From Actinomycetes bacterium (GTDB lineage: Bacteria; Actinomycetota; CALGFH01): a DNA stretch of 64,000 bases. Where the stretch lies: NCBI GenBank assembly GCA_036000965.1, contig DASYUT010000303.1:1-64000 (forward strand), written 5' to 3'. Positions 1 through 64,000 of this stretch are shown here, in pieces. The notes beneath the pieces were generated by a model. It saw only the letters and a program-made list of their open reading frames with translations. It had not been told where the DNA came from and did no database searches. Numbering within the stretch: position 1 is the first letter of the stretch; every line of letters starts with the position of its first letter. Made by a program: the position numbers and the translations under genes.

Positions 1-153
1 CGACTCGAGCGCCTTGGCGGCGACGCCTTCGCCCTCGTGGATCAACCCGAGCAGGATGTGCTCGGTGCCGATGTAGTTGTGGTTGAGGAGTCGAGCCTCC
101 TCCTGGGCGAGCACGACCACGCGTCTCGCCCGGTCGGTGAACCGCTCAAACAT
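1..153 (-). CDS. clpC: ClpC ATPase, N-terminal fragment (cut by window edge)
   Basis: ClpC is a Hsp100 AAA+ unfoldase that feeds proteins to the ClpP protease. Only the first 51 residues are inside the window. They read [20 protein letters not shown] and then [22 protein letters not shown], the hallmark of the Clp N-domain in ClpC (rather than ClpA or ClpB). The ATG at 153 is preceded by GGAAGGAGG at about five bases, which fixes the start. The overlapping plus-strand reading frames are shadows. The protein continues beyond base 1. Confidence 0.95.
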
Positions 154-269
154 GGGGCCTCCTTCCCGCGGCGTGCCGGTGCTGCCGCTCAGCCCCGGGA
201 CGCCGGGGAAGCCCGGACCGGACACCGCAGTCCATCGGACGCCATCATGCTCGATGCGACAGACCGAGG

Positions 270-1379
270 TCACCCCTTCTTGGCCGCATGGCGCTCGACC
301 GCGAGGTCGACCAGGCGGGCGACCAGGTCGGAGTAGGAGAGCCCTGACGCCTTCCACAGCAGCGGGAACATGCTCTTGGGGGTGAACCCCGGGATGGTGT
401 TCACCTCGTTGAGCAGCACCCGGTCGGCCGCCTCCTCGTAGAAGAAGTCGACCCGGGCCAGGCCCTCGCAGCCGAGCGCTTGGAACGCGCGCACGGCCAG
501 GTGGCGGACCTGCGCCGCCACGCCGTCGGGGACCGGGGCGGGGATCAGCAGCTTCAGGGACTCGTCCTGGTACTTGGCCTCGAAGTCGTAGAACTCGTTG
601 CCGGGCACGACCTCGCCGACCAGGCTCGCCTCGGGCGCGTCGTTGCCGGTCACGCCGCACTCGAGCTCGCGTGCGGGCACCGCCTGCTCGACCAGGACCT
701 TGCCGTCGTGGGCGAGCGCGGCCTCCATGGCCGGGGCGAGGTCGTCGGCGGTCTTGACCTTGGTGATGCCGATCGAGGAGCCGAGCCGGGACGGCTTGAC
801 GAACACCGGGAAGGTGAAGCGCCCAGCTACATCGGCGGCTACCCGGTCCGGGTCGGCGCGCCAGGCCCGCTCGTGGACCACCAGGTAGGGCGCCTGGGGC
901 AGCCCGGCCTGGGCGAACACCACCTTGGCCATGGCCTTGTCCATGGCCAGGGCCGAGGCGAGCACGCCGCTGCCGACGTAGGGGAGGTCGGCCAGCTCGA
1001 ACAGGCCCTGCACGGTGCCGTCCTCGCCGTAGGGGCCGTGCAGGATCGGGAACACGACGTCGACTGCGCTCCCCGCGCCCCCCACACCCCCCGAGGGCCC
1101 TCCCATGGCGGTGAGCGCGGACGAGCGCCGCTCGGGCCGGAGCGCCACCGCCGTGCCCGACGCCTCCACTTCGGGCAGGGCGCCCTCTGGCGCGGTCAGC
1201 TCGAGCGGCGAGGTGTCGGGCAGCATCCACGACCCGTCGCGGGTGATGCCGATCGGCACCACCTCGAAGCGCTCGGGGTCGAGCGCCTCCATGACCGAGC
1301 GGGCCGAGACGACCGACACCTGGTGCTCGGCCGAGCGGCCGCCGTACAGGATCGCGAGCCGGACCTTTCGTGTGGTCAT
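270..1379 (-). CDS. ddl: D-alanine--D-alanine ligase
   Basis: This cytoplasmic ATP-grasp enzyme joins two D-alanines for peptidoglycan precursors. The 369-residue product has the N-domain start [17 protein letters not shown], the HGPYGEDG turn, the ATP-grasp segment [13 protein letters not shown] and the C-terminal metal-binding motif [11 protein letters not shown]. The ATG at 1379 has CTGGAGGT seven bases upstream. A longer in-frame version from 1466 adds 29 low-quality residues and was rejected. It lies 37 bp downstream of the PLP enzyme on the same strand, so co-transcription is likely. In mycobacteria ddl, cofC and hup are also neighbours, but gpsA, usually next to ddl, is not seen here. 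Confidence 0.95.
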
Positions 1380-1416
1380 GCGACCTCCAGAGCGTGGATG
1401 GAGTCCTCTCGTGCGG

Positions 1417-2655
1417 TCAAGCGACCTCCAGGGCGCGGGTGAAGTCCTCGAGCAGGTCGTCGGCATCCTCCAGCCCGGCCGACACCCGCACCATGCCCTC
1501 GCCGATGCCGGCCGACGCCAGCGCCACGGCGTCGAGTTGCCGGTGGGTGGTGGAGGCGGGATGGGACACGAGCGTCTCGGGCCCTCCGAGCGACGGGGCG
1601 AGCCGGGCCACGGAGGTCGCCTCGATGAACCGCCGCCCGGCCTGGCGGCCGCCGGCGAGGTCGAAGGAGAGGAGCCCGCCGTAGCCGTCCAGCAGCCGCG
1701 CGGCCACGTCGTGGCTCGGGTGGCCGGGCAGCCCCGGCCAGTACACCCGCTCGACCTTCGGGTGTGCGGCCAGCAGCCCGGCGAGCGCGCCCGCGTTGCC
1801 GGTGTGGCGCTCCATGCGCAGCGGCAGCGTCTTCACGCCCCGCAGCACCAGCCAGGCCGCGAACGGGTCGGGCGAGGCGCCCAGGTCGATCATGGTCCGC
1901 CAGGCGCGGTCGTGCAGGCCGGCGTCGGCGAACAGGGCCAGGCCGCCGACCACGTCGCTGTGGCCGCCGAGGTACTTGGTGGCCGAGTGGACCACGACCG
2001 CGGCGCCGTGCTCGATCGGCCGGCACAGGTACGGCGACGCCACCGTGTTGTCGACCACCAGGGGGATCCCGGCGGCGCCGGCCACTTCGGCAAGCGCCGG
2101 CAGGTCGGCAACGGCCATGGTGGGGTTCGCGATCGTCTCCACGTACACGGCGCGGGTGGTCGGCCGCAGCGCGGCCCTGACCGAGCCCGGGTCGGTCGCG
2201 TCCACGAACGTGGCCACGATCCCGAGCCGGGCGGCCACCGACGACAGCAGCGAGAACGTCCCACCGTAGAGGTCGCGCTGGACGACCAGGTGATCGCCGG
2301 CGGCGGCCAGGCAGAGCAGCACGGTCGCGATCGCGCCCATGCCCGACGCGGTGGCCATGCCCTGCGCGGCAGCTTCCAGGCCGGCGACTGTGGCTTCCAG
2401 AGCCCATGTGGTCGGGTTCTCATAGCGGGTGTAGACGAACCCCTCGCGGGGCTGCCGGAGCGCGTGCGCATACCGGTCGGCGTCGTCGAACGCGAACGCC
2501 GACGTCTGCCAGATCGGCACGGCCAGCGGCAGCTCGGCCGGGACGGGCACGCCGGCGCCGTGCACGGCCCGGGTGGCGAAGCCCCGCCCGGGTCCGGGTC
2601 CTGCGCCGCCCGGGTGGTCGCGCCACGGGCCGGCCTGGCCGGGGGTGGCGGGCAT
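1417..2655 (-). CDS. Cys/Met metabolism PLP-dependent enzyme (cystathionine gamma-synthase / gamma-lyase type)
   Basis: This is a fold-type I PLP enzyme of the trans-sulfuration family, 412 residues. Family marks are YTRYENPT near residue 75, the SGMGAIA phosphate loop, DNTVASPYLCRP, and the lysine in HSATKYLGGHSD that binds PLP. The C-terminus has the usual SLGGPETLVSHPASTTH substrate segment. The motifs do not separate cystathionine gamma-synthase from methionine gamma-lyase or O-acetylhomoserine sulfhydrylase. The first 25 residues are Gly/Pro-rich and the true start could be internal. It sits directly upstream of ddl on the same strand. Confidence 0.88.
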   Translation of the reverse strand: MPATPGQAGPWRDHPGGAGPGPGRGFATRAVHGAGVPVPAELPLAVPIWQTSAFAFDDADRYAHALRQPREGFVYTRYENPTTWALEATVAGLEAAAQGMATASGMGAIATVLLCLAAAGDHLVVQRDLYGGTFSLLSSVAARLGIVATFVDATDPGSVRAALRPTTRAVYVETIANPTMAVADLPALAEVAGAAGIPLVVDNTVASPYLCRPIEHGAAVVVHSATKYLGGHSDVVGGLALFADAGLHDRAWRTMIDLGASPDPFAAWLVLRGVKTLPLRMERHTGNAGALAGLLAAHPKVERVYWPGLPGHPSHDVAARLLDGYGGLLSFDLAGGRQAGRRFIEATSVARLAPSLGGPETLVSHPASTTHRQLDAVALASAGIGEGMVRVSAGLEDADDLLEDFTRALEVA

Positions 2656-2709
2656 CGCTCGTCCCTCCTCTCGAGGCCCGAGCCGGCCGGGGCGACCGCA
2701 TCGCTCCTT

Positions 2710-2751
2710 AAGTAGTCCGGGGGACGGGCCAAGTAGTCCGGGGGACGGGCC
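2710..2751. repeat. 21-bp tandem repeat, two copies
   Basis: Two perfect adjacent copies of a 21-bp unit that begins AAGTAGTCCGGGGGACGGGC lie at 2710-2730 and 2731-2751. They fill the gap just before the stop codon of the PH-like membrane protein, upstream of the PLP enzyme. Confidence 0.9.
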
Positions 2752-2754
2752 GGC

Positions 2755-3576
2755 TCAGGTGCTGGCTGGCGCGGACTCGTCCCCTCCCCCGCCGTCCGGG
2801 CCGCCGCCGGGGAGCCTACCAGCGCCCGCCCGGTCGGGCGCCCCGCCCGCTCCAGGCGGGGCCGCTGGCCCGCTCCCGCGCCCGGCCGCTGGCCCACTCC
2901 CGCGCCCGGCCGCCTCGGTCGCCCGCTCCAGCACCCGGGCCCGGAAGCGCCTGCCCTGCTCGGCCCCGCGCACACCCCGCACCCGCCTGGCCCGCCCCTC
3001 CCTGGCCACCAGGCGGGTACGGCCGCCGCTGATCTCAACCGCTGACAGCTCCTCGTAGCGCCAACGCCGCGCGCCGGTGAGGCCGTGCGCGGCGACCCCG
3101 TCGCCGTCCAGCTGGACCTCCCACACCCGCGCCCGGAGGGCGGCCACGGCCAGGCTGTAGACACTCAGCGCCGTCCAGAGAAGCGCGGCGACCACCAGCG
3201 AGGCGCCAACGCCCGGGTTGGCGTCGCCAACGAGCTGCGCGCAGCCGAACAGCACCAGCGCCAGTGCAGCCTCGAGCAGCCCGCTGGCCACGGCATGCAC
3301 CACGCCGCCGGGACGGAACCGCTCGACCTCCCCGGAGCGCGGCTCCCCGGAAGGCGCGGCTCCGGGTCCGGGCGCGCCCGCGGTGGCTGGGTGCTCCGCC
3401 TGCCCGGCTCCGGCTCCGGCTCCGGGTCCAGGTCCAGGTCCAGGTCCGGCCCCGGGTCCGGCTGCGGCTTCGGCTGCGGGTCCGGGTCCGGCTCCGGGTC
3501 CGGATCCGGCTGCGGGTCCAGGTCCGTCCGGCCGGGGTCCGGCGGTGCTCCGGGCCGGTGGTCGGGGAGGTGGCAT
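2755..3576 (-). CDS. Membrane protein with low-complexity N-terminus and PH-like cytoplasmic domain
   Basis: The product has 273 residues and no recognised enzyme motif. Residues 1-85 are Pro/Gly/Ala-rich (GPGPGPGAGAGAG runs). Two hydrophobic segments follow (near VVHAVASGLLEAALALVLFG and GASLVVAALLWTALSVYSLA). Next comes a short beta-rich region (VWEVQLDGDGVAAHGLTGAR, WRYEELSAVEI) that resembles bacterial PH-like domains, then an Arg-rich and Gly/Pro-rich tail. The ATG at 3576 gives the only sensible start, but the ribosome site (CGGGAA) is weak. It lies 26 bp after plsC on the same strand. Function unknown; the PH-like assignment is by pattern only. Confidence 0.7.
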   Translation of the reverse strand: MPPPRPPARSTAGPRPDGPGPAAGSGPGAGPGPAAEAAAGPGAGPGPGPGPGAGAGAGQAEHPATAGAPGPGAAPSGEPRSGEVERFRPGGVVHAVASGLLEAALALVLFGCAQLVGDANPGVGASLVVAALLWTALSVYSLAVAALRARVWEVQLDGDGVAAHGLTGARRWRYEELSAVEISGGRTRLVAREGRARRVRGVRGAEQGRRFRARVLERATEAAGRGSGPAAGRGSGPAAPPGAGGAPDRAGAGRLPGGGPDGGGGDESAPAST

Positions 3577-3602
3577 AGCGTTCCCGCGTGGTCGGTCGGC
3601 GA

Positions 3603-4316
3603 TCAGGGCGGCAGGCTCTTGTCTGCCTGGCGCCGAAGGTACCAGGCCGGCGGGGACCATCCGGTGCGCGCCTCGGCGACCAGGCCGCCGATCGCCTCCA
3701 TCACCCGGTCCCGGGCCGCGTTCACCTCTTCGAGCGACGAGTCCGGATTCAGGCCGAGGTCGAGCGGTGGGCCCGCCCGGATGACCACCCGGATGCCGCG
3801 CCGGAACGGGCCCATCTTGCCGCGCGTGAACAGCAGATGCGCGCCCCACATGCCCACCGGCACGACCGGGGCGCCGGTGAGCGCCGCGAGCCGCGCCACG
3901 CCGCTCTTGGCCGGCATCGGCGAGAAGTCGGCGTTGCGGGTGGTGGTGCCCTCCGGGTAGATCGCCACCGCCACCCCCTCCCGCATCGCCTCGACTGCAG
4001 CGGCAAGCGACCTCGCCGCGTCGCGGCTCTCCCGCCAGACCGGGATCTGCCCGGCCCCGCGCATGAGCCAGCGCATCACCGGGTTGCGGAACAGCTCCGC
4101 CTTGGCCAGGAAGCGCACCTGACGCCCGGCCGAGTCGATGAACACGCCGAGGCAGAGCGGATCGAAGTACGACACGTGGTTGGCCGCGATGATGACCGGG
4201 CCGCGCGACGGGATGTGGAGCGCGCCCTGCATGTCCATCCGGACCCAGAACCGGATCACCGGTGGGACCACTGCCTTGGCGAGGGCGTAGACCGGCAGCC
4301 AGCGGCGTGTGCTCAT
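3603..4316 (-). CDS. plsC: 1-acyl-sn-glycerol-3-phosphate acyltransferase (PlsC family)
   Basis: This membrane-associated enzyme transfers an acyl chain to lysophosphatidic acid in phospholipid synthesis. The 237-residue product has the catalytic H-x4-D motif (NHVSYFDPL), the block III motif YPEGTTTRN and the PVVPVGMWG block IV. The ATG at 4316 starts MSTRRWLPVYALAKAVV. A longer in-frame version only translates a 12-bp tandem repeat into QPDG units and was rejected. The start codon's T is the first base of a 17-bp tandem repeat, and the gene is divergent from cofC across that repeat block. Confidence 0.92.
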   Translation of the reverse strand: MSTRRWLPVYALAKAVVPPVIRFWVRMDMQGALHIPSRGPVIIAANHVSYFDPLCLGVFIDSAGRQVRFLAKAELFRNPVMRWLMRGAGQIPVWRESRDAARSLAAAVEAMREGVAVAIYPEGTTTRNADFSPMPAKSGVARLAALTGAPVVPVGMWGAHLLFTRGKMGPFRRGIRVVIRAGPPLDLGLNPDSSLEEVNAARDRVMEAIGGLVAEARTGWSPPAWYLRRQADKSLPP

Positions 4317-4422
4317 TCGCGGATCGTACCTTTTCGCGGATCGTACCTTGTCCGGCTGGCCGTCCGGCTGGCCGTCCGGCTGGCCGTCCGGCTGGCCGTC
4401 CGGCTGGCCGTCCGGCTGGCCA
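4316..4422. repeat. Tandem repeats between divergent plsC and cofC (17 bp x2, 12 bp x6)
   Basis: Two perfect copies of TTCGCGGATCGTACCTT lie at 4316-4332 and 4333-4349. Six copies of TCCGGCTGGCCG follow at 4351-4422, the last with one mismatch. Translated as part of plsC or cofC the block would give QPDG or SGWP repeats, but both genes have better starts outside it. It must contain or abut both promoters. Confidence 0.95.
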
Positions 4423-4482
4423 CGCACGGGGCACCGCTGGTCTCGGTCCGCCCAGGACGCCCGGCGCTGCTATCGTCGGCGC

Positions 4483-5151
4483 GTGCCGACCCCGCTCGTC
4501 CCCGTGAAGGCTCTCGCCCAGGCGAAGGGCCGGCTCGGTCCTGCGCTCACCCCGATCGAGCGCCGCCTGCTCACCATCGCGATGCTCGAGGACGTGGTCG
4601 CCGCCGTCCAGGCCGCCGAGGGCCTGGGCCGGCCCGTGGTCGTCTCCCCCGACCGAGAGGTCTGGCGCCGCGCCGACGCGATCGGCTGCCGGGTCGTCAA
4701 GGAGGACGTCGGGCTGGACGTCGGGCTGGACGTCGGGCTGGACGGCGGTCTCAACGCCTCGCTCGCGCGCGCCGCCGCGGCCGCCCCGCCTGGCGATCCA
4801 CTCGTCGTCGTCGCCGCCGACCTGCCCCTGGCCACCCCGGACGCCCTCGCTCGCGTCCTGGTCACGGCCGGGACCGCCCCGGTCGTGGTGGTACCGAGCC
4901 GCGACCGCACCGGGACCAACGTCCTGGCCTGGCGCGACCCGGCCTCGTTCCGCCCCGCCTTCGGGCCGGGCAGCGCCAGCCGACACCTCGCCCTCCCGGG
5001 CGCGGTCCGGGTCGACGAGCCCGTGCTCGCCCTCGACGTCGACGTCGTCGACGACCTACGCGCGGTGGCCGCCCGCGTGGCCCCGGCCAGCGTCACCGGC
5101 CGCCGCCTGCGCGACCTCGGCCTGCCCGCCCGCCTCGAGCAGGCTGGGTGA
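4483..5151 (+). CDS. cofC: 2-phospho-L-lactate guanylyltransferase (F420 biosynthesis)
   Basis: CofC/FbiD activates phospholactate or phosphoenolpyruvate with GTP to start coenzyme F420 assembly. The 222-residue product opens TPLVPVKALAQAKGRL, carries VVAADLPLATPDAL in its nucleotide-binding region, and has the GTNVLAWRDP and FGPGSASRH blocks of this family. The GTG at 4483 was chosen because the in-frame extension to 4309 is repeat-derived. Residues around 75-90 contain three perfect 12-bp repeats (VGLD x3) just before the conserved GLNASL, so the loop is expanded. Gene order with hup, plsC and ddl is actinobacterial. Confidence 0.92.
   Translation: MPTPLVPVKALAQAKGRLGPALTPIERRLLTIAMLEDVVAAVQAAEGLGRPVVVSPDREVWRRADAIGCRVVKEDVGLDVGLDVGLDGGLNASLARAAAAAPPGDPLVVVAADLPLATPDALARVLVTAGTAPVVVVPSRDRTGTNVLAWRDPASFRPAFGPGSASRHLALPGAVRVDEPVLALDVDVVDDLRAVAARVAPASVTGRRLRDLGLPARLEQAG
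4705..4752 (+). repeat. 12-bp repeat inside cofC
   Basis: GACGTCGGGCTG occurs three times in tandem at 4705-4740, followed by a degenerate copy to 4752. It keeps the frame and encodes repeated Val-Gly-Leu-Asp in the loop before the conserved GLN motif. Confidence 0.95.
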
Positions 5152-5260
5152 CCAGACTCCGGTATCCTTCGCCGGCGACCGGCCGATGGCGGCGACGGCT
5201 CCGGGGCTTACGCTCGCCTGAAGCGCGCGAAGCCCCCCGGAGGGACAGAGGAGAGGCCCG

Positions 5261-5479
5261 ATGCTGCAGGGGACCGTCAAGAGCTTCGACCCCGAGACCA
5301 AGGCTGCCGTCGTCCTCACCGACGCTCGGGTCGAGTATGCCGTCCCGCCCGAGGCCTTCGGCCGCTCGGGCCTGCGCCTGCTCACCATCGGGCAGCGGGT
5401 CAAGTTCCGGGTCGAAGGCGAGGGCGAAGGGGCCAGAGTGACCTACGTGAACATCCTGACGCTGCCCGACCCGGAGTAG
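5261..5479 (+). CDS. Small cold-shock-domain-like protein
   Basis: The 72-residue product begins MLQGTVKSFDPETKAAVVL and continues with FGRSGLRLLTIGQRVKFRVE. The spacing resembles the OB-fold of cold-shock proteins, but the RNP motifs KGYGFI and VFVHFS are replaced, so nucleic-acid binding is not certain. The ATG follows AGAGGAGAGG. It stands between cofC and hup. It may be regulatory, but this is inference. Confidence 0.72.
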   Translation: MLQGTVKSFDPETKAAVVLTDARVEYAVPPEAFGRSGLRLLTIGQRVKFRVEGEGEGARVTYVNILTLPDPE

Positions 5480-5610
5480 ACCAGGCCAGCTCCCCCGACG
5501 CCACGAGGCCCCCCGGGGATGCCACAAGGCCCCGCCGCCACAAGGCCCCAGGCCGCTTCCCGGACGCCACAGGGCCCCCCCAGGTCCCCCGGCCCGCCCG
5601 CTCCCCGGAT

Positions 5611-5651
5611 GCTGCGAGGCCCCGCCAGCTCCGCCAGCGGGGCCTCGCAGC
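5611..5651 (-). terminator. Strong hairpin downstream of hup
   Basis: A perfect 15-bp stem (5611-5625 with 5637-5651) encloses an 11-base loop, 12 bp after the hup stop codon. There is no T-run, as is common for GC-rich actinobacteria. Upstream at about 5498-5576 are three or four degenerate copies of CGCCACAAGGCCCC. Confidence 0.85.
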
Positions 5652-5662
5652 GAGACGCCGAG

Positions 5663-6151
5663 CTACTTCTTGCGCGAGCCGGCCTTGGCCGGAGCCTTCG
5701 CGCTCGAGGTGCTCCGGGCCTTCGAGGCCGCGGCGGTCGCCTTGGAGGCGGACGCCTTGGAGGCGGACGCCTTGGCCGGCTTGGCCGCGGCCTTACTGGC
5801 GGACCTCTTGGCCGACGCCTTGGTCACGTCGCTCCGCGAGCTCGCCTTCGGGGCGGTCAGCTTCGGGGCAGCCGCCTTCCCGCTCACCACGTCCTTGAAC
5901 CCCTGCCCGGCCCGGAAGGCAGGGACCTTGGTCGCCTTCACCTTCACGGCGGTACCGGTGCGCGGGTTCCGCGCGGTGCGAGCCTTGCGATCACGGCGTT
6001 CGAAGGTGCCGAACCCCACCAGCGACACCCGGTCGCCCTTCTTCACGGCGATCTGCGTGTGCTGGATCAGGCTCGCGAGCACTTTGTCGACGTCAGCCCG
6101 AGCCACCTCCGTGTGCTTCTGGATTGCGTCGACCAGCTCCTTGCGGTTCAA
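5663..6151 (-). CDS. hup: HU family DNA-binding protein with Lys/Ala-rich tail
   Basis: HU bends and compacts DNA. The 162-residue product has a complete HU domain in residues 1-90 (NRKELVDAI, GFGTFERRDRKARTARNP, KVPAFRAGQGFKD) and then a histone-H1-like tail of AKASASKA repeats, as in actinobacterial HupB. The start is set at the TTG at 6151, because AAGGAGG stands five bases upstream and the family begins MNRKEL. The ATG at 6187 would put 12 foreign residues in front. Promoter and terminator are both visible, so it is probably monocistronic. Confidence 0.93.
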   Translation of the reverse strand: MNRKELVDAIQKHTEVARADVDKVLASLIQHTQIAVKKGDRVSLVGFGTFERRDRKARTARNPRTGTAVKVKATKVPAFRAGQGFKDVVSGKAAAPKLTAPKASSRSDVTKASAKRSASKAAAKPAKASASKASASKATAAASKARSTSSAKAPAKAGSRKK

Positions 6152-6228
6152 GGGCGCCTCCTTGCCCAATAGGGGATTGTTCCCCACCTAGGACGGACCC
6201 CCGTAGCCCTGTCCCCTTTCGGTCGTGC

Positions 6229-6257
6229 ATGCTAAAGACGCTTTTATCCGAGGTCAA
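6229..6257 (-). promoter_or_regulatory. Likely sigma-70-type promoter of hup
   Basis: Read on the minus strand, TTGACC (6252-6257) and TAGCAT (6229-6234) are separated by exactly 17 bases, in the only AT-richer stretch of the area. A leader of roughly 70 nt would follow, containing the short inverted repeat GGGGA-acaa-TCCCC. Confidence 0.65.
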
Positions 6258-6544
6258 CAACTCTCCCGACTTTTCAATCCCTTGCAGCGCAAGGAGTTGC
6301 CCTCCCGGACCGGCCGGGACTGTACGCGAGCCGAAATAGGGGCAGCCGTCGATGGCCCAATTCCCTGGTGTTTGCGGCCTGTCCGCCCTGTTCGGACGCG
6401 ATGGCACCGATCCCATGGGCGCCGGCGAGCCCTTGCCCGGCAAAGGATTTCGGTGATCACAAGGCTCGCGGACCGGCCAAAGACCGGTAGCAATGGCATT
6501 TCGCAAAAGGGGAGGTATCGGGCATGCTCGAGCTCCGGCCAGGG

Positions 6545-6650
6545 CCACGCCTCCCCGGCAACAGGCCACGCCTCCCCGGCAACGGGCGACATCTCCCCGG
6601 CAAACGGGCGACATCTCCCCGGCAACGGGCGACATCTCCCCGGCAACGGG
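6545..6650. repeat. 21-bp tandem repeat, five copies, abutting the kinase stop codon
   Basis: Five copies of a 21-22 bp unit with core CTCCCCGGCAACGGG run at 6545-6565, 6566-6586, 6587-6608, 6609-6629 and 6630-6650. The array ends exactly where the stop codon of the sensor kinase begins, and the stop region TCACGCCTC itself resembles a sixth unit. Nothing else was recognised between 6258 and 6545. Confidence 0.95.
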
Positions 6651-8393
6651 TCACGCCTCTTTGATCGGGAGCCAGAATTTGACCGTGGTCCCACGCCCCG
6701 GGTGGCTGTCGACGCGGTACCAGCCGCTCGCCATGGTGGCCCGCTCGCGCATGCTGGTCAGACCGAGGTGCCCGGGCCGGGGGTTGGCCTCGGCCTGGTC
6801 CGGCTCGAAGCCGACCCCGTCATCGGTGACGGTCACCAGCAGCCCGCCCTGCACCTCCTCGAGCCGGACGTCAACCCGGGTCGCGCGGGCGTGCATGCGC
6901 ACGTTGGTGAGCGCCTCCTGCGCGATGCGGTAGGCGATCACGCGTACCTCGGCCGGCGGCTCCTGCCCCAAGTCGTCGTGGAGGGCAGCCTGGAAGCCGC
7001 CCTGCCCCGCCGTCTCGGCCAGGTACTGGCGCAGGGCCGCGCCCAGCCCGACCTCGTCGAGCACGGCCGGGCGGAGGTCGAACACCAGCGTGCGCAGCCG
7101 CTCCAGGCTGGCCGACAAGGCCGTCTCGGCCTCCTCGAGGCGTCGGCGCTGCTCGGGCTCGTAAAGGCGGTCGCGGAACAGGGCGAGCCGGAGCCGGGCG
7201 GCGGTGATGGCCTGGATCGCATCGTCGTGGATATCGCCGGCGATGCGGCGCCGCTCCTCCTCCTGGGCCCGGACCATCCGGCCGAGCAGCCAGCGGCGCT
7301 GCTCGTCGAGCCGGACCAGGCGCTCGTGCGCGTGGTGGCGCTCGGTGACGTCGCGCAACATGACCACCCGGCCGGTCTCCTGTCCGCCCCGGTCCCGCAG
7401 CGGGGCGGTGGTCAGCTCGTGGCGGCTTTCGCCGAGGACGACCTCCTCGGGCAGGGTCGGGTCGTCGGCCCGGTCGAGTACGAACGACTCAACCTCGAGG
7501 AGCGCCTCGACCCGGCGGCCGACCGCGTCGGCGGCCGACACGCCCAGGGCTCGCTCGGCGGCCGGGTTCAGCTTCACCACCCGCCGGTAGGGGTCGAGCA
7601 CGAGCACCCCGTCAAGCACCGTCTCGAACACCGAGCTGCGTGCGATCGGGGCAAGGTCGAGTAGTCGGAACCGGAAGATGCCCCACACCAGCACGGCGCC
7701 GGTCAGGACGAACAGGAACGGCGTCGGCTCGACCCGCCCGAACGGGCCGACGTTCAGGTTGTGCAGGACGTTGGCGACGCAGGGCAGCAGCACGGTGGCG
7801 ATCAGCAGCATGCTCTGGCGCCAGTAGAGCCGCGACACGCGCGTGAGCGTCCACACGAACAGCGCCGTGCAGCCCCACACGAGCAGGTTGGCGTAGACCA
7901 GGAAGGGCCAGAACAGCGGGCCGACCTGGGCGATGGCGTCGGGATCGCCGACCGCCGCGGGCGGGTAGTAGCGCACCAGGTCGTGGGTGGCCTGGTTGGC
8001 GAGCAGCACGACCAGCGCCACGGGCGGGACCGCGAGGGCGGTCAGCGTGTGCCGGTTCACCAACCGGCCCCGGCCCGTGTACTGCATGATGAACGCGAAC
8101 CAGGCCGGCGGGAGCAGGCAGATGCCGAGGTACTTGGCGTCGCCCCAGAGCAGCTTGGTGGACAGCTCGGTGGCCCCCAGCTCCAGGGAGTAGGCCAGGC
8201 TCCACCACCCGGCGGCGGCCAGCACCACGGCCAGGCTGGCCCCGGCCGACGCCTGGCGGCGGCGCCAGGCGTAGTAGGCATAGCTGGCCAGGCAGGCGCC
8301 GCCTGCCAGCGCGAGCGCGCTGAACCACCAGTGCCAGCTCACGCCGACGTCCTTTAGAGCCGAATGACCGTTTTTGACGAGGTAGCGAATCAT
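6651..8393 (-). CDS. Membrane sensor histidine kinase (7TM-PAS-HisKA_3-HATPase)
   Basis: This is a 580-residue NarL-class sensor kinase. Residues 20-245 hold about seven hydrophobic helices of the histidine-kinase 7TM type. A PAS domain follows (VFETVLDGVLVLDPYRRVVK, about 250-350). The dimerisation helix has the phospho-acceptor in RRIAGDIHDDAIQ near residue 385. The ATPase domain has the N box EALTNVRMHARA, DDGVGFEP and GHLGLTSMRERA. No response regulator lies beside it, so it is an orphan here. Its 3' end abuts a five-copy tandem repeat. Confidence 0.9.
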   Translation of the reverse strand: MIRYLVKNGHSALKDVGVSWHWWFSALALAGGACLASYAYYAWRRRQASAGASLAVVLAAAGWWSLAYSLELGATELSTKLLWGDAKYLGICLLPPAWFAFIMQYTGRGRLVNRHTLTALAVPPVALVVLLANQATHDLVRYYPPAAVGDPDAIAQVGPLFWPFLVYANLLVWGCTALFVWTLTRVSRLYWRQSMLLIATVLLPCVANVLHNLNVGPFGRVEPTPFLFVLTGAVLVWGIFRFRLLDLAPIARSSVFETVLDGVLVLDPYRRVVKLNPAAERALGVSAADAVGRRVEALLEVESFVLDRADDPTLPEEVVLGESRHELTTAPLRDRGGQETGRVVMLRDVTERHHAHERLVRLDEQRRWLLGRMVRAQEEERRRIAGDIHDDAIQAITAARLRLALFRDRLYEPEQRRRLEEAETALSASLERLRTLVFDLRPAVLDEVGLGAALRQYLAETAGQGGFQAALHDDLGQEPPAEVRVIAYRIAQEALTNVRMHARATRVDVRLEEVQGGLLVTVTDDGVGFEPDQAEANPRPGHLGLTSMRERATMASGWYRVDSHPGRGTTVKFWLPIKEA

Positions 8394-8629
8394 ACGTGAT
8401 TCGCGGCGCTCACAGGAACCGCCCCAGCTCGGGGCGGCGTGCGGCCCCGCTCATGCAGGGGCCGAGACGCGGGCGGACAGGGGGCTGCGGGCGTCGACAG
8501 CCTCCACGACGCCACCCGCGACCTGCTGCGCAGCAGCGCCAGTCGAGTCCGCCTGAAGAGGCGTAGGTCACCTGCTGGGTGGGCAAGGACGGGACGACCG
8601 TCAGGACCGCGAGCGCGAGGAGGCATCCG

Positions 8630-9013
8630 ATGTCCCAACGCAGCGCCGAGGTCAAGCTCGACCCACTGCCGCAGTCGGCCGGCCGTGCCCGGCAGTTCGT
8701 GCAGAGGACGCTCGGGACCTGGCAGGTGGTGGCGACGACCGTGGAGACGGCCGTGCTCCTGGCCAACGAGCTGGTCACCAACGCGCTCCGCCACGGCCGG
8801 GGCAGGGTCGCCTTGCGGGTGGAGAAGCGGCGGCGCTCGGTGCGCGTGAGCGTGCACGACGCCGACCCGCGCCCGCCCCGCCCTGCCGCACCGGACCCGG
8901 AGGCGGAGAACGGCCGGGGCCTGCGCCTGGTCGAGCTGCTGGCCGAGCGCTGGGGCACCGAGCCGGTCCCGGGTCACGGCAAGCGGGTCTGGTTCGAGCT
9001 CGGCCCGACCTGA
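8630..9013 (+). CDS. RsbW/SpoIIAB-like ATP-binding protein (anti-sigma type)
   Basis: The 127-residue HATPase_c_2 protein resembles serine kinases that bind sigma factors or anti-sigma antagonists. The N box is VLLANELVTNALRHGRG, the G1 box region is VHDADPRPPRP, and the G2 box is ENGRGLRLVELLAERWG. The ATG at 8630 has AGGAGG eight bases upstream. A 17-residue longer version lacks such a site. It is divergent from the sensor kinase and has no sigma-factor gene adjacent. Confidence 0.87.
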   Translation: MSQRSAEVKLDPLPQSAGRARQFVQRTLGTWQVVATTVETAVLLANELVTNALRHGRGRVALRVEKRRRSVRVSVHDADPRPPRPAAPDPEAENGRGLRLVELLAERWGTEPVPGHGKRVWFELGPT

Positions 9014-9065
9014 CCAGCCGCCCGGGCTGCCGCCGGCCATCCCTGTCCTGGCTGGCAACGTCTTT

Positions 9066-10613
9066 CTATCCAGGGAGCGGCGGCCCCGACTGGGCGAGAT
9101 GAATGGTGCGGACCGTCTCAATCGTATCCGCGTCGTCCGCCCCCTTGTCGGGCCGGTAGCGCAGGACGCGGGCGAAGCGCAATGCGAGCCCGCCCGGGTA
9201 GCGGGGGCTTACCTGCAAGCCGTCGAATGCGACCTCGACGACCAGCTCCGGCCGCAAGCGGACCATCCATTCGTTCTGCTCGACCGCAAGCTCCAGGAAT
9301 CGCTCGGTCTGCCAGGCAAGCAGCTTGTCGGTAAGGCCCTTGAAGGTCTTGCCGAGCATTACGAACCCGTCGCTCTCGGAATCGCGAGCGCCGAGGTGCA
9401 GGTTGCTCAACCAGCCGCGCCGCCGACCGTGGCCCCATTCAGCCGCGAGCACGACCAGGTCCAGCGTGTGGCGCGGTTTGACTTTGAGCCAGCCGCCACC
9501 GCGCCGCCCTGCTTCATAGGGCACAGCGAGCGACTTCACCACGACGCCCTCATGGCCGCGGGCAAGGGCGTCCTGCAGGAATGCCGCGGCTACCTCCGAA
9601 TCACCAGTCACGATTCGGGGTATCCGTAGTGCTTCCGGGACAGCGGCAGTGAGCGCGTCGTTCCGTTCCGCGCCTGGCCGGTCGATCAGGTCCTCGTCGT
9701 CGAGATGGAGCACGTCGAACAGGAATGGGGTCAGTGGCAGCGAGCCTCGGAGCTCATCTACCCCAAGTCGACTGCCAATCCGGCTGGCCGTCACCTGGAA
9801 CGGGTGGGGCCGACCGTCCGCCCGCAGCGCAATGGCCTCGCCGTCCAGCACGATGGAGCGTACGGGCAGCGCAAGCGCCGTTTCGACCAACTCCGGCACC
9901 CGCGCGGTGATGTCGTCCAGCGTCCTGGTGAAAACCCGTACCTCACTGTCAGCGCGATGGATTTGCACCCGACCGCCGTCGAGCTTCCATTCCAGCGCTG
10001 CTGGCCGAATTCGCTCTAGCGCTACGTCGACGCTCTCAGCCGTTTGGGCGAGCATTGGCTGAAGCGGCCGGCCGACCTGAAGCCGGAATGACCGTAGCCC
10101 GTCGACACCTTGGGATAGCGCCGCTTCGGCAACCGCGCCGAGCGCGCCGCGTAGCATGAGGGCGCGCCGGACCTCAGTACCCGGGATGCCAGCCGCTCGG
10201 GCGATGGCCTCAGCCATGACGCCCTCAAGCGCGCCTTGGCGCAGCTCGCCCGAGAGCAGACGGCGGAGGAACGCTTGCTCGGTGGCGGTCGCTCGCTCGA
10301 ACAGATCAGACAGCAGTCGGCGTCGCTCGCGCTGGGAGCCAGGGCCGGCCTGCCGCCCGATCCGGTCAAAGGCGGCGTCAACCTCGGTAAGGGTGAGGGA
10401 GGGGTGCGCAGCGGGCGCCGGAGCGTCCCGCAGCGCCGCATACCCGACTCCGATCTGGCGCTGCCGTAGCTCGCCGGAGAGGAACGCGACCGCTACGTCC
10501 ACCTCGTTGGCGTCGAGACGGCGCAGGCAAGCGGCCAGCCGGTCGACCTTGGCCAGCCGGGCAGCGGTCGACGCGACAGTATCCGACGTCTCAGCAAGCT
10601 CAACGAGCAACAT
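9066..10613 (-). CDS. lig: ATP-dependent DNA ligase (mycobacterial LigB type)
   Basis: The 515-residue product seals nicks using ATP. An N-terminal DNA-binding domain (about 1-180) precedes the adenylation domain, whose motif I is [10 protein letters not shown] with K210 as nucleophile. Motif III is LDGEAIAL, motif IV is HEGVVVKS and motif V is [10 protein letters not shown]. The C-terminal OB-fold ends [14 protein letters not shown], typical of LigB. It is an accessory to the NAD-dependent replicative LigA. No Ku or LigD genes are nearby, so a repair role is inferred from family only. Confidence 0.92.
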
Positions 10614-10969
10614 GGCCCCATTGTGCCCCTACGCTCCGCCGCGTCGGCCGTGTCCCGCGCCGCGCGCGCCCGGGCGAGGCTCGCGCCGGCGGCGACAGTG
10701 GTCGGGCGCCGGCGCGCCGGTGTCCGGCGCTGCGCCTTGACGCTATCCATCCCCTCTGGTTAGCTTCCCCGTTGTTGTCCGCATTGTCGGTCGTACACGT
10801 ACGGCGGACCGTCCACCAGCACCGGGGGAGGCCATGTTGGGCTGGGTACGTGCCCGCGTCGCGGCTGCCGTCAGGGAGCGGCAACGACCTTGACGGGATC
10901 CCAGGGGTGAAGAGGCCGGGGTCAGCGGTTGCCGCGTACGAGCGCTGCACCTCCATCGCCGGGCCGCTC
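10614..10969. other. Intergenic region between divergent lig and the GT2 gene
   Basis: This 356-bp stretch has no convincing gene. It contains CGTACACGTACG (near 10794), a near-palindrome, and a possible 19-codon reading frame at 10834 preceded by GGGGGAGG, too short to assert. It must carry both promoters. Confidence 0.4.
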
Positions 10970-12634
10970 ATGGAGCCGCGCAGCGAGCGCCACCGCGTCG
11001 AGTTCCGGCTGGTGGCCTCGCGCCGCGAGCGGGCGGTGCTGACCCTGCTGGTCGGGGCCAGCGCACTGACCGGGATCGCCCTGGTGGGCTGGCTGCTGCT
11101 CCCCTGGCACGTGCCCTCCCCCGGGGTCGTCGGGACGGGCGGGCCGCTGGTCACGGCCGGCCGGGTCGGCTTCCTGTGCGTGGTCCTGGTCGAGATCATC
11201 CGGCTGGTGCAGAGCGCGGCGATCTGGACCTTCGCGAGGCGGGCCTACGACCCGACGCCGATGACCCCGCCGCCCGGGCTCCGCGTGGCCGTGCTCACCA
11301 CGATCGTGCCAGCGAAGGAACCCGTCCACCTCGTGGCCAGGACGCTCCGGGCCATGCGGGAGCTGTCCTACGACGGCGTCGTTGACGTGTGGATCCTGGA
11401 CGAAGGCGACGACCCGCGGGTGCGCGCGGTCGCCCGGTCGCTCGGGGTCAAGCACTTCACGCGCAAGGGCCGCTCCGAGTACAACCACCGGGTGGGCGAG
11501 TTCCGCGCCTGCACCAAGGCGGGCAACCACAACGCCTGGCGCGCCGAGCACGAGCATGAGTACGACGTGGTGGCGCAGATGGATCCCGACCACGTGCCGC
11601 TGCCCTCCTTCCTCGAGCGCACGCTCGGGTACTTCCGGGACCCCGACATCGCGTTCGTCGTCGCCCCGCAGGTCTACGGCAACGCCCACCAAGGTCTGGT
11701 GAGCCACGGCGCGGCCGTGCAGGGCTACCTTTTCACCGGCATCGTGCAGCGGGGCGGGAACGGCCTGGACGCGCCGCTGCTGATCGGCACCAACCATCTC
11801 TACCGCCCGGCCGCCTGGCGCCAGATCGGCGGCTACCAGGACTCGATCATCGAGGACCACTTGACCAGCATGAACGTCAACGCGGCGGTCAACGAGCAGA
11901 GCGGCAACCGTTGGAAGGGCGTGTTCACGCCCGACATCCTCGCCATCGGCGAGGGCCCGAACAGCTGGACCGACTACTTCAACCAGCAGAAGCGGTGGGC
12001 CTACGGCGTCTGGGAGATCGTGCTGCGGCGCGCGCCCGCGCTGGCCAAGCGCCTCACCCGCCGGCAGCGGCTCAGCTACGGGCTGGCCCAGTCCTTCTAC
12101 CCCAGCGTCGGCGTGACCTGGGTGCTCGGCAACCTCGCGACCGGCCTGTACCTGCTGTTCGGGGTGACCTCGGTCGCCTTGGACATGTGGGTCTGGCTCG
12201 CGCTCTGGGGCGGGACCTACGTCACCTGGTTCACGCTGCTCGTGTGGCTGCGCCGCTTCAACCTGGCCGAGCACGAGCGTCGCGAGTCGGCACTGCCCGG
12301 GCTGCTGCTGGCGCTGTTCGCCGGCCCGGTCTACGTGGCCGCGGGGTTCGCCGCCCTGCTGGGCCGGCCGCTGGCCTACGCGGTCACGGCCAAGGGGGAG
12401 CTGCGCAGTGCCGACTCGCTGCGCACCTTCCACGCCCACCTCCTGTGGGCCGTTGCCGCTGGCTTGGCCCTGGCCGCGAGCGCCTACCGCGGCCACACCT
12501 ACCCGGCGCTGCGCGCGTGGGCTGTGCTCACCCTGTTCGCGGCCGTCGCCCCGCCCGTCCTCGGGTTCGGCAGGCGGCTGTCGGAGCGGCGGGCCAGCCG
12601 GCTCGTGGTGAGCTCGGAGGCCACGAGGCCCTGA
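10970..12634 (+). CDS. Membrane glycosyltransferase family 2 (cellulose-synthase-like)
   Basis: This is a processive polysaccharide synthase of about 554 residues. Two N-terminal membrane helices precede the GT-A domain with the usual Asp motifs (WILDEGDDPR, QMDPDHVP, the acceptor-site EDHLTS) and the QxxRW motif in QQKRWAYG. Four or more C-terminal helices follow. Sugar donor and polymer are unknown. The ATG at 10970 has a poor ribosome site, and GTG at 10907 is an alternative. The stop overlaps the start of the GH26 gene (TGATG), so synthase and hydrolase are probably co-translated, a common pairing for exopolysaccharide systems. Confidence 0.9.
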   Translation: MEPRSERHRVEFRLVASRRERAVLTLLVGASALTGIALVGWLLLPWHVPSPGVVGTGGPLVTAGRVGFLCVVLVEIIRLVQSAAIWTFARRAYDPTPMTPPPGLRVAVLTTIVPAKEPVHLVARTLRAMRELSYDGVVDVWILDEGDDPRVRAVARSLGVKHFTRKGRSEYNHRVGEFRACTKAGNHNAWRAEHEHEYDVVAQMDPDHVPLPSFLERTLGYFRDPDIAFVVAPQVYGNAHQGLVSHGAAVQGYLFTGIVQRGGNGLDAPLLIGTNHLYRPAAWRQIGGYQDSIIEDHLTSMNVNAAVNEQSGNRWKGVFTPDILAIGEGPNSWTDYFNQQKRWAYGVWEIVLRRAPALAKRLTRRQRLSYGLAQSFYPSVGVTWVLGNLATGLYLLFGVTSVALDMWVWLALWGGTYVTWFTLLVWLRRFNLAEHERRESALPGLLLALFAGPVYVAAGFAALLGRPLAYAVTAKGELRSADSLRTFHAHLLWAVAAGLALAASAYRGHTYPALRAWAVLTLFAAVAPPVLGFGRRLSERRASRLVVSSEATRP

Positions 12635-13779
12635 TGCGCCACCCGGTCAGGCTCGGAACCAGCGCCGCGCTGGTCGGGCTGGTCGCGTACGTGTTCATCC
12701 TCGCCCCCAGCATCGCGACGCGGCCCGACCGCGCGTCGGCCGGCTCCGCGGCGCCTTCCGCGGCCGCGCCCGCGTCCGGGCCGCCTGCGCCTGCGCCGGC
12801 GGTGCCGGTGCCGGGCGGCCCCTCACCGGGCCGCGCCGGGCCGCGCCAGCTCTTCCCGGCCCGGGGCAAGGTGCTGTTCGGCGTGACCACACGCTCCGGG
12901 CCGCACGACTTCGCCGAACTCCAGGCGTTCCAGACCGCCGCGGGCAGGCGGCCCGACGTGATGCTGTTCTCCCAGGGCTGGGCGCGCGACCGGTTCGACC
13001 GGCGGCTGCTCGACGGCGTCGTGCAGCGCGGCATGCTCCCGATGATCGGCTGGGAGCCCTGGGACTACCGGCAGGAGTCCAGGCTCGACCTGCGGCGCGG
13101 GGTGCAGCCCGCCTACGCGCTGTCGCGGATCGCCGGCGGCGGCTTCGACGCCTACATCCGCAGCTGGGCGGTTGGCATCCGCCAGGTGGGCTACCCGGTC
13201 GCGATCCGCTTCGCCCACGAGATGAACGGCTACTGGTACCCGTGGGCGGAGGCTGCCAACGGCAACCGGCCGGGGGAGTACGTGGCGGCCTGGCGCCACG
13301 TCCACGACATCTTCACCCGGGCCGGCGCCCGCAACGTCGTGTGGGTGTGGAGCCCGAACGTCGTCTACCCGGGGGCGACGCCGCTGCGGGAGCTGTACCC
13401 GGGCGACGCCTACGTCGACTGGGCCGGGGTCGTGGGCTACTACGGCACGGACAGGCACCAGACCGGCTACCGCAGCTTCGAGCAGGTCTTCGCGCCGACG
13501 CTCCGGGAGCTGCGCGCCGTCACCCGCAAGCCGATCGTGCTGACCGAGGTCGCCGCGACCGACCGGGACGGCCGCAAGGCCGTTTGGATCCGGGACTTCT
13601 TCAGAACCCTGCCGCGCCACCGCGACATCATCGGCTTCGTCTGGTACGAGGCCGTCAAGGAGGCCGACTGGCGCATCGTCAGCTCCCAGCAGGCGAGGGC
13701 CGCGTTTGCCGCCGGGGTCGCCAACGCCAGGTACGGTCAGCCGTTCACGCCCTGGGTGCGCCCGCGCACCCGCCGGTGA
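12634..13779 (+). CDS. Exported GH26-type glycoside hydrolase (mannanase-like)
   Basis: The 381-residue product has an N-terminal signal anchor (AALVGLVAYVFILAPSIA), a Pro/Ala linker to about residue 70, and a GH26 barrel. Catalytic motifs seen are FAHEMNGYWYPW (acid/base Glu) and PIVLTEVAATD (nucleophile Glu), and WEPWD is a substrate-cleft motif. GH26 enzymes cut beta-mannans or related beta-glycans. It overlaps the GT2 gene by one base. It probably trims or releases the polymer made by that synthase. A convergent paralogue lies 15 bp away. Confidence 0.88.
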   Translation: MRHPVRLGTSAALVGLVAYVFILAPSIATRPDRASAGSAAPSAAAPASGPPAPAPAVPVPGGPSPGRAGPRQLFPARGKVLFGVTTRSGPHDFAELQAFQTAAGRRPDVMLFSQGWARDRFDRRLLDGVVQRGMLPMIGWEPWDYRQESRLDLRRGVQPAYALSRIAGGGFDAYIRSWAVGIRQVGYPVAIRFAHEMNGYWYPWAEAANGNRPGEYVAAWRHVHDIFTRAGARNVVWVWSPNVVYPGATPLRELYPGDAYVDWAGVVGYYGTDRHQTGYRSFEQVFAPTLRELRAVTRKPIVLTEVAATDRDGRKAVWIRDFFRTLPRHRDIIGFVWYEAVKEADWRIVSSQQARAAFAAGVANARYGQPFTPWVRPRTRR

Positions 13780-14180
13780 TACTTGACTGGCTCGCTAGAC
13801 CCCGGCCAGCCCGGCGGCGAAGGCCTGCCGGGCCGCCTCGGAGCTGGTGATGCGCCAGTCGGCCTCCTTGCGGTGTTCGAACCACACGAACGCGCCCACC
13901 TCAGGGCGGCGGTCCAGGGTGGCGAAGAAGCCCCGGATCCACGCGGCCTTGCTTCCGCCCGCCTCGGCGCTGCCCGTCTCGCCGATCATGAGCGGCTTGC
14001 CCGGGGCGAGCGCCGCCAGCTCGCGCAGGGTCGGGGCGAAGAGCTCCTCGGCGGTGCGCCATCCGCCCCACGGCAGCGCCGTGCCACCGTTGTAGCCGTC
14101 GGCCCCGGCCCAGTCGACGTAGGCGTCGCCCGGGTACAGCTCCCGCAGCGGCGTCGCCCCCGGGTAGACGACGTTCGGGC
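13352..14180. repeat. Inverted repeat formed by the two convergent GH26 genes
   Basis: A 78-bp segment at 13352-13429 is repeated without any mismatch in inverted orientation at 14103-14180. A second 57-bp pair (13252-13308 with 14224-14280) differs at two positions. The arms encode the same conserved GH26 segments (RPGEYVAAWRHVHD and NVVYPGATPLRELYPG), while the rest of the two genes has diverged more. Confidence 0.95.
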
Positions 14181-14664
14181 ACCAGACCCAGGCCACGTTG
14201 TCGGCTCCCGCCGCCCGGAAGGCGTCGTGCACGTGGCGCCAGGCCGCCACGTACTCCCCCGGCCTGTTGCCGTTGGCAGCCTCCGACCAGGGGTACCAGT
14301 AGCCGTTCATCTCGTGGGCGAAGCGCAGCAGCAGCGGTCTGCCGTAGCGCCGCGCCCCCTCCGCCCACCGCCGGATGTAGGCGTCGTGCTCGCCGCCGGC
14401 GATCCGGGACAGCGCGTAGCCCGGCTGGTCGGTCCCTTGGAGGTAGTCCCACGGCTCCCAGGTGATCATCGGCAGCGCGCCCCGGCCGGCGACCGCCTCG
14501 GGCAGGTCGGCGGAGAACTCGTGGTGGGCCCAGCCCTCGAACCACATGCAGATGCCGGCCCGACCGCCCGCGTCCAGCTCGAACGCGTCCAGCTCGGCCA
14601 GGGCGGCGGAGGCGGAGGCGGCCCCGGACGGGATGGAGACGCCGAGCAGCAGGGGGCGCGTCAC
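13795..14664 (-). CDS. GH26-type glycoside hydrolase paralogue without signal peptide
   Basis: The 289-residue product is a bare catalytic domain. It has WFEGWAHHEF, WEPWDYLQG, FAHEMNGYWYPW with the acid/base Glu, and KPLMIGETGSAE with the nucleophile Glu. The GTG start at 14664 overlaps the stop of the Ser/Thr kinase gene by four bases (GTGA), which fixes the start and means translational coupling. Upstream in-frame sequence belongs to the kinase region read in another frame. Without a signal peptide it would stay in the cytoplasm or leave by an unknown route. It is a near relative of the exported copy next door. Confidence 0.87.
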   Translation of the reverse strand: MTRPLLLGVSIPSGAASASAALAELDAFELDAGGRAGICMWFEGWAHHEFSADLPEAVAGRGALPMITWEPWDYLQGTDQPGYALSRIAGGEHDAYIRRWAEGARRYGRPLLLRFAHEMNGYWYPWSEAANGNRPGEYVAAWRHVHDAFRAAGADNVAWVWCPNVVYPGATPLRELYPGDAYVDWAGADGYNGGTALPWGGWRTAEELFAPTLRELAALAPGKPLMIGETGSAEAGGSKAAWIRGFFATLDRRPEVGAFVWFEHRKEADWRITSSEAARQAFAAGLAGV

Positions 14665-17069
14665 GACCCCGTGTCCAGCCGGAACGCCTCGCTGGCGCCG
14701 GTGCCGTGGAAGCCGGACCCGTAGCCGCCGACCGCGTAGACGGTGTCGCCGACCACGGCGGCGCCGAGCCCGGCCCGCGCCTGCCCGAGCGGCGGGAGCT
14801 GCCTGCCCCGACCCTGGTCGTCGAGGCACTTGACCTCGGCCGTGAACCCGGACGGGCCCTGCCCGCCGAGCAGGCAGACGCCGGCCTGTGGCCACCAGAC
14901 CGCTGGCGCGCCCTGCAGGGGCGCGACCTGCCGGTCAGAGGCGCGCACGCCCGTGCTCTGCGCGACGTCGACCAGGCCGAGCTCCTGCCTTGACAGGGTG
15001 GGGTCACGGCCGGCCAGGAACCAGACCGTGCCGAACCCGTCGGTGGTCGCGGCGAGCTTCTCGCGAGCCTTCTGCAGCTTGCCGATCAAGCGCCAGCTTC
15101 CCTGCTCGAGCGCCCACACCTCGCTGGCGGCCTTGTGGTCGGGCCGCACGCCGCCACCGAAGACGATGCGGGAGCCGTCCCACGCGGCTGCCCCGGCCCC
15201 ACGGGGCTGGGGCAGCGGCACGTCCCGCTCCCAGTTCTTCCTGCCGAGGTCGAGCCGGAACACGGTTGGCACCGACCCGCTCCCGGTCAGGCCGCCGAGC
15301 AGGTACAGGGAGTTGCCGGTGGAGACGAGCGCCGCGTGGCTCACCGGGGTGGGGAGCAGCGGCCCAAGCTCCCACTTCCCAGTACCCGGGTCGTACACGT
15401 GGACGATCTGCAGCAGCGGCCGGCCCTCGCCCGGGCTGACGCCCCCGGCCACCCACAGCCGGCCGCCGAAGCTCGCCACCCCGGCGCCTTCCAGCGGTGC
15501 CGGGAGGTCCGCGATCTTCGCCCACCGGCCCGACGCCGACGCGCCACCCCGGTCGAGCCAGCGCGGCACCAGGAGCGTCAGGAGCACCACCACGACCACG
15601 CCGGCGGCGCCAACGACCGGCCAGCGCCACCTCGCGCGCCGCCCTCCCGGCGGCGGGCCGGGCCGCTCCGGCGCCCGCGCCCCTTCGGCGGGAGGCGCGA
15701 CAGCCGGGGTCGGCGCCTCGGCGGCGGGCACAGGCGGGGTCGGCCTCCCCGCCACGGAGACGGCGGGCGCCTCGGCGGCGGGCGCCTCGGCGGCGGGGGC
15801 GGCGGGGGGCCCCGTGGCGTTGGCAGCGGGCGCCGCGGGGGCGCGAGCGGGGCGTGCGGGCGGGGCGCCGGCGGCGGGGGGCGGGGCGCCAGCGGCGGGC
15901 GGGGCGCCAGCGGGAGCCACCGGAGCGCTGGCGGCGGGCGCGGCCGGCGCGTGGCCGGCGGGCGCGGCCGGCGCGCTGGCGGCGGGCGCCGGCGGCGCCA
16001 CAGCCTGGCCGCTCGCGGGCGGCACGCGGGCGGCGGGAGCGCCCGTCTTCGGCCTGGAACCGCCGCGTTCGCGAGCCTCCACGACGGCCTCGAGCATCGC
16101 CTCCACGTCCTCGTAGCCCGGATCCTCGGCGCTCACCCGGGTCAGGTGCCCGAGCGCCTCGTCCCAGCGGCCGGCGCTGAACGCCCGCATGCCCGCCTCG
16201 TAGGTGATGGCCAGCAGCTCCGCCTGGCTCGTCGACGGTGGCGCCTGCAGGTCGGCCAGCACCGCCCGCAGCTCGTCGGTCATCTCGGCGGCGCTGCCGT
16301 AACGGTCGTCGGGCTGCTTGGCGAGGGCACGGAGCAGGATGCGCTCGGCCTCGGCCGGCAGGTCCGGGTTCAGCTCCCGGGGCGGGGGCGGCTCCTCGTA
16401 CGCCTGCTTCATCAGCGCCGCGACCGGTGTGTCCGCCTCGAACGGCACCCGCCCGGTCACCATCTCGTAGAACACGATCCCGCTCGCGTACAGGTCGGTG
16501 CGGGCGTCGACCTTCAGGCCGAACGCCTGCTCGGGGGCCATGTAGGCGGCGGTCCCGACCACCAGCCCCTGCTGGGTCAGCTGGGTCTGGTCCGACGACA
16601 GCAGCTTGGCGATGCCGAAGTCGGCCAGCATCGGCCAGACCGGCGACGGCAGCAGGATGTTGCTCGGCTTCACGTCGCGGTGGACGATCCCGCGCTCGTG
16701 CGCGTAGCCGAGCCCGGCCAGGAAGTGCATGGTGAGCTCCACGGCCCGGACCGGCTCCATCGGCTCGCCCACCAGGTCGGCAAGGGTGCGGCCGCTCTCG
16801 ACGTAGGCCACGACCAGGTAGAGCTGGCCGTCCTGCTCCCCGTAGTCGTAGATCGGGATGATGTTGGGGTGCTGGAGCCTCGCGATCGACCGGGCCTCGA
16901 GCTGGAAGCGCGCGGCGAACTGGGGGTCGCCGGGGTGGGAAAGCACCTTCACGGCCACCCAACGGTCCAGCGAAGGCTGCCAGGCCTTGTACACCGTTGA
17001 CATGCCGCCGCGCCGGACGGCCTCGCGAAGCTCGTACGAGCCGAGCCGCTGGCCGACGAGATCACCCAT
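14661..17069 (-). CDS. Membrane Ser/Thr protein kinase (PknB-like) with extracellular kelch domain
   Basis: This 802-residue receptor kinase has its kinase domain at about 1-275: GxGxxS-like loop RRGGMSTVY, Lys in VAVKVL, HRDVKPSNIL, LADFGIAK and the APEQ motif. A tetratricopeptide-like stretch follows (FSAGRWDEALGHLTRV), then a long Ala/Pro linker (about 345-475) and one membrane helix near 480-500. The outer part of about 300 residues has kelch-type repeats (WVAGG, YLLGGLTG, FGGGVRP, LLGGQGP, YAVGGYG), probably a sugar- or wall-sensing propeller. It is coupled to the downstream GH26 gene. Confidence 0.92.
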   Translation of the reverse strand: MGDLVGQRLGSYELREAVRRGGMSTVYKAWQPSLDRWVAVKVLSHPGDPQFAARFQLEARSIARLQHPNIIPIYDYGEQDGQLYLVVAYVESGRTLADLVGEPMEPVRAVELTMHFLAGLGYAHERGIVHRDVKPSNILLPSPVWPMLADFGIAKLLSSDQTQLTQQGLVVGTAAYMAPEQAFGLKVDARTDLYASGIVFYEMVTGRVPFEADTPVAALMKQAYEEPPPPRELNPDLPAEAERILLRALAKQPDDRYGSAAEMTDELRAVLADLQAPPSTSQAELLAITYEAGMRAFSAGRWDEALGHLTRVSAEDPGYEDVEAMLEAVVEARERGGSRPKTGAPAARVPPASGQAVAPPAPAASAPAAPAGHAPAAPAASAPVAPAGAPPAAGAPPPAAGAPPARPARAPAAPAANATGPPAAPAAEAPAAEAPAVSVAGRPTPPVPAAEAPTPAVAPPAEGARAPERPGPPPGGRRARWRWPVVGAAGVVVVVLLTLLVPRWLDRGGASASGRWAKIADLPAPLEGAGVASFGGRLWVAGGVSPGEGRPLLQIVHVYDPGTGKWELGPLLPTPVSHAALVSTGNSLYLLGGLTGSGSVPTVFRLDLGRKNWERDVPLPQPRGAGAAAWDGSRIVFGGGVRPDHKAASEVWALEQGSWRLIGKLQKAREKLAATTDGFGTVWFLAGRDPTLSRQELGLVDVAQSTGVRASDRQVAPLQGAPAVWWPQAGVCLLGGQGPSGFTAEVKCLDDQGRGRQLPPLGQARAGLGAAVVGDTVYAVGGYGSGFHGTGASEAFRLDTGS

Positions 17070-17164
17070 GCTGGCCCTTTCCCCGAGGCCCAGCCTCTCC
17101 CGAAGCGCCCCAGCGCCGACATATATACCAACACCAGAGGATGGTTGCCAGTGCGCCAGCAGCC

Positions 17165-17283
17165 GTTCAGGATCCGGTCACTGCGGGGCCGGCAGTACCG
17201 GTGGAATGTGCTCCCGACGACGCCCAGCTCGAGGAGTTCAGGAGCCGGTCACTACGGGCCGGCAGTACAGGCCGGCAGTACAG
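17165..17283. repeat. Degenerate direct repeats upstream of the kinase gene
   Basis: A segment beginning GTTCAGGATCCGGTCACT and ending GGCCGGCAGTAC (17165-17198) recurs with few changes at 17236-17269. The piece GGCCGGCAGTACA then recurs once more. They lie between the divergent kinase and beta-propeller genes. Confidence 0.75.
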
Positions 17284-17343
17284 ATGGTCCGACTTCTGGC
17301 CTCGGCGCGTGCCGTGAGACGTGAGGCGTGCAAGGCTTGGTGC

Positions 17344-18399
17344 ATGAGCGTCCGGGTTGCCGTCCTCCTCGCCGTGCTTGCCGCGGCCGTGGTGCTGGGG
17401 GCGGCGGGGACCGCACTGCTGGGCACGGCGGGGATCGTGCTCGCCGCCGGAGACCGTGCGGCGGTGCTGCTCACGATCCGCGACCCGCGGATCACCGAGT
17501 CGAGCGGGCTCGCCGCCAGCGTCCGGCATCCCGGCGTGCTCTACACCCACAACGACAGCGGCGACGCTCCGCGGGTCTTCGCGATCGGCCCGGACGGCCG
17601 GGTGCTTGCCACGCTGACGCTCCACGGCGCGGGCGCGCGCGACTGGGAGGCGATGGCGGTCGGCCGTGACGCCGCCGGTCGGCCGGCGCTGTTCCTCGGC
17701 GACATCGGCGACAACCTGCACGGGAAGTGGCCGTCGGTGTCGGTCTACCGCGTCACCGAGCCGGCGGTCCTCCGCGACGCTACCCTGACCGCGACACGGT
17801 ACCGCTTCCGCTACGCCGACGGCGCCCGCGACGCCGAGGCGCTGCTCGTCCATCCCAGGACCAACCGGCTGTACGTGGCCAGCAAGGAAGCCGCCGGCGG
17901 CGGCCTGTACCAGGCGCCGGCCGCGCTCCGCTCCGACCGGGTCAACGTGCTGCGCCGCGTCGCCAGCGTGCCCTCCATGGTCACCGACGGGGCGTTCTCG
18001 CCCGACGGCCGCACGTTCGTGCTGCGCGACTACCTGGAGGCCCACGCCTTCTCCGCCTCGGGGAAGGAGATCGACGCGTTCGACCTACCGCTCCAGGCCC
18101 AGGGGGAGTCGATCGCCTTCGCCAGGGACGGCAAGCACCTGCTCGCCGGCAGCGAGGGAGCCAGCAGCCAGGTCTGGCGCGTCCCGCTCCCAGCCGCCGT
18201 CGCGCCGAAGGCGCCTCCGGCGCGGTCGGGGGGCGGCGCGGCGGCGTCCCGGACCCCGGGTGGCGCTGCGACGTCCCGGGCCCCGGACGCGCCGGTGGCC
18301 GGTGTGCCGCCGCACCGCGGCCGGGACGCCGCAGTGCTGCTCGTCGCTGGCCTGTTCGCCGCCACACTGCTCGTCCGTGCGGCGTGGCGGCGGCGCTGA
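17344..18399 (+). CDS. Membrane-anchored, exported beta-propeller-like protein
   Basis: The 351-residue product has an N-terminal hydrophobic segment (VLLAVLAAAVVLGAAGTALL), a middle domain with repeated propeller-like strands (GVLYTHNDSGDAPRVFAIG, ALFLGDIGDNLHGKWPSVSV, MVTDGAFSPDGRTFVLRDY, ESIAFARDGKHLLAGSEG), a low-complexity linker and a C-terminal helix followed by RRR. The HNDSGD and DIGDN motifs are typical of a widespread uncharacterised secreted family. The ATG at 17344 has AAGGCTT as a weak ribosome site. It is divergent from the kinase gene. Function unknown. Confidence 0.78.
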   Translation: MSVRVAVLLAVLAAAVVLGAAGTALLGTAGIVLAAGDRAAVLLTIRDPRITESSGLAASVRHPGVLYTHNDSGDAPRVFAIGPDGRVLATLTLHGAGARDWEAMAVGRDAAGRPALFLGDIGDNLHGKWPSVSVYRVTEPAVLRDATLTATRYRFRYADGARDAEALLVHPRTNRLYVASKEAAGGGLYQAPAALRSDRVNVLRRVASVPSMVTDGAFSPDGRTFVLRDYLEAHAFSASGKEIDAFDLPLQAQGESIAFARDGKHLLAGSEGASSQVWRVPLPAAVAPKAPPARSGGGAAASRTPGGAATSRAPDAPVAGVPPHRGRDAAVLLVAGLFAATLLVRAAWRRR

Positions 18400-18546
18400 C
18401 CCGGCACCGAACATGCCAGTCCCCGTCCGGAGTGTGATAGCAGAGTTGGCCACGGCTCGTCGTAGTACGGTCCGGGTCATGCGAACCCGGGCCCGCCGAC
18501 GCATCGACCTCGTGCTGCGCTCCGTCGCCGTGCTGGTCGGGGCGGC

Positions 18547-21500
18547 TTACTCGGACTCGAACTCGTGGGCATCGAACCTGAGCGTGCGGGCGTTTTCCGT
18601 CACCGTGCGGCGGACGTCATCGTCGAAGCCACCGGTCGAGGTTGCCTCGATCTCGACCGTCACGCTGACGTGGGCGTCGGGCGCCCGGCGGAGCTGCCGG
18701 ACGATCGCGTCGGTGATGTCGCTCACGTCCCGCAGCAGGCGCACGGGCTCGAGGGCGATACGACCGTAGAACCGGCCAGGAAGCACGGGCTCCGGCGGCT
18801 TGGCCGACTCGCCAGCCGCCTCTCCACTGGCGACCTTACCCCCTGAGGTCTCAACGGCCTCGCCGAGTCCGACCAGGCCGCCGGTGTCGTCGGCGCGCTT
18901 GCGGTCCGCCTCGATCTGGTGCCGGGCCACGTCGGGTCTGACCACGACGCTCACGTCGTCGAGCGTGACAGCCGGGAACACGGCGGCGACCAACCCGCTG
19001 TAGCGACCGCTCGCCTCGTCGAACGCACTCGCGTAGGCGAAGGTGTCCGGATGCCAGGTAAGCGAGGCCACGCCGTCCCGCACCGCGCCGAGCAGGACGG
19101 CCGGGTCGCGCAGGCGCGGCAAGTAGAGGTACTGCGAGTAGTCGCTCCAGAGCTGGCGGAGGTTGACGTGGTCTCCGCGCCAGAGTGGCACGCGATCCAG
19201 GTCCATGCGCAGCCGGACACCGGAGTAGTCGGTGATCAGGCCCTCTTCGCTGACGAGCTTCCTGGCGGCCCGCACCGCCAAGGCGTCGTTGCCGCCGACC
19301 CGTGTCTCCTCCCAGACGACGGTGGGGTCGTGGACGGACTGGCTCGGGGTCAGCACCCACGCAAAGGTCTCGCCGACTCGCTGGACGACGGCTTGGTCGA
19401 ACTGCTCGCGCTTGGTCTCCGCCTGCCGGCGCTGGAAGTTGTCGAGGTTGAGGGTCTCCTTCTCGGCCTCGATCGAGCCCCAGGCCAGGAACTGGCGCAC
19501 CGCTTGACGCAGGTCCTGCAGGCGGCTCCGGTCGGCGGCGAGGAACACCAACATGTTGCGGTGGAACCGGTCCCCCGCCGCTCGCTTGTCGAGGAACTGC
19601 TGGGCCGCCACCCGGGCCGGGCTGTCGACGGTCTTCCCTGAGTGCGGGTGCTCGGGCCCGAACACGACGAGTCGGGCCTCGGGGTCGTCGGGCACGTCGC
19701 CTGGGGCGGCGGGGCGGCGTGGACGGCGGCGAAGTCGCCGCGCTGGCGCTCGGCCGGCTTGCGCCGGCGGCGGATCTCTTCGTCGACGTCGTCGTCCGCG
19801 AAGTGCGAGACCGCCCGGTCGCGGGCCAGGCGGGTCACCGACGGCTGCAGTGAGTACCAGTACCGCTGGCCATCCACGTACAGGTAGGTCGCCTGGTCGG
19901 TGAGCCGGCGCAGGGCATCGCCGAAGGTGGCGGGAGCCTCGCCCGGCTGGACGCAGCCGAGCTTGATCGAGCGGTCGTCCAGGCCCCGGTTGGCCGCCTG
20001 CTGGGTCGGTGCCGAGCCAAGGTAGATGGTGCGCGCCACCCGGCGCGTCGCGGAGTAGCGCCCCAGGTTGGGGTTGTCCCGGTCGAGCCGCAACGGCAGG
20101 GCGTTCGGCCCGTCGACGTCGCTCTCGATGACCGGGGTCCAGCCCTCCTCCAGGTAGCGGGTCAGCTCCGACGACACGGCCGGGGCGTCGATCGGGATGG
20201 TCGCCGGCATGATGAGCAGGCTCGGGTCGTTACGCTCCCAGAGCTCGTGGACGACCGCGGCCATGAGCCGCAGCACCCCGCGGGTGCGCTGGAACTTGTC
20301 GAGCGTCGACCACTCCCCGTAGAGCCGGTCGAACAGCTCCGGGTGGATCGGGTAGGCGGCGGTGAGGCGCCGCTCGTAGCCCTCGGTGCAGCCGCCCGGG
20401 AACTCCCCCCGCTGGCTGCGGTACAAGCCACCGAAGGCCCTGACCACGGCGTCGCGCTGCGGGGCCTTGTCGGCGGGCAGGTCGTCGAAGAGCCGGCGGC
20501 GGACGATCTCGAAGCCTTCCTCGGCGGACGCGGGCCGCCATGACGACTCGACGCGGCCGATCACGTTCTTCAGCCGTTCCAGCGCCGCCCGTCCACCCTC
20601 GCCGCCGACCTCGATGTCGGAAGCGGGGATCGACACCACCAGCAGCGTGCCCTCGACGGCCCGGGTCGCCTCGGCGAGCGCCTGGGCGAAGGTGAACTGC
20701 GCGTCGAACGACCCCGCGGGCAGACCGTCCACGCCGTAGAGCTGGCGGGCGTAGGCCACCCGCTCGTCGATCAGGACCAGGCAGGGCGCGTGGCGTCGGA
20801 GCAGGTCGACCAGGGCCGCGCCGGGGCTCGTGCCGGAGCGGTCCGCGTCGGCGACCAGCCGGTAGGACTCGTCGCCGCCGAGCTGCCAGGCCAGCTCGCC
20901 CCAGAGGGTGTGGACCTCGGTGCCGTCGCGCTTCTTCGCGATCTGTCCCGGGGAGATCATCTGCCCGACCAGCACGGCGGTGGTGGCCTTCGGCGGTGTT
21001 GCCAGGTCGGCCTCGGCTAGCATGGCCTCGACGCCGGGTAGCTCGCCCGGCGGGTAACCGGCCGCCAGGTGGAACAGCGCGATCATGGAGTGGGTCTTGC
21101 CGCCACCGAAGTTGGTCTGTAGCTCCACCACCGGGTCGCCGCCGTCCCGCCACCACCGGCGCACCGCGTTCAGCAGCAGCCGGCGCAGGCCGTCGGTGAG
21201 GAACGTGCGGCGGAAGAACTCGACCGGGTCGCCGTACTCGTCGGCCGCCTCGTCCCGCCACACCTGGTGGAGGTCGGCGGCGAACTCGGCCTGCTGGTAG
21301 CGGCCGGAGGCGACGTCCGGATGCGGGTGACGAGCTGCCGCCACGCGTGCAGGCCGCCCGCCGGCTGCCCCTCGATCGGGGCCACGGCCGCGCGACGCTG
21401 GGTCTGGCGGGCCTGCTCGGCGAAGCGGCTCCGCAGCAGCTCCTGGCGCATCCGGTCCACCTCGAGCGCCTCGTCGGCGGCAGCAACCGAGGTGAGCATT

Positions 21501-21823
21501 CTGTGAACGGTGTCGAGGGCGCGGTAGGCGTCGTCGGTGGAGAAGTTGCCCTGGTGCGCCCAGCGGTTGCGGATCTCGACGAACTCGCTCACGTAGCTGC
21601 GCTCGGTGTGGCCGAGCACCTTGGCGAACACCTCGCGCCACTGATCCATCAGCGCGACGAGGAGGAACTGGCTGTCCTCGGGGTTCGCCCGCCCGTGGCG
21701 GGCCACACGCTGCACCCACCCGTCGCCGTACCTCGCCTTGCACTCCCGGGCGACGAACGGGGCGAGCCCCTGGCGCAGCAGATCGAGCGCCTTGCCCACT
21801 CGTTCGTAGTTGGTGGTGGCCAT
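18547..21823 (-). pseudogene. DUF499-type AAA+ ATPase with HEPN-like N-terminus, two frameshifts
   Basis: The coding track runs from ATG 21823 to the stop at 18547, but in three frames. Residues 1-140 (NYERVGKALDLLRQGLAPFV, SEFVEIRNRWAHQGNFSTDD) resemble a Swt1-type HEPN domain. A frame change near 21330 leads to the ATPase part (ELQTNFGGGKTHSMIALFHL as Walker A; CLVLIDERVAYARQLYG as Walker B region). A second change near 19715 leads to the C-terminal 380 residues (LVVFGPEHPHSGK to the end). Both shifts lie in GC-rich simple sequence, so real decay and assembly error are both possible. DUF499 ATPases accompany DUF1156 methylases and large helicases in defence islands. Confidence 0.82.
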
Positions 21824-21826
21824 CGA

Positions 21827-22276
21827 TCAGGGCTCCTGTTCTCGCTCCGTCCGCGCAGCTGGCTCGGTGCCGACGAGCTCGACCACCACCTCGGCGGCAC
21901 GCCCGAGGACCCGACTTGCCGCCTCTAGGCAGTCCTGGGCGTCTGCGGCCGTCCCCTCGTCGACGTCGGCCGGGTAGCGACCGGCAATGGACCACCGGCT
22001 CAGGTCCTCGAGCGCCGGCTCATTCAGCTCGGACATTATGGGGGAAGAGCACCGTTCGAGGAGCCTCCGCAGATCATGCAACTTCGGCGGGTCGACGTCC
22101 TCCGCGACCAGGACCGCCTTGATGGCCTTCTCAGCGGCCTGCTGCGCGAGCAGGCAGGCGATGCGGTACGGCAGGTCGGCCGCAGCCGCGAGGTGGATCG
22201 CCGCGGCCTGATCCTCCCGGGCGAGGCGCAGCCAGCGCCACGCCTCGCGCCGCAACCGCTCAGCCCGGTCGTTCAT
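21827..22276 (-). CDS. HEPN-domain protein (toxin-type partner of MNT)
   Basis: The 149-residue, mostly helical product begins RAERLRREAWRWLRLAREDQ and contains the family signature CLLAQQAAEKAIKAVLVAED followed by KLHDLRRLLERC. HEPN proteins of this type are RNases or AMPylation targets paired with minimal nucleotidyltransferases. Its start lies 17 bp inside the nucleotidyltransferase gene, and its stop is 3 bp from the DUF499 start. Both genes of the pair are open, unlike their neighbours. The RNase-type R-x4-6-H motif was not clearly placed. Confidence 0.85.
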   Translation of the reverse strand: MNDRAERLRREAWRWLRLAREDQAAAIHLAAAADLPYRIACLLAQQAAEKAIKAVLVAEDVDPPKLHDLRRLLERCSSPIMSELNEPALEDLSRWSIAGRYPADVDEGTAADAQDCLEAASRVLGRAAEVVVELVGTEPAARTEREQEP

Positions 22277-22631
22277 GCACCATCCGCCCCTCGCGCAGCG
22301 CCACCCTGAGGATCCCTGGCAGATCGCCCCGCTCGGCGATCTCGGCCGGGTCGGTGACCAGGAGGTCGACCGGAACGGGAGCCGAGATGGCGCGGGCGAG
22401 GTCGACGGTCAGCGCGTGCCGACGGCGCCGGTCGACCGATGGCAGGACCACGACCAAGTCGATGTCGGAGTCCGGCCCGTCGTCCCCTCGGGCGACCGAG
22501 CCGAACAGGAGCACTTGCAGCGGGTCGCCGGCCACGAAGAGGTCAGCCACGACCTTCGGCACCCATTCGGCCAGGGTCCGTCCGCGATACCGGATCTTGC
22601 CGTCGAGGACCTGCCACCGAACCTGCGTCAT
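22260..22631 (-). CDS. Minimal nucleotidyltransferase (MNT antitoxin-type)
   Basis: This 123-residue pol-beta-like nucleotidyltransferase has the core motif GSVARGDDGPDSDIDLVV, that is GS-x10-D-x-D with both metal ligands, plus a third acidic strand near PVDLLVTDPAEI. In MNT/HEPN toxin-antitoxin pairs this enzyme modifies and silences the HEPN partner. It starts 11 bp after the methylase remnant and overlaps the HEPN gene. The pair therefore sits inside the defence operon. Confidence 0.88.
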   Translation of the reverse strand: MTQVRWQVLDGKIRYRGRTLAEWVPKVVADLFVAGDPLQVLLFGSVARGDDGPDSDIDLVVVLPSVDRRRRHALTVDLARAISAPVPVDLLVTDPAEIAERGDLPGILRVALREGRMVHERPG

Positions 22632-22641
22632 CGTGGCCCCC

Positions 22642-23848
22642 TCACACCAGCGTCTGCTGCGCAGGCGCCTCCGCAGGAGCCTCCGCGGCGAGGCGCGCGA
22701 TCTCGGGCCAGGCGACGACGAGGGCGTTGTAGGCCAGCGCCTCCTTGGCCCACTTCTTCCGCTCGCAGAGCGTGAAGAGGCGGTAGGCCAGCCCCCGAGC
22801 CGCCTCCCCCCCGCCCTCCGATCCGGCGGAGCAACTCGGCCGCTTGGGCCTCGCCGCCGGTGTCCAGCGCCCGGATCAGATGCTGAGTGACCTCCCAGAC
22901 CGTGAGCCGCGCATCGACCGCCGGATCCCAGATCGGTGGCAGCTCGTCCCGGTCGAGCAGCCGGACCCTGCCCGCCCGGGACATGACGATCCCGGCTGCG
23001 ACCAGTCCATTGAGCGCCGTATTCTTGGCCTTCGACAACGTCTCGGCCACACCGAATAGCCCCGGGTTCGTCCCATGCTGCTCGAACCAGGCAAGTGCCC
23101 ACCTGGTGTCGGGGTCGAAGTCCGACTCCTGCTCGGCCAGCGTCTCGTCGAGTACCTGATTGATGAGTCCAAGCGCCGTACGAACGGTCATCGGCGAACC
23201 GTCGGCCTCGACCACCTTCGAGTAGCGGGAGAAGGTCCCCATCCCCGGCCCGATCGCCGCCTGCGCAAGGTCAACCGGCGCGATACTGCCTTGCTGGAGG
23301 TGCCGAAGGGCTATCGGTAGCTCAGTCTTGAGCGCTGCGAGGAAGTCCTTGCGGGTGGCGAGTGGGGCGTCGTCTGAGCGGGGTCGGCAGACGAGAAGGA
23401 TGGAAGACGCGAGGGCGTTGGTACCAATATCATTCGTCCGCCCCCCGCGCTCGCTCCGCATCGGCCAAGTACCGTGAACCGAAAGTCCAGCGTGGAGCAG
23501 TCCCTCTAACATCGTCTCCCAGCCGGTTGATGCGAGCCGGCCAGCGACGGCGTCTTCTTCGGCCTGTTTGAAGGCATAGAAAGCTGTCAGGGGATATCCA
23601 AATATCTGCGCCTCACACATCCGAACAAACGCCTCGCCTTCACTAGCTCCTCGATGATGCGGAAGAGCCGCTCCCGCTCCTCCTGCTGAGCCTCCTCGGT
23701 CGGGAAGCGGTCGGGGTGAGCGGACGGGTCGTCGACCAGTGACCCGAAGAGCACCGCCCGGCAGGCGGCCAGCGGACGTCGCGCCCACCACAGGTGCAGG
23801 GTGGAAGGATGCCCGTGGCGGATCGACTTCTCCCCGGGCCGACTCCTC
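22642..23848 (-). pseudogene. DUF1156 DNA adenine methylase remnant lacking its catalytic core
   Basis: The left part in coding order, from about 23848, reads ESAR, then with a one-base shift [20 protein letters not shown] and [18 protein letters not shown], the conserved N-terminus of COG1743 methylases. At about 23610 it jumps frame into [45 protein letters not shown] and LAQAAIGPGMGTFSRYSKVV, the family C-terminal third. The SAM-binding region and the D/N-PP-Y/F catalytic motif between them are absent. A run of seven G (about 22809-22815) then shifts the last 60 codons (LAYRLFTLCERKKWAKEALA up to the stop at 22642). It cannot methylate DNA. Confidence 0.85.
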
Positions 23849-24301
23849 GCGCGGGACCATAGCATCTCTTATGGCTCGGGTCGTCGATGCACGACAGGCA
23901 TCCACCAGCGCGCGCTTCGGATCATCAAGGGAATCCGGGTGGGCAGGAAGTCGTTGAAGTGGCACTCGAAAGAACTCCGAGAACGCTTGCGTATCGGCGA
24001 GTAGCCACGCCTCGACCGCCCGTACAGCAAGCCGCAGCGCAAGGCGAGGAGCAGGAGGACCCTTCAAGAGAACCTCAAGCACATCTGGCACACAAGTACC
24101 GTCATCATCGTGATCAAGGTCGCGGAGAACAAGCCAGCAGAGGTGCTCCGCACTTCGATTGTAGCCAGGGAGCTTTGGATCGAGCCTGCTCTTCCCGTCG
24201 GCAGTGAGGACCCTTCGGGGCATGCAGCCTGCCACTTCGATGAGCTTGGCGGCAACGGGCTCGTCTCCCCAGCCTTCGACGGCATAGGCGACTTCCGTCA
24301 T
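23849..24301 (-). pseudogene. DUF4276-type (TOPRIM-like) protein, C-terminus lost by fusion to methylase
   Basis: About 150 residues remain: VAYAVEGWGDEPVAAKLIEV, LVLRDLDHDDDGTC, AVRAVEAWLLAD and AHPDSLDDPKRALVD. This is the usual partner of RecF/OLD-like ATPases. The acidic DLDHDDDG segment suggests TOPRIM-type metal ligands. Its ATG overlaps the stop of the AAA ATPase (ATGA). After [11 protein letters not shown] the reading frame runs straight into the N-terminus of the DUF1156 methylase, so the last part of this gene and the first part of the next were removed together. Confidence 0.75.
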
Positions 24302-25455
24302 GCCGTTGCTCGAGGTAGGTCGTTCACATCCTGGGGCTCGGTAAGCGGACGGAGAATCTCTTCGAGATTCATGCCGGTATCGATGAACTCCTTGACATCT
24401 CGGATCTCGGAGGCGAGCAGCGCCGTCGTGCCTTCCGGGCCTGGGAAGAGCACGAGCGTCTCGTCGAGACCCAGGCCTTCGTCAGCGAGGATCTCGCCTG
24501 CATGGGTGCTGAGCAATACCTGAGGGCCGCCGGTCCGCTGCATCCTGCTCAGGATCGTCGGCAACTGACGTATCACAGAGGCGTGTAGCGAGAGCTCCGG
24601 CTCTTCCAGCAGCAAGGGGCCCGCCGACTTGCCACCTTCGAGCAGAGACCACAGCAGCCCGATGAGGCGAAGCGTCCCATCCGAGAAGTCGCGCTCGTCT
24701 TGACGCGCACCTTGGACGCGCCAGTGCTGATACCGAGCCTGGAGATGCGGCTTGCCGCCAGGGTCGCGAACAAGCTCCAACTGGTCGAGCTGGGGAACAG
24801 CGAGACGTAGTGCATCGTTGAGCCTCCTCAGCCGCCGCCTCCTTGTTGCGTCGGGCGTACGCGCGACCCGGAGAAGGAAGTCCCCGCCGTATGGGTCTTC
24901 GGTCCGGTCGCCGGCACGATCTGGCTCCCTCACGACCTGGGGAACCAGATGGAGATACCGGATCGACTCGAGAAAGTCGGCCACCTCTCGAAACTCGCGG
25001 TTCGCGTTGACCTGCTCGAGCGCGGTCTGCGTCAACCGCTCCTCATCCTGCCGATCCTCGTCGTCGGGTCGGCTGAGAACGGTCACACCCCGGTGGCGAA
25101 CCAGCTCTTGCGTGACCACTGGACGATGCTGTCCGCGCTGCTCGGCCGTGAAGTCAAGGAGGTACGACCACTCCTCCGGCTCCTTCGAGGTACCAAGCGA
25201 GATCGCGACCTGCACACGCCCATGATTGAAGTTCCGGGCGGCCAGGCTGCGGACCCGTGGGATCCCACCCCGGGTGGTGACTGCCTCCTGGAGCCCACCG
25301 CCTACGCGTGCGATGTCGCGCAAGAACCGCAGCGCGTCGAGCAGGTTGGACTTTCCTGAAGCGTTCGGGCCGACGATGAACAGCCGCTCCTGCACGTCAA
25401 CGTCCACGGAACGGAAGTTCCGCCAGTTCTTCAGGGTCAGGTAGGTGATCCGCAC
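24298..25455 (-). CDS. RecF/OLD-like AAA ATPase (AAA_21 type)
   Basis: The 385-residue SMC-like ATPase appears complete. It opens MRITYLTLKNWRNFRSVDVD, has the Walker A GPNASGKSN, a signature-like DFSDGTLRLIGLLWSLLEGG, Walker B PLLLEEPELSLH and the switch histidine in VLLSTHAGEIL. Such ATPases work with a DUF4276/TOPRIM partner in Gabija- or OLD-like antiphage modules. Here the partner, overlapping by four bases, is truncated. The start is 22 bp after the helicase remnant. Confidence 0.88.
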   Translation of the reverse strand: MRITYLTLKNWRNFRSVDVDVQERLFIVGPNASGKSNLLDALRFLRDIARVGGGLQEAVTTRGGIPRVRSLAARNFNHGRVQVAISLGTSKEPEEWSYLLDFTAEQRGQHRPVVTQELVRHRGVTVLSRPDDEDRQDEERLTQTALEQVNANREFREVADFLESIRYLHLVPQVVREPDRAGDRTEDPYGGDFLLRVARTPDATRRRRLRRLNDALRLAVPQLDQLELVRDPGGKPHLQARYQHWRVQGARQDERDFSDGTLRLIGLLWSLLEGGKSAGPLLLEEPELSLHASVIRQLPTILSRMQRTGGPQVLLSTHAGEILADEGLGLDETLVLFPGPEGTTALLASEIRDVKEFIDTGMNLEEILRPLTEPQDVNDLPRATA

Positions 25456-25477
25456 AGCTCAGCCCTCCAAGCCACAG

Positions 25478-28255
25478 TCACGCCGGTACCTCGCAGCGGT
25501 TGGCGAGCTGCTGCCAGTCAAAGGTCACGCTGATGGCGCCGAACGGCAGGTCGCCGCTGCCGTCGAACGCCCGTCGCAGGTAGCGGACCAGTGGCTGACC
25601 ATCGGTTGGCACCTCGACGAGGGCGAGGATGAACTGGTCGGGCTTGTTGCGGCCGACCCCGATCTCGCTCTTGGTGGCCATCACCGTGTCGGCGCCCTCC
25701 ACGCGTCCCTTGACCTCGATGAACCACAGGCGGCCGTCGAGGTCCTTGGACTCTATAGTCATAGCCCTTGTTGTTGCGGGGCATCTCGACCGGCGTCCGG
25801 CCGAGGCTGCGCTCGACCGCGAGCACGGCGTCGACCGCGGCGTGCTCGACCCGCTCCGTCTCCCGGGCCCGCCCGGCCGGATCGGCGACGCTCCCCCGCA
25901 GCCGCGCCAGCAGGCCAGCGGGCAGGATGAGCGCGCCACCGGCGACGACGGGAGGGAGGGCGGAGAGCTGGCGTTCGGCGTCCAGCTCGTCGAGCCGGCG
26001 CTTGAGCCGGGCCTCCAGCTCGTCGGCCCGCTGGCGCGCCTTGGCCGAGTTCATGCCGCTCTTCGGCAGCCTGCCCGCCAGCTCCTGGTCCTTGAGCTGG
26101 TTGGCTCGGTGGTCCCAGTAGCGGATCTCGGTGAGCAGCCGTTCCCGCACGGCGGCGGTGGTCCGCTCCACCCGGTCGAGGGTCCGGCGCCGGACCTCCT
26201 CCAGGTGGTCACGGGCCTGGGCCACGCCGTGGTCGAGGCTTCGCGCCTCCAGGTCGTCACGCACCCACCTGCCATCGAGGACCGGCCTGGCCACCTCCAG
26301 CTCCTCGGGCGTGGCAGGCCGGCAGTCGAGATAGGGCGCCCAGCCGGCGCCGCGCGCGCCGCCGTCCTGGTCGACCTCGACGAACTCGAAGCGCTTGGAC
26401 ACGATCCGCCGGTTGCCGCCCCGGTCGAGGCGCCCGTCCTGGATGGCGTGCTGCAGGTAGACGAGCACGCGGGGTCGCTCTCCGGGGTCGCTCTCGTCCA
26501 CCAGCACGGCGCCCTGGATGAGCAGGCTGGCGTAGCGCTCGACGACGAGGTCGATCGTGCCGTCGAGCAGCGGATGCCCGGGGCAGCAGAACTCGGCGAG
26601 CGGCCGGCCGTCGACGGCGATCAGCTCCTTGTGGAAGGTGACGCGCTCGTAGCGCCGTAGCAGCGGCGCGCAGCCGTCCCGGCGGTCGCGTCGGCGCAGC
26701 TCCGCAGGCACGTGCGTGATCTCGTAACGGCCGGGCTTGCGCTCGCGGATGGTGCCGCCGAGCAGGGTGAACGCCGCGAGGAAGAAGGAACGGATGAAGT
26801 GGGGCTGGAGGCGGCGGGCGTCGGCGCGCTCCATCTCGTCGCGGATCTGCTCGACGTCGGCCATGGTCATGACGTCGCTGACCAGTGCCCGCTCATGCAC
26901 CACCTGCCGGAGGGTGTCGCCGACGGTGTCGTCGACGACCAGCTCGAGCTGCCGCCGACGTCGCGGAACTCGTGGGGGACCTGCGGCACGCCGATCTCGG
27001 CGGCAGCCTCGGCCGCCCGTCTGCGGGGCCGCTCCTCAGCGACCCGGGCCTCCAGCCGCTTCCGGCGCCGGACCAGCGACTGGTAGATGGCCTCCGGGGA
27101 GGAGGCCAGCCGGCGCTGGAGGATGGTGAGCGCGAAGCCGACGACGGCCCCTCTGCGGCCCTCGCCCTCGGCCTTGAGCCGGTCGGCCCGGTTCATCTCC
27201 TCCTGGACGTACTCGGTGACATGCTTGTAGAGCAGCATTTCGTCGTCGGAGAGCGGGTAGCTAGGGCTGGCGGCACGGCGCTCGGGGAACAGGCGTGTGC
27301 CGTCGAACTTCAGCAGCTTCTCCTTCACCAGCCGTCGCATCAGGTCGCTGGTGTCGGCGTGGACGCCCTCGCGGGGTCTGCCCTCGAAGCGGTCGCCGTC
27401 GAGCAGGGCCATGAAGAGCTGGAAGTCCTCCTCCTTGCCGCTGTGTGGGGTCGCGGTCATCAGCAGCAGGTGGCGGGCGACCGAGCCAGCCAGCTTGCCG
27501 AGCTTGTAGCGCTTGGTCTCCTTGACCTCGTTGCCGAACCGGTGCGCCGACAGCTTGTGTGCCTCGTCGATGACGACCAGGTCCCAGTCGGTGGCGGCCA
27601 GCTTGGCCTGGACGTCCTCGTTGCGGGACAGGTGGTCGAGGCGAGCGATCAGCAGCGGGCGCTCGGCGAACGGGTTGCCGGTGCGGGACGCCTCGATCAT
27701 GTCGCGGGTCAGGATCTCGAAGTCCAGGCGGAACTTGGCCCAGAGCTCGTCCTGCCACTGCTCGACCAGGCTGCCCGGGGCGACCACCAGGCAGCGCTCG
27801 ACGTCGCCGCGGATCGCCAGCTCCTTGCAGAACAGCCCGGCCATGATCATCTTGCCGGCACCCGGGTCGTCGGCGAGCAGGAAGCGCAGCGGCTGGAGCG
27901 CGAGCATCCTCGAGTAGACAGCGTCGATCTGGTGCGGCAGGGGTTCGAGCGTCGAGACCTGCACCGCCAGGAACGGGTCGAACAGGTAGGCAAGGGAGAT
28001 CCTCTTGGCCTCCGAGACCAGCCGGAACAGGTGACCGTCGGCGTCCAGCGACCAGACCCGACCCCGCTCCTGGACGGCAAGGCGGGACTCGTCGTCCCGG
28101 TACAGCAGCTCCTGGCCGGGCTTGCCGGACTCGTCGGTATAGGTGAGCGTGAGCGCGTTCGAGCCGTGCCACTCGATCTGCACGACCCTGACAGGACGCT
28201 CCGCCAGCACGCCTTGCACCAGGGCGCCGGTGGTCAGCTCCTCGAGGCGGCTCAT
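25478..28255 (-). pseudogene. DrmD-like SNF2 helicase with DUF3883, internally deleted and frameshifted
   Basis: From ATG 28255 about 435 residues match the N-terminal half of large SNF2-type defence helicases: LADDPGAGKMIMAGLFCKEL, VVIDEAHKLSAHRFG, LLMTATPHSGKEEDFQ and VGFALTILQRRLASSPEAIY. Motif I has Met where Thr is expected (GAGKT). Near 26950 the frame changes and the sequence continues with the part that normally follows the helicase C-terminal domain (RADARRLQPHFIRSFFLAAF). Motifs IV-VI are missing. An extra T at about 25757 breaks the C-terminal DUF3883 domain (NNKGYD / IESKDLDGRLWFIEVKGRVE). Confidence 0.87.
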
Positions 28256-28463
28256 CTGGCTACAGCCCCCTGTCTCTTGCCGGCCGCGAAGGCCCAGGTC
28301 GGCATCTCGTCGACGATCCGCCGCGGCCGTCATCGTAGAGTACGAGACCGCTGTGACCGATCCAGGAACCTAGCATGTGCCACGTCGGTGAGGCAGATTT
28401 CGGAGCTGCTGTGGACGGGCCGCGGCCAGCTGTGGAGCGGCCGTCAGTTCCTCGCCGACCCGA

Positions 28464-29008
28464 ATGGTCATGCCGAGCTGGGTCATGCGCGGCCCTCCCT
28501 CGGCGGACGCGGAGGCGCTCAAGCGCTTCGGGAACCGCTGCCCGCCGGTGGTGTGCGCTTCGGGGTGGCCCAACACCGCCGTGATCGAGCTGCTGCGGCA
28601 ACTCGGCCGGACCGGGTCGCGGATCATGTACCACGGCGACCTCGACGGGAAGGGCCTGCGCATCGCGTCCTACGTGGTCGTCCGGACCGGGGCGCTGCCT
28701 TGGCGGATGACCACCGCCGACTACGTCGCCGCGGTCGCCCGGACGGGCACGCCACCCGGGCGGACGGGCACGCCCACGGGACGGACGGGCACGCCCACGG
28801 GACGGACAGGCAAGCCGGCCTTGCGCATCCCCGACGTCCCGGTCGCGGCAGTCGCCCGGACAGGGCACGCCAGTCGGGCGCGTCCCCGACGTCCCGTGGG
28901 ACCCCGGGCTCGGCGAGGCGGAGCCGTGGCTTGACGGTCTCCGAGGAGCGTGTCACCGAGGTTCTGCTCGAGGACATGGCCGCATACTGCGCGCCGCCGG
29001 AGCCATGA
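28464..29008 (+). pseudogene. DUF2399 (JetD/TIGR02679-like) C-terminal remnant
   Basis: The frame from 28464 carries PPVVCASGWPNTAVIELLRQ, MYHGDLDGKGLRIASYVV and RTGALPWRMTTADYVAAVA, the TOPRIM-like end of TIGR02679 proteins, the nuclease subunit of a Wadjet-type plasmid defence complex. The expected family end (VSEERVTEVLLEDMAAY) lies in another frame, closing at 29008. Between them a 21-bp minisatellite and duplicated pieces interrupt the domain. The first several hundred residues of the protein are absent. It is on the opposite strand to the defence operon. Confidence 0.75.
28740..28802 (+). repeat. 21-bp minisatellite inside the DUF2399 remnant
   Basis: Three tandem copies of a unit beginning CGGACGGGCACGCCCACGG lie at 28740-28760, 28761-28781 and 28782-28802, followed by a degenerate one. 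They encode RTGTPTG repeats. The flanking pieces GTCGCCCGGACNGGGCACGC and CCCCGACGTCCCG also occur twice (near 28735/28850 and 28827/28884), showing a wider duplication. Confidence 0.9.
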
Positions 29009-29136
29009 CGGTTGCACGATCCCGGCACGGCGGCCAGGTCGACGCCGCTAAGTGGCTGCTCACAGGTTCTGTCCGGAATTGGCGCAAAGGCCCTGGCCGC
29101 TGAACCGAGGTTACGGGCAGGACTCTGGTGACCTGT

Positions 29137-30324
<1,188 letters not shown>

Positions 30325-30330
30325 CGATGC

Positions 30331-30476
30331 CCCCTCCTCAGGGAGACGGTCCTGCCCGTCGACGCCCCTCCCCAGGAAGACGATCCTGAGGGAGGCGGTC
30401 CTGCCCGTCGACCCCCCTCCTCAGGGAGACGATCCTGAGGGAGGCGGTCCTGCCCGTCGACCCCCCTCCTCAGGGA
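30331..30476. repeat. About 49-bp tandem repeats between ATPase and kinase genes
   Basis: Two near-identical units of about 49 bp (30364-30413 and 30414-30462) are flanked by a shortened copy (30331-30363) and the start of another (30463-30476). Each contains the inverted repeat CCTCAGG-gagacgat-CCTGAGG, so the transcript can form serial hairpins. The last copy overlaps the 3' end of the kinase gene. Confidence 0.9.
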
Positions 30477-31495
30477 TTCGAGGCCGCGACCGGTTGGAGT
30501 GCTTGCAGACGCTCGTGGGTGAGGGTGGCACGGAGGCGCTCGGCGGCTTCGGGTCGCGCGCCGAGCCGGTCGAGGCCGAGCAGGGCGGCCCCGACCACCG
30601 GCGGCGCGGTGACCTGCCTGAGCCTGGCCGCCGGCGCGACCGTCGCGATCCCGGCGCGGATCCGCTCGATGAAGGCCGGGTCGTCGCGGTGGAACAGGCC
30701 GCCGCCGAGGACCACGTCGACGTCCCGGCCGGTGAGGCCGAGCCGCCGGATCGCCGCCCCGGCCATCGCGACGACCTCGTCCACCTGCCGCCCGACAAGC
30801 TCCGCGGCGACCGGGTCGCCTGCCTCGGCCGCCGCGAGCACCAGCGGGGCCAGCTCCAGCACCCGGTGCCTGCCGATCCGCCCGAGGAAGATCGCCTCGA
30901 CCACCGCGAGCGCCGAGGGCAGCTCGAAGTGTCCGGGCACCAGCCGGCCGAGCGCCGTCCGCGCCCCGCGGCCGTCCTCGCCGCGCAGGGCGGCGCCCAC
31001 CGCGGCGATGCCGATGTCGTACCCGCCGCCCCAGTCGCCGGAGAGCTCGCCGAGCGCGGGAAAGCGCACCTCCCTGCCGTCGGGCGCGACGCCGGCGCAG
31101 TTCATGCCGGCCCCGACCACCACGCCGACCCCCCAGGTCCGCCCGGTGCCCGCGCGCAGCACCGCGAAGACGTCGTTGTGCAGGAGCGCCTCGCGCGCCC
31201 AGCGGCGCGCAGCGACCGCGGGCCCGAGCGCCTCGTCGTCGGCTGGCAGGTCCAGGCCAGCAAGGCACCACACGCCGACCTCGGCCAGCGGGCGCTCCCC
31301 GGGGCTCAGGCCGGCGTCGCGGCAGGCCGCTGCGACCAGCGCCTCGAGCGTCTCCATCGCCGCCTGGACGCCGAGCTGGTGGTGCGACGCGCCTGGCCCG
31401 TGGGCCCCTCCGAGCACGGCACCGTCGGCGTCGACCAGGGCGACGTCGGTCTTGGAGTTGCCCCCGTCGACCGCGAGGATCGCTGCGGCGGTCAC
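30470..31495 (-). CDS. BadF/BadG-type sugar kinase (N-acetylglucosamine kinase-like)
   Basis: The 341-residue ASKHA-fold kinase phosphorylates amino sugars or related sugars with ATP. The phosphate-1 motif is ILAVDGGNSKTDVALVD. GVWCLAGLDLPADD, HNDVFAVLRAG, GVVVGAGMN (phosphate-2), GDWGGGYDIG and VLGGGLFHR (adenosine motif) follow in order. The GTG start at 31495 lies in the first of three 38-bp tandem repeats, so start-codon copies also stand upstream. It is divergent from the GH4 gene across a ROK-type operator. A second, frameshifted family member lies at 40.0 kb. Confidence 0.88.
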   Translation of the reverse strand: MTAAAILAVDGGNSKTDVALVDADGAVLGGAHGPGASHHQLGVQAAMETLEALVAAACRDAGLSPGERPLAEVGVWCLAGLDLPADDEALGPAVAARRWAREALLHNDVFAVLRAGTGRTWGVGVVVGAGMNCAGVAPDGREVRFPALGELSGDWGGGYDIGIAAVGAALRGEDGRGARTALGRLVPGHFELPSALAVVEAIFLGRIGRHRVLELAPLVLAAAEAGDPVAAELVGRQVDEVVAMAGAAIRRLGLTGRDVDVVLGGGLFHRDDPAFIERIRAGIATVAPAARLRQVTAPPVVGAALLGLDRLGARPEAAERLRATLTHERLQALQPVAASNP

Positions 31496-31581
31496 CCCGG
31501 CACCCCGACCGCGAGGATCGCTGCGGCGGTCACCCTGGCACCCCGACCGTGGGCATCGCTGCGGCGGTCACCCTGGCACCC
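31469..31581. repeat. 38-bp tandem repeat that triplicates a gene start
   Basis: Units at 31469-31506, 31507-31544 and 31545-31581 share the core ATCGCTGCGGCGGTCACC. The first unit covers the GTG start and first nine codons of the sugar kinase. The other two are untranslated copies of the same start region. Confidence 0.95.
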
Positions 31582-31632
31582 GACCGCGGGCTCGGCATCG
31601 CGGCGACGCCGCCCATTGCCACCGGTTGTAGA

Positions 31633-31651
31633 GTAAGAAAACTTTCCTAAC
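31633..31651. promoter_or_regulatory. ROK-type operator, site 1
   Basis: The minus-strand sequence GTTAGGAAAGTTTTCTTAC is an imperfect palindrome located between the divergent sugar kinase and GH4 genes. It matches the site at 34521-34539 at 15 of 19 positions. The probable binder is the ROK repressor encoded at 34.6 kb, by inference from position. Confidence 0.7.
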
Positions 31652-31707
31652 CGAAGTCATGGTTACTGAACAATAGCAGCCGGCGGAGCGAGCGATAAAG
31701 GGCAGCC

Positions 31708-32979
31708 ATGGGCCTGAAGATCGCAGTGGTCGGGGGCGGCAGCACCTACACCCCCGAGCTGGTGCAGGGCTTGGCCACCCGGGAGGACCGCCTCCCAGTG
31801 GACGAGCTGGTGCTGTTCGACATCGACCACGAGCGGCTGGGGGTGGTCGGCGGCCTCGCCGGACGCATGCTCGACCGGGCCGGCTGGGGCGGCCACCTGG
31901 TGTGTACCGGCCGGCGCGAGCAGGCCCTCGACGGCGCGGACTTCGTGGTCATGCAGCTCCGCGTCGGCGGGCAGGCCATGCGCCTGGCGGACGAGACCCT
32001 GCCGCTCGAGTTCGGCTGCATCGGCCAGGAGACGACCGGGCCGGGCGGCTTCGCCAAGGCCCTGCGCACCGTCCCGGTCGTGCTGGAGCTGGCCGAGGAG
32101 ACCGCCCGCCGTGGCGCGCCTGGCGCCTGGTTCGTCGACTTCACCAACCCCGTGGGGATCGTCACCCAGGCGCTGCTCGACCGCGGCCACCGCGCCGTCG
32201 GCCTGTGCAACTCGGCCATCGGCCTCCAGCGCCGCTTCGCCGCCCACCTCGGCGTCCCCGCCGAGCGGGTCGAGCTGGAGCACGTCGGCCTCAACCACCT
32301 CACCTGGGAGCGCGCGGTCAAGGTCGACGGGGTGGACCGCCTGCCCGAGCTGCTCGACCGGCACGCCGGCCAGGTCGCCGCCGATGTCGGCGTGCCCGCC
32401 GCGCTGCTCCGCACCCTCAGGGCCATCCCCTCCTCCTACCTCCGCTACTACTACGCCACCTCCAAGGTGCTCGACGAGCAGCGGCGCGCCCCCTCGCGCG
32501 CCGAGCAGGTGATGGCCATCGAGCGCGAGCTGCTCGAACTCTACCGCGACCCCGCCCTCGACACCAAGCCCGAGCTGCTGGAGCGGCGCGGCGGCGCCTT
32601 CTACAGCGAGGCCGCCGCGGCCCTGATCGCCTCGCTCCACGCCGGCACCGGCGACGTCCAGGTGGTCGACGTCCGCAACGACGGGGCCCTCCCCGACCTC
32701 CCCGACGACGCGGTCGTCGAGGTCCCCGCCCGCATCGACGCCACCGGCGCGCACCCCATGCGCCTGGCCCCGCTCGCCCCCGAGCTCCTCGGCCTGGTCC
32801 AGCAGGCCAAGGCCTACGAGCGCCTGGCCGTCCAGGCCGCCCTGAGCGGGGACCGTGCCGTCGCCCTCAAGGCCCTGCTCGCCAACCCGCTGGTCCGCGA
32901 GTACCAGGTCGCCGCCCCCCTGCTGGACGCCCTCCTCGAGAGGAGCCGGCCCTACCTGCCGCGGTTCTTCCCCGGCTGA
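31708..32979 (+). CDS. GH4 family NAD-dependent glycosidase (6-phospho-beta-glucosidase-like)
   Basis: This 423-residue enzyme belongs to glycoside hydrolase family 4, which cleaves by an NAD- and metal-dependent oxidation-elimination. It has the dinucleotide motif IAVVGGGSTYTPELVQGL, QLRVGGQAMR, the metal-site Cys region FGCIGQETTGPGGF, DFTNPVGIVTQAL, GLCNS and the conserved VGLNHL. The ATG at 31708 follows AAAGGGC. The usual substrates are phosphorylated disaccharides from PTS uptake. Here an ABC importer and BadF-type kinases accompany it instead. Its last eight codons start a four-copy 40-bp repeat. Confidence 0.92.
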   Translation: MGLKIAVVGGGSTYTPELVQGLATREDRLPVDELVLFDIDHERLGVVGGLAGRMLDRAGWGGHLVCTGRREQALDGADFVVMQLRVGGQAMRLADETLPLEFGCIGQETTGPGGFAKALRTVPVVLELAEETARRGAPGAWFVDFTNPVGIVTQALLDRGHRAVGLCNSAIGLQRRFAAHLGVPAERVELEHVGLNHLTWERAVKVDGVDRLPELLDRHAGQVAADVGVPAALLRTLRAIPSSYLRYYYATSKVLDEQRRAPSRAEQVMAIERELLELYRDPALDTKPELLERRGGAFYSEAAAALIASLHAGTGDVQVVDVRNDGALPDLPDDAVVEVPARIDATGAHPMRLAPLAPELLGLVQQAKAYERLAVQAALSGDRAVALKALLANPLVREYQVAAPLLDALLERSRPYLPRFFPG

Positions 32980-33116
32980 GCGCGAGCCCCGGGGGCTGCC
33001 GCGGTTCTTGCCCGGCTGAGCGCGAGCCTCAGGAGCCGCCGCGGTTCTTGCCCGACCGAGCGCGAGCTTCAAGAGCCGGCGCGGTTCTTGCCCCGGCTGA
33101 GCAGGAGCTTCAGGAG
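32956..33116. repeat. 40-bp tandem repeat spanning two convergent gene ends
   Basis: Four units at 32956-32995, 32996-33035, 33036-33075 and 33076-33116 share the core GCGGTTCTTGCCCGGCTGAG. The first contains the last codons and stop of the GH4 gene, and the fourth contains the stop of the DegT gene. The end of a coding sequence has therefore been copied three times. Confidence 0.95.
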
Positions 33117-34351
33117 CTGCCGCCGGCCAGCTCGTCCGCGTGGCGCTGGACCTTGGCGAGCGCCTCGACCGCGTCCTCGACCCCGCGCTGCCCGGCGCGG
33201 AAGACGTTCTCGTCCAGGTACACGGTCCGCCGCAGCGCGGCGTCCTCGGCCACGGGGAACGACATCGTCCCCGGGTCGAGCCGGCTGGCATGCTCGACCG
33301 CCACCGGCAGGCGCGAAAGCGCCGGCTGGAACAGGTCGTAGCGGCTCATCGGCTCGTAGCCGACCCATGCGCCCACGCCCTCGGCCTCCAGCGCCTCGCA
33401 GACGCGCTCGTTGCCGGCCCCGGCAAAGGCCTCCGGCTCGATCAGCAGGATGTAGCGGTAGAAGCTCCAGCGGCTGATGCGCGGGTCGGGTGGGAGCAGC
33501 CGCACCCCGGGGACCTCCGCTGCCAGCTCCTGGAAGCGCCGGCCGGCCACGGCCCGCTCGGCCTGCTGGGCGGGGAAGCGCTCCAGCGCGAGCAGCAGGA
33601 GCGCGGCGTGCAGCTCGCCCAGCCGGTAGTTGGCGCCGAAGGTGTACTGCTTCTCGTCCGGGTCCTTGGGCCGGCCGCAGTCGATCAGCGAGTGAGCCCG
33701 GCGGGCGAGCTGCTCCTGGTCGGTGAGCAGGCTGCCGCCCTCGCCGGCCGTGAGGAGCTTGGTGGACTGGTGGCTGAAGGAGCCGAACTCGCCGAACGAG
33801 CCGGCGCCCCGGTCGCGCCAGCGCTGGCCGTGGGCGTGGGCGCAGTCCTCCACCACCGCCAGCGAGTGGCGCCGGGCGATCTCGGTGACCCGGTCCATGT
33901 CGGCCATCTGGTGTCCGAGATGGACCGGCATGACCGCGCGGGTCCGCGAGGTGACCGCGGCCTCGACCTGGTCGGGGTCGATCGTCAGGGTGTCGGGGGC
34001 GACGTCGCAGAACACCGGGAGCGCGCCGGCGGCCATGGCCGCGTAGGGCGTGGCCGAGAAGGTCAGCGCGGGGACGATCACCTCATCGCCCCAGCCGATC
34101 TCGAGGGCCTTGAGCGCGACCTCCATGGTGACGGTGCCGTTGGACATCACCACGCCGTGCCGGGAGCCCTGATAGGCGGCGAAGCGCTCGGCGAACTCGG
34201 CGGCCAGCGGCCCGGGCTCCGGGAAGCCGCCCCAGCGGCCGCTGCGCACCACCCTGGCGGCCGCCTCCGCGTCGCGCTCGTCGTGCACCGGCCACGCCGG
34301 GTAGCCCTGGGGCCGGACCGGCGCCCCGCCGCGCACCGCAAGCTCCGCCAT
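33110..34351 (-). CDS. DegT/DnrJ/EryC1/StrS aminotransferase
   Basis: This 413-residue PLP-dependent sugar or cyclitol aminotransferase has the substrate-side start WPVHDERDAEAAARVVRSGR, SNGTVTMEVALKAL, VIVPALTFSAT, EDCAHAHGQRW with the PLP-ring Asp, and the Schiff-base Lys in SFSHQSTKLLTAGEGG. The NYRLGELHAALLL block is typical of inosose and 3-amino-sugar aminotransferases. In this cluster it could interconvert keto and amino sugars. It is divergent from the ROK gene with promoter and operator between them. Confidence 0.9.
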   Translation of the reverse strand: MAELAVRGGAPVRPQGYPAWPVHDERDAEAAARVVRSGRWGGFPEPGPLAAEFAERFAAYQGSRHGVVMSNGTVTMEVALKALEIGWGDEVIVPALTFSATPYAAMAAGALPVFCDVAPDTLTIDPDQVEAAVTSRTRAVMPVHLGHQMADMDRVTEIARRHSLAVVEDCAHAHGQRWRDRGAGSFGEFGSFSHQSTKLLTAGEGGSLLTDQEQLARRAHSLIDCGRPKDPDEKQYTFGANYRLGELHAALLLLALERFPAQQAERAVAGRRFQELAAEVPGVRLLPPDPRISRWSFYRYILLIEPEAFAGAGNERVCEALEAEGVGAWVGYEPMSRYDLFQPALSRLPVAVEHASRLDPGTMSFPVAEDAALRRTVYLDENVFRAGQRGVEDAVEALAKVQRHADELAGGSS

Positions 34352-34360
34352 GTCGCTCCT

Positions 34361-34499
34361 CCTGTCCGGCCGCTACCGCCTCCCGGTCCGGGCTGCTGCA
34401 GCCCCCTGTCAGCCGCTACCGCCTTCCTGTCAGCCGCTACCGCTTCCTCGGCTCCCACAAGGGGTTGACTTCGTCGTCCAAGGGGTTGACTTCGTCGTC
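34361..34499. repeat. Direct repeats in the DegT/ROK intergenic region
   Basis: Three copies of a 20-21 bp unit (CCTGTCAGCCGCTACCGCC) lie at 34361-34380, 34405-34425 and 34426-34445. Further on, AAGGGGTTGACTTCGTCGTC stands at 34459-34478 and again at 34480-34499. The second repeat duplicates a -35 element (TTGACT). Confidence 0.93.
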
Positions 34500-34539
34500 A
34501 TGCCATCGATAATGGCCAGCGTGAGGAAGGTTTCCTAAC
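34486..34539 (+). promoter_or_regulatory. Promoter with overlapping operator upstream of the ROK regulator
   Basis: TTGACT (34486-34491) and GATAAT (34508-34513) are separated by 16 bases. The 19-bp palindrome GTGAGGAAGGTTTCCTAAC at 34521-34539 begins where transcription should start, a typical repressor position. Its reverse complement matches operator site 1. This implies autoregulation of the ROK gene and perhaps control of the divergent DegT gene. Confidence 0.8.
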
Positions 34540-34561
34540 TATAACAGCGGAGAGAACCTCC

Positions 34562-35767
34562 TTGGTGGAACGGCCGCTCACGAGGGGCACCCCCAGCCTG
34601 CTGCGCGCGATCAACGCCCGCACCATCCTCGAGCTGATCCAGCGCACCGGCCCCGTCTCCCGAGCCCAGGTGGCCAGGGACAGCAGCCTGTCCAAGCCGA
34701 CCGTCTCGCTCGGCCTCGCCGCCCTCCTCGAGGCCGGGCTGGTCCGCGAGGTGGGCCGCTCCAGCGGGCGCCGCGGCCCGAGCGCGGTGCTCTACGAGCT
34801 GAACCCGGAGGCCGGCTGGGTGGTGGGCATCGACGTCGGCCGCCACTGGGTGCGGGCGGCGCTGGCCGACATCACCGGGACCGTCGTGGCCCGCCACCAC
34901 GAGCGGGCCAGGGCCTCGAGCGCCCGCGCCCTCATCGGCCAGATCGGCGCGATCGCCCACGGCCTCGCCGGCGAGGCCGGGATCCGCTGGGACCAGGTGA
35001 GCCACGTCACGGTCGGCAGCCCGGGCGTGTTCGAGCCGGCCCGCGGTGCGGTCACCCTCGCCCCCAACCTGCCCGGCTGGGGCCGCCAGGGATTGGTCGA
35101 GGCGCTGCAGAGCGAGCTCGGCAGTCGCATCGGGGTCGAAAACGACGTCAACCTGGCCGCCGTCGGCGAGCGCTGGAAGGGCCTCGGCCAGGACGTGGGC
35201 AACTTCGGCTTCCTCTCGGTCGGCACGGGCGTCGGCATGGGCCTGGTGCTCGACGGCAGGCTGTACCGCGGCTCCAGCGGCGCGGCCGGCGAGGTCGGCT
35301 ACCTGCCGGTCGGCACCGACCCCTACGACCCCCACGTACGGCGCCGCGGCGCGTTCGAGGAGGCCGTGGGCGGCGCCGGTGTGGTGCGCCTCGCCCACGA
35401 GGCCGGCATGACGGGGTCGCTCACGCCGAAGAAGGTGTTCGCCCTGGCGCGCAAGGGCGACCCGCTGGCCGGGCGGGTGGTCGCGGACGAGGCGCGGCGC
35501 CTCGCCCTCGGCCTCGCCGTGGTGATGGCGGTGGTCGACCTCGAGCTGGTCATCCTCGGTGGCGGCATCGGCGGCAACGCCGACCTGCTGCTGGCGCCGA
35601 TCGAGCGGGAGCTGCGCGCGCTCTCGCCGCTGCGGCCGCGGCTGCTGGCCTCGGCGCTGGGCGACGACGCCGTGCTGCAGGGCGCCGTCGCCAACGCCCT
35701 GGCCGTGACCCAGGACCGGCTGTTCGATCCCGCAACCATGCTCGACCGGAGGGAGCTCGTGGTCTGA
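34562..35767 (+). CDS. ROK family transcriptional repressor
   Basis: The 401-residue product has a winged helix-turn-helix at residues 15-75 (SRAQVARDSSLSKPTVSLGL) and a sugar-kinase-like ROK domain with GIDVGRHWVRAALAD, GSPGVFEP, ENDVNLAAVGE and GTGVGMGLVLDG. The usual zinc cluster CxCGxxGC is absent: the stretch after GEVGYLPVG reads TDPYDPHVRRRGAFEEAVGG. TTG at 34562 (or GTG at 34565) follows GGAGAG. It is the obvious candidate to bind the two 19-bp operators and sense a sugar taken up by the downstream importer, with which it is probably co-transcribed (53-bp gap). Confidence 0.92.
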   Translation: MVERPLTRGTPSLLRAINARTILELIQRTGPVSRAQVARDSSLSKPTVSLGLAALLEAGLVREVGRSSGRRGPSAVLYELNPEAGWVVGIDVGRHWVRAALADITGTVVARHHERARASSARALIGQIGAIAHGLAGEAGIRWDQVSHVTVGSPGVFEPARGAVTLAPNLPGWGRQGLVEALQSELGSRIGVENDVNLAAVGERWKGLGQDVGNFGFLSVGTGVGMGLVLDGRLYRGSSGAAGEVGYLPVGTDPYDPHVRRRGAFEEAVGGAGVVRLAHEAGMTGSLTPKKVFALARKGDPLAGRVVADEARRLALGLAVVMAVVDLELVILGGGIGGNADLLLAPIERELRALSPLRPRLLASALGDDAVLQGAVANALAVTQDRLFDPATMLDRRELVV

Positions 35768-35820
35768 AGCCAACCAGCGGCAGGACCGTTCGCACCGACT
35801 CGCACCGAAGGGAGTCTCAC

Positions 35821-37155
35821 ATGAGACGACGGCTCATCGGCCTCATCGCACTGGCGCTGCTCGCCGCCGCCTGCACGGCGGGCGGTGGCAGCTCCAAGCC
35901 GGTGCAGACGGTCGCGCCCAACGCCAGCCACGCCCCGCTCACGCTCACCGTGTGGAGCAACTTCACCTCGGGCGAATACAAGGTCACCACCAACGCGCTC
36001 AACATGATCACGAAGAAGTACCCGTGGATGACGGTCAAGCACGTCGGCGGCAAGGAAGACACGGCGATCGAGCGGTCGATCAGCGGTGGGAACCCGCCGG
36101 ACGTGGCGATCTCGTTCACGCCAGACAACGCCGCCAAGTACTGCCAGACGGGGGCGTGGCAGGACCTGAACCCGTACCTGCAGGCCGACAAGATCGACAA
36201 GAACGCGGTCTGGCCGGCGGGCGTGTTCAGCTACACCTCCTTCGAGAACAAGCAGTGCGCGCTGCCGATGCTGACCGACGCCCAAGGCCTGTACTACAAC
36301 GTCGACCTGCTCAAGAAGCACGGCTTCAGCGCGCCGCCGAAGACGGTCAGCCAGCTCGCCGACATGGCCAAGAAGATGACCGAGTACAACCCGGACGGCA
36401 GCATCAAGGTGGCCGGGTTCGTCCCGCTGTTCGGGTTCTATAGCTCGACCACGCCGAACACCTTCGGCCACGCGTTCGGCGCGAAGTGGTATGACCAGTC
36501 CCTCAAGCCCACCCTCGCCTCCGACCCCAACTGGGCCAAGATGCTGCAGTGGCAGAAGTCGCTGGTCGACGCCATCGGCTACGGCAAGCTGCAGAAGTTC
36601 GCCGCGTCGCTGGGCGGCAGCGACTCAGAGTTCTCCGCGCAGAACGGCTTCGAAGCCGGCAAGATCGCCATGATGATGGACGGCGAGTGGCGGACCGCGT
36701 TCATCGCGCGCGACAAGTCCAAGGTCAACTACGCCACCGCGCCGTTCCCGGTCGACGACGCCCAGGCCGACCTGTACGGCACGCAGCTGGTGGGCGGCAC
36801 CATCGCCGGCATCCCCAAGGGCGTGAAGCACCCGGCCGAGTCCTGGCTGCTGCTCAAGTTCATGACCACCGACACGAGCTACCTGACCACCCTGGCGCAC
36901 GGGCTCAAGAACGTGCCGAGCACGTTCGAGACGCTGAAGGACCCGGTGCTGCAGAACGACCCGCACTTCAAGACGTTCATGGACGTCTTCCAGAACCCCA
37001 AGTCGACCTTCAAGCCGATCACCCCGATCGGAATCGCCGACGTCGACCTGTTCGGCACCTTCGCCACGAAGTGGCAGGCGGGCAAGGTGAGCGACCTGAC
37101 CGCCGGCCTCAAGGCACTCGACAGCCAGATCGCCAAGCAGCAGACGCTCGGGTAG
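35821..37155 (+). CDS. Sugar ABC transporter substrate-binding lipoprotein
   Basis: This 444-residue family 1 extracellular binding protein has a signal peptide with lipobox LLAAAC (Cys at residue 19). The ligand-binding body includes TLTVWSNFTSGEYKV, SISGGNPPDVAISFTPDNAA, ALPMLTDAQGLYYN and MMMDGEWRTAFIARD. It is anchored outside the membrane and delivers a sugar to the two permeases that follow. GAAGGGAG precedes the ATG. The sugar cannot be read from the sequence; the cluster suggests an amino sugar or small beta-glycan. Confidence 0.93.
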   Translation: MRRRLIGLIALALLAAACTAGGGSSKPVQTVAPNASHAPLTLTVWSNFTSGEYKVTTNALNMITKKYPWMTVKHVGGKEDTAIERSISGGNPPDVAISFTPDNAAKYCQTGAWQDLNPYLQADKIDKNAVWPAGVFSYTSFENKQCALPMLTDAQGLYYNVDLLKKHGFSAPPKTVSQLADMAKKMTEYNPDGSIKVAGFVPLFGFYSSTTPNTFGHAFGAKWYDQSLKPTLASDPNWAKMLQWQKSLVDAIGYGKLQKFAASLGGSDSEFSAQNGFEAGKIAMMMDGEWRTAFIARDKSKVNYATAPFPVDDAQADLYGTQLVGGTIAGIPKGVKHPAESWLLLKFMTTDTSYLTTLAHGLKNVPSTFETLKDPVLQNDPHFKTFMDVFQNPKSTFKPITPIGIADVDLFGTFATKWQAGKVSDLTAGLKALDSQIAKQQTLG

Positions 37156-37166
37156 GGAGGAACGAC

Positions 37167-38147
37167 ATGGCCACCGTCGCGGAGCGGCCGGCGGCCGCTC
37201 CCGAACAGGTCCGTGCCGCTGAGCGCCGCCGCCGTAGGCGGCGCTCAGCCTGGCACCGCCAGTGGGTCGCGCTCGCGTTCATGGCTCCGTGGATCATCGG
37301 GTTCAGCGCGTTCTACGTGTACCCGATGGCGTCGAGCCTGTACTTCTCGTTCACCAAGTACGACATCCTGAGCGAGCCGAGATGGGTCGGCCTCAGCAAC
37401 TACCGCTTCATGTTCACCAGCGACCCGCAGTTCTGGGTGTCGGTCAAGAACACGCTCTGGATCATCGTGTTCCTGGTACCGCTCCAGGTGGTCTTCGCGA
37501 TCGCGACCGCCACGGTGCTGACCAGGGTCAGGCGCGGGCTCACCCTCTACCGGACGATCTTCTTCCTGCCCGCGATGGTCCCGCTGGTGGCGGCGGCGCT
37601 CGGCTTCATCTACCTGCTCAACCCGGGTGGGCCGGTCAACCGCATCCTGCGCCTGCTGCACCTGCCGCAGCCGCTGTGGTTCGTGGACCCGCGCTGGACC
37701 AAGCCGGGCCTGGCGCTGATCGGCCTGTGGGGCATCGGCCAGGTCATGATCATCTTCCTCGCCGCGCTGCTCGACGTGCCAAGGCATCTCTACGAGGCGG
37801 CCGAGATCGAGGGCGCGAACCCCTGGCAGCGGTTCCGCCACGTGACCCTGCCGATGATCTCCCCGGTGATCTTCTTCTCGGTGATCATCGGGATGATCCA
37901 GGGCTTCCAGTATTTCACCCAGGCCTATGTGATCTCCAGGGCGGGCGATCAGACCCACCCCGTCGGCTTCCCACAGGACTCGCTGCTGTTCTACTCGAGC
38001 CACCTGTTCCAGCAGGGCTTCGAGGGCTTCCACATGGGCTACGCCGCCGCCCTCTCCTGGGTCATGTTCATCGTGACCATGACCTGCACCGTCGTGCTCA
38101 TCCGCAGCTCACGCCGGTGGGTGCACTACCAGGGGGGCTTCAAATGA
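37167..38147 (+). CDS. Sugar ABC transporter permease (MalF/UgpA type)
   Basis: The 326-residue membrane subunit has six hydrophobic segments and the coupling EAA loop EAAEIEGANPWQRFRHVTLP near residue 215. An Arg-rich cytoplasmic N-tail (AERRRRRRRSAWHRQ) precedes the first helix. It starts 11 bp after the binding-protein stop with GGGAGG upstream, and overlaps the next permease by four bases. The operon contains no ATPase gene. Confidence 0.93.
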   Translation: MATVAERPAAAPEQVRAAERRRRRRRSAWHRQWVALAFMAPWIIGFSAFYVYPMASSLYFSFTKYDILSEPRWVGLSNYRFMFTSDPQFWVSVKNTLWIIVFLVPLQVVFAIATATVLTRVRRGLTLYRTIFFLPAMVPLVAAALGFIYLLNPGGPVNRILRLLHLPQPLWFVDPRWTKPGLALIGLWGIGQVMIIFLAALLDVPRHLYEAAEIEGANPWQRFRHVTLPMISPVIFFSVIIGMIQGFQYFTQAYVISRAGDQTHPVGFPQDSLLFYSSHLFQQGFEGFHMGYAAALSWVMFIVTMTCTVVLIRSSRRWVHYQGGFK

Positions 38148-39037
38148 CCGCTGTGACCGCTCCGGGCACCGCCGCCGCCGCGGCGCGGCGGCCGGTGCCA
38201 CCCTCGATCCGGCGCCGCCAGATCCTCATGTCGGTCGCCAACCACTCGGTGGCGATCGCGCTGTCGATCGCGTTCCTGCTCCCGTTCGTGTTCATCCTGG
38301 CGACCTCGCTCATGACCAACCAGCAGACGCTCTCGCCGAACATCTGGCCGCACCCGTTCGCGTGGTCGAACTTCAAGACGGTGTTCCACTCCTTCCCGTT
38401 CGTGCGCTACACCCTGAACACGGTCACCTACGCGGGGCTCGCCACCGTCGGGGTGGTGCTCTCCTGCACGCCGGTGGCCTATGCCCTGTCGCGCCTGCAG
38501 TGGCGCGGACGACAGGTCGCCTTCATGCTGGTGCTCTCGACCCTGATGCTGCCGCCGCAGGTCACCATCGTGCCGCTGTACGTGATCTTCGTGCGGCTGC
38601 ACTGGATCGGGTCGCTCAAGCCGCTGATCGTGCCGCTCTTCTTCGGCGACGCCTTCACGATCTTCCTGCTACGCCAGTTCTTCATGACCATCCCGCAGGA
38701 ACTGTCCGATGCCGCCCGCGTCGACGGCGCGAGCGAGCTCCAGATCCTGCTCAGGGTGATCGTGCCGCTCGCCAAGCCGGCGCTCGCCGCGGTGGCGCTG
38801 TTCCAGTTCCTGTACTCCTGGAACGACTTCTTCAACCCGCTGCTGTACGCCGGCAGCAACCCCGACTCGTGGACGCTCGCGGTGGCCCTGCAGCAGTTCA
38901 CCGCGCTGTCACGAGGGGTGCTGTGGAACCTCCAGATGGCGGCGTCGCTGCTGTTCGTGCTGCCGGTGATCATCATCTTCTTCTTCGCTCAGAAGGTCTT
39001 CGTCGAGGGGATCACGCTGACCGGGGTCAAGGGGTGA
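38144..39037 (+). CDS. Sugar ABC transporter permease (MalG/UgpE type)
   Basis: The 297-residue second permease has six helices and the EAA loop DAARVDGASELQILLRVIVP. The C-terminal FFFAQKVFVEGITLTGVKG is typical of MalG-like subunits. The ATG overlaps the preceding stop (ATGA), and the end overlaps the dehydrogenase start (GTGA), so the three genes are translationally coupled. Confidence 0.93.
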   Translation: MTAVTAPGTAAAAARRPVPPSIRRRQILMSVANHSVAIALSIAFLLPFVFILATSLMTNQQTLSPNIWPHPFAWSNFKTVFHSFPFVRYTLNTVTYAGLATVGVVLSCTPVAYALSRLQWRGRQVAFMLVLSTLMLPPQVTIVPLYVIFVRLHWIGSLKPLIVPLFFGDAFTIFLLRQFFMTIPQELSDAARVDGASELQILLRVIVPLAKPALAAVALFQFLYSWNDFFNPLLYAGSNPDSWTLAVALQQFTALSRGVLWNLQMAASLLFVLPVIIIFFFAQKVFVEGITLTGVKG

Positions 39038-40008
39038 CGGCCGCACCCTCGAACCCGGCCCCGCTCCGGATCGCGCTGCTCGGCGCCGGCTGGATCATGG
39101 ACTTCCACGCCCGCGCGGTGCTGGAGCACCCTGGCGCCGAGCTGGTCGCGGCGGCCAACTGGCGCGAGCCGTCCCTCGCCCGGCTGGCCGAGCGCTACGC
39201 CATCCCCCGCACCACCACCGACTGGCGGGCGCTCGCCGCCGACCCGGCGGTGGACGCGGTGGTGATCGGCACCCCCAACGCGCTGCACGCCGAGCAGGCG
39301 GTCGCCTTCCTCGAGGCCGGCAAGCACGTGCTGGTCGAGAAGCCGATGGCCCGCTGCCTGGCCGAGGCCGACGCGATGGTCGCGGCGGCGCGCCGCTCGG
39401 GGGCGTGGCTGATGGTCGCGCACTGCTGGCGCTTCCACCCGGACGTGCGCGCCCTCCGCGCCAGGGTGGACGGCGGCGAGCTGGGCGAGATCGTCAAGAC
39501 CCGCAGCTACGGGGTGCACGCCCGCTGGGGGCCGTCCGGCTGGTTCACCAACCCGGACCTGGCGGGCGGCGGTGCCCTGCTCGACATGGGCGTGCACGCC
39601 ATCGACACCACTCGCTACCTGCTGGGCGACCCGCAGCCCGCCAGGGTCTGCGCCGTCAGCGGCACCCGCTACGGCGCCTACGCCGTCGACGACGACACGA
39701 TCCTGCTGGTGACCTGGTCCAACGCCACCAATTCGATCGTCGAGTCGGGGTGGTGGCAGCCACACCTCGGCGGCTTGGAGGCCGACACCGAGCTGTACGG
39801 CACGGGCGGGTACGCGCGGGTGTGGGACGTCACCGAGCCACCCGAGGGCTACGAGCACTGCACCCAGCCGATGTACTCGGCGCAGCTCGCCGAGTTCGTC
39901 GGCGCCGCCCTGGCCGGCCGCCAGCCGCGACCGAGCGGCGAGGACGGCCGGGTCGTGATGCGGGTCGTCGAGCAGGCGTACGCGTCGGCCCGAGAGCAGG
40001 GAGAGTGA
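39034..40008 (+). CDS. Gfo/Idh/MocA family NAD(P)-dependent oxidoreductase
   Basis: The 324-residue sugar or cyclitol dehydrogenase has a Rossmann start LRIALLGAGWIMDFHARAV, DAVVIGTPNALHAEQAV, the conserved EKPMA, and the H-containing catalytic segment GGALLDMGVHAIDTTRYLLG. The GTG at 39034 overlaps the permease stop. Its position inside the importer operon suggests it oxidises the imported sugar or its phosphate, possibly handing a keto sugar to the DegT aminotransferase. It overlaps the next gene by four bases. Confidence 0.92.
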   Translation: MTAAPSNPAPLRIALLGAGWIMDFHARAVLEHPGAELVAAANWREPSLARLAERYAIPRTTTDWRALAADPAVDAVVIGTPNALHAEQAVAFLEAGKHVLVEKPMARCLAEADAMVAAARRSGAWLMVAHCWRFHPDVRALRARVDGGELGEIVKTRSYGVHARWGPSGWFTNPDLAGGGALLDMGVHAIDTTRYLLGDPQPARVCAVSGTRYGAYAVDDDTILLVTWSNATNSIVESGWWQPHLGGLEADTELYGTGGYARVWDVTEPPEGYEHCTQPMYSAQLAEFVGAALAGRQPRPSGEDGRVVMRVVEQAYASAREQGE

Positions 40009-40993
40009 GGCTGGTCCTCGGCGTCGACGGCGGCGGGTCGAAGACCCACGCGCTGGTCGCCGACGAGCGCGGCGAGACGCTCGGGTTCGCCTCCAGCGGT
40101 CGCTCCAACTGGGAGGACACCAGCATCGACCTGGCAAGGCTCGCCCTGGAGGAGGCGATCACTGGCGCGCTGGCCGTCGCCGGGGCCGAGCCCGGCGGCC
40201 TCGCCGCGAGCGCCTTCGGGCTCGCCGGGCTCGACTGGGACGACGACCGGCCGATGCTCGCCGGGCTCGTCGACCCGCTCGGCCTCGGCGGGCCCAGGAA
40301 GCTCGACAACGACTCGTTCATCGCCCTGCGCGCCGGCACGGCCCACCCGTTCGGGGTGGTGGTAATCGCCGGGACCGGCACGGTCGCCGCCGGCCGCGAC
40401 GCGGCCGGCCGGACCTTCCGCACGCTCGGCCTGCACCCGATGTACGGCGACTCGGCGGCGCGACCGACGTGGCCGAGGAGGCGGTCCACGCGGTTGCCGA
40501 CGCCTACACCGGTCGCGGGCCGGCGACCACGCTGAGCGAGCTGCTGCCGCCGCTGGCCGGCTGCGCCTCCCCGGTCGAGCTGCTGCGGCGGCTCAGCCGC
40601 CGCGCGATCGCGCTGCCACCCGCCGCGCCCCTGGTGCTGCAGCAGGCGGCCGCCGGCGACCCGGCCTGCCGCGAGATCGTCATCCGGGCCGGGACCGCGC
40701 TGGGAGAGTCCGCCGCGCTGGTCGCCCGCAGGCTCGGCCTGCACCACGACGCGTTCGAGACGGTCATGGCCGGCGGCCTGTTCCGCGGCAACAGCCGCCT
40801 GCTGGAGACGACCCTGGCGGACGCGCTCCACCGGGTCGCGCGGCGCGCGGTGCCGGTCCGCCTCGGCTGCAAGCCCGTGGTCGGGGCGGTCCTCGATGCG
40901 CTCGAGCTCGCCGGGGCCGAGACCGGCCCGGAGGTGCGCGCGCGGCTCGTCGCCTCCTCCCGCAGGTTCGCCCTCAGCCTTCGACCGGGTTGA
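40005..40993 (+). pseudogene. BadF/BadG-type sugar kinase with single-base frameshift
   Basis: The GTG at 40005 overlaps the dehydrogenase stop. Residues 1-148 read LVLGVDGGGSKTHALVADER, AFGLAGLDWDDD, LDNDSFIALRAG and VVVIAGTGTVAAG. At about 40453 the sequence is GGCGACTCGGCGGCGCG. One added G restores GDSGGATDVAEEAVHAVADA and a frame that runs to 40993. The lesion hits the conserved G-D-x-G-G loop. Both halves are otherwise well preserved, so a recent mutation, a sequencing or assembly error, or programmed slippage are all possible. The intact relative is at 30.5 kb. Confidence 0.83.
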
Positions 40994-41188
40994 GCTCGGG
41001 CAGCCCTCGACCAGTCGAGCCCGGCGCGGAGGCCGCTGCGGCCCGCGGCGCCCTCCCTCGGCCTGTCAGGGCCGTGTCAGCGGTGGCAGCTCGACAGCAG
41101 GGCCGCATCAGTGTCTGGCGGATCCTTCGTAGCGGCATCGACGGGCGGGCAGCGGGCCCCACCCGGCCAACCGACAAGGAGTGACTCC

Positions 41189-41950
41189 ATGACCCTTGCG
41201 ATCGAGGCGGAGGGGCTGGTCAAGCGCTTCGGTCAGACGCGGGCGCTGGACGGCGTCGACCTGGTGGCGCCCGCCGGGAGGGTGCTGGGGCTGCTCGGGC
41301 CGAACGGCTCGGGCAAGACCACCACCGTCCGCATCCTGGCGACGCTGCTGCGCCCGGATGCGGGCCGGGCAGCCGTCGGCGGCCACGACGTGACCCGCCG
41401 GCCCATGGCCGTGCGCTCGCTGATCGGGCTGACCGGCCAGGACGTGACCGTGGACGAGCAGCTCAGCGGGCGCGAGAACCTGGAGCTGTTCGGCAACCTG
41501 CTCGGGCTCAGCGCCGCGATGCGGCGCGGTCGCGCCGGCGAGCTGCTCGAGCGCGTGGACCTCACCGAGACGGCCGACCGCCGGGTGAAGGCCTACTCGG
41601 GCGGCATGCGCCGCCGCCTGGACCTGGCCGTCAGCCTCATCGGCCAGCCGCGGCTGCTGTTCCTGGACGAGTCCACCACGGGGCTGGACCCGCGCAGCCG
41701 CCTGGGTGTGGGCGGTCATCCGGGAGCTGGTGGCCGAGGGCACCACGGTGCTGCTCACCACCCAGTACCTGGGGAGGCCGACCAGCTCACGGACAGCATC
41801 GTGGTGCTGGACCACGGGCAGGTGATCGCCCGCGGCACCTCGGATGAGCTGAAGGCCCGCGCTGGCGGGCAGGTGCTGGAGGTGCGCCCGGCCGGTCCGG
41901 ACGGCCTGGCGGCCACCGCGCGGGTGCCGGCCCAGCTCGCCGGCCGGCGT
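41189..41950 (+). pseudogene. DrrA-like drug-export ABC ATPase, truncated with compensating frameshifts
   Basis: The ATG at 41189 has AAGGAG upstream. It reads GLVKRFGQTRALDGVDLVAP, Walker A GPNGSGKTT, signature YSGGMRRRLDLAVSLI and Walker B LLFLDESTTGLDPRSR. From about 41706 to 41775 the frame is shifted: VIRELVAEGTTVLLTTQYL appears only in another frame. It then returns to ADQLTDSIVVLDHGQVIARG. Homology ends near 41945, where the convergent racemase gene ends. The C-terminal domain and the usual permease gene (drrB) are missing. Confidence 0.8.
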
Positions 41951-41954
41951 CGCC

Positions 41955-42656
41955 TCAGGCCGGCAGGCTGGCCGTGGCGGCCGCGATGGCCGCCTCGGCG
42001 TGGATTCTGGTTGTCGGGAAGACCTCGACCGGGCTGTCGGCCTGCCCGACGAGCAGCTCGATCTCGGTGCAGCCCAGGATCACGCCCTCGGCCCCCGCCG
42101 CGGCCAGCCTGGCGATGACCTCGCGGTAGGCCTGTCTGGACGCCTGGGTGAACACCTCGGCGCACAGCTCCTCGAAGATCACCCGGTGCACGACCCGGCG
42201 GTCGGCCTCCCCGGGGAGCAGCACGCGCAGGCTGTGGGCCCGCATGCGCTGCTGGTAGAAGCCGTCCTCCATGGTGAAGCTCGACCCGAGCAGGCCGACC
42301 GTGCCGAGCCCGGCCGCCCTGACCCGCTCGGCGGTCGCGTCGACGAGGTGCAGCAGCGGCACCGAGACCGCCGCCTCCACCGCCGGGGCGACCTTGTGCA
42401 TGGTGTTGCTGCACAGCAGCAGCAGCTCGGCGCCGGCGGCCTCCAGGCCCTTGGCCGCTCCGGCCAGCAGGTCGCCGGCGTCGTCCCAGCGGCCGGCGGC
42501 CTGCAGGGCGGCGACCTCGGCGAAGTCGACCGAGTGCAGCAGCAGCGGGGCCGAGTGCAGCCCGCCGCGCTCGTCGCGGACCCGCTCGTTGAGGATGCGG
42601 TAGTACTCGATGGACGACGCCCAGCTCATGCCCCCCAGCAGGCCGATCGTCCGCAT
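41955..42656 (-). CDS. Aspartate/glutamate racemase family protein
   Basis: This 233-residue, PLP-independent racemase-type protein begins MRTIGLLGGMSWASSIEYYR and has two catalytic cysteines, in LLLLCSNTMHK and GVILGCTEIELL. Such enzymes interconvert L- and D-aspartate or act on related compounds. It is divergent from a LysR gene, the usual arrangement of a regulated gene and its activator. Confidence 0.9.
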   Translation of the reverse strand: MRTIGLLGGMSWASSIEYYRILNERVRDERGGLHSAPLLLHSVDFAEVAALQAAGRWDDAGDLLAGAAKGLEAAGAELLLLCSNTMHKVAPAVEAAVSVPLLHLVDATAERVRAAGLGTVGLLGSSFTMEDGFYQQRMRAHSLRVLLPGEADRRVVHRVIFEELCAEVFTQASRQAYREVIARLAAAGAEGVILGCTEIELLVGQADSPVEVFPTTRIHAEAAIAAATASLPA

Positions 42657-42728
42657 GGTGGTCTCCCTTCGTCGGTGGAGTCGCTGCCAGGATGGCGCCG
42701 ACCCACCTCAAGGACAATTGCCAGCTTC

Positions 42729-42742
42729 TTGCCATGAGGCAA
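42729..42742. promoter_or_regulatory. Palindrome in the racemase/LysR promoter region
   Basis: TTGCCATGAGGCAA is a perfect 5-bp inverted repeat with a four-base centre. A half-site copy (TTGCCAG) stands 10 bp upstream. LysR regulators bind interrupted palindromes in such divergent promoters, so this is a candidate site for the adjacent LysR protein. Confidence 0.5.
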
Positions 42743-42756
42743 AGGATCGCTTATAG

Positions 42757-43671
42757 ATGGGTGCCATGCTGGACCTGCGACGGCTGCTGGTGCTGCGGGC
42801 CGTGGCCCGCCACGGCTCGCTGTCGGCGGCCGCCCGCCAGCTCGGCTACACCCAACCGGCCATCACCCACCACATCCGGCGCCTGGAACGGGAGGTCGGC
42901 ACGCCGCTGGTGGCAAGGGCCGGCCGTGGCATCCGGCTGACCGAGGCCGGCCAGGCGCTCGCCGCCCACGTCGACGCCGTCTCGGCCCGGCTGGCCGCCG
43001 CCGAGGAGGAGGTCGCCGCCATCGCCGGGCTGCGGGCCGGCCGGGCGCGGCTGGCCTCGTTCCCGTCGGGCAGCGCCACCCTGGTCCCGGCCGCGCTGGC
43101 CCGCCTGCGGGCCAGCCACCCCCTGGTCGGGGTCTCGCTGGTCGAGGCCGAGCCGCCCACCTCGCTGGCCCTGCTCCGGCGCGGCGACTGCGACCTGGCC
43201 CTGACCTTCGAGTACGCGGGGGTGGCCAGCGACGAGGGCGCGGACTTCACCAAGGTGCCGCTGCTGGCCGACCGGCTGCTCGCCGTGCTGCCGGCCGGCC
43301 ACCCCCTCGCCCACGCCGGCGTCCTGGGCCTGGACCAGCTCGCCGAGGAGACCTGGATCGCCGGCTGCGAACGCTGCCGCGACCACCTGCTCCGGGCGTG
43401 CGCGGCGGCCGGCTTCACCCCCGAGATCGCCTTCGCCACCGACGACTACGTCGCCGTCCAGCGCCTGGTCGCGGTCGGCCTTGGCGTCGCGCTGCTGCCC
43501 GAGCTGGTCCTCGGCACCGTGCAGCTCCCCGGGGTGGTGGCCACGCCCCTGGCCAGCGCCCCCGAGCGGCAGATCCTGGTCGTCGCCCCGGCCGCCCCCC
43601 AGCAGCCCCCCGCCGTCGCCGCCACCCTCGCCGCCCTCCAAGCAGCCAGCGCGGCCTTGGTGAGACGCTAG
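42757..43671 (+). CDS. LysR family transcriptional regulator
   Basis: The product has 304 residues, with an N-terminal helix-turn-helix (SLSAAARQLGYTQPAITHHI, residues 22-45) and a LysR effector domain (RARLASFPSGSATLVPAALA to the C-terminus). The start may be three codons later, at ATG 42766, giving MLDLRRLLVLRAV. It is transcribed away from the racemase gene and probably regulates it and itself. Confidence 0.9.
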   Translation: MGAMLDLRRLLVLRAVARHGSLSAAARQLGYTQPAITHHIRRLEREVGTPLVARAGRGIRLTEAGQALAAHVDAVSARLAAAEEEVAAIAGLRAGRARLASFPSGSATLVPAALARLRASHPLVGVSLVEAEPPTSLALLRRGDCDLALTFEYAGVASDEGADFTKVPLLADRLLAVLPAGHPLAHAGVLGLDQLAEETWIAGCERCRDHLLRACAAAGFTPEIAFATDDYVAVQRLVAVGLGVALLPELVLGTVQLPGVVATPLASAPERQILVVAPAAPQQPPAVAATLAALQAASAALVRR

Positions 43672-43935
43672 GGCCGGTCAGGTAGTCCGGATGACCGGTT
43701 TGTTTGTCGGAGGCGTCGCCCCGAACAACGGAAGACAAGCCGCACGGGAGGCGCCGTAACGGTCTGCGACTGCAACCCGCGTGCGCTCGGCGTCCTCGGC
43801 GTCGCCCAGGTACAACCCGCAGATGGCGAGCACCCGCGTTCCCCGCACTCTCATCCAAGGTGCTTTCGCATGTAGACAAGAGAGAACGCTCCCTGGGAGC
43901 GTCGATCGTACTCGACGTACCCAATCCTCGCTGGG
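43672..43935. other. Stretch without a recognised gene
   Basis: A 58-codon minus-strand frame at 43678-43854 (starting MRVRGTRVLAICGLYLG) has plausible composition but no ribosome site or recognised family. The segment borders the TetR fragment and may be part of a rearranged region. Confidence 0.3.
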
Positions 43936-44286
43936 ATCCTCACCCTCCAGGACACCGACGACCTGGAGAAGGGTCTGGGTGAGCTCGCCCGCCGGCTCAT
44001 CACCACCGTCATGCAACCGCAGGTGCTGCAACTGCGACGACTCGTCATCGGGGAAGCCGGCCGTTTTCCCGAGCTGGGGCGCACCTACTACGAGCGCGGC
44101 CCCGAACGTACCGTCGCCGCGCTGGCATCCTGGTTCCAGCAGCTCGCCGAGCGAGGACGCTTGCGCCTGGATGACCCGCTCATCGCCGCCAACCACTTCA
44201 ATGCGTCCTCCTCGGCCCGGTGCCATCTCGCTCGCCCTGCTGGCACCCTCCAAGGAAAGGAACCACGATGGAGCATGACCGGCTGA
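43936..44286 (+). pseudogene. TetR/AcrR regulator fragment (C-terminal ligand domain only)
   Basis: The frame reads LARRLITTVMQPQVLQLRRL, VIGEAGRFPELGRTYYERGP and RLRLDDPLIAANHFN, the conserved C-terminal domain of an AcrR-type regulator. The helix-turn-helix half is missing upstream, and the sequence departs from the family after NHFN. It directly precedes a small membrane protein gene. Confidence 0.72.
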
Positions 44287-44720
44287 CCGGCTGGCAGCGG
44301 CTCTGTCTGCTGCTGCCCGGGCTCTTGCAGGCCGCGGCCGGGCTGTGGGCCCTGCTCGACCCGAGATCCTGGTACGACCAGTTCCCCGGCGACGGCCGCG
44401 CCTGGGTGTCGACGCTCGGTCCCTATGACGAGCACCTGGTGCGCGACGCCGGGGTCGGGCTGCTGGCGGTCGCGGTGCTGCTGGTGTGGGCTGCCGCGGT
44501 CCCCGAGCGCCGCCTGACACAAGCGGCCATCGGGACCTGGCTGGTCTTCCAGGTCCCCCACTTCGCATACCACCTGACCACCTTGGACGCCTTCCCGTTG
44601 GCCGACGACGTCGCCACCGTGGCCACCTTCGCGCTGGCCATTACGCTGCCCCTGGCGGTGCTGGCCGGCACGCGGCGCTCACGCACCCAGGCGCCGGCCG
44701 GGGAGATGCCCCGGCCATGA
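44268..44720 (+). CDS. Small integral membrane protein
   Basis: The 150-residue product has four hydrophobic segments (LLLPGLLQAAAGLWALL, GVGLLAVAVLLVWAAAV, AAIGTWLVFQVPHFAYHL, FALAITLPLAVLAGT). It begins MEHDRLTGWQRLCLLLPG after AAGGAAAGG. The conserved WYDQFPGDGRAWV and YDEHLVRDAG motifs mark a widespread uncharacterised actinobacterial family. Its stop overlaps the start of an epimerase remnant (ATGA), so it was once part of a TetR-membrane protein-epimerase operon. Confidence 0.8.
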   Translation: MEHDRLTGWQRLCLLLPGLLQAAAGLWALLDPRSWYDQFPGDGRAWVSTLGPYDEHLVRDAGVGLLAVAVLLVWAAAVPERRLTQAAIGTWLVFQVPHFAYHLTTLDAFPLADDVATVATFALAITLPLAVLAGTRRSRTQAPAGEMPRP

Positions 44721-44820
44721 GGGTCCTGGTCGCGGGGCCAGCGGCACGCTCGGCGTGCCGCTGGTGCGCACCCTGCCGGCCACCAGGTCGTCGGGCTGGC
44801 TCGCACACCGTCCATTCGTA
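44717..44820 (+). pseudogene. NAD-dependent epimerase fragment (N-terminus only)
   Basis: It begins MRVLVAG at an ATG overlapping the preceding stop. With one frame change it continues ASGTLGVPLVRTL and then, after another, HQVVGLARTPS, the Rossmann start of an NAD(P)-dependent epimerase. It breaks off after about 35 codons. The complete homologue at 52.2 kb starts in a similar way. Confidence 0.65.
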
Positions 44821-44894
44821 AGCGGATCCCGCCACCAGCCTCGCCACCCCGAAAGGCAGCCATGAGAGGGCCCGGGAGAACAAGGGAGCCAAGC

Positions 44895-45371
44895 ATGAGC
44901 GCGAGAGGGAACGTGCGGGAGAACGCGGAGGTCATGCTCGAGGTCTTCAGGGCGGTCGAGCGACGCGACGCGCAACGGTTCACCGAGCTCGTCCATCCCG
45001 AATTCGAGATTCACTGGCCGCCATCGCTCCCCTACGGCGGGACCTACCGTGATCGCGAGGCCGAAGCCCGGCAGGGTCGGCCCACCTGGGCCGAGACGTG
45101 GAACCCTCTGCAGCCCACTGCGGCCGAGCGAGGGATGGATCCGCGCATCGTCGCCGCCAGCGACCAGGAGGTCGTGGTGCTGTGGCGGCAGCGGGGGGTC
45201 AGCCCCGTGGGCGAGCGGTTCGACGGCCCGGTGCTCGGCCTGTACCGGGTCCGCGAGGGAAGGCTTGCCCGCGCGCAGATGTTCTACTTCGACACCGCAG
45301 CCGTGGCCGGCTTCCTGGCGAACGCCAAGCGCCAAGCCACCGCGGCGAAGCCCCAGGTCATTGACCCGTGA
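44895..45371 (+). CDS. SnoaL/ketosteroid-isomerase-like protein (NTF2 fold)
   Basis: The 158-residue product has the NTF2-like pattern ENAEVMLEVFRAVERRDAQR, FTELVHPEFEIHWPPSLPYG and GPVLGLYRVREGRLARAQMF. These small proteins act as isomerases, dehydratases or binding proteins, and no substrate can be given. The ATG at 44895 has AAGGGAG seven bases upstream and was preferred to the ATG at 44862. Confidence 0.8.
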   Translation: MSARGNVRENAEVMLEVFRAVERRDAQRFTELVHPEFEIHWPPSLPYGGTYRDREAEARQGRPTWAETWNPLQPTAAERGMDPRIVAASDQEVVVLWRQRGVSPVGERFDGPVLGLYRVREGRLARAQMFYFDTAAVAGFLANAKRQATAAKPQVIDP

Positions 45372-45430
45372 GCCGACCGCTGCCGTCCGTTTCGTGTTGT
45401 CCTGCGGTGGTCGGGCCGAGGAGGAGTCGA

Positions 45431-45520
45431 GTGCACCCGAACGCGCGGCTGATCGAGGCCTTCTGCCAGGCCCAGGGCCGGTTCCACGCCGGCGACGACG
45501 GCAGTGCTCGACCTTGGCAA
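45431..45520 (+). pseudogene. NTF2-like protein fragment (N-terminus)
   Basis: A GTG at 45431 opens HPNARLIEAFCQAQGRFHAG, which resembles the first helix of SnoaL-like proteins. After about 30 codons the similarity ends. Confidence 0.45.
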
Positions 45521-45540
45521 GTGCCGACGATTCCTATTCA

Positions 45541-45741
45541 TTGCCGACCGAGCGGGCAGCCTCCGTTACGGCGCCCACGCTCGTGATCGCCGGTGGGGCG
45601 GACTTCCCGTGGATGCGCGACACTGCGCAAGCGCTCGCGGACGCCCTCCCGGATGCGCAACCCCGCACCCTGGAAGGTCAGGGGCACAACGTCGACCCGG
45701 CAGTCATCGCCCCCGTGTTGGTCGAGTTCTTCAAAGCCTAA
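45541..45741 (+). pseudogene. Alpha/beta hydrolase fragment (C-terminus)
   Basis: The frame reads ASVTAPTLVIAGGADFPWMR, DTAQALADALPDAQPRTLEG, QGHNVDPAVIAPVLVEFF and a stop. This is the conserved last quarter of an alpha/beta hydrolase, including the acid-loop Asp and the catalytic His in GQGHN. The nucleophile half is absent. Confidence 0.7.
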
Positions 45742-45803
45742 AGGCACCTGCCGAGAACCTGGCCGGCAATAGCTACAAGACCGTTACGACCGATCAATCG
45801 GTC

Positions 45804-45887
45804 GAGGGAGCCAAGACAGGCGAGACGCGGCAGCGACGCATCGCCAAGGCGGTCAGCACGCTGTGGGAGGGCCGAGCCCAGCGCTGA
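45804..45887 (+). pseudogene. YdeI/OmpD-associated family fragment (C-terminus)
   Basis: About 27 codons (VEGAKTGETRQRRIAKAVST, then LWEGR) resemble the C-terminal signature of YdeI-like proteins. Nothing of the rest of the gene is present. The remaining 45742-46075 gap contains only a 20-bp repeat and the hemolysin III promoter region. Confidence 0.5.
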
Positions 45888-45900
45888 GTGAAGTCCTTGG

Positions 45901-45959
45901 CCTCCAACACCCGTCACGGCCTCCAACACCCCGTCACGGCCTCCAACACCCCGTCACGG
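45901..45959. repeat. 20-bp tandem repeat, three copies
   Basis: CCTCCAACACCCCGTCACGG occurs at 45920-45939 and 45940-45959, with a 19-bp version at 45901-45919. Confidence 0.95.
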
Positions 45960-46075
45960 CACAGCCGGGTTGGCGCACACGGGTAGCCTGGGTGGCGCTA
46001 CCGAGGGGCGTCCACGGGCCGAACGTTGGCGGCGTGGAGCCCAGTACGCCTGCTTTCCCAGTCCGCGGAGTGCCT

Positions 46076-46786
46076 GTGCCCCCTGATCGTCTGGTCCGAC
46101 CCGACACCTCCCGCGGCGTCCCGACACCGTCCGTGGCCGTCCCCGAGGTCCGGGTCAAGCCCCGCCTGCGCGGGGTGCTCCACCAGTACGCCTTCTTCGT
46201 CTCGCTCGGCAGCGGCACGCTGCTGGTCGTGCTCGCCGCCGGCAGCAGGGCGTCGGTCGCCGCCGCCGTCTACGCCGCCTCGGTGTCCGCCCTGTTCGGG
46301 GTGAGCGCCCTGTACCACCGGGTCACCTGGACCGCGCCGGCCCGGCGCCGCATGCGCCGGCTGGACCACGCAATGATCTTCCTGCTCATCGCCGCGACCT
46401 ACACGCCCGTTGGCCTGCTGGTTCTCCAAGGCACACTGGCCACCGTCGTGCTGGCGGTCGTGTGGGGCGGGGCGCTGGCCGGGATCGTGCTCGAGCTGGC
46501 CTGGACTGGCGCGCCCAGATGGCTCGGGGGGGCCGTGTACCTGGCGCTTGGCTGGGTGGCGATCGTGGCGATGCCGCAGCTGTTCACCCGGCTCGGCGTG
46601 GCCGGCGGGCTGCTGATCGTCGCCGGCGGGCTGGTCTACTCGGCCGGGGCGGCCGTGTACGCCATGCGCCGCCCCGACCCGGTGCCGGCCGTCTTCGGCT
46701 ACCACGAGGTCTTCCACGTGCTGGTGATCGCTGGGGTCGCCGCCCACTTCCTGGCCATCAGCCTGTTCGCCGTGCCCATCGGCTGA
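46076..46786 (+). CDS. Hemolysin III / YqfA family membrane protein
   Basis: The 236-residue product has seven hydrophobic segments and the family motifs SALYHRVTW, DHAMIFLLIAATYTP, and GYHEVFHVLVIAGVAAHF with the metal-ligand histidines. PAQR-type proteins of this kind may be membrane hydrolases; the haemolysin name is historical. The GTG at 46076 has GCGGAG five bases upstream. GTG at 46034 or 46070 are alternatives. Confidence 0.87.
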   Translation: MPPDRLVRPDTSRGVPTPSVAVPEVRVKPRLRGVLHQYAFFVSLGSGTLLVVLAAGSRASVAAAVYAASVSALFGVSALYHRVTWTAPARRRMRRLDHAMIFLLIAATYTPVGLLVLQGTLATVVLAVVWGGALAGIVLELAWTGAPRWLGGAVYLALGWVAIVAMPQLFTRLGVAGGLLIVAGGLVYSAGAAVYAMRRPDPVPAVFGYHEVFHVLVIAGVAAHFLAISLFAVPIG

Positions 46787-46872
46787 ATTCCACAGCACCT
46801 GCTCGGGTTGGTGGCCCTGCCGAGGCGCCGCGCTCTGCCAGGATCCTGGATGGCGGAAGGTCCGCATACCGT

Positions 46873-46917
46873 CCGCAACGAGCCCACCCGACGAGTTGCC
46901 GGGTGGGCTCGTTGCGG
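46873..46917. terminator. Bidirectional hairpin terminator
   Basis: A perfect 18-bp stem (46873-46890 with 46900-46917) has a nine-base loop. It lies between the convergent hemolysin III and cold-shock genes, 6 bp from the latter's stop, and can end both transcripts. Confidence 0.93.
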
Positions 46918-46923
46918 CCTTTG

Positions 46924-47133
46924 CTACTGGCGCTCCAACAGCCGCACGTTGGCGGCCTGGGCGCCCTTCGGCCCCTGCGTGACGTCGAACTCGACGGCCT
47001 GCCCCTCGTCAAGCGAGCGGTAGCCGGTCGACTGGATCGCACTGAAATGCACGAAGACGTCGTCGCCGGACTCAGGGGCGATGAAGCCGTAGCCCTTGTC
47101 GGCGTTGAACCACTTCACGGTTCCAACAGTCAT
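46924..47133 (-). CDS. csp: Cold-shock protein
   Basis: This 69-residue RNA/DNA chaperone has the cold-shock fold [20 protein letters not shown] with RNP1 (KGYGFI) and RNP2 (VFVHFS) intact, and ends [25 protein letters not shown] precedes the ATG at 47133. Unlike the cold-shock-like protein at 5.3 kb it keeps all the aromatic binding residues. Confidence 0.96.
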
Positions 47134-47380
47134 GAACTTGTCCCTCCCTCCATTGTCTCGGAGGTCTAGATGAACGCCGGCACGACCTGGTGCCTGCGGC
47201 AAGGGACAAGCTCAACCTGCGGTTGCGAAGCGAAACGTGAACCTCTGCCAGGCCAGGCTACCAGACCGACGGTCAGGCTGCGGCTGACCGCCTCAAGCAC
47301 GACGTGTTCGACCGCGCTGCGCACCGGACGCGCCTCGGCGCCGTGCGTGGGCGCCACTCGTTCCCGGCGCGAGATGGCGC

Positions 47381-48466
47381 TCATGACGCCTCCATGCCCA
47401 CCGCGGTCGGCGCCTCCTTGCTCGGCGCCACGAACGACTGCCGCCGCCACCACAGGTAGGTGCCGACGCCCAGTGGGATCGGCAGCAGCCAGGTGAGCGC
47501 GCGGTACACCAGCACGGCGGCAACCACCTGCGGCTTGGCGCCGCCGGCGGCCACCAGCCCGCCGATCAGCACTGCCTCGACCAACCCAGCGCCGCCGGGG
47601 GTGAGCGGGATCGCGGTGGCCAGCCGAGCGAACGCGAACACGGCCAGGACCTCGGCCCAGCCGACCTCGGCGTTGCTCACCCCAACATCGCGCAGGGCGG
47701 CCAGCAGCACCAGGTACAGCGACAGGTGGCTGACCAGCGAGGCCGCCGTGATCGCGACCCAGCGGCGCTCGACCAGGTCGATGGTGCGGGCGCGGAACTT
47801 CACGGTGGCCAGCTCCCAGCCAGCCACCGGCGGCCGACCGACCAGCCGCAGCAGCCGGGAGGCGACCCGGCCGGCCAGCAGCCCGAATCGCTCCGCCATC
47901 TGCTCGCTGCGCAGCATGAGCGCGAATACCACGACTGCCGCGACCAAGCCCGCGATCCCGGCCAGGGCGGCCGTGGTCCGGCCGCCGCCGGCGTTGCCCT
48001 GCAGCGCGACCAGGGCCAGGGCGAGCACCGGTAGGCCGAGCTTGATGAAGCTGTTCCACACCCCCGAGACCAGTACCGCCGTGGTGGTCCGCGACCGGGA
48101 GTAGCCCCACGACCCCAGCATCGTGTAGGTCATCCCGATGCCGATCGCCGACCCGGCCGGCACGGTGTTGGCCACCGCGGTGGTCGACTGGGTCATCACC
48201 ATCGCGCGCCCAAACGACAGCCCCGGGGTCACCGACATCCACACAAACGCATAGGTGCACAGGTTCCAGGCGGCGATCGCGAGCAGGATGGCCAGCTCCA
48301 GCCAGGTCAGGGCCCGGATCGCCGCCCACACCTGGCCGAGGTCGATGCCGCGGAGCAGGAAGTAGAAGATCGCCACGATCAGCACCAGCGACAGCGCAAC
48401 CTGGACGATCCGGCGGGTCTGGGACGAGCGCGCTGGTGCGGGTGCTGTTGGTATCTGGTCGACCAT
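47381..48466 (-). CDS. Flippase-like membrane protein (UPF0104 / lysylphosphatidylglycerol synthase TM family)
   Basis: The 361-residue product has about eight helices (VALSLVLIVAIFYFLLRGID, FARLATAIPLTPGGAGLVEA). The loop PLTPGGAGLVEA is the hallmark of the AglD/MprF-type transmembrane domain. Proteins of this family move or glycosylate lipid-linked sugars, or belong to lysyl-lipid systems without the synthase domain. The ATG at 48466 is preceded by GAGGTAG. Precise substrate unknown. Confidence 0.85.
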   Translation of the reverse strand: MVDQIPTAPAPARSSQTRRIVQVALSLVLIVAIFYFLLRGIDLGQVWAAIRALTWLELAILLAIAAWNLCTYAFVWMSVTPGLSFGRAMVMTQSTTAVANTVPAGSAIGIGMTYTMLGSWGYSRSRTTTAVLVSGVWNSFIKLGLPVLALALVALQGNAGGGRTTAALAGIAGLVAAVVVFALMLRSEQMAERFGLLAGRVASRLLRLVGRPPVAGWELATVKFRARTIDLVERRWVAITAASLVSHLSLYLVLLAALRDVGVSNAEVGWAEVLAVFAFARLATAIPLTPGGAGLVEAVLIGGLVAAGGAKPQVVAAVLVYRALTWLLPIPLGVGTYLWWRRQSFVAPSKEAPTAVGMEAS

Positions 48467-48479
48467 CGGAACTACCTCC

Positions 48480-48674
48480 TCATCTAGCGGTCACATCGAG
48501 CTCGAGCCGGGTGCCGGAGTCGTGCCGGAGGGCGGCGCGCAGGGCGTCGGCGAGCAGCGCCGACTTGCCGACACCAGCCTCGCCTCGAAGGACGAGGGCG
48601 CCGCTTCGCGAGCTGCCCGCATCGGCCAAGAGCCGGTCGATGACCGCGCACTCCGCGCGGCGGCCGTGGAGCAT
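48480..48674 (-). pseudogene. LuxR-type regulator fragment (P-loop start only)
   Basis: A 64-codon frame begins MLHGRRAECAVIDRLLADAG and has the Walker A motif GEAGVGKSALLADAL, exactly like the N-terminus of AAA_16-LuxR regulators that are normally about 900 residues long. It stops soon after and lacks Walker B, the TPR region and the HTH. It lies between the flippase-like and SDR genes. Confidence 0.72.
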
Positions 48675-48792
48675 GCCGTTGATGGTAACCCGGAGGTGAA
48701 GACCGGTGACATCGCCGATTCGACGAGGCAGGTTTGTGATCGCAGCACCGATGAGTTTTCGTGGGAGCCGACGTTTCATCTCGTAGAACCTC

Positions 48793-48822
48793 GGCGACCC
48801 ACGAAGCGGCGACCCACGAAGC
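48793..48822. repeat. 15-bp tandem repeat, two copies
   Basis: GGCGACCCACGAAGC is duplicated at 48793-48807 and 48808-48822, immediately before the AAGGAGG ribosome site of the SDR gene. Confidence 0.9.
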
Positions 48823-48834
48823 AAGGAGGCGGAC

Positions 48835-49620
48835 ATGACAGAGCTCCTGCAGGGCAAGAGCGCGATCATCTACGGCGGCGGCGGGATCGGCGGCGGCGTC
48901 GCCCGAGCGTTCGCCCGGGAGGGGGCCCGGGTCTTCCTCGCTGGACGCACGCGCGGCACGCTCGAGGCCGTGGCCGAGGACATCACGGTGTCCGGCGGGT
49001 CCGCCGACGTGGCCGTGCTCGACGCCCTGGACGAACAGGCCGTGGACACCCACGTCCGGGACGTGGTGTCGAAAGCCGGCAGCGTCGACGTGTCGTTCAA
49101 CCTCATCAGCCGCGGGGACGTCCAGGGCACCCCGCTGGTCGAGATGACGACGGACGATCTCCTGCGTGCCGTGGTCACCGGCCTCCAGAGCAACTTCGTC
49201 ACCGCCCGCGCCGCGGGGCGGCGCATGATCGAGCAGGGGTCCGGCGTGATCCTTCACCTGAACAGCGCGTCGGGGGCCGGGGCGATGCCCGGCATGGGCA
49301 GCACCGGACCGGCCGACGCGGCGACCGAGGCGTTCATGCGCTACCTGGCGGCCGAGGTCGGACCCAACGGCGTGCGCGTCTGCGGCATCTGGACCGCGGG
49401 CGTCGCCGAGACCTTGTCGGACGAGAAGATCGCGGCGGTTGGCGGAGATGGCGCTCCGACCGCGCAGACGGTGGAGGAGATGATCGCGGGGATGGCCGCG
49501 CTGCGCCGGGCCCCCAGGCTGGCCGACGTTGCAGAGACGGCGGTGTTCCTCGCGTCCGACCGGGCCGCGGGCATCACCGGGACGATGGTGAACGTGACCG
49601 GTGGGCTCGTCCTCAAGTAA
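48835..49620 (+). CDS. SDR-family protein with atypical active site
   Basis: The 261-residue Rossmann protein has the cofactor motif AIIYGGGGIGGGVARAF, NLISRGD in place of NNAG, and the active-site Ser in LHLNSASGAG. Where the catalytic YxxxK is expected the sequence is GSTGPADAATEAFMRYLAAE, with neither Tyr nor Lys. Ordinary SDR catalysis is therefore doubtful, and a binding or altered catalytic role is possible. It starts at ATG 48835 after AAGGAGG. A VOC protein and a sigma factor follow on the same strand. Confidence 0.87.
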   Translation: MTELLQGKSAIIYGGGGIGGGVARAFAREGARVFLAGRTRGTLEAVAEDITVSGGSADVAVLDALDEQAVDTHVRDVVSKAGSVDVSFNLISRGDVQGTPLVEMTTDDLLRAVVTGLQSNFVTARAAGRRMIEQGSGVILHLNSASGAGAMPGMGSTGPADAATEAFMRYLAAEVGPNGVRVCGIWTAGVAETLSDEKIAAVGGDGAPTAQTVEEMIAGMAALRRAPRLADVAETAVFLASDRAAGITGTMVNVTGGLVLK

Positions 49621-49648
49621 CAAGCGACGACACCAGGGAGGCTGCATC

Positions 49649-50071
49649 GTGGATCTGAAGCTCGAACTCGTGCTGATCCCCGTCTCGGACGTGGACCGCG
49701 CCAAGACCTTCTACGTCGAGAAGGTCGCCTTCAACCTGGACGTCGACACCGCACCGGCGACGGGTTTTCGCGTCGTGCAGATGACGCCGCCGGGTTCGGC
49801 GTGCTCGATCACCATCGGGACGGGGATCACCGACGCAGCGCCGGGCTCCGTCCGGGGCACGCACCTTGTCGTCTCCGACATCGAGGCCGCGCGCGCCGAC
49901 CTCCTCGAACGCGGGGTGGACGTCGGCGAGGTCCGGCATCTCGAGTCGGGCAGGTGGGCGTCGGGCCCGGATCCCGAGCGCCGCGACTACGGCTCGTTCG
50001 CCGACTTCAGCGACCCCGACGGCAACAGCTGGGTCCTGCAGGAGCGCGGACGAAACGAGCGCGGGGCATGA
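49649..50071 (+). CDS. VOC/glyoxalase-superfamily protein
   Basis: The 140-residue product has the two beta-alpha-beta-beta-beta halves of the VOC fold: ELVLIPVSDVDRAKTFYVEK and THLVVSDIEAARADLLERGV, ending FSDPDGNSWVLQER. The GTG at 49649 follows AGGGAG. The first metal-ligand His is replaced, and substrate is unknown. It overlaps the sigma factor gene by four bases (ATGA). Confidence 0.88.
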   Translation: MDLKLELVLIPVSDVDRAKTFYVEKVAFNLDVDTAPATGFRVVQMTPPGSACSITIGTGITDAAPGSVRGTHLVVSDIEAARADLLERGVDVGEVRHLESGRWASGPDPERRDYGSFADFSDPDGNSWVLQERGRNERGA

Positions 50072-51006
50072 CGGAGAAGGACTTCGCCGCCCTCGCCGAG
50101 CGTCACCGCCGCGAGCTGCACGTCCACTGCTACCGGATGCTCGCCTCGTTCGACGAGGCGGAGGACGCCGTGCAGGAGACGCTCCTGCGCGCGTGGCGCA
50201 ACCGCGCGAGCTTCGAGGGCGGCATGTTCTTCCGCGCCTGGCTCTACCGCATCGCGACCAACGTGTGCCTGGACATGATCCGGAGCAGATCGCGACGCGT
50301 GAGGGAGCTGCGCTCGTTCGCGGAGATCCCGTGGCTCCAGCCGTACCCGGACCGGTTGCTGGACGAGATCGCGCCCACCGACGAGCAGCCGGACGCCGTC
50401 GTCGTCTCGCAGGAGACGATCGAGCTGGCGTCCCTGGCTGCGTTGCAGGTCCTTCCGCCGCGGCAGCGAGCGGCACTGATCCTGCGCGACGTGCTGGGGT
50501 GGCCGGCCAGCGAGACCGCGTCGCTCCTCGATACCAGCGTGGCGGCGGCCAACAGCGCGCTGCAACGCGCACGCGCGAGGATGCAGGAACACCTGCCCTC
50601 GCACCGCCTCGAGTGGTCGGCCTCGGAGCCGAGCGCGGAGGAGCGCGTGCTGCTGGAGCGGTTCATCGACGCACACGAGCGGTGCGACGCCGCGGCCGCC
50701 GCCGCGATCGCGTCGGAGGACCTCAGGGTCACGATGCCGCCGAACCCGTTCCTCTACGACGGACTCGAGATGGTCGCGCCGCTCCTCGAGCGGGCCTTCG
50801 GCGAGGAGCGGGACGGCGACTGGCGGCTCGTCCCGACGATGGCCAACCGGATGCCGACGGCGGCGAGCTACCTCCGGAGGCCGGGCGACAGCGAGTTCCG
50901 CGCGTTCAAGTTCGACGTGCTGCGCGTCGAGGACGGAGTCATCGCGGAGATCACGACGTTCGGCGCCGGGCTGTTCCCGGCATTCGACCTACCGCCGACA
51001 CTCTGA
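50068..51006 (+). CDS. ECF sigma factor with SnoaL C-domain (SigG/TIGR02960 type)
   Basis: The 312-residue product has sigma region 2 (HCYRMLASFDEAEDAVQETL, FRAWLYRIATNVCLDMI), region 4 (ALQVLPPRQRAALILRDVLG, SAALLDTSVAAANSALQRAR-like helix-turn-helix) and a SnoaL-like tail ending EITTFGAGLFPAFDLPPTL. It belongs to ECF types that carry their own regulatory domain instead of an anti-sigma factor. It is translationally coupled to the VOC gene, which with the SDR gene may form its regulon. Confidence 0.9.
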   Translation: MTEKDFAALAERHRRELHVHCYRMLASFDEAEDAVQETLLRAWRNRASFEGGMFFRAWLYRIATNVCLDMIRSRSRRVRELRSFAEIPWLQPYPDRLLDEIAPTDEQPDAVVVSQETIELASLAALQVLPPRQRAALILRDVLGWPASETASLLDTSVAAANSALQRARARMQEHLPSHRLEWSASEPSAEERVLLERFIDAHERCDAAAAAAIASEDLRVTMPPNPFLYDGLEMVAPLLERAFGEERDGDWRLVPTMANRMPTAASYLRRPGDSEFRAFKFDVLRVEDGVIAEITTFGAGLFPAFDLPPTL

Positions 51007-51100
51007 GGACGAAACTGCGCGACACTTCCCACCAGCCTCGGTCAGCTTCGTGGTTGGACCTCGATCCGCGGCGCCTGCAACCGACCGCTCTTGAACCCAT

Positions 51101-51313
51101 TTGACGGAACTCGGCCCATCCGACAAGGTCATGCCCGAATGCTTCAACGCGATCGACCCGCCCGCGCCGATCACGCAGGCCAGGGAGAAGCAGATGCGTG
51201 CTGACCGAGACAAGCGGGCCGCAAGCCTCACCGCCGAAGGCGTCCGTCAGTCACAGGTCCGCTCGGCGGCGTCGAGCAGGAAGGCGAAGACCGGGCAGGC
51301 GTCGAAGCGGTGA
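51101..51313 (+). pseudogene. SPFH/stomatin-like protein fragment
   Basis: The frame contains NAIDPPAPITQAREKQMRAD, then RDKRAASLTAEGVRQSQ, closely matching the segment after the SPFH domain of stomatin/flotillin-like proteins. Both the membrane-anchored front and the rest of the coiled coil are missing. The remainder of 51007-51367 shows nothing recognisable. Confidence 0.65.
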
Positions 51314-51367
51314 AAGCAGGCCGCCCTCCACGCTCGCGGTAAAGGCCGCATGATGGAAGGAGCGCCA

Positions 51368-51610
51368 GTGGATGACATCTCTGACCGCTTCCTGGACGCG
51401 ATCTCCAAGTTCGAGGAGGTTGCCGACGCCGTGACCCCCCACGACGCCTACCGCCAGCTCGACGAGACGAGCATGCAGGTCTTCTGGAGGACGTGGCCGG
51501 GCATCAGCTCGTGGGCGGGCTCGCTGTGGCGGCTGCTGAACGAGGAGCTCATGAACCCGGCTGGCTCGGCAAATGACCCTGATCCTGACGAGGTTGGCGG
51601 CAGCGGTTAG
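51368..51610 (+). CDS. Small conserved protein of unknown function
   Basis: The 80-residue acidic product begins DDISDRFLDAISKFEEVADA and contains VFWRTWPGISSWAGSLWRLL. It ends DPDPDEVGGSG. The GTG at 51368 has GGAAGGAG five bases upstream and is preferred to the ATGs at 51350 and 51353. No domain is recognised. The Trp-rich block looks conserved in character. It is followed by a CBS protein on the same strand. Confidence 0.65.
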   Translation: MDDISDRFLDAISKFEEVADAVTPHDAYRQLDETSMQVFWRTWPGISSWAGSLWRLLNEELMNPAGSANDPDPDEVGGSG

Positions 51611-51644
51611 GCGGAGAGTCCGGAATGAGGAGGGAGGGGCGACG

Positions 51645-52034
51645 GTGATCCAGCTGCGGGACATCATGACGACCGAGGTCCTCACCACCTCGGCCGAGCG
51701 GGCAGTCGCGGAGGTCACCAGCATGATGGTGAAGGCTCGGGTGGGCTCGGCGGTCGTCATGGAGGGCTCCTGGCTGGCCGGCATCCTGACCGAGCGGGAT
51801 GTGCTGCGGGCGGCCGCCTCGGGCTCGGACCTCACCAAGTCGCCTGTTTCGGAGTGGATGACGAGGGATCCAGTGACGGCCACCCCCGACATGACAACCG
51901 GGGAGGCCGCCGAGGTGATGCTGACCGGCGGGTTTCGCCACCTCCCCGTCGTGGAGGGCCGCGAACTCAAGGGTGTGGTCAGCATCCGCGACATCCTGTC
52001 CTCGGGGATCCGCCGTCGCTCGAACGCCGAGTAG
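51645..52034 (+). CDS. CBS-domain protein
   Basis: The 129-residue product is a pair of CBS domains: LRDIMTTEVLTTSAERAVAE with GSAVVMEGSWLAGILTERDV, then MTRDPVTATPDMTTGEAAEV with FRHLPVVEGRELKGVVSIRD. Stand-alone CBS pairs bind adenosyl nucleotides and sense energy state. The GTG at 51645 follows GGAGGGAGG; a 24-residue longer version starts before that site and is less likely. Confidence 0.9.
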   Translation: MIQLRDIMTTEVLTTSAERAVAEVTSMMVKARVGSAVVMEGSWLAGILTERDVLRAAASGSDLTKSPVSEWMTRDPVTATPDMTTGEAAEVMLTGGFRHLPVVEGRELKGVVSIRDILSSGIRRRSNAE

Positions 52035-52141
52035 ATCCTGTAGGCAGGCGCCGGCCGTAGGAGCGGGTGCGCGACGGCCAGCCGTTCGGCCCCGCCGATC
52101 CCTGTTACGAGCACGGCCGCTGCGGTAGCCTGATCAGGATG

Positions 52142-52168
52142 TGTCACAGGCGCCGGTGGCATCTCGTC
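52142..52168 (+). promoter_or_regulatory. ECF41-type promoter (TGTCACA-N16-CGTC)
   Basis: TGTCACA (52142-52148) and CGTC (52165-52168) are separated by exactly 16 bases, the pattern reported for ECF41 sigma factors. It stands 32 bp before the ATG of the epimerase, the first gene of the epimerase/ECF41 pair. This implies that the sigma factor drives its own operon. Confidence 0.82.
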
Positions 52169-52200
52169 TCTGGGTTGACCGAGACGAAGAAGGAGATGCC

Positions 52201-53148
52201 ATGAAGGTGTTCGTCGCCGGCGCCACGGGTGCGCTTGGCACACAGCTCGTCCCTCAGCTCGTCGCGAACGGCCACGAGGTCGTGGGCATGACCAGGACGG
52301 CGTCCAAGCGGGACACGCTGCGGGCGCTGGGAGCACGGCCGGTGGTGGCCGACGCACTCGACCCAGACTCGGTGGCCCGGGCTGTGGCCGAGGCCGAGCC
52401 CGAGGTGATCGTGCACCAGCTCACGGCGCTGTCCGGAGCGCTGGACATGCGGCACGTCGAGCGCTTCTTCGCCATGACCAACCGCCTGCGCACCGAGGGC
52501 ACCGACCACCTGCTCGCCGCCGGCCACGCGGTGGGAGCGCGCCGCTTCGTGGCACAGAGCTACGCGGGCTGGCCGTTCGCGCGCACCGGCGGGCCGGTGA
52601 AGAGCGAGACCGATCCACTGGATCCCAACCCACCCGAGGCGCTGCGCTCCACGCTCGCGGCGATCCGCCATCTCGAGCAGGCGGTGACCGGAGTCGAGTG
52701 GGCCGAGGGCCTCGTGCTCCGCTACGGCGGCTTCTACGGCCCAGGGACCGGGATGAGCCTGGATCCCGAAGCGGCGCTGGCCAAGCCAGTCCGCAAGCGA
52801 CAGTTCCCGCTGGTCGGGGGTGGTGGCGGCGTATGGTCGTTCGTCCACATCGAGGACGCCGCCGCGGCGACCGTCGCGGCCGTCGAGCACGGCCCGGGCG
52901 GGATCTACCAGGTCGTGGACGACGAGCCCGCGCCCGTGCGCGAATGGCTTCCGGCGCTGGCGAGCGCGCTGGGCGCCAAGCCGCCGAGGCGCTTCCCGCG
53001 GTGGCTCGGGCGGCTCGCGGCCGGTGAGGCGGCGACCGTCATGATGACCGAGGTGCGGGGAGCATCCAACGCCAAGGCGAAGCGCGAGCTCGGCTGGCAG
53101 CCGCGCTATCCGAGCTGGCGGCTGGGCTTCGCGAAGGGCCTCGGCTAA
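52201..53148 (+). CDS. NAD(P)-dependent epimerase/dehydratase (ECF41-associated)
   Basis: The 315-residue extended-SDR protein has MKVFVAGATGALGTQLVPQL, VVADALDPDSVARAVAEAEP, FVAQSYAGWPFARTGGPVKS and WSFVHIEDAAAATVAAVEHG. The catalytic YxxxK is not in its usual form. AAGGAG precedes the ATG by five bases. ECF41 sigma factors are typically encoded beside a carboxymuconolactone decarboxylase, oxidoreductase or epimerase gene. Here the epimerase ends 3 bp before the sigma gene and has the matching promoter upstream. Confidence 0.9.
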   Translation: MKVFVAGATGALGTQLVPQLVANGHEVVGMTRTASKRDTLRALGARPVVADALDPDSVARAVAEAEPEVIVHQLTALSGALDMRHVERFFAMTNRLRTEGTDHLLAAGHAVGARRFVAQSYAGWPFARTGGPVKSETDPLDPNPPEALRSTLAAIRHLEQAVTGVEWAEGLVLRYGGFYGPGTGMSLDPEAALAKPVRKRQFPLVGGGGGVWSFVHIEDAAAATVAAVEHGPGGIYQVVDDEPAPVREWLPALASALGAKPPRRFPRWLGRLAAGEAATVMMTEVRGASNAKAKRELGWQPRYPSWRLGFAKGLG

Positions 53149-53151
53149 GCG

Positions 53152-54069
53152 ATGTCGGTGGCGCAGCTCTTCGAGGAGTTCCGGCCGGGGGCGTTCGCGG
53201 TCGCCTACCGGATGCTCGGCAGCATGAGCGAGGCGGAGGACGTCGTGCAGGAGGCGTTCCTCCGCCTGCACCGCACGCTGCAGGAAGGGGAGCGGATCGA
53301 GTCGCCGCGCGCCTACCTCTCGACCGTGGTCACGCGGCTCTGCATCGACCAGCTTCGCTCCGCGCGCGCCCGACGCGAGAGCTACGTCGGCGAGTGGCTG
53401 CCCGAGCCGCTCGTCGCGAGCGCCGACGAGGACCCGGCCCGCCACGCGGAGGTGGCAGACTCGCTGTCGCTTGCCTTCCTCGTGCTGCTCGAGAGCCTGT
53501 CGCCGGAACAGCGTGCGGCGTTCCTGCTGCGCGAGGTCTTCGACTACCCCTACGACGAGATCGCCGGGATCGTCGGCAAGAGCGAGGACAACACCCGCCA
53601 GCTGGTAGCGCGGGCCCGCAAGCACGTGGAGGAGCGCAGGCCACGCTTCGAGGCGTCGCGCGAGCGACGCGAGCAGCTGGCGCAGAGCTTCTTTGCGGCG
53701 GCCGAGGAGGGCGATCTCGAGGCGCTCGAGGGGCTGCTCGCCCGCGACGTCGTGCTCCACGGCGACGGCGGCGGCAGGGTGCCGGCGATCGCCCGCGCGC
53801 TGCATGGCCGGGCCCGGGTCGCCCGGACCCTGCTCACGTGGGTGCGTGCCGCGGCGCGCTTCGGCGGCTTCTCCTTGCGCCGGGTCGAGGTCAACGGCCA
53901 GCCCGGCGCGATGGTGCTCGACCCCGAGGGCAGGCTGATCGGCGTGCTGGCGCTCGATGTCGCGGACGGGCAGGTCCAGGCGGTGACCTCCGTCGTCAAC
54001 CCTGACAAGCTGCGGCACCTCGGGCCGCTCGCCGATCTAGGCGCGCTGCTGCACCGCCCCGCCACCTAA
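53152..54069 (+). CDS. sigJ: ECF41 sigma factor (SigJ-like) with fused SnoaL domain
   Basis: The 305-residue sigma factor has region 2 (FAVAYRMLGSMSEAEDVVQE, RAYLSTVVTRLCIDQLRSAR), region 4 (LESLSPEQRAAFLLREVFDY, YDEIAGIVGKSEDNTRQLVA) and a SnoaL-like C-domain (from about residue 175) ending VVNPDKLRHLG. The NPDKL motif is the mark of ECF41, whose C-domain acts as a built-in regulator. It follows the epimerase by 3 bp and shares its promoter. Confidence 0.93.
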   Translation: MSVAQLFEEFRPGAFAVAYRMLGSMSEAEDVVQEAFLRLHRTLQEGERIESPRAYLSTVVTRLCIDQLRSARARRESYVGEWLPEPLVASADEDPARHAEVADSLSLAFLVLLESLSPEQRAAFLLREVFDYPYDEIAGIVGKSEDNTRQLVARARKHVEERRPRFEASRERREQLAQSFFAAAEEGDLEALEGLLARDVVLHGDGGGRVPAIARALHGRARVARTLLTWVRAAARFGGFSLRRVEVNGQPGAMVLDPEGRLIGVLALDVADGQVQAVTSVVNPDKLRHLGPLADLGALLHRPAT

Positions 54070-54073
54070 CCAA

Positions 54074-54127
54074 CACGCGGCTCGCCGCCCACCCCTCCGG
54101 CACGCGGCTCGCCGCCCACCCCTCCGG
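54074..54127. repeat. 27-bp tandem repeat, two copies
   Basis: Two identical 27-bp units with core CGGCTCGCCGCCCACCCC lie at 54074-54100 and 54101-54127, directly after the sigma gene. Nothing else is seen up to the LysR stop at 54256. Confidence 0.93.
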
Positions 54128-54255
54128 CCTGCGCGGCGAGCCCGGCGGCGGTCGGCCCTGCCAATGGGCATGCAGCCGAGCTGCACCGCCTCGTCCCGGT
54201 TGGCGGCCTTCTGGCGGAGACGCACCCCGTCGGCCGCGAGCAGCTCCTCCCGGGC

Positions 54256-55242
54256 TCAGCTCTCAATCCGCTCACCGTCCCTGACCGCCTGCACCAACTT
54301 GTCTGGGTCGTGGCCGTTGTGGCGGTAGGCCGTATCATCGCGTGTGGCCAGTCTGGCGCCTCTGGCGAGCTCGTCGATGACGGCGAGAAACTGTCTCACA
54401 GCTCTTGACGCCGCGTCCCGCCGCCATGTCACGCCGACCTGGAGGGCCGGTGCTGTCGTCATCAATGGCCGGAACGCGACGCCCCGGACCTTGAAGAGGC
54501 CCACCGCCGATTCTGCCGTGAACGTGAGCCCGAGCCCGGCCGCGACCGCGCCGAGGCTGCTCTCGAGCGTCGTGGCTTCAAGCGCGACTGACAGCAAGAC
54601 CCCCGAGCGATCGCACACCTCGTTCACGAGATGGTCGTGGAGCGGCGGGTCGAGGGCACGCGGGAAGAGCACGACCGGCTCGTGCGCGATGTGCTCGGCC
54701 CGGACGGCCCGCAGCCTCGCCAGTGGATGACCCTCGGGCATGGCCACGAAGACGCGCTCGCGGTGCAGCGGCCGGAAGCTGATGGCCTCTCCGTCGGGGC
54801 ACGCGAGACGGACGAAGGCGACGTCGACCTGCTTGGCCTTCAGCGCCATGAGGTGTGCACCCGTGTGCCCCACGACCGTCTCCAGGGCAACGGAGGGGAA
54901 CCGCTCGCGGAACGTCCGAACCGCTGTGGGCGCGTACTGCGATGCGACGGCTGCGGGATAGCCGATCCGCAGCCGCGTCGTTCCCTCACCGGCCTCTCGC
55001 GCGGCCTGCGCGGCCTGGGCGACAGCCTCATCGGCACAACGACCCTGCTCGAGGAGGACGCGACCCGCCTCGGTGAGCTCGATGCGTCGGCCACGCACAA
55101 ACAACTCGACTCCGAGCTCTCGCTCAAGGGCCAGGATCTGTTGGCTGAGCGGGGGCCGGGTTATCTGGAGGCGCTCGGCCGCGCGGCCGAAGTGCAGCTC
55201 TTCGGCGACGGCGATGAAGTAGCGTAGTTGCCGGAACTCCAT
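54256..55242 (-). CDS. LysR family transcriptional regulator
   Basis: The 328-residue product has the start MEFRQLRYFIAVAEELHFGR, a helix-turn-helix AAERLQITRPPLSQQILALE and an effector domain (RLRIGYPAAVASQYAPTAVR). The N-terminus resembles the BenM/CatR-like branch. The ATG at 55242 fits the family better than the one at 55251. No divergently transcribed target is visible: 390 bp without a gene follow upstream. Confidence 0.9.
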   Translation of the reverse strand: MEFRQLRYFIAVAEELHFGRAAERLQITRPPLSQQILALERELGVELFVRGRRIELTEAGRVLLEQGRCADEAVAQAAQAAREAGEGTTRLRIGYPAAVASQYAPTAVRTFRERFPSVALETVVGHTGAHLMALKAKQVDVAFVRLACPDGEAISFRPLHRERVFVAMPEGHPLARLRAVRAEHIAHEPVVLFPRALDPPLHDHLVNEVCDRSGVLLSVALEATTLESSLGAVAAGLGLTFTAESAVGLFKVRGVAFRPLMTTAPALQVGVTWRRDAASRAVRQFLAVIDELARGARLATRDDTAYRHNGHDPDKLVQAVRDGERIES

Positions 55243-55251
55243 ACCAGCCAC

Positions 55252-55641
55252 TCGTCCCTTCGCTCGTTCTTACGTCGACATACGCCGGTGGGCAAAATGA
55301 GGCAGTGGCCGCCGCGCCGGGGCGGAGATGGAAGCTGCTGTGGACACGCTGGTCGGGCGGTTCCGCTTCCACTGGTGGCCCGGCCGGTCACGTCCTGAGC
55401 GCTCACGGACGCACCTGCCAGGCACCTACCCTTCGCGCTGTGCGGAACTGGCTCCTTAGAACGACCCGATCGCCTGGATGCTGACCGGACGCCTCACACC
55501 ATACCCAAGGTGTGAACGATTGTCAAGAACGAATGTGCAACATCTGCTCAGGGCAGTTGTGCACGCGCACGGCGACGGGTATCGTGACGTGCGTCGACGG
55601 ATGCGTACAAGGGTCAGAAGTCCTGGAGAGCGAGGAACCCC
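55252..55641. other. Intergenic region between LysR and SorC regulators
   Basis: There is no supported gene in this 390-bp stretch. The part from 55498 is less GC-rich and repeats TGTGCA (55534, 55558), with TTGTGC-N17-TATCGT at 55557-55585. The rest shows only frames without ribosome sites. Confidence 0.5.
55557..55585 (+). promoter_or_regulatory. Possible promoter of the SorC gene
   Basis: TTGTGC (55557-55562) and TATCGT (55580-55585) have 17-bp spacing, about 56 bp before the SorC start. The duplicated TGTGCA elements nearby could be operator half-sites. Confidence 0.45.
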
Positions 55642-56592
55642 TTGAGAAGACCCTTCAACACCTACGAGCCGGACGAGGACGAACCCCTGGTCACTGCGGC
55701 GATCATGTACTACCAGGCACAGCGCTCCCAGGAGCAGATCGCCCGGCATCTCGGCGTCAGTCGACCGACCGTGAGCCGGCTACTCGCCCGCGCTCGGCAA
55801 CTCGGGATCGTCCGAATCGAGATCGTGCCTCCCACCGCCGACCCCAGCCTCGCCAAGGACCTCGAAGAGAAATTGAAGCTTCGAGGGATCCATGTCGCCG
55901 CCGGGCTGGCCGACCCCGCCGATCCTGCACCGGTGCTGGCCGGTCGGCTCAATGACGCGCTCGCGGGCATCACCCTGCAGGCCGGCGACGTGATCGTGGT
56001 GGGATGGGGCCGCGCCATCCACAGCCTCGCGCGGTACGGGTTGACCCCGCAGCCGGGGGTCATCGTTGCTCCAGCGCTGGGCGGGAGCAACGAGGACCGA
56101 CCGTGGTTCCAGCCGAACGAGATCACCCGGCAGTGGGCAGCCGCCCTCGAGGGCACCCCTCGCTACCTGCATGCTCCGGCCTTCGTCTCAGCGTCGCTCA
56201 AGCGGTCCCTGGTCCATGAGGAAGGCATCCATTCGACCCTGGGCCTGTGGGACAGGGCCACCGCCGCGCTCGTGGGGATCGGAGCCTATCCGAAGCCCGA
56301 TCCTAGCCTCATCGCCGCCGGCTTTTCTGACGGCGATCCTGCGATCGCGCACGCGACAGGCGACGTGGTCGGTCGATTCTTCACCGAGGACGGGACACTG
56401 ATCCACTACCCCGATGAGCCGCGGCTGCTCGCGATCAAGGCAGACCGGCTCCGACGCGTCCCGCACGTCCTCGGGATCGCCGTCGGCGCCGACAAGGCAA
56501 AGGCCATCGTGGGGGCAGCCCGAGCCGGACTCATCAACACCCTGGTCACCGACGCGGTCACGGCCCGAGCCGTAGCGGCCTTCCTCGCCTAG
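55642..56592 (+). CDS. SorC/DeoR-type sugar-responsive regulator
   Basis: The 316-residue product has an N-terminal helix-turn-helix (AIMYYQAQRSQEQIARHLGV, SRPTVSRLLARARQLGIVRI) and a SorC sugar-phosphate-binding domain with VIVVGWGRAIHSLARYG, a GGSNEDR loop, GIGAYPKPDPSLIAAGF and AKAIVGAARAGLINTLVTDA. The start codon is TTG at 55642, with CGAGGAA six bases upstream. It usually controls polyol or sugar catabolism, but no such operon is adjacent. Confidence 0.9.
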   Translation: MRRPFNTYEPDEDEPLVTAAIMYYQAQRSQEQIARHLGVSRPTVSRLLARARQLGIVRIEIVPPTADPSLAKDLEEKLKLRGIHVAAGLADPADPAPVLAGRLNDALAGITLQAGDVIVVGWGRAIHSLARYGLTPQPGVIVAPALGGSNEDRPWFQPNEITRQWAAALEGTPRYLHAPAFVSASLKRSLVHEEGIHSTLGLWDRATAALVGIGAYPKPDPSLIAAGFSDGDPAIAHATGDVVGRFFTEDGTLIHYPDEPRLLAIKADRLRRVPHVLGIAVGADKAKAIVGAARAGLINTLVTDAVTARAVAAFLA

Positions 56593-56936
56593 CGCTCGAG
56601 GAGTCGAGGGCGGCGACGTTCTCCCCAGGTAGCGGCGGCGCTTGGTGCCTGGGATGGGGGACGACGTCGCCGCCCTGGGCGAGCACCGCGGTCATGCCGG
56701 CATCCTGCGAGCCGAGGCGGCAGCTGACCGGCTGGCCCGGTCTGGTCACCGTGTGAGAAACGGGCGGCGCCGGCTCTCATGCGGGTCTCATCTGGCCGGG
56801 CGTACAACTCTTCGGGTGCCGCCACTGCTCGCGGAGGGGTCGCTGCCCCTGTGCCCTGCGACGGCACCACCCGCACCGGCTGGCGCCCTTCCGGGCCGTC
56901 CGCCACCGATCCGATGCCGGCAGGAGGGGAGCCGAT
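56593..56936. other. Intergenic region before the LCP gene
   Basis: This 344-bp stretch has only overlapping frames without family resemblance or ribosome sites. It must carry the promoter of the LCP gene. Confidence 0.5.
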
Positions 56937-58271
56937 GTGCGCACGGGGGTGAGCGGCTGGGCCTGGCGCGCCGCCGCCGTCGCCGTCGCCGTCCTGGTCG
57001 CGGCGGCGGCCGTGACCCTGTACGGGAGCTACCACTACGCCGGCCGCCTATTGCGGGAGGGTCGCCACCGGGTCGCCAACCTCGCCGCGGCCGTGCCTGG
57101 CGGTCCGACGAACATCCTGCTCGTCGGATCGGACTCCCGCGAAGGGCTCTCACCAGGCCAGCTCGGCCGCATCCAGACGACCGTCGCCGCCGGGCAGCGC
57201 ACCGACACGATCATCCTCGTCCACCTCAGCCCGGCCAGGCGCAGGGCGGTCATGGTGTCGATCCCGCGCGACCTGCGGGTGCGCATCGACGGCCAGACCA
57301 ACAAGCTCAACGCCGCCTACGCCCTCGGCGGGCCGAGCCTTGCCGTCAAGACGGTGCAGCAGGTGACCGGGGTGCCGATCAACCACTACGTGGAGCTTGA
57401 CTTCGCCGGCTTCCTCAAGGTGGTCGACGCGCTCGGTGGGGTGCGACTGTGCAACCCGACCGGCAGGCGCTGGGACGACAGCTTCGCCAACCTGCACATG
57501 GCCGCCCACTCCTGCCAATTGATGGACGGCATCCACGCCCTCGCCTACGTCCGGGCCAGGCACGTGGACTCCGACTTCGGCCGCATCGGTCGGCAGCAGG
57601 CGTTCATCCGCGCGGTGATGGGCAAGCTCACCTCGGCCGGCAACCTCGTCAACCTCCCCAAGATGCTATCCATCGCCAACGCGATGGGCCCGCACGTGCA
57701 CTCCGACAGCACGCTCACGACCGGCGGGGCGCTCGCGCTGGCGCGCAGGGTGGGCAGCATGTCGGCCTCGAGTGTCGACCTGCGCGTCTACCCGAGCTCC
57801 GATCCCGGCCCGGCCTGCACCGGCTGCCCGGACTACGTGGTGGCGCGACCGGAGGCCGCGATCCTCATGACGGCGATCGCGCGGGACGCCCCGGTGCTCC
57901 CGCCCGTGGGCCTGCCCAGCGGCGGCGCCGGCCTCGAGGGCGCACCGGTCCAGGTCCTGAACGGCGGAGGGCGGGCCGGCGCTGCCAGGTGGGCGGCCGC
58001 CGCCGTGCGGGCCGACGGGCTTACCGTGGTCGGTACCGGCGACGCCCCGGCCCCGAGGGGCACCCGCTCGACGCTCGCCTACCCACCGGCCCTGGCCACG
58101 CAGGCGCAGCTCTTGCGCTTCTTGCTCGACCCCCAGGTGCGGTTGGTCCCTGGCGGGCCGCCCGGCCAGCTGGTGCTCATCGTGGGGTCGGCCTACCAGC
58201 CCCCCGCCCCGGCGGGCGCCCCCTCGGCGCGCTCTACCTCACCCTCCTCGAGCGAGTCGCTCAGCTGGTGA
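56937..58271 (+). CDS. LytR-CpsA-Psr (LCP) family cell-wall protein with LytR_C domain
   Basis: The 444-residue product has a membrane anchor (AAAVAVAVLVAAAAVTLYG) and an LCP domain with NILLVGSDSREG, RTDTIILVHLSPARRRAVMV, SIPRDLRVRI, KLNAAYALGGP and YVRARHVDSDFGRIGRQQAF. A C-terminal LytR_C domain (about 345-440) starts VQVLNGGGRAGAARWAAAAV. LCP enzymes attach wall polymers to peptidoglycan outside the cell. The GTG at 56937 follows AGGAGGGG. Its last 11 bp overlap the end of the convergent sialidase-like gene. Confidence 0.93.
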   Translation: MRTGVSGWAWRAAAVAVAVLVAAAAVTLYGSYHYAGRLLREGRHRVANLAAAVPGGPTNILLVGSDSREGLSPGQLGRIQTTVAAGQRTDTIILVHLSPARRRAVMVSIPRDLRVRIDGQTNKLNAAYALGGPSLAVKTVQQVTGVPINHYVELDFAGFLKVVDALGGVRLCNPTGRRWDDSFANLHMAAHSCQLMDGIHALAYVRARHVDSDFGRIGRQQAFIRAVMGKLTSAGNLVNLPKMLSIANAMGPHVHSDSTLTTGGALALARRVGSMSASSVDLRVYPSSDPGPACTGCPDYVVARPEAAILMTAIARDAPVLPPVGLPSGGAGLEGAPVQVLNGGGRAGAARWAAAAVRADGLTVVGTGDAPAPRGTRSTLAYPPALATQAQLLRFLLDPQVRLVPGGPPGQLVLIVGSAYQPPAPAGAPSARSTSPSSSESLSW

Positions 58272-60018
58272 AGTGACCGCCGAAGATGTCGGAGTTGCCG
58301 AACGTCGGCGGGCAGACGGAGTTGGGGGCGGGCTTGGCGATGGGGCTGCCGTCGGCCAGCGCCTGACGGTAGGCGTCCACCGCGGGGCAGTCGGCGGCGT
58401 TGCGCACGTCGACGTACACCGCCACGGCGAAGCCGCCTGCTGCCGCCGTGGTGTTGTAGTCGCCGAGGAACTCCCCGTTCAGGGCGTTGGCGCTGGAACC
58501 TCGGGCGTCACCGACAGGGCCGCGGTGGGCATCCGACCATCCGGTCGGCGTGCCACCAGCCCCGACCGTGGCGCGCCGGACCACGCCCTGCATGCGCCGT
58601 GGAGTGGCCGTGGTGGTCTGCCATGGCTGGAGGAACGCGTTGTAGCCGACCCACACGTCGTGGCCGGTCGGGGAGATCGCGATCGCGGGATAGTCGGGCC
58701 GGTCGGTTGCCGCGGCGGCGTCCCTGGTGAAGTTGAAGGTGTCGCCGCCATTCGTCGAGTAGGCCACCACCAGCTGCTCGTTGGGACCGGGGCTGGTGTC
58801 GGTGTGGGTCGGCCCGTCCGTCCACGTCACCACAACCTCGTTGCTGGCGCCGGCTCCGGTGGGCGCGCCGTTGGCGACGTCGGCGGTGGGGAAGGTGCCG
58901 TTGCGGTTGCCGGCCACCCCGTCGAAGACGAGGTCGCCGCTCACCGGGTCGGGCAGGCCGCTCGGGGTGTAGAACGAGATCGGCCGGGGCCGCTCGAAGG
59001 TAGCGCCGCCGTCAGATGACCGGGCCATGAAGATGGCGTTCCGGAAGTGGAGCCCTCCCTGCCAGAACACATACAGCACGCCGTGGCTGTCGGTCCGCAG
59101 CCAGCAGTCCTGGCGACCGTTGCCGGTGATGTTGTTGGCGGCCTGGGTCAGCTGCCGCGAGGTCCAGCTGTCACCGCCGTCGGTGGAACGTGCCACCTCG
59201 ATGGCGACCGGGAGGGCGTTGGCACTCCGCTCCTGGCCGCGGAAGGCCGCCACGCAGACGTAGGTGTTGCCGAAGAACGGGCTGGAGGCCGCATTGTCGG
59301 CCCAGATCTGCTCGTGGTCGGAGAACAGCGCGGCGTTCTGCTTGGAGGCGATCACCGGCGCCAGCCAGGCGTCGGCGTTCCCGGCCGCTGCGGCCCGCGG
59401 GTCATCGGTGCGGGAGACGGCGATGGCCTCGAACCCCTTGAAGGTCTGCTCGGAGTGGGCCGCGCTGAAGTTCGCGCTCAGGTTGGCGTAGTACAGGCGC
59501 GACCCGTTGGCCCAGGAGAACCTCCCCGGAGCAGGGTCGCCCGGCCTCCCGAGGCGTGGCCCAAACGACAGCGACGGGTCGCCGTCAGACACCAGGCCGC
59601 TCTCGAAGTACTGCGGGAGGGTGCCGATGGGGCCAACCTTGGGCACGCACGCCGCCGGCCCGAGGCAGTGCCGGGCGGACCAGCCGGTGTAGGTCGGCTG
59701 GGCCCAGCTGTGGCCGCCGTCGAACGAGAAGTACACGCCAGAGGTCCCCACCCCCGCGGTAAAGGGGCAGCTGGTCGGATCGCCGGCGTTGCAGGCCTCG
59801 ATGTCGATCTCGTCGTTGGCGCCGGCCGCCACCACCAGCGGGTTCGATGCGTCGATCGCCACCGACGGCTCATTCTGCTTGTTCTGCGCGAACGGCGATG
59901 GCGGGCTACCCACTGAGACCAGGGTGTCTCCCTGGGCCGCGGCGGGCGTCGCCGATAGGACGAGCGCGACGACCGCAACAGCCGCCGCAAAGACCACGGA
60001 GATCCGTTTGGGTTGCAC
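58261..60018 (-). CDS. Secreted sialidase-like protein with Asp-box repeats
   Basis: The 585-residue product has a signal peptide (ISVVFAAAVAVVALVLSATPAAA) and a six-bladed propeller with Asp-boxes SFDGGHSW, STDGGDSW, SSDGGATF and STNGGDTF. EPSVAIDASNPLVVAAGAND is another conserved strand. It may bind or cut glycans, but the sialidase Arg triad was not traced, so catalysis is uncertain. The GTG at 60018 has AGGGAGG in front. The longer frame from 60132 is not supported. Confidence 0.85.
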   Translation of the reverse strand: MQPKRISVVFAAAVAVVALVLSATPAAAQGDTLVSVGSPPSPFAQNKQNEPSVAIDASNPLVVAAGANDEIDIEACNAGDPTSCPFTAGVGTSGVYFSFDGGHSWAQPTYTGWSARHCLGPAACVPKVGPIGTLPQYFESGLVSDGDPSLSFGPRLGRPGDPAPGRFSWANGSRLYYANLSANFSAAHSEQTFKGFEAIAVSRTDDPRAAAAGNADAWLAPVIASKQNAALFSDHEQIWADNAASSPFFGNTYVCVAAFRGQERSANALPVAIEVARSTDGGDSWTSRQLTQAANNITGNGRQDCWLRTDSHGVLYVFWQGGLHFRNAIFMARSSDGGATFERPRPISFYTPSGLPDPVSGDLVFDGVAGNRNGTFPTADVANGAPTGAGASNEVVVTWTDGPTHTDTSPGPNEQLVVAYSTNGGDTFNFTRDAAAATDRPDYPAIAISPTGHDVWVGYNAFLQPWQTTTATPRRMQGVVRRATVGAGGTPTGWSDAHRGPVGDARGSSANALNGEFLGDYNTTAAAGGFAVAVYVDVRNAADCPAVDAYRQALADGSPIAKPAPNSVCPPTFGNSDIFGGHFTS

Positions 60019-60232
60019 GCGATCCTCCCTGTGCGTCGCTGGGGTCGATCGCCCGCGAGCGCCGCGAGCGCCGGCCGCACAGCTCTGGCGATCGCGCCCC
60101 ACGCCCGGATGTCCCAACCGAGCCTCGACCATGCGACCGCGCTCGTTGCGCTAGAACGTCAGGATGTCCTGCCCGGTGAGATCAAGTGGAAAGCGTGAAA
60201 AGCGGCTGTTCGCCGTTGTGAGCTCTGGGTGG

Positions 60233-60727
60233 CTATGAGCCCTCCTTCTCCACCTTGTCGCCGGCCGCAGACAACACGTACCACTCGGCACCAAACGCCT
60301 TCACGCCCTGGCCGTTGGTGTCGCCAGCCTTGCTGTCAGCCGCGTAGTAGTACAGCGGGTGGCTGTGGTAGGTGACCTCGGTCTTGCCGTCGGTGCGGGT
60401 CGTGGTCGCAAGCAGGGCAGCGGACGCGCCGCTGCCGGCCTGCGGCCCCCCGCTGGTGGTGTACGGGGGCCAGGCGCTGGCGCAGGCGCCGTAGCACGAG
60501 GACGTGGTGCCCTTGTCCTTCTCGAACAGGTACAGCGTGCGACCGCTGCCATCGACGAGGATGGTCCCGAGCTTTGAGCTCTTGACGGCGACCGTCGCCC
60601 CGCCCGCCGCCGTCCCCGACGAACTGGCCGGTGCGCTCTTGCTCGGGCTGCTGTTCTTGCCGCCGCAACCGGCGGCGACGAGGGCGATGGCGAGCGACGC
60701 GGTGGCGAGGACGAGCAGTCGTCTCAC
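60233..60727 (-). CDS. COG4315-type secreted-repeat lipoprotein
   Basis: The 164-residue product has a lipobox signal peptide (LATASLAIALVAAGC), a Ser/Ala-rich spacer and two copies of the PF03640-type repeat: GTILVDGSGRTLYLFEKDK followed by SCYGACASAWPPYTT, and HPLYYYAADSKAGDTNGQGV followed by FGAEWYVLSAAG. The function of these exported proteins is unknown; a role in redox or copper handling has been proposed for some. The GTG at 60727 has GAAGGAGG seven bases upstream. Confidence 0.9.
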   Translation of the reverse strand: MRRLLVLATASLAIALVAAGCGGKNSSPSKSAPASSSGTAAGGATVAVKSSKLGTILVDGSGRTLYLFEKDKGTTSSCYGACASAWPPYTTSGGPQAGSGASAALLATTTRTDGKTEVTYHSHPLYYYAADSKAGDTNGQGVKAFGAEWYVLSAAGDKVEKEGS

Positions 60728-60814
60728 GCGTGCGCCTCCTTCGAGCCTGCTTGAGGTTTGAGGTCGGACGTGGCCGTACAGCAGTTGAACCTGCGTCCAC
60801 CGTCGGTGATTCCC

Positions 60815-61080
60815 GCCAATCGGGCCGGCACGGCGAGCCGCGATCGGGCAGCCACGGGTGGACTCCCCCGCCAGCATCCTGGCCACGATGCCCTCGGCCA
60901 GCAGGTCAGTGGCGGCAAGCACCTGGTAGGACTCCAGCGGCAACTCGTGGGCGTCCTCACCGACCAAGGCGACCCTGGCCGGCGGACCGGCACCCGCCGG
61001 CCGCCCAGGGTGACCATGCTCTGCTGGCTGCCATGCCGCATGGCCACCCGAGCCCGGTCGTGGCGGCCCTTGGACCGGTC
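60815..61080 (-). mobile_element. IS256-type (mutator family) transposase remnant
   Basis: Read on the minus strand, KGRHDRARVAMRHGSQQSMV and TLGGRRVPVRRP are followed, after a one-base frame change near 60980, by LVGEDAHELPLESYQVLAAT and DLLAEGIVARMLAGESTRG. This is the conserved N-terminal part of mutator-type transposases. The catalytic DDE region and both ends of the element are missing. It lies between the lipoprotein and the permease genes. Confidence 0.78.
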
Positions 61081-61102
61081 AGCTCGCGGGGTCCAAGCGA
61101 GG

Positions 61103-61987
61103 TCAGCCCTTGAGTGCTCCGGCCATGAGACCACGCATGAAGAACCGGCCGAGCAGGAGATACACGAGGAGGGTCGGGATCGAGGCGAGCAGCGCCGCGG
61201 CCATCTGCTGGCTGTACGGAACCACCATGGACCCCGCGATGTTGTTGAGCCGCACCGTGGTCGGCCAGCTCGACGGCCCGGTCAGGAACACCGCGAACAG
61301 GAAGTCGTTCCACATCGAAGTGAACTGCCAGATCAGCGTCACCGCGAACGCGGGCGCCGAGTTGGGGAGGATCACCGACCGGTAGGTGCGCAGCAGCCCG
61401 GCACCGTCGACACGGGCGGCCTCGGTCAGCTCGTTCGGGATCGAGGCGTAGTAGTTGCGGAAGATCAGCGTGCAGATCGGGATGCCGTACACGACGTGAG
61501 CGAGCATGAGGCCTGGGATCCCGCCGATCAGGTGCGCCCTCGTCATGAGCTGCACCAGCGGGATCATCACCGCCTGGTAGGGGATGAACATGCCGAACAG
61601 GAACAGCATGTAGACGACGTCTGCGCCGGGGAAGCGCCACTTCGACAGCACGAAACCGTTCATCGAGCCGAGCACGGACGAGATGATGGCGCCGGGCACG
61701 GCGAGCTTGACGCTGTTCCACAGCGCCGGCGCCAGGGCGGTCCAGGCAGCCCTCCAGCCCTCGCCGGTCCACGCCGTCGGCAGGCTCCAGGCACGGCTGG
61801 GGTCGGCCTCCGAGAGCGGCTTGAAGCTCGTGACGACCAGCACGTAGATCGGAATCAGGAAAAGCACGACGAACACCAGCAGCAGCCCGAGCTTGGCGGC
61901 CTGGGGGGCGGCTCGGCGCGCCCGCGCGCCCGGCCGCGCTGGCCGCTCGAGCACGGTCGGCGACGGCGCCTGGGTGACCGTCGTCAT
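61103..61987 (-). CDS. Sugar ABC transporter permease (MalG type)
   Basis: The 294-residue product has six membrane segments and the EAA loop EAARVDGAGLLRTYRSVILP. The N-terminal 35 residues are cytoplasmic and Arg/Ala-rich. The ATG at 61987 overlaps the stop of the MalF-type gene (ATGA). The gene ends 23 bp before the transposase remnant, where an ATPase gene might once have followed. Confidence 0.93.
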   Translation of the reverse strand: MTTVTQAPSPTVLERPARPGARARRAAPQAAKLGLLLVFVVLFLIPIYVLVVTSFKPLSEADPSRAWSLPTAWTGEGWRAAWTALAPALWNSVKLAVPGAIISSVLGSMNGFVLSKWRFPGADVVYMLFLFGMFIPYQAVMIPLVQLMTRAHLIGGIPGLMLAHVVYGIPICTLIFRNYYASIPNELTEAARVDGAGLLRTYRSVILPNSAPAFAVTLIWQFTSMWNDFLFAVFLTGPSSWPTTVRLNNIAGSMVVPYSQQMAAALLASIPTLLVYLLLGRFFMRGLMAGALKG

Positions 61988-62892
61988 GAGCGCCGCTCCG
62001 TGCGGACGCTGTAGACCAGGTAGGGCACGATGAACACGGCCACGGCGAGCAGCATGTACGTCGCGATCGCCGCGCCCTTGGCGAAGTCGTGGGCATCGAA
62101 CACCATCTGCCACATGTAGACCGCCGGCACGTCGGTGATGATCTGCTTGCCGGACACCGCGACGATCAGGTCGAAGACCTTGAGAGAGATGTGGCCGAGG
62201 ATGATGAGGGCGGCGAGCGTGACCGGCCGCAGCTGGGGGATGACGACCTTGCGGTAGACCTGCCACTCCGAGGCGCCGTCGACCCGCGCGGCCTCGCGCA
62301 GCTCCTCCGGCACGCCGCGCAGGCCGGCGAGGACGAGTGCCATCACGTACCCGGACATCTGCCAGATCGCCGGGATCGCCATCGCGCCCATGCCCCAGGT
62401 CGGGTTCTGCCACCAGTCGTTGGACAGGAAGCCAAGCCCGACATGGTCGAAAAGCAGGTTCAGTCCGGACGCCCGCTCCCCGGGCGCGGGGTTCATGAGC
62501 CAGCGCCACACGATACCGGTGGCGATGAAGGACACCGCCATCGGGAAGAGGTAGACCGCTCGGAACCCGCCCTCGCCCCGGAGCCCCTTGTCGAGCAGCA
62601 ACGCGAGGATCCAGCCGAGCAGCATGGCGCCGCCGACGAACACGGCCGTGAAGAGGACTGCGTGCTGGACGGCGCCGTTCCACCGCTCCTCACCCCACAG
62701 CCCGGTGAGGTTCTCCAAGCCGACGAATCGCTGCGGGGAGATCACCGTGTGCCAACTGCTCAGGGCGACCTTGACGTTCCAGCCGATGAGCCCGTAGACG
62801 AAGACGCCGATCGCGACGATCGACGGCGACAACAGGATCAGGCCCGGAAGCCAGGTCCGTGCGCGGCGCACGCGTCTTCCTTCCTCGACCAT
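61984..62892 (-). CDS. Sugar ABC transporter permease (MalF type)
   Basis: The 302-residue product has six membrane segments (WLPGLILLSPSIVAIGVFVY onward) and the EAA loop EAARVDGASEWQVYRKVVIP. The ATG at 62892 gives MVEEGRRVRRARTWLPG; the frame from 62931 would read through a strong hairpin and was rejected. It follows the binding-protein gene after a 68-bp gap with that hairpin. Confidence 0.92.
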   Translation of the reverse strand: MVEEGRRVRRARTWLPGLILLSPSIVAIGVFVYGLIGWNVKVALSSWHTVISPQRFVGLENLTGLWGEERWNGAVQHAVLFTAVFVGGAMLLGWILALLLDKGLRGEGGFRAVYLFPMAVSFIATGIVWRWLMNPAPGERASGLNLLFDHVGLGFLSNDWWQNPTWGMGAMAIPAIWQMSGYVMALVLAGLRGVPEELREAARVDGASEWQVYRKVVIPQLRPVTLAALIILGHISLKVFDLIVAVSGKQIITDVPAVYMWQMVFDAHDFAKGAAIATYMLLAVAVFIVPYLVYSVRTERRS

Positions 62893-62899
62893 GGCCGCA

Positions 62900-62927
62900 G
62901 GCCGCCGGCCCAAACAGGCCGGCGGCC
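62900..62927 (-). terminator. Hairpin between binding-protein and permease genes
   Basis: A perfect 11-bp stem (62900-62910 with 62917-62927) has loop CAAACA. Such intercistronic hairpins after binding-protein genes protect the upstream mRNA or reduce read-through, so that binding protein exceeds permease. Confidence 0.8.
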
Positions 62928-62960
62928 CCACCGAGGTCGATCCTCAGACCAGAGGATCGC

Positions 62961-64000
62961 TCACGACGCGGAAATCCCCTTCGTCGCGGCGTCCACCAGC
63001 GCCTTCTGGAAGTTGGCGGTGTTCTTGTTCTTCAGGAACAGGCCGACCGCGGTGTCGATGTCGGTGTGCCATGCGTTGTTCGCGGTGACACCGTGCCACA
63101 TCGACCCGGCGAGCTTGCTGTTCCTCCACTGCTCGAGCGCCCACGCCAGGTAGTCCTTGTACAGCGACGTGTCGGCATCGGTGCGGGCGGGGATCGAGCC
63201 CTTCTGCGGGTTGAACAGGTCCTGCCCCTCCTTGCTCGCGGCCTCCTTCAACCAGGCGACCGCGGCGTCACGGTGCGGGGCGTTCTTGGGCAGCGTGAAA
63301 CTGTCGGACAGCCACATGTACACACCGTCGGTGCCGGGCGCGGCAGCCCAGTCGAAGTCCGTCTTGGGCGTCTTGCCGAGCTCCTTGAAGTACCCGGCGG
63401 CCCAGTCGCCCATGACATTGAACGCCGCCTTGCCGTCCACGACGTTCTTCGCCGCGAGCTGCCAGTCCGTGGAGGCCGCCTCGGCGTTGGCGTACGAGAG
63501 GATCGTGGCGAAGTCCTGCAGCGCCTGGGTGACCTTCGGGGAGCTCCAGTCGGCGCCCGACTTCCACAGCGCGTTGTAGGCGTCCAGGCCGAGGCGGCCG
63601 AGCAGCACGCTCTCCAGCAGGTGGTCGGCGGTCCACTGGGCGCCAAGCGAGATCGGGATCTTGTTGGTCTTGTCCTTGACCGTCTTGAGGTCGGCGATGA
63701 ACTCCTCGATGGTCGCTGGCGGCTTGGAGATGCCAGCCTCCTTCAGCACCGCAGGGCTGTACCAGAGGATGTTGGACCGGTGGATGTTCACCGGCACCGA
63801 ATAGATCTGTCCCTCGAAGGTGATCTGGTCGACGAGCTGCTGAGGGAACACGTCACGCAGCTTCTGCTCGTCATAGAGGAAGTTGACCGACTCGAGCTGG
63901 CCGGCCTTGATGTAGTCCAGCAGCTCGGCGCCGGCGTGGCCCTGGAAGGAGTCCGGCGGCTGGTTGGCCTGCAGCCGGCTGGCCAGCACCGCCTTGGCGT
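62961..64000 (-). CDS. Sugar ABC transporter substrate-binding protein, N-terminus outside the window
   Basis: About 345 residues of a family 1 binding protein are present. They include QANQPPDSFQGHAGAELLDY, YSVPVNIHRSNILWYSPAVL, AAFNVMGDWAAGYFKELGKT and WLSDSFTLPKN. The reading frame is open to the window edge, so the signal peptide and first lobe start lie beyond 64000. It resembles glucose/mannose-type binding proteins. It feeds the two permeases downstream. No ATPase gene is in this operon as far as it is visible. Confidence 0.9.
   Translation of the reverse strand, partial: AKAVLASRLQANQPPDSFQGHAGAELLDYIKAGQLESVNFLYDEQKLRDVFPQQLVDQITFEGQIYSVPVNIHRSNILWYSPAVLKEAGISKPPATIEEFIADLKTVKDKTNKIPISLGAQWTADHLLESVLLGRLGLDAYNALWKSGADWSSPKVTQALQDFATILSYANAEAASTDWQLAAKNVVDGKAAFNVMGDWAAGYFKELGKTPKTDFDWAAAPGTDGVYMWLSDSFTLPKNAPHRDAAVAWLKEAASKEGQDLFNPQKGSIPARTDADTSLYKDYLAWALEQWRNSKLAGSMWHGVTANNAWHTDIDTAVGLFLKNKNTANFQKALVDAATKGISAS

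Follow-up and report, generated by a model that had tools for sequence, protein, structure and literature searches.

Our results indicate that the minus-strand operon at positions 18547-28255 of the window, that is, the 64,000-nucleotide stretch of DNA that was analysed, is very probably a recently inactivated Hma system (Type-1 DUF499-centred, BREX-related) in which accessory modules are embedded. Pfam searches of the minus strand of the island identified DUF499, HEPN, MNT, DUF1156, AAA_21, and SNF2/ResIII helicase domains, and searching each module with PADLOC profile HMMs assigned HmaA, HmaB, HmaC, HEC-01A, and HEC-01B. According to both profile sets, the order of transcription from 28255 to 18547 is HmaA, HEC-01A, HEC-01B, HmaB, MNT, HEPN, HmaC. 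The first-pass annotation had described a composite defence island in mid-decay, and the domains and lesions it named were all found in the sequence; its modules do lie in one minus-strand operon, the operon proper stopping at 28255. Neither an Rfam match nor a tRNA was found in the window.

The Hma system, consisting of HmaA, HmaB, and HmaC, was described in 2021 (PMC8565338) and has been re-described as a Type-1 DUF499-centred BR system with a HEPN-DUF499 fusion (PMC12839542), the Swt1-HEPN-DUF499 fusion and its operon having been noted already in 2013 (PMC3710099). Anti-phage activity has been reported for HmaA (PMC12839542). In the window the three core genes follow each other on a single strand as hmaA-hmaB-hmaC, and they are ordered likewise in the relatives.

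HmaA, an SNF2 helicase with a C-terminal DUF3883/NO VEIN-type end, is present as two large pieces and an end in a third frame (Table 1). Its N-terminal part contains a Walker A motif (DDPGAGKMI) and a DEAH box, the internal deletion takes out the helicase C-terminal domain (Helicase_C) including motif VI, and the C-terminal piece, which scores 385 bits with PADLOC, has its DUF3883/NO VEIN end recognised as similarity to the HmaA C-terminus. HmaB (PADLOC E 4.7e-100) retains two ends that clearly belong to the HmaB family, the N-terminal fragment being 83% identical to residues 24-88 of HmaB from genome G030, and its sole DPPY methylase motif falls within the deleted residues. HmaC, a DUF499 ATPase that often carries an N-terminal Swt1-HEPN domain, was recognised by PDLC00662 and PF18731 and is broken into three pieces by two frameshifts. 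The DUF499 family had been called correctly in the first-pass annotation, while the N-terminal Swt1-HEPN domain, whose Rx4H motif (RNRWAH) is conserved in relatives, had been missed.

Table 1. Features of the damaged Hma operon and the adjoining JetD2 remnant, listed from the high-coordinate end of the island.
Feature	Position	Strand	Evidence
JetD2 remnant (DUF2399/TIGR02679, Wadjet type II)	28464-28750	+	PF09664 E 1.1e-25
HmaA N-terminal part, SNF2-type helicase motor	26993..28255	-	PDLC00659 profile 1-418, 650 bits (651)
hmaA internal deletion, about 720-750 nt, frame changes	about 26950-26993	-	profile positions 419-676 missing
HmaA C-terminal part, DUF3883/NO VEIN-type end	25478..26966	-	PDLC00659 677-1083, then 1087-1171 in another frame
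hmaA one-base frameshift	about 25736	-	frameshift-aware protein-to-DNA alignment
HEC-01A, OLD-like AAA ATPase, open frame	24298..25455	-	PDLC04180 E 3.1e-156
HEC-01B (DUF4276), ends after residue 156 of about 205	23834..24301	-	PDLC04194 E 2.5e-39, profile 4-155/204
Deletion of about 0.2 kb fusing HEC-01B residue 156 to HmaB residue 24	23833	-	alignment
HmaB N-terminal fragment (DUF1156), starts at residue 24	23638..23832	-	PF06634 E 1.5e-27
hmaB deletion, about 1.46 kb, residues about 89-635 of 979	23635..23638	-	comparison with intact relatives
HmaB C-terminal fragment	22651..23635	-	PDLC00660 640-912
hmaB frameshift in G7 run	near 22816	-	frameshift alignment, sequence
MNT nucleotidyltransferase, 123 aa, PDC-S09-like, intact motif GSVARGDDGPDSDID	22260..22631	-	PF01909 E 1.2e-9; PADLOC PDC-S09
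HEPN protein, 149 aa, MNT partner	21827..22276	-	PF05168 E 5.1e-23
Swt1-type HEPN domain, HmaC N-terminus	21329..21823	-	PF18731 E 1.9e-32
hmaC frameshift separating Swt1-HEPN from ATPase	about 21328	-	frameshift alignment, coding-frame model
HmaC DUF499 ATPase core	19710..21329	-	PDLC00662 11-551, E 4.4e-220
Second hmaC frameshift	about 19706	-	frameshift alignment, coding-frame model
HmaC C-terminal part, changed frame	18547..19706	-	PDLC00662 556-940, E 7e-80

Two pairs of accessory genes occupy the gaps between the core genes. HEC stands for Hma-embedded candidate (PMC12988326), and HEC-01 is included in PADLOC-DB, the guilt-by-embedding preprint (doi 10.1101/2024.01.29.577857) being cited in PMC12988326. 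In the window, HEC-01A, with intact Walker A (GPNASGKS) and Walker B (LLLEEPE) motifs, stands beside the DUF4276 protein HEC-01B between hmaA and hmaB. The truncation of HEC-01B was seen by alignment to the copy of genome G253, the Pfam DUF4276 match reaching E 0.0096 only. The MNT/HEPN pair lies between hmaB and hmaC; the MNT protein has a GSX-D-x-D motif and scores 37.4 bits against the NCBIfam MntA model NF047752 (cut-off 60), and a motif scan found no Rx4-6H motif in the 149-aa HEPN protein.

The closest relatives of HEC-01A, those of G253 (75% identity) and a Pseudomonadales MAG (64%), both lie outside Hma, and the copy inside Hma of genome G175 is only 52% identical. In the HEC-01A tree the window sequence groups with the former two (support 98/99), apart from G175, which hints, on a tree with two labelled rows only, that the window and G175 acquired their embedded HEC-01 separately. 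A single origin of the embedding is not favoured by the same tree, which needs two changes; with two labelled rows this argument is weak. Base composition was set aside as a sign of recent HEC-01 gain, the adjacent hmaB fragment being G+C-poor too.

To map the lesions, intact proteins from related genomes were aligned to the DNA with frameshifts allowed, and BLAST and profile coordinates were added. Seven lesions were found in total, three deletions and four frameshifts (25736, 22816, 21328, and 19706), with no in-frame stop codons, so that the several independent lesions that had been noticed in the large subunits were borne out. The small modules had been read as open, which holds for MNT, HEPN, and HEC-01A and fails for the truncated DUF4276 protein. 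This pattern raises the idea that the carrier is dead and that the embedded modules (MNT/HEPN, HEC-01A, and perhaps a freed Swt1-HEPN reading frame) are selectively kept as free-standing defences, as the first-pass annotation had hinted. The three open genes retain their nucleotidyltransferase and P-loop motifs, and HEC-01 pairs are found outside Hma in many genomes. However, MNT, HEPN, and HEC-01A make up 16% of the ancestral coding length, and the probability that seven lesions placed at random spare all three genes is about 0.30, so the intact small modules are not evidence of retention. HEC-01B, the presumed effector, is itself cut, and in G175, where MNT is open, only a tail of HEPN is left, so the two genes are not kept together as a rule. 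We therefore regard selective retention as unlikely.

The lesions may instead be assembly or sequencing errors, in which case the cell would hold an intact Hma with embedded HEC-01 and MNT/HEPN. The genome is a draft of 358 contigs, one frameshift sits at the G7 run in hmaB, and another contig of the same genome (C191) shows an inversion-like Hma junction that is possibly chimeric; no inverted repeat beyond a 14-bp palindrome was found on that contig. Every lesion is an indel and in-frame stops are lacking, a pattern compatible with recent decay and also with error. However, the frame breaks are concentrated in the operon. Using a coding-frame model trained on the same genome, with 20 contig stretches comprising 222.5 kb of coding sequence as background, we counted five same-strand frame breaks in about 8 kb of the island versus seven in the 222.5 kb elsewhere, a roughly 20-fold higher density (Poisson P about 7e-6); the rest of the window has one, and the genes flanking the island are intact. 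Base-calling errors do not typically take the form of three clean deletions, here about 0.2, 0.7, and 1.5 kb long, and similarly gutted Hma copies occur in other genomes. In G309, HmaB 270 abuts HmaC 714; in G012, HmaB 105 abuts HmaC 882. Two genomes consisting of a single contig also carry damaged loci: at the Hma locus of G062 only HmaA 3-144 and HmaB 3-67 were found, and in G150 hmaB is interrupted by an integrase-core (transposase-like) gene. Because the lesions cluster and gutted copies exist elsewhere, decay is much the likelier reading and in all likelihood real, as far as the assembled sequence allows it to be judged, and the explanation by error appears quite improbable.

Most fragments preserve clear codon periodicity, which makes the decay look recent. 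The right flank of the island aligns collinearly with genome G001 of the same family at 82-89% identity, and this synteny places the contig in its genome; no HmaB or HmaC matches were found in G001 and G002. A tblastx comparison of the G+C-rich flanks gave only noise.

We then considered the distribution of Hma within the phylum. Of 397 sampled genomes, 30 matched HmaB with an E-value of at most 1e-60, the genome of the window included, and eight of the relatives have full-length Hma cores (G030, G348, G164, G131, G119, G354, G246, and G225), which define the missing parts of the window copy. The gene order of G175 is HmaA, an AlbA/SLFN gene, HEC-01A, HEC-01B, HmaB, MNT, HmaC, which matches that of the window with AlbA added; G175 is mildly damaged too, with a frameshifted hmaB. 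Intact cores are present in G354 and G030, and in G354 MNT and HEPN matches are likewise located between hmaB and hmaC. Most intact cores hold extra genes in the hmaA-hmaB or hmaB-hmaC gaps, and these are of varied kinds; the cargo in relatives includes AlbA/Schlafen-like, NYN (HEC-09-like), GmrSD-type (HEC-05-like), OLD-like ATPase, MazE/PIN, SecB-like, MNT/HEPN, and Fic genes. It is this comparison that matters, for it shows Hma gaps hosting quite different modules within one phylum, and the window itself matters little.

Just upstream of embedded cargo, four genomes carry truncated second copies of the hmaB 5' end, about 25-41 codons long, at five loci in all, and the genuine hmaB start is always on the far side of the cargo. 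In G175 a 71-bp copy (89% identity) immediately precedes HEC-01A, and in G012 a copy of 56 bp (88%) precedes cargo of the AlbA/HATPase type. The copies in G152 (123 bp, 95%) and on two contigs of G309 (127 bp, 90%, and 117 bp, 87%) lie upstream of cargo that is NYN, PIN, or unidentified. These copies resemble the scars that inserting cargo into hmaB would leave. Since G152 and G309 come from the same family, a single event may account for the copies in both, so at least three insertion events are likely. Whether embedded modules enter Hma by recombination at the hmaB 5' end, which the insertion would regenerate while a truncated second start remains, is in our estimation evenly poised. Such scars are the pattern expected from single-crossover or site-specific insertion in the hmaB 5' end; the hmaB slot would then act as a recombination-driven loading dock, and Hma would be a carrier of exchangeable defences.

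In the window there is no hmaB-start scar; the single hmaB start begins at residue 24, and the operon is related to the scar-bearing loci but defunct. Places with a second hmaB start in three plasmid records were unconvincing as scars. Near hmaB of a Thermus plasmid locus no second copy of the start was found, and the matches in a Planktothrix plasmid record are weak (52%) and fall within the helicase gene. If the scars hold more widely, they would offer a testable mechanism for the 'embedding' of defences and a sequence marker for finding recently inserted, unknown ones.

Following the model of PMC12839542, an intact Hma system would probably act in a restriction-modification or BREX-like manner. 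HmaB would methylate self DNA, the DUF499 ATPase of HmaC would assemble a sensing complex, unmodified DNA would be destroyed by HmaA, with its SNF2 helicase and C-terminal nuclease, and HmaC would have a back-up suicide RNase in its Swt1-HEPN domain. Two accessory modules had been embedded before decay, namely HEC-01A/B, an OLD-like ATPase with a DUF4276 putative effector, and the MNT/HEPN toxin-antitoxin-like pair. Through deletions and frameshifts the operon has since lost the C-terminal domain of the helicase, the catalytic core of the methylase, and the HEC-01B end, and HmaC has been split; only the MNT/HEPN and HEC-01A frames remain open. Because these parts are deleted or split, Hma function, as read from the genes, is lost, and HEC-01 function is probably lost as well.

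The comparison with known systems places the island within Hma. The helicase had been called DrmD-like with a DUF3883 end and the gene set related to class 1 DISARM, in which DrmA, DrmB, DrmC, and an adenine methylase accompany DrmD. The DUF3883/NO VEIN end was seen and the helicase is distantly related to DrmD, so the kinship is true only in a remote sense: the N-terminal part does match DrmD (PADLOC 247 bits; NF038317 172 bits, cut-off 610), but HmaA, with 651 bits on the same piece, is the best family, ahead by 400 bits. DrmA, DrmB, and DrmC, noted as lacking from the start, and the DISARM methylase were likewise assigned to none of the island proteins by Pfam, PADLOC, or NCBIfam. DISARM kinship was ruled out by the PADLOC and NCBIfam ranking and by the Hma operons of related genomes, and it is extremely improbable that a DrmD-like helicase, a methylase, and DUF499 form a new DISARM-kind composite system here. 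The proposal of an undescribed combination does not survive: the three-gene set with its Swt1-HEPN-DUF499 fusion is already in the three publications cited above, HEC-01 is named for its embedding in Hma, and G175 repeats the order.

The DUF2399 (JetD-like) remnant reported next to the operon was recovered as JetD2 of Wadjet type II (PDLC00557 293-383/423, E 1.5e-33; TIGR02679 260-343). It is divergent from the operon and lies outside it, and instead of a JetA-JetB-JetC-JetD operon the locus has only this fragment of about 85 of about 420 residues; a full JetC2-JetD2 pair is located on another contig (C117). The MNT and HEPN genes resemble MntA/HepT (PDC-S09) in being neighbours and in the nucleotidyltransferase motif, but differ in the sub-cut-off MntA score, in the HEPN protein without Rx4-6H, and in their embedding between hmaB and hmaC. 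HEC-01 is matched by the AAA ATPase and DUF4276 pair between hmaA and hmaB, although HEC-01B is truncated and the nearest HEC-01A relatives are outside Hma. Unlike the described Hma/Type-1 BR systems, the window copy is damaged by seven lesions and has neither the catalytic motif of the methylase nor the C-terminal domain of the helicase, but it shares with them the three core families, their order, the Swt1-HEPN-DUF499 fusion, and the DUF3883/NO VEIN helicase end; the defence island is a damaged member of an already described system.

Truncated copies of the 5' end of hmaB, the DUF1156 methylase gene of the Hma operon, were found immediately upstream of the embedded cargo (additional defence genes lying between hma genes) in the loci of the related genomes G175, G152, G309 (two contigs), and G012. 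These copies are at most 41 codons long, the complete hmaB start is located on the far side of the cargo in every case, and the shortened copies are likely insertion scars. In the hmaB/hmaC gap of G175, MNT is retained and the HEPN gene is reduced to its tail.

Relatives show further features of the operon. The interval separating hmaB from hmaC in G263 contains part of the hmaB start fused to a repeated hmaB 3' end, an arrangement suggestive of a second hmaB copy cut down by deletion to a stub. In G150, a single-contig genome, an integrase-core (rve) gene interrupts hmaB. The operon of G119 contains a tandem pair of HmaA helicase genes, both full-length.

Features of the Hma loci, of the Wadjet genes, and of the window outside the island
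Feature	Locus	Coordinates
Truncated hmaB 5'-end copy	L022 (G175)	7124-7194
Truncated hmaB 5'-end copy	L110 (G152)	4229-4349
Truncated hmaB 5'-end copy	L138 (G309)	2819-2945
Truncated hmaB 5'-end copy	L139 (G309)	4815-4931
Truncated hmaB 5'-end copy	L140 (G012)	11349-11404
HEPN gene tail (MNT retained)	L022 (G175)	12105-12191
hmaB start/3'-end fusion	L142 (G263)	753-830, 2271-2428
hmaB interrupted by rve gene	L114 (G150)	10495-11949
Tandem HmaA genes	L108 (G119)	302-7374
98-bp direct repeat pair, 98-99%	L107	438-535, 13597-13694
98-bp direct repeat pair, 98-99%	L109	1137-1234, 14290-14387
Inversion-like junction	L024 (C191)	3493/3494
NYN/DUF1156/DUF499 genes	L026 (C108)	3928-10613
JetC2 and JetD2	L121 (C117)	554-6140
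BadF/BadG-like gene	window	40011-40960
49-bp tandem repeat	window	30335-30476

The window's own genome carries a second Hma copy on contig C191, in which an inversion-like junction separates hmaB pieces from hmaC pieces, reflecting either a true inversion or a chimeric contig. A third locus, on C108, encodes NYN, DUF1156 methylase, and DUF499 proteins in open frames and is distantly Hma-like. Beyond the island, the sole frame break detected in the window splits a BadF/BadG-like gene into two frames at about 40451. A tandem repeat (2.9 copies) lies between two flanking genes, and the corresponding stretch of G001 is shorter.

Contig C117 of the window's own genome encodes complete JetC2 and JetD2 proteins of Wadjet type II, and this JetD shares only 41% identity with the JetD2 remnant at the edge of the island. 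Direct repeats that resemble attachment sites bracket the entire Hma operon at L107 and L109, which come from two genomes of the same genus.
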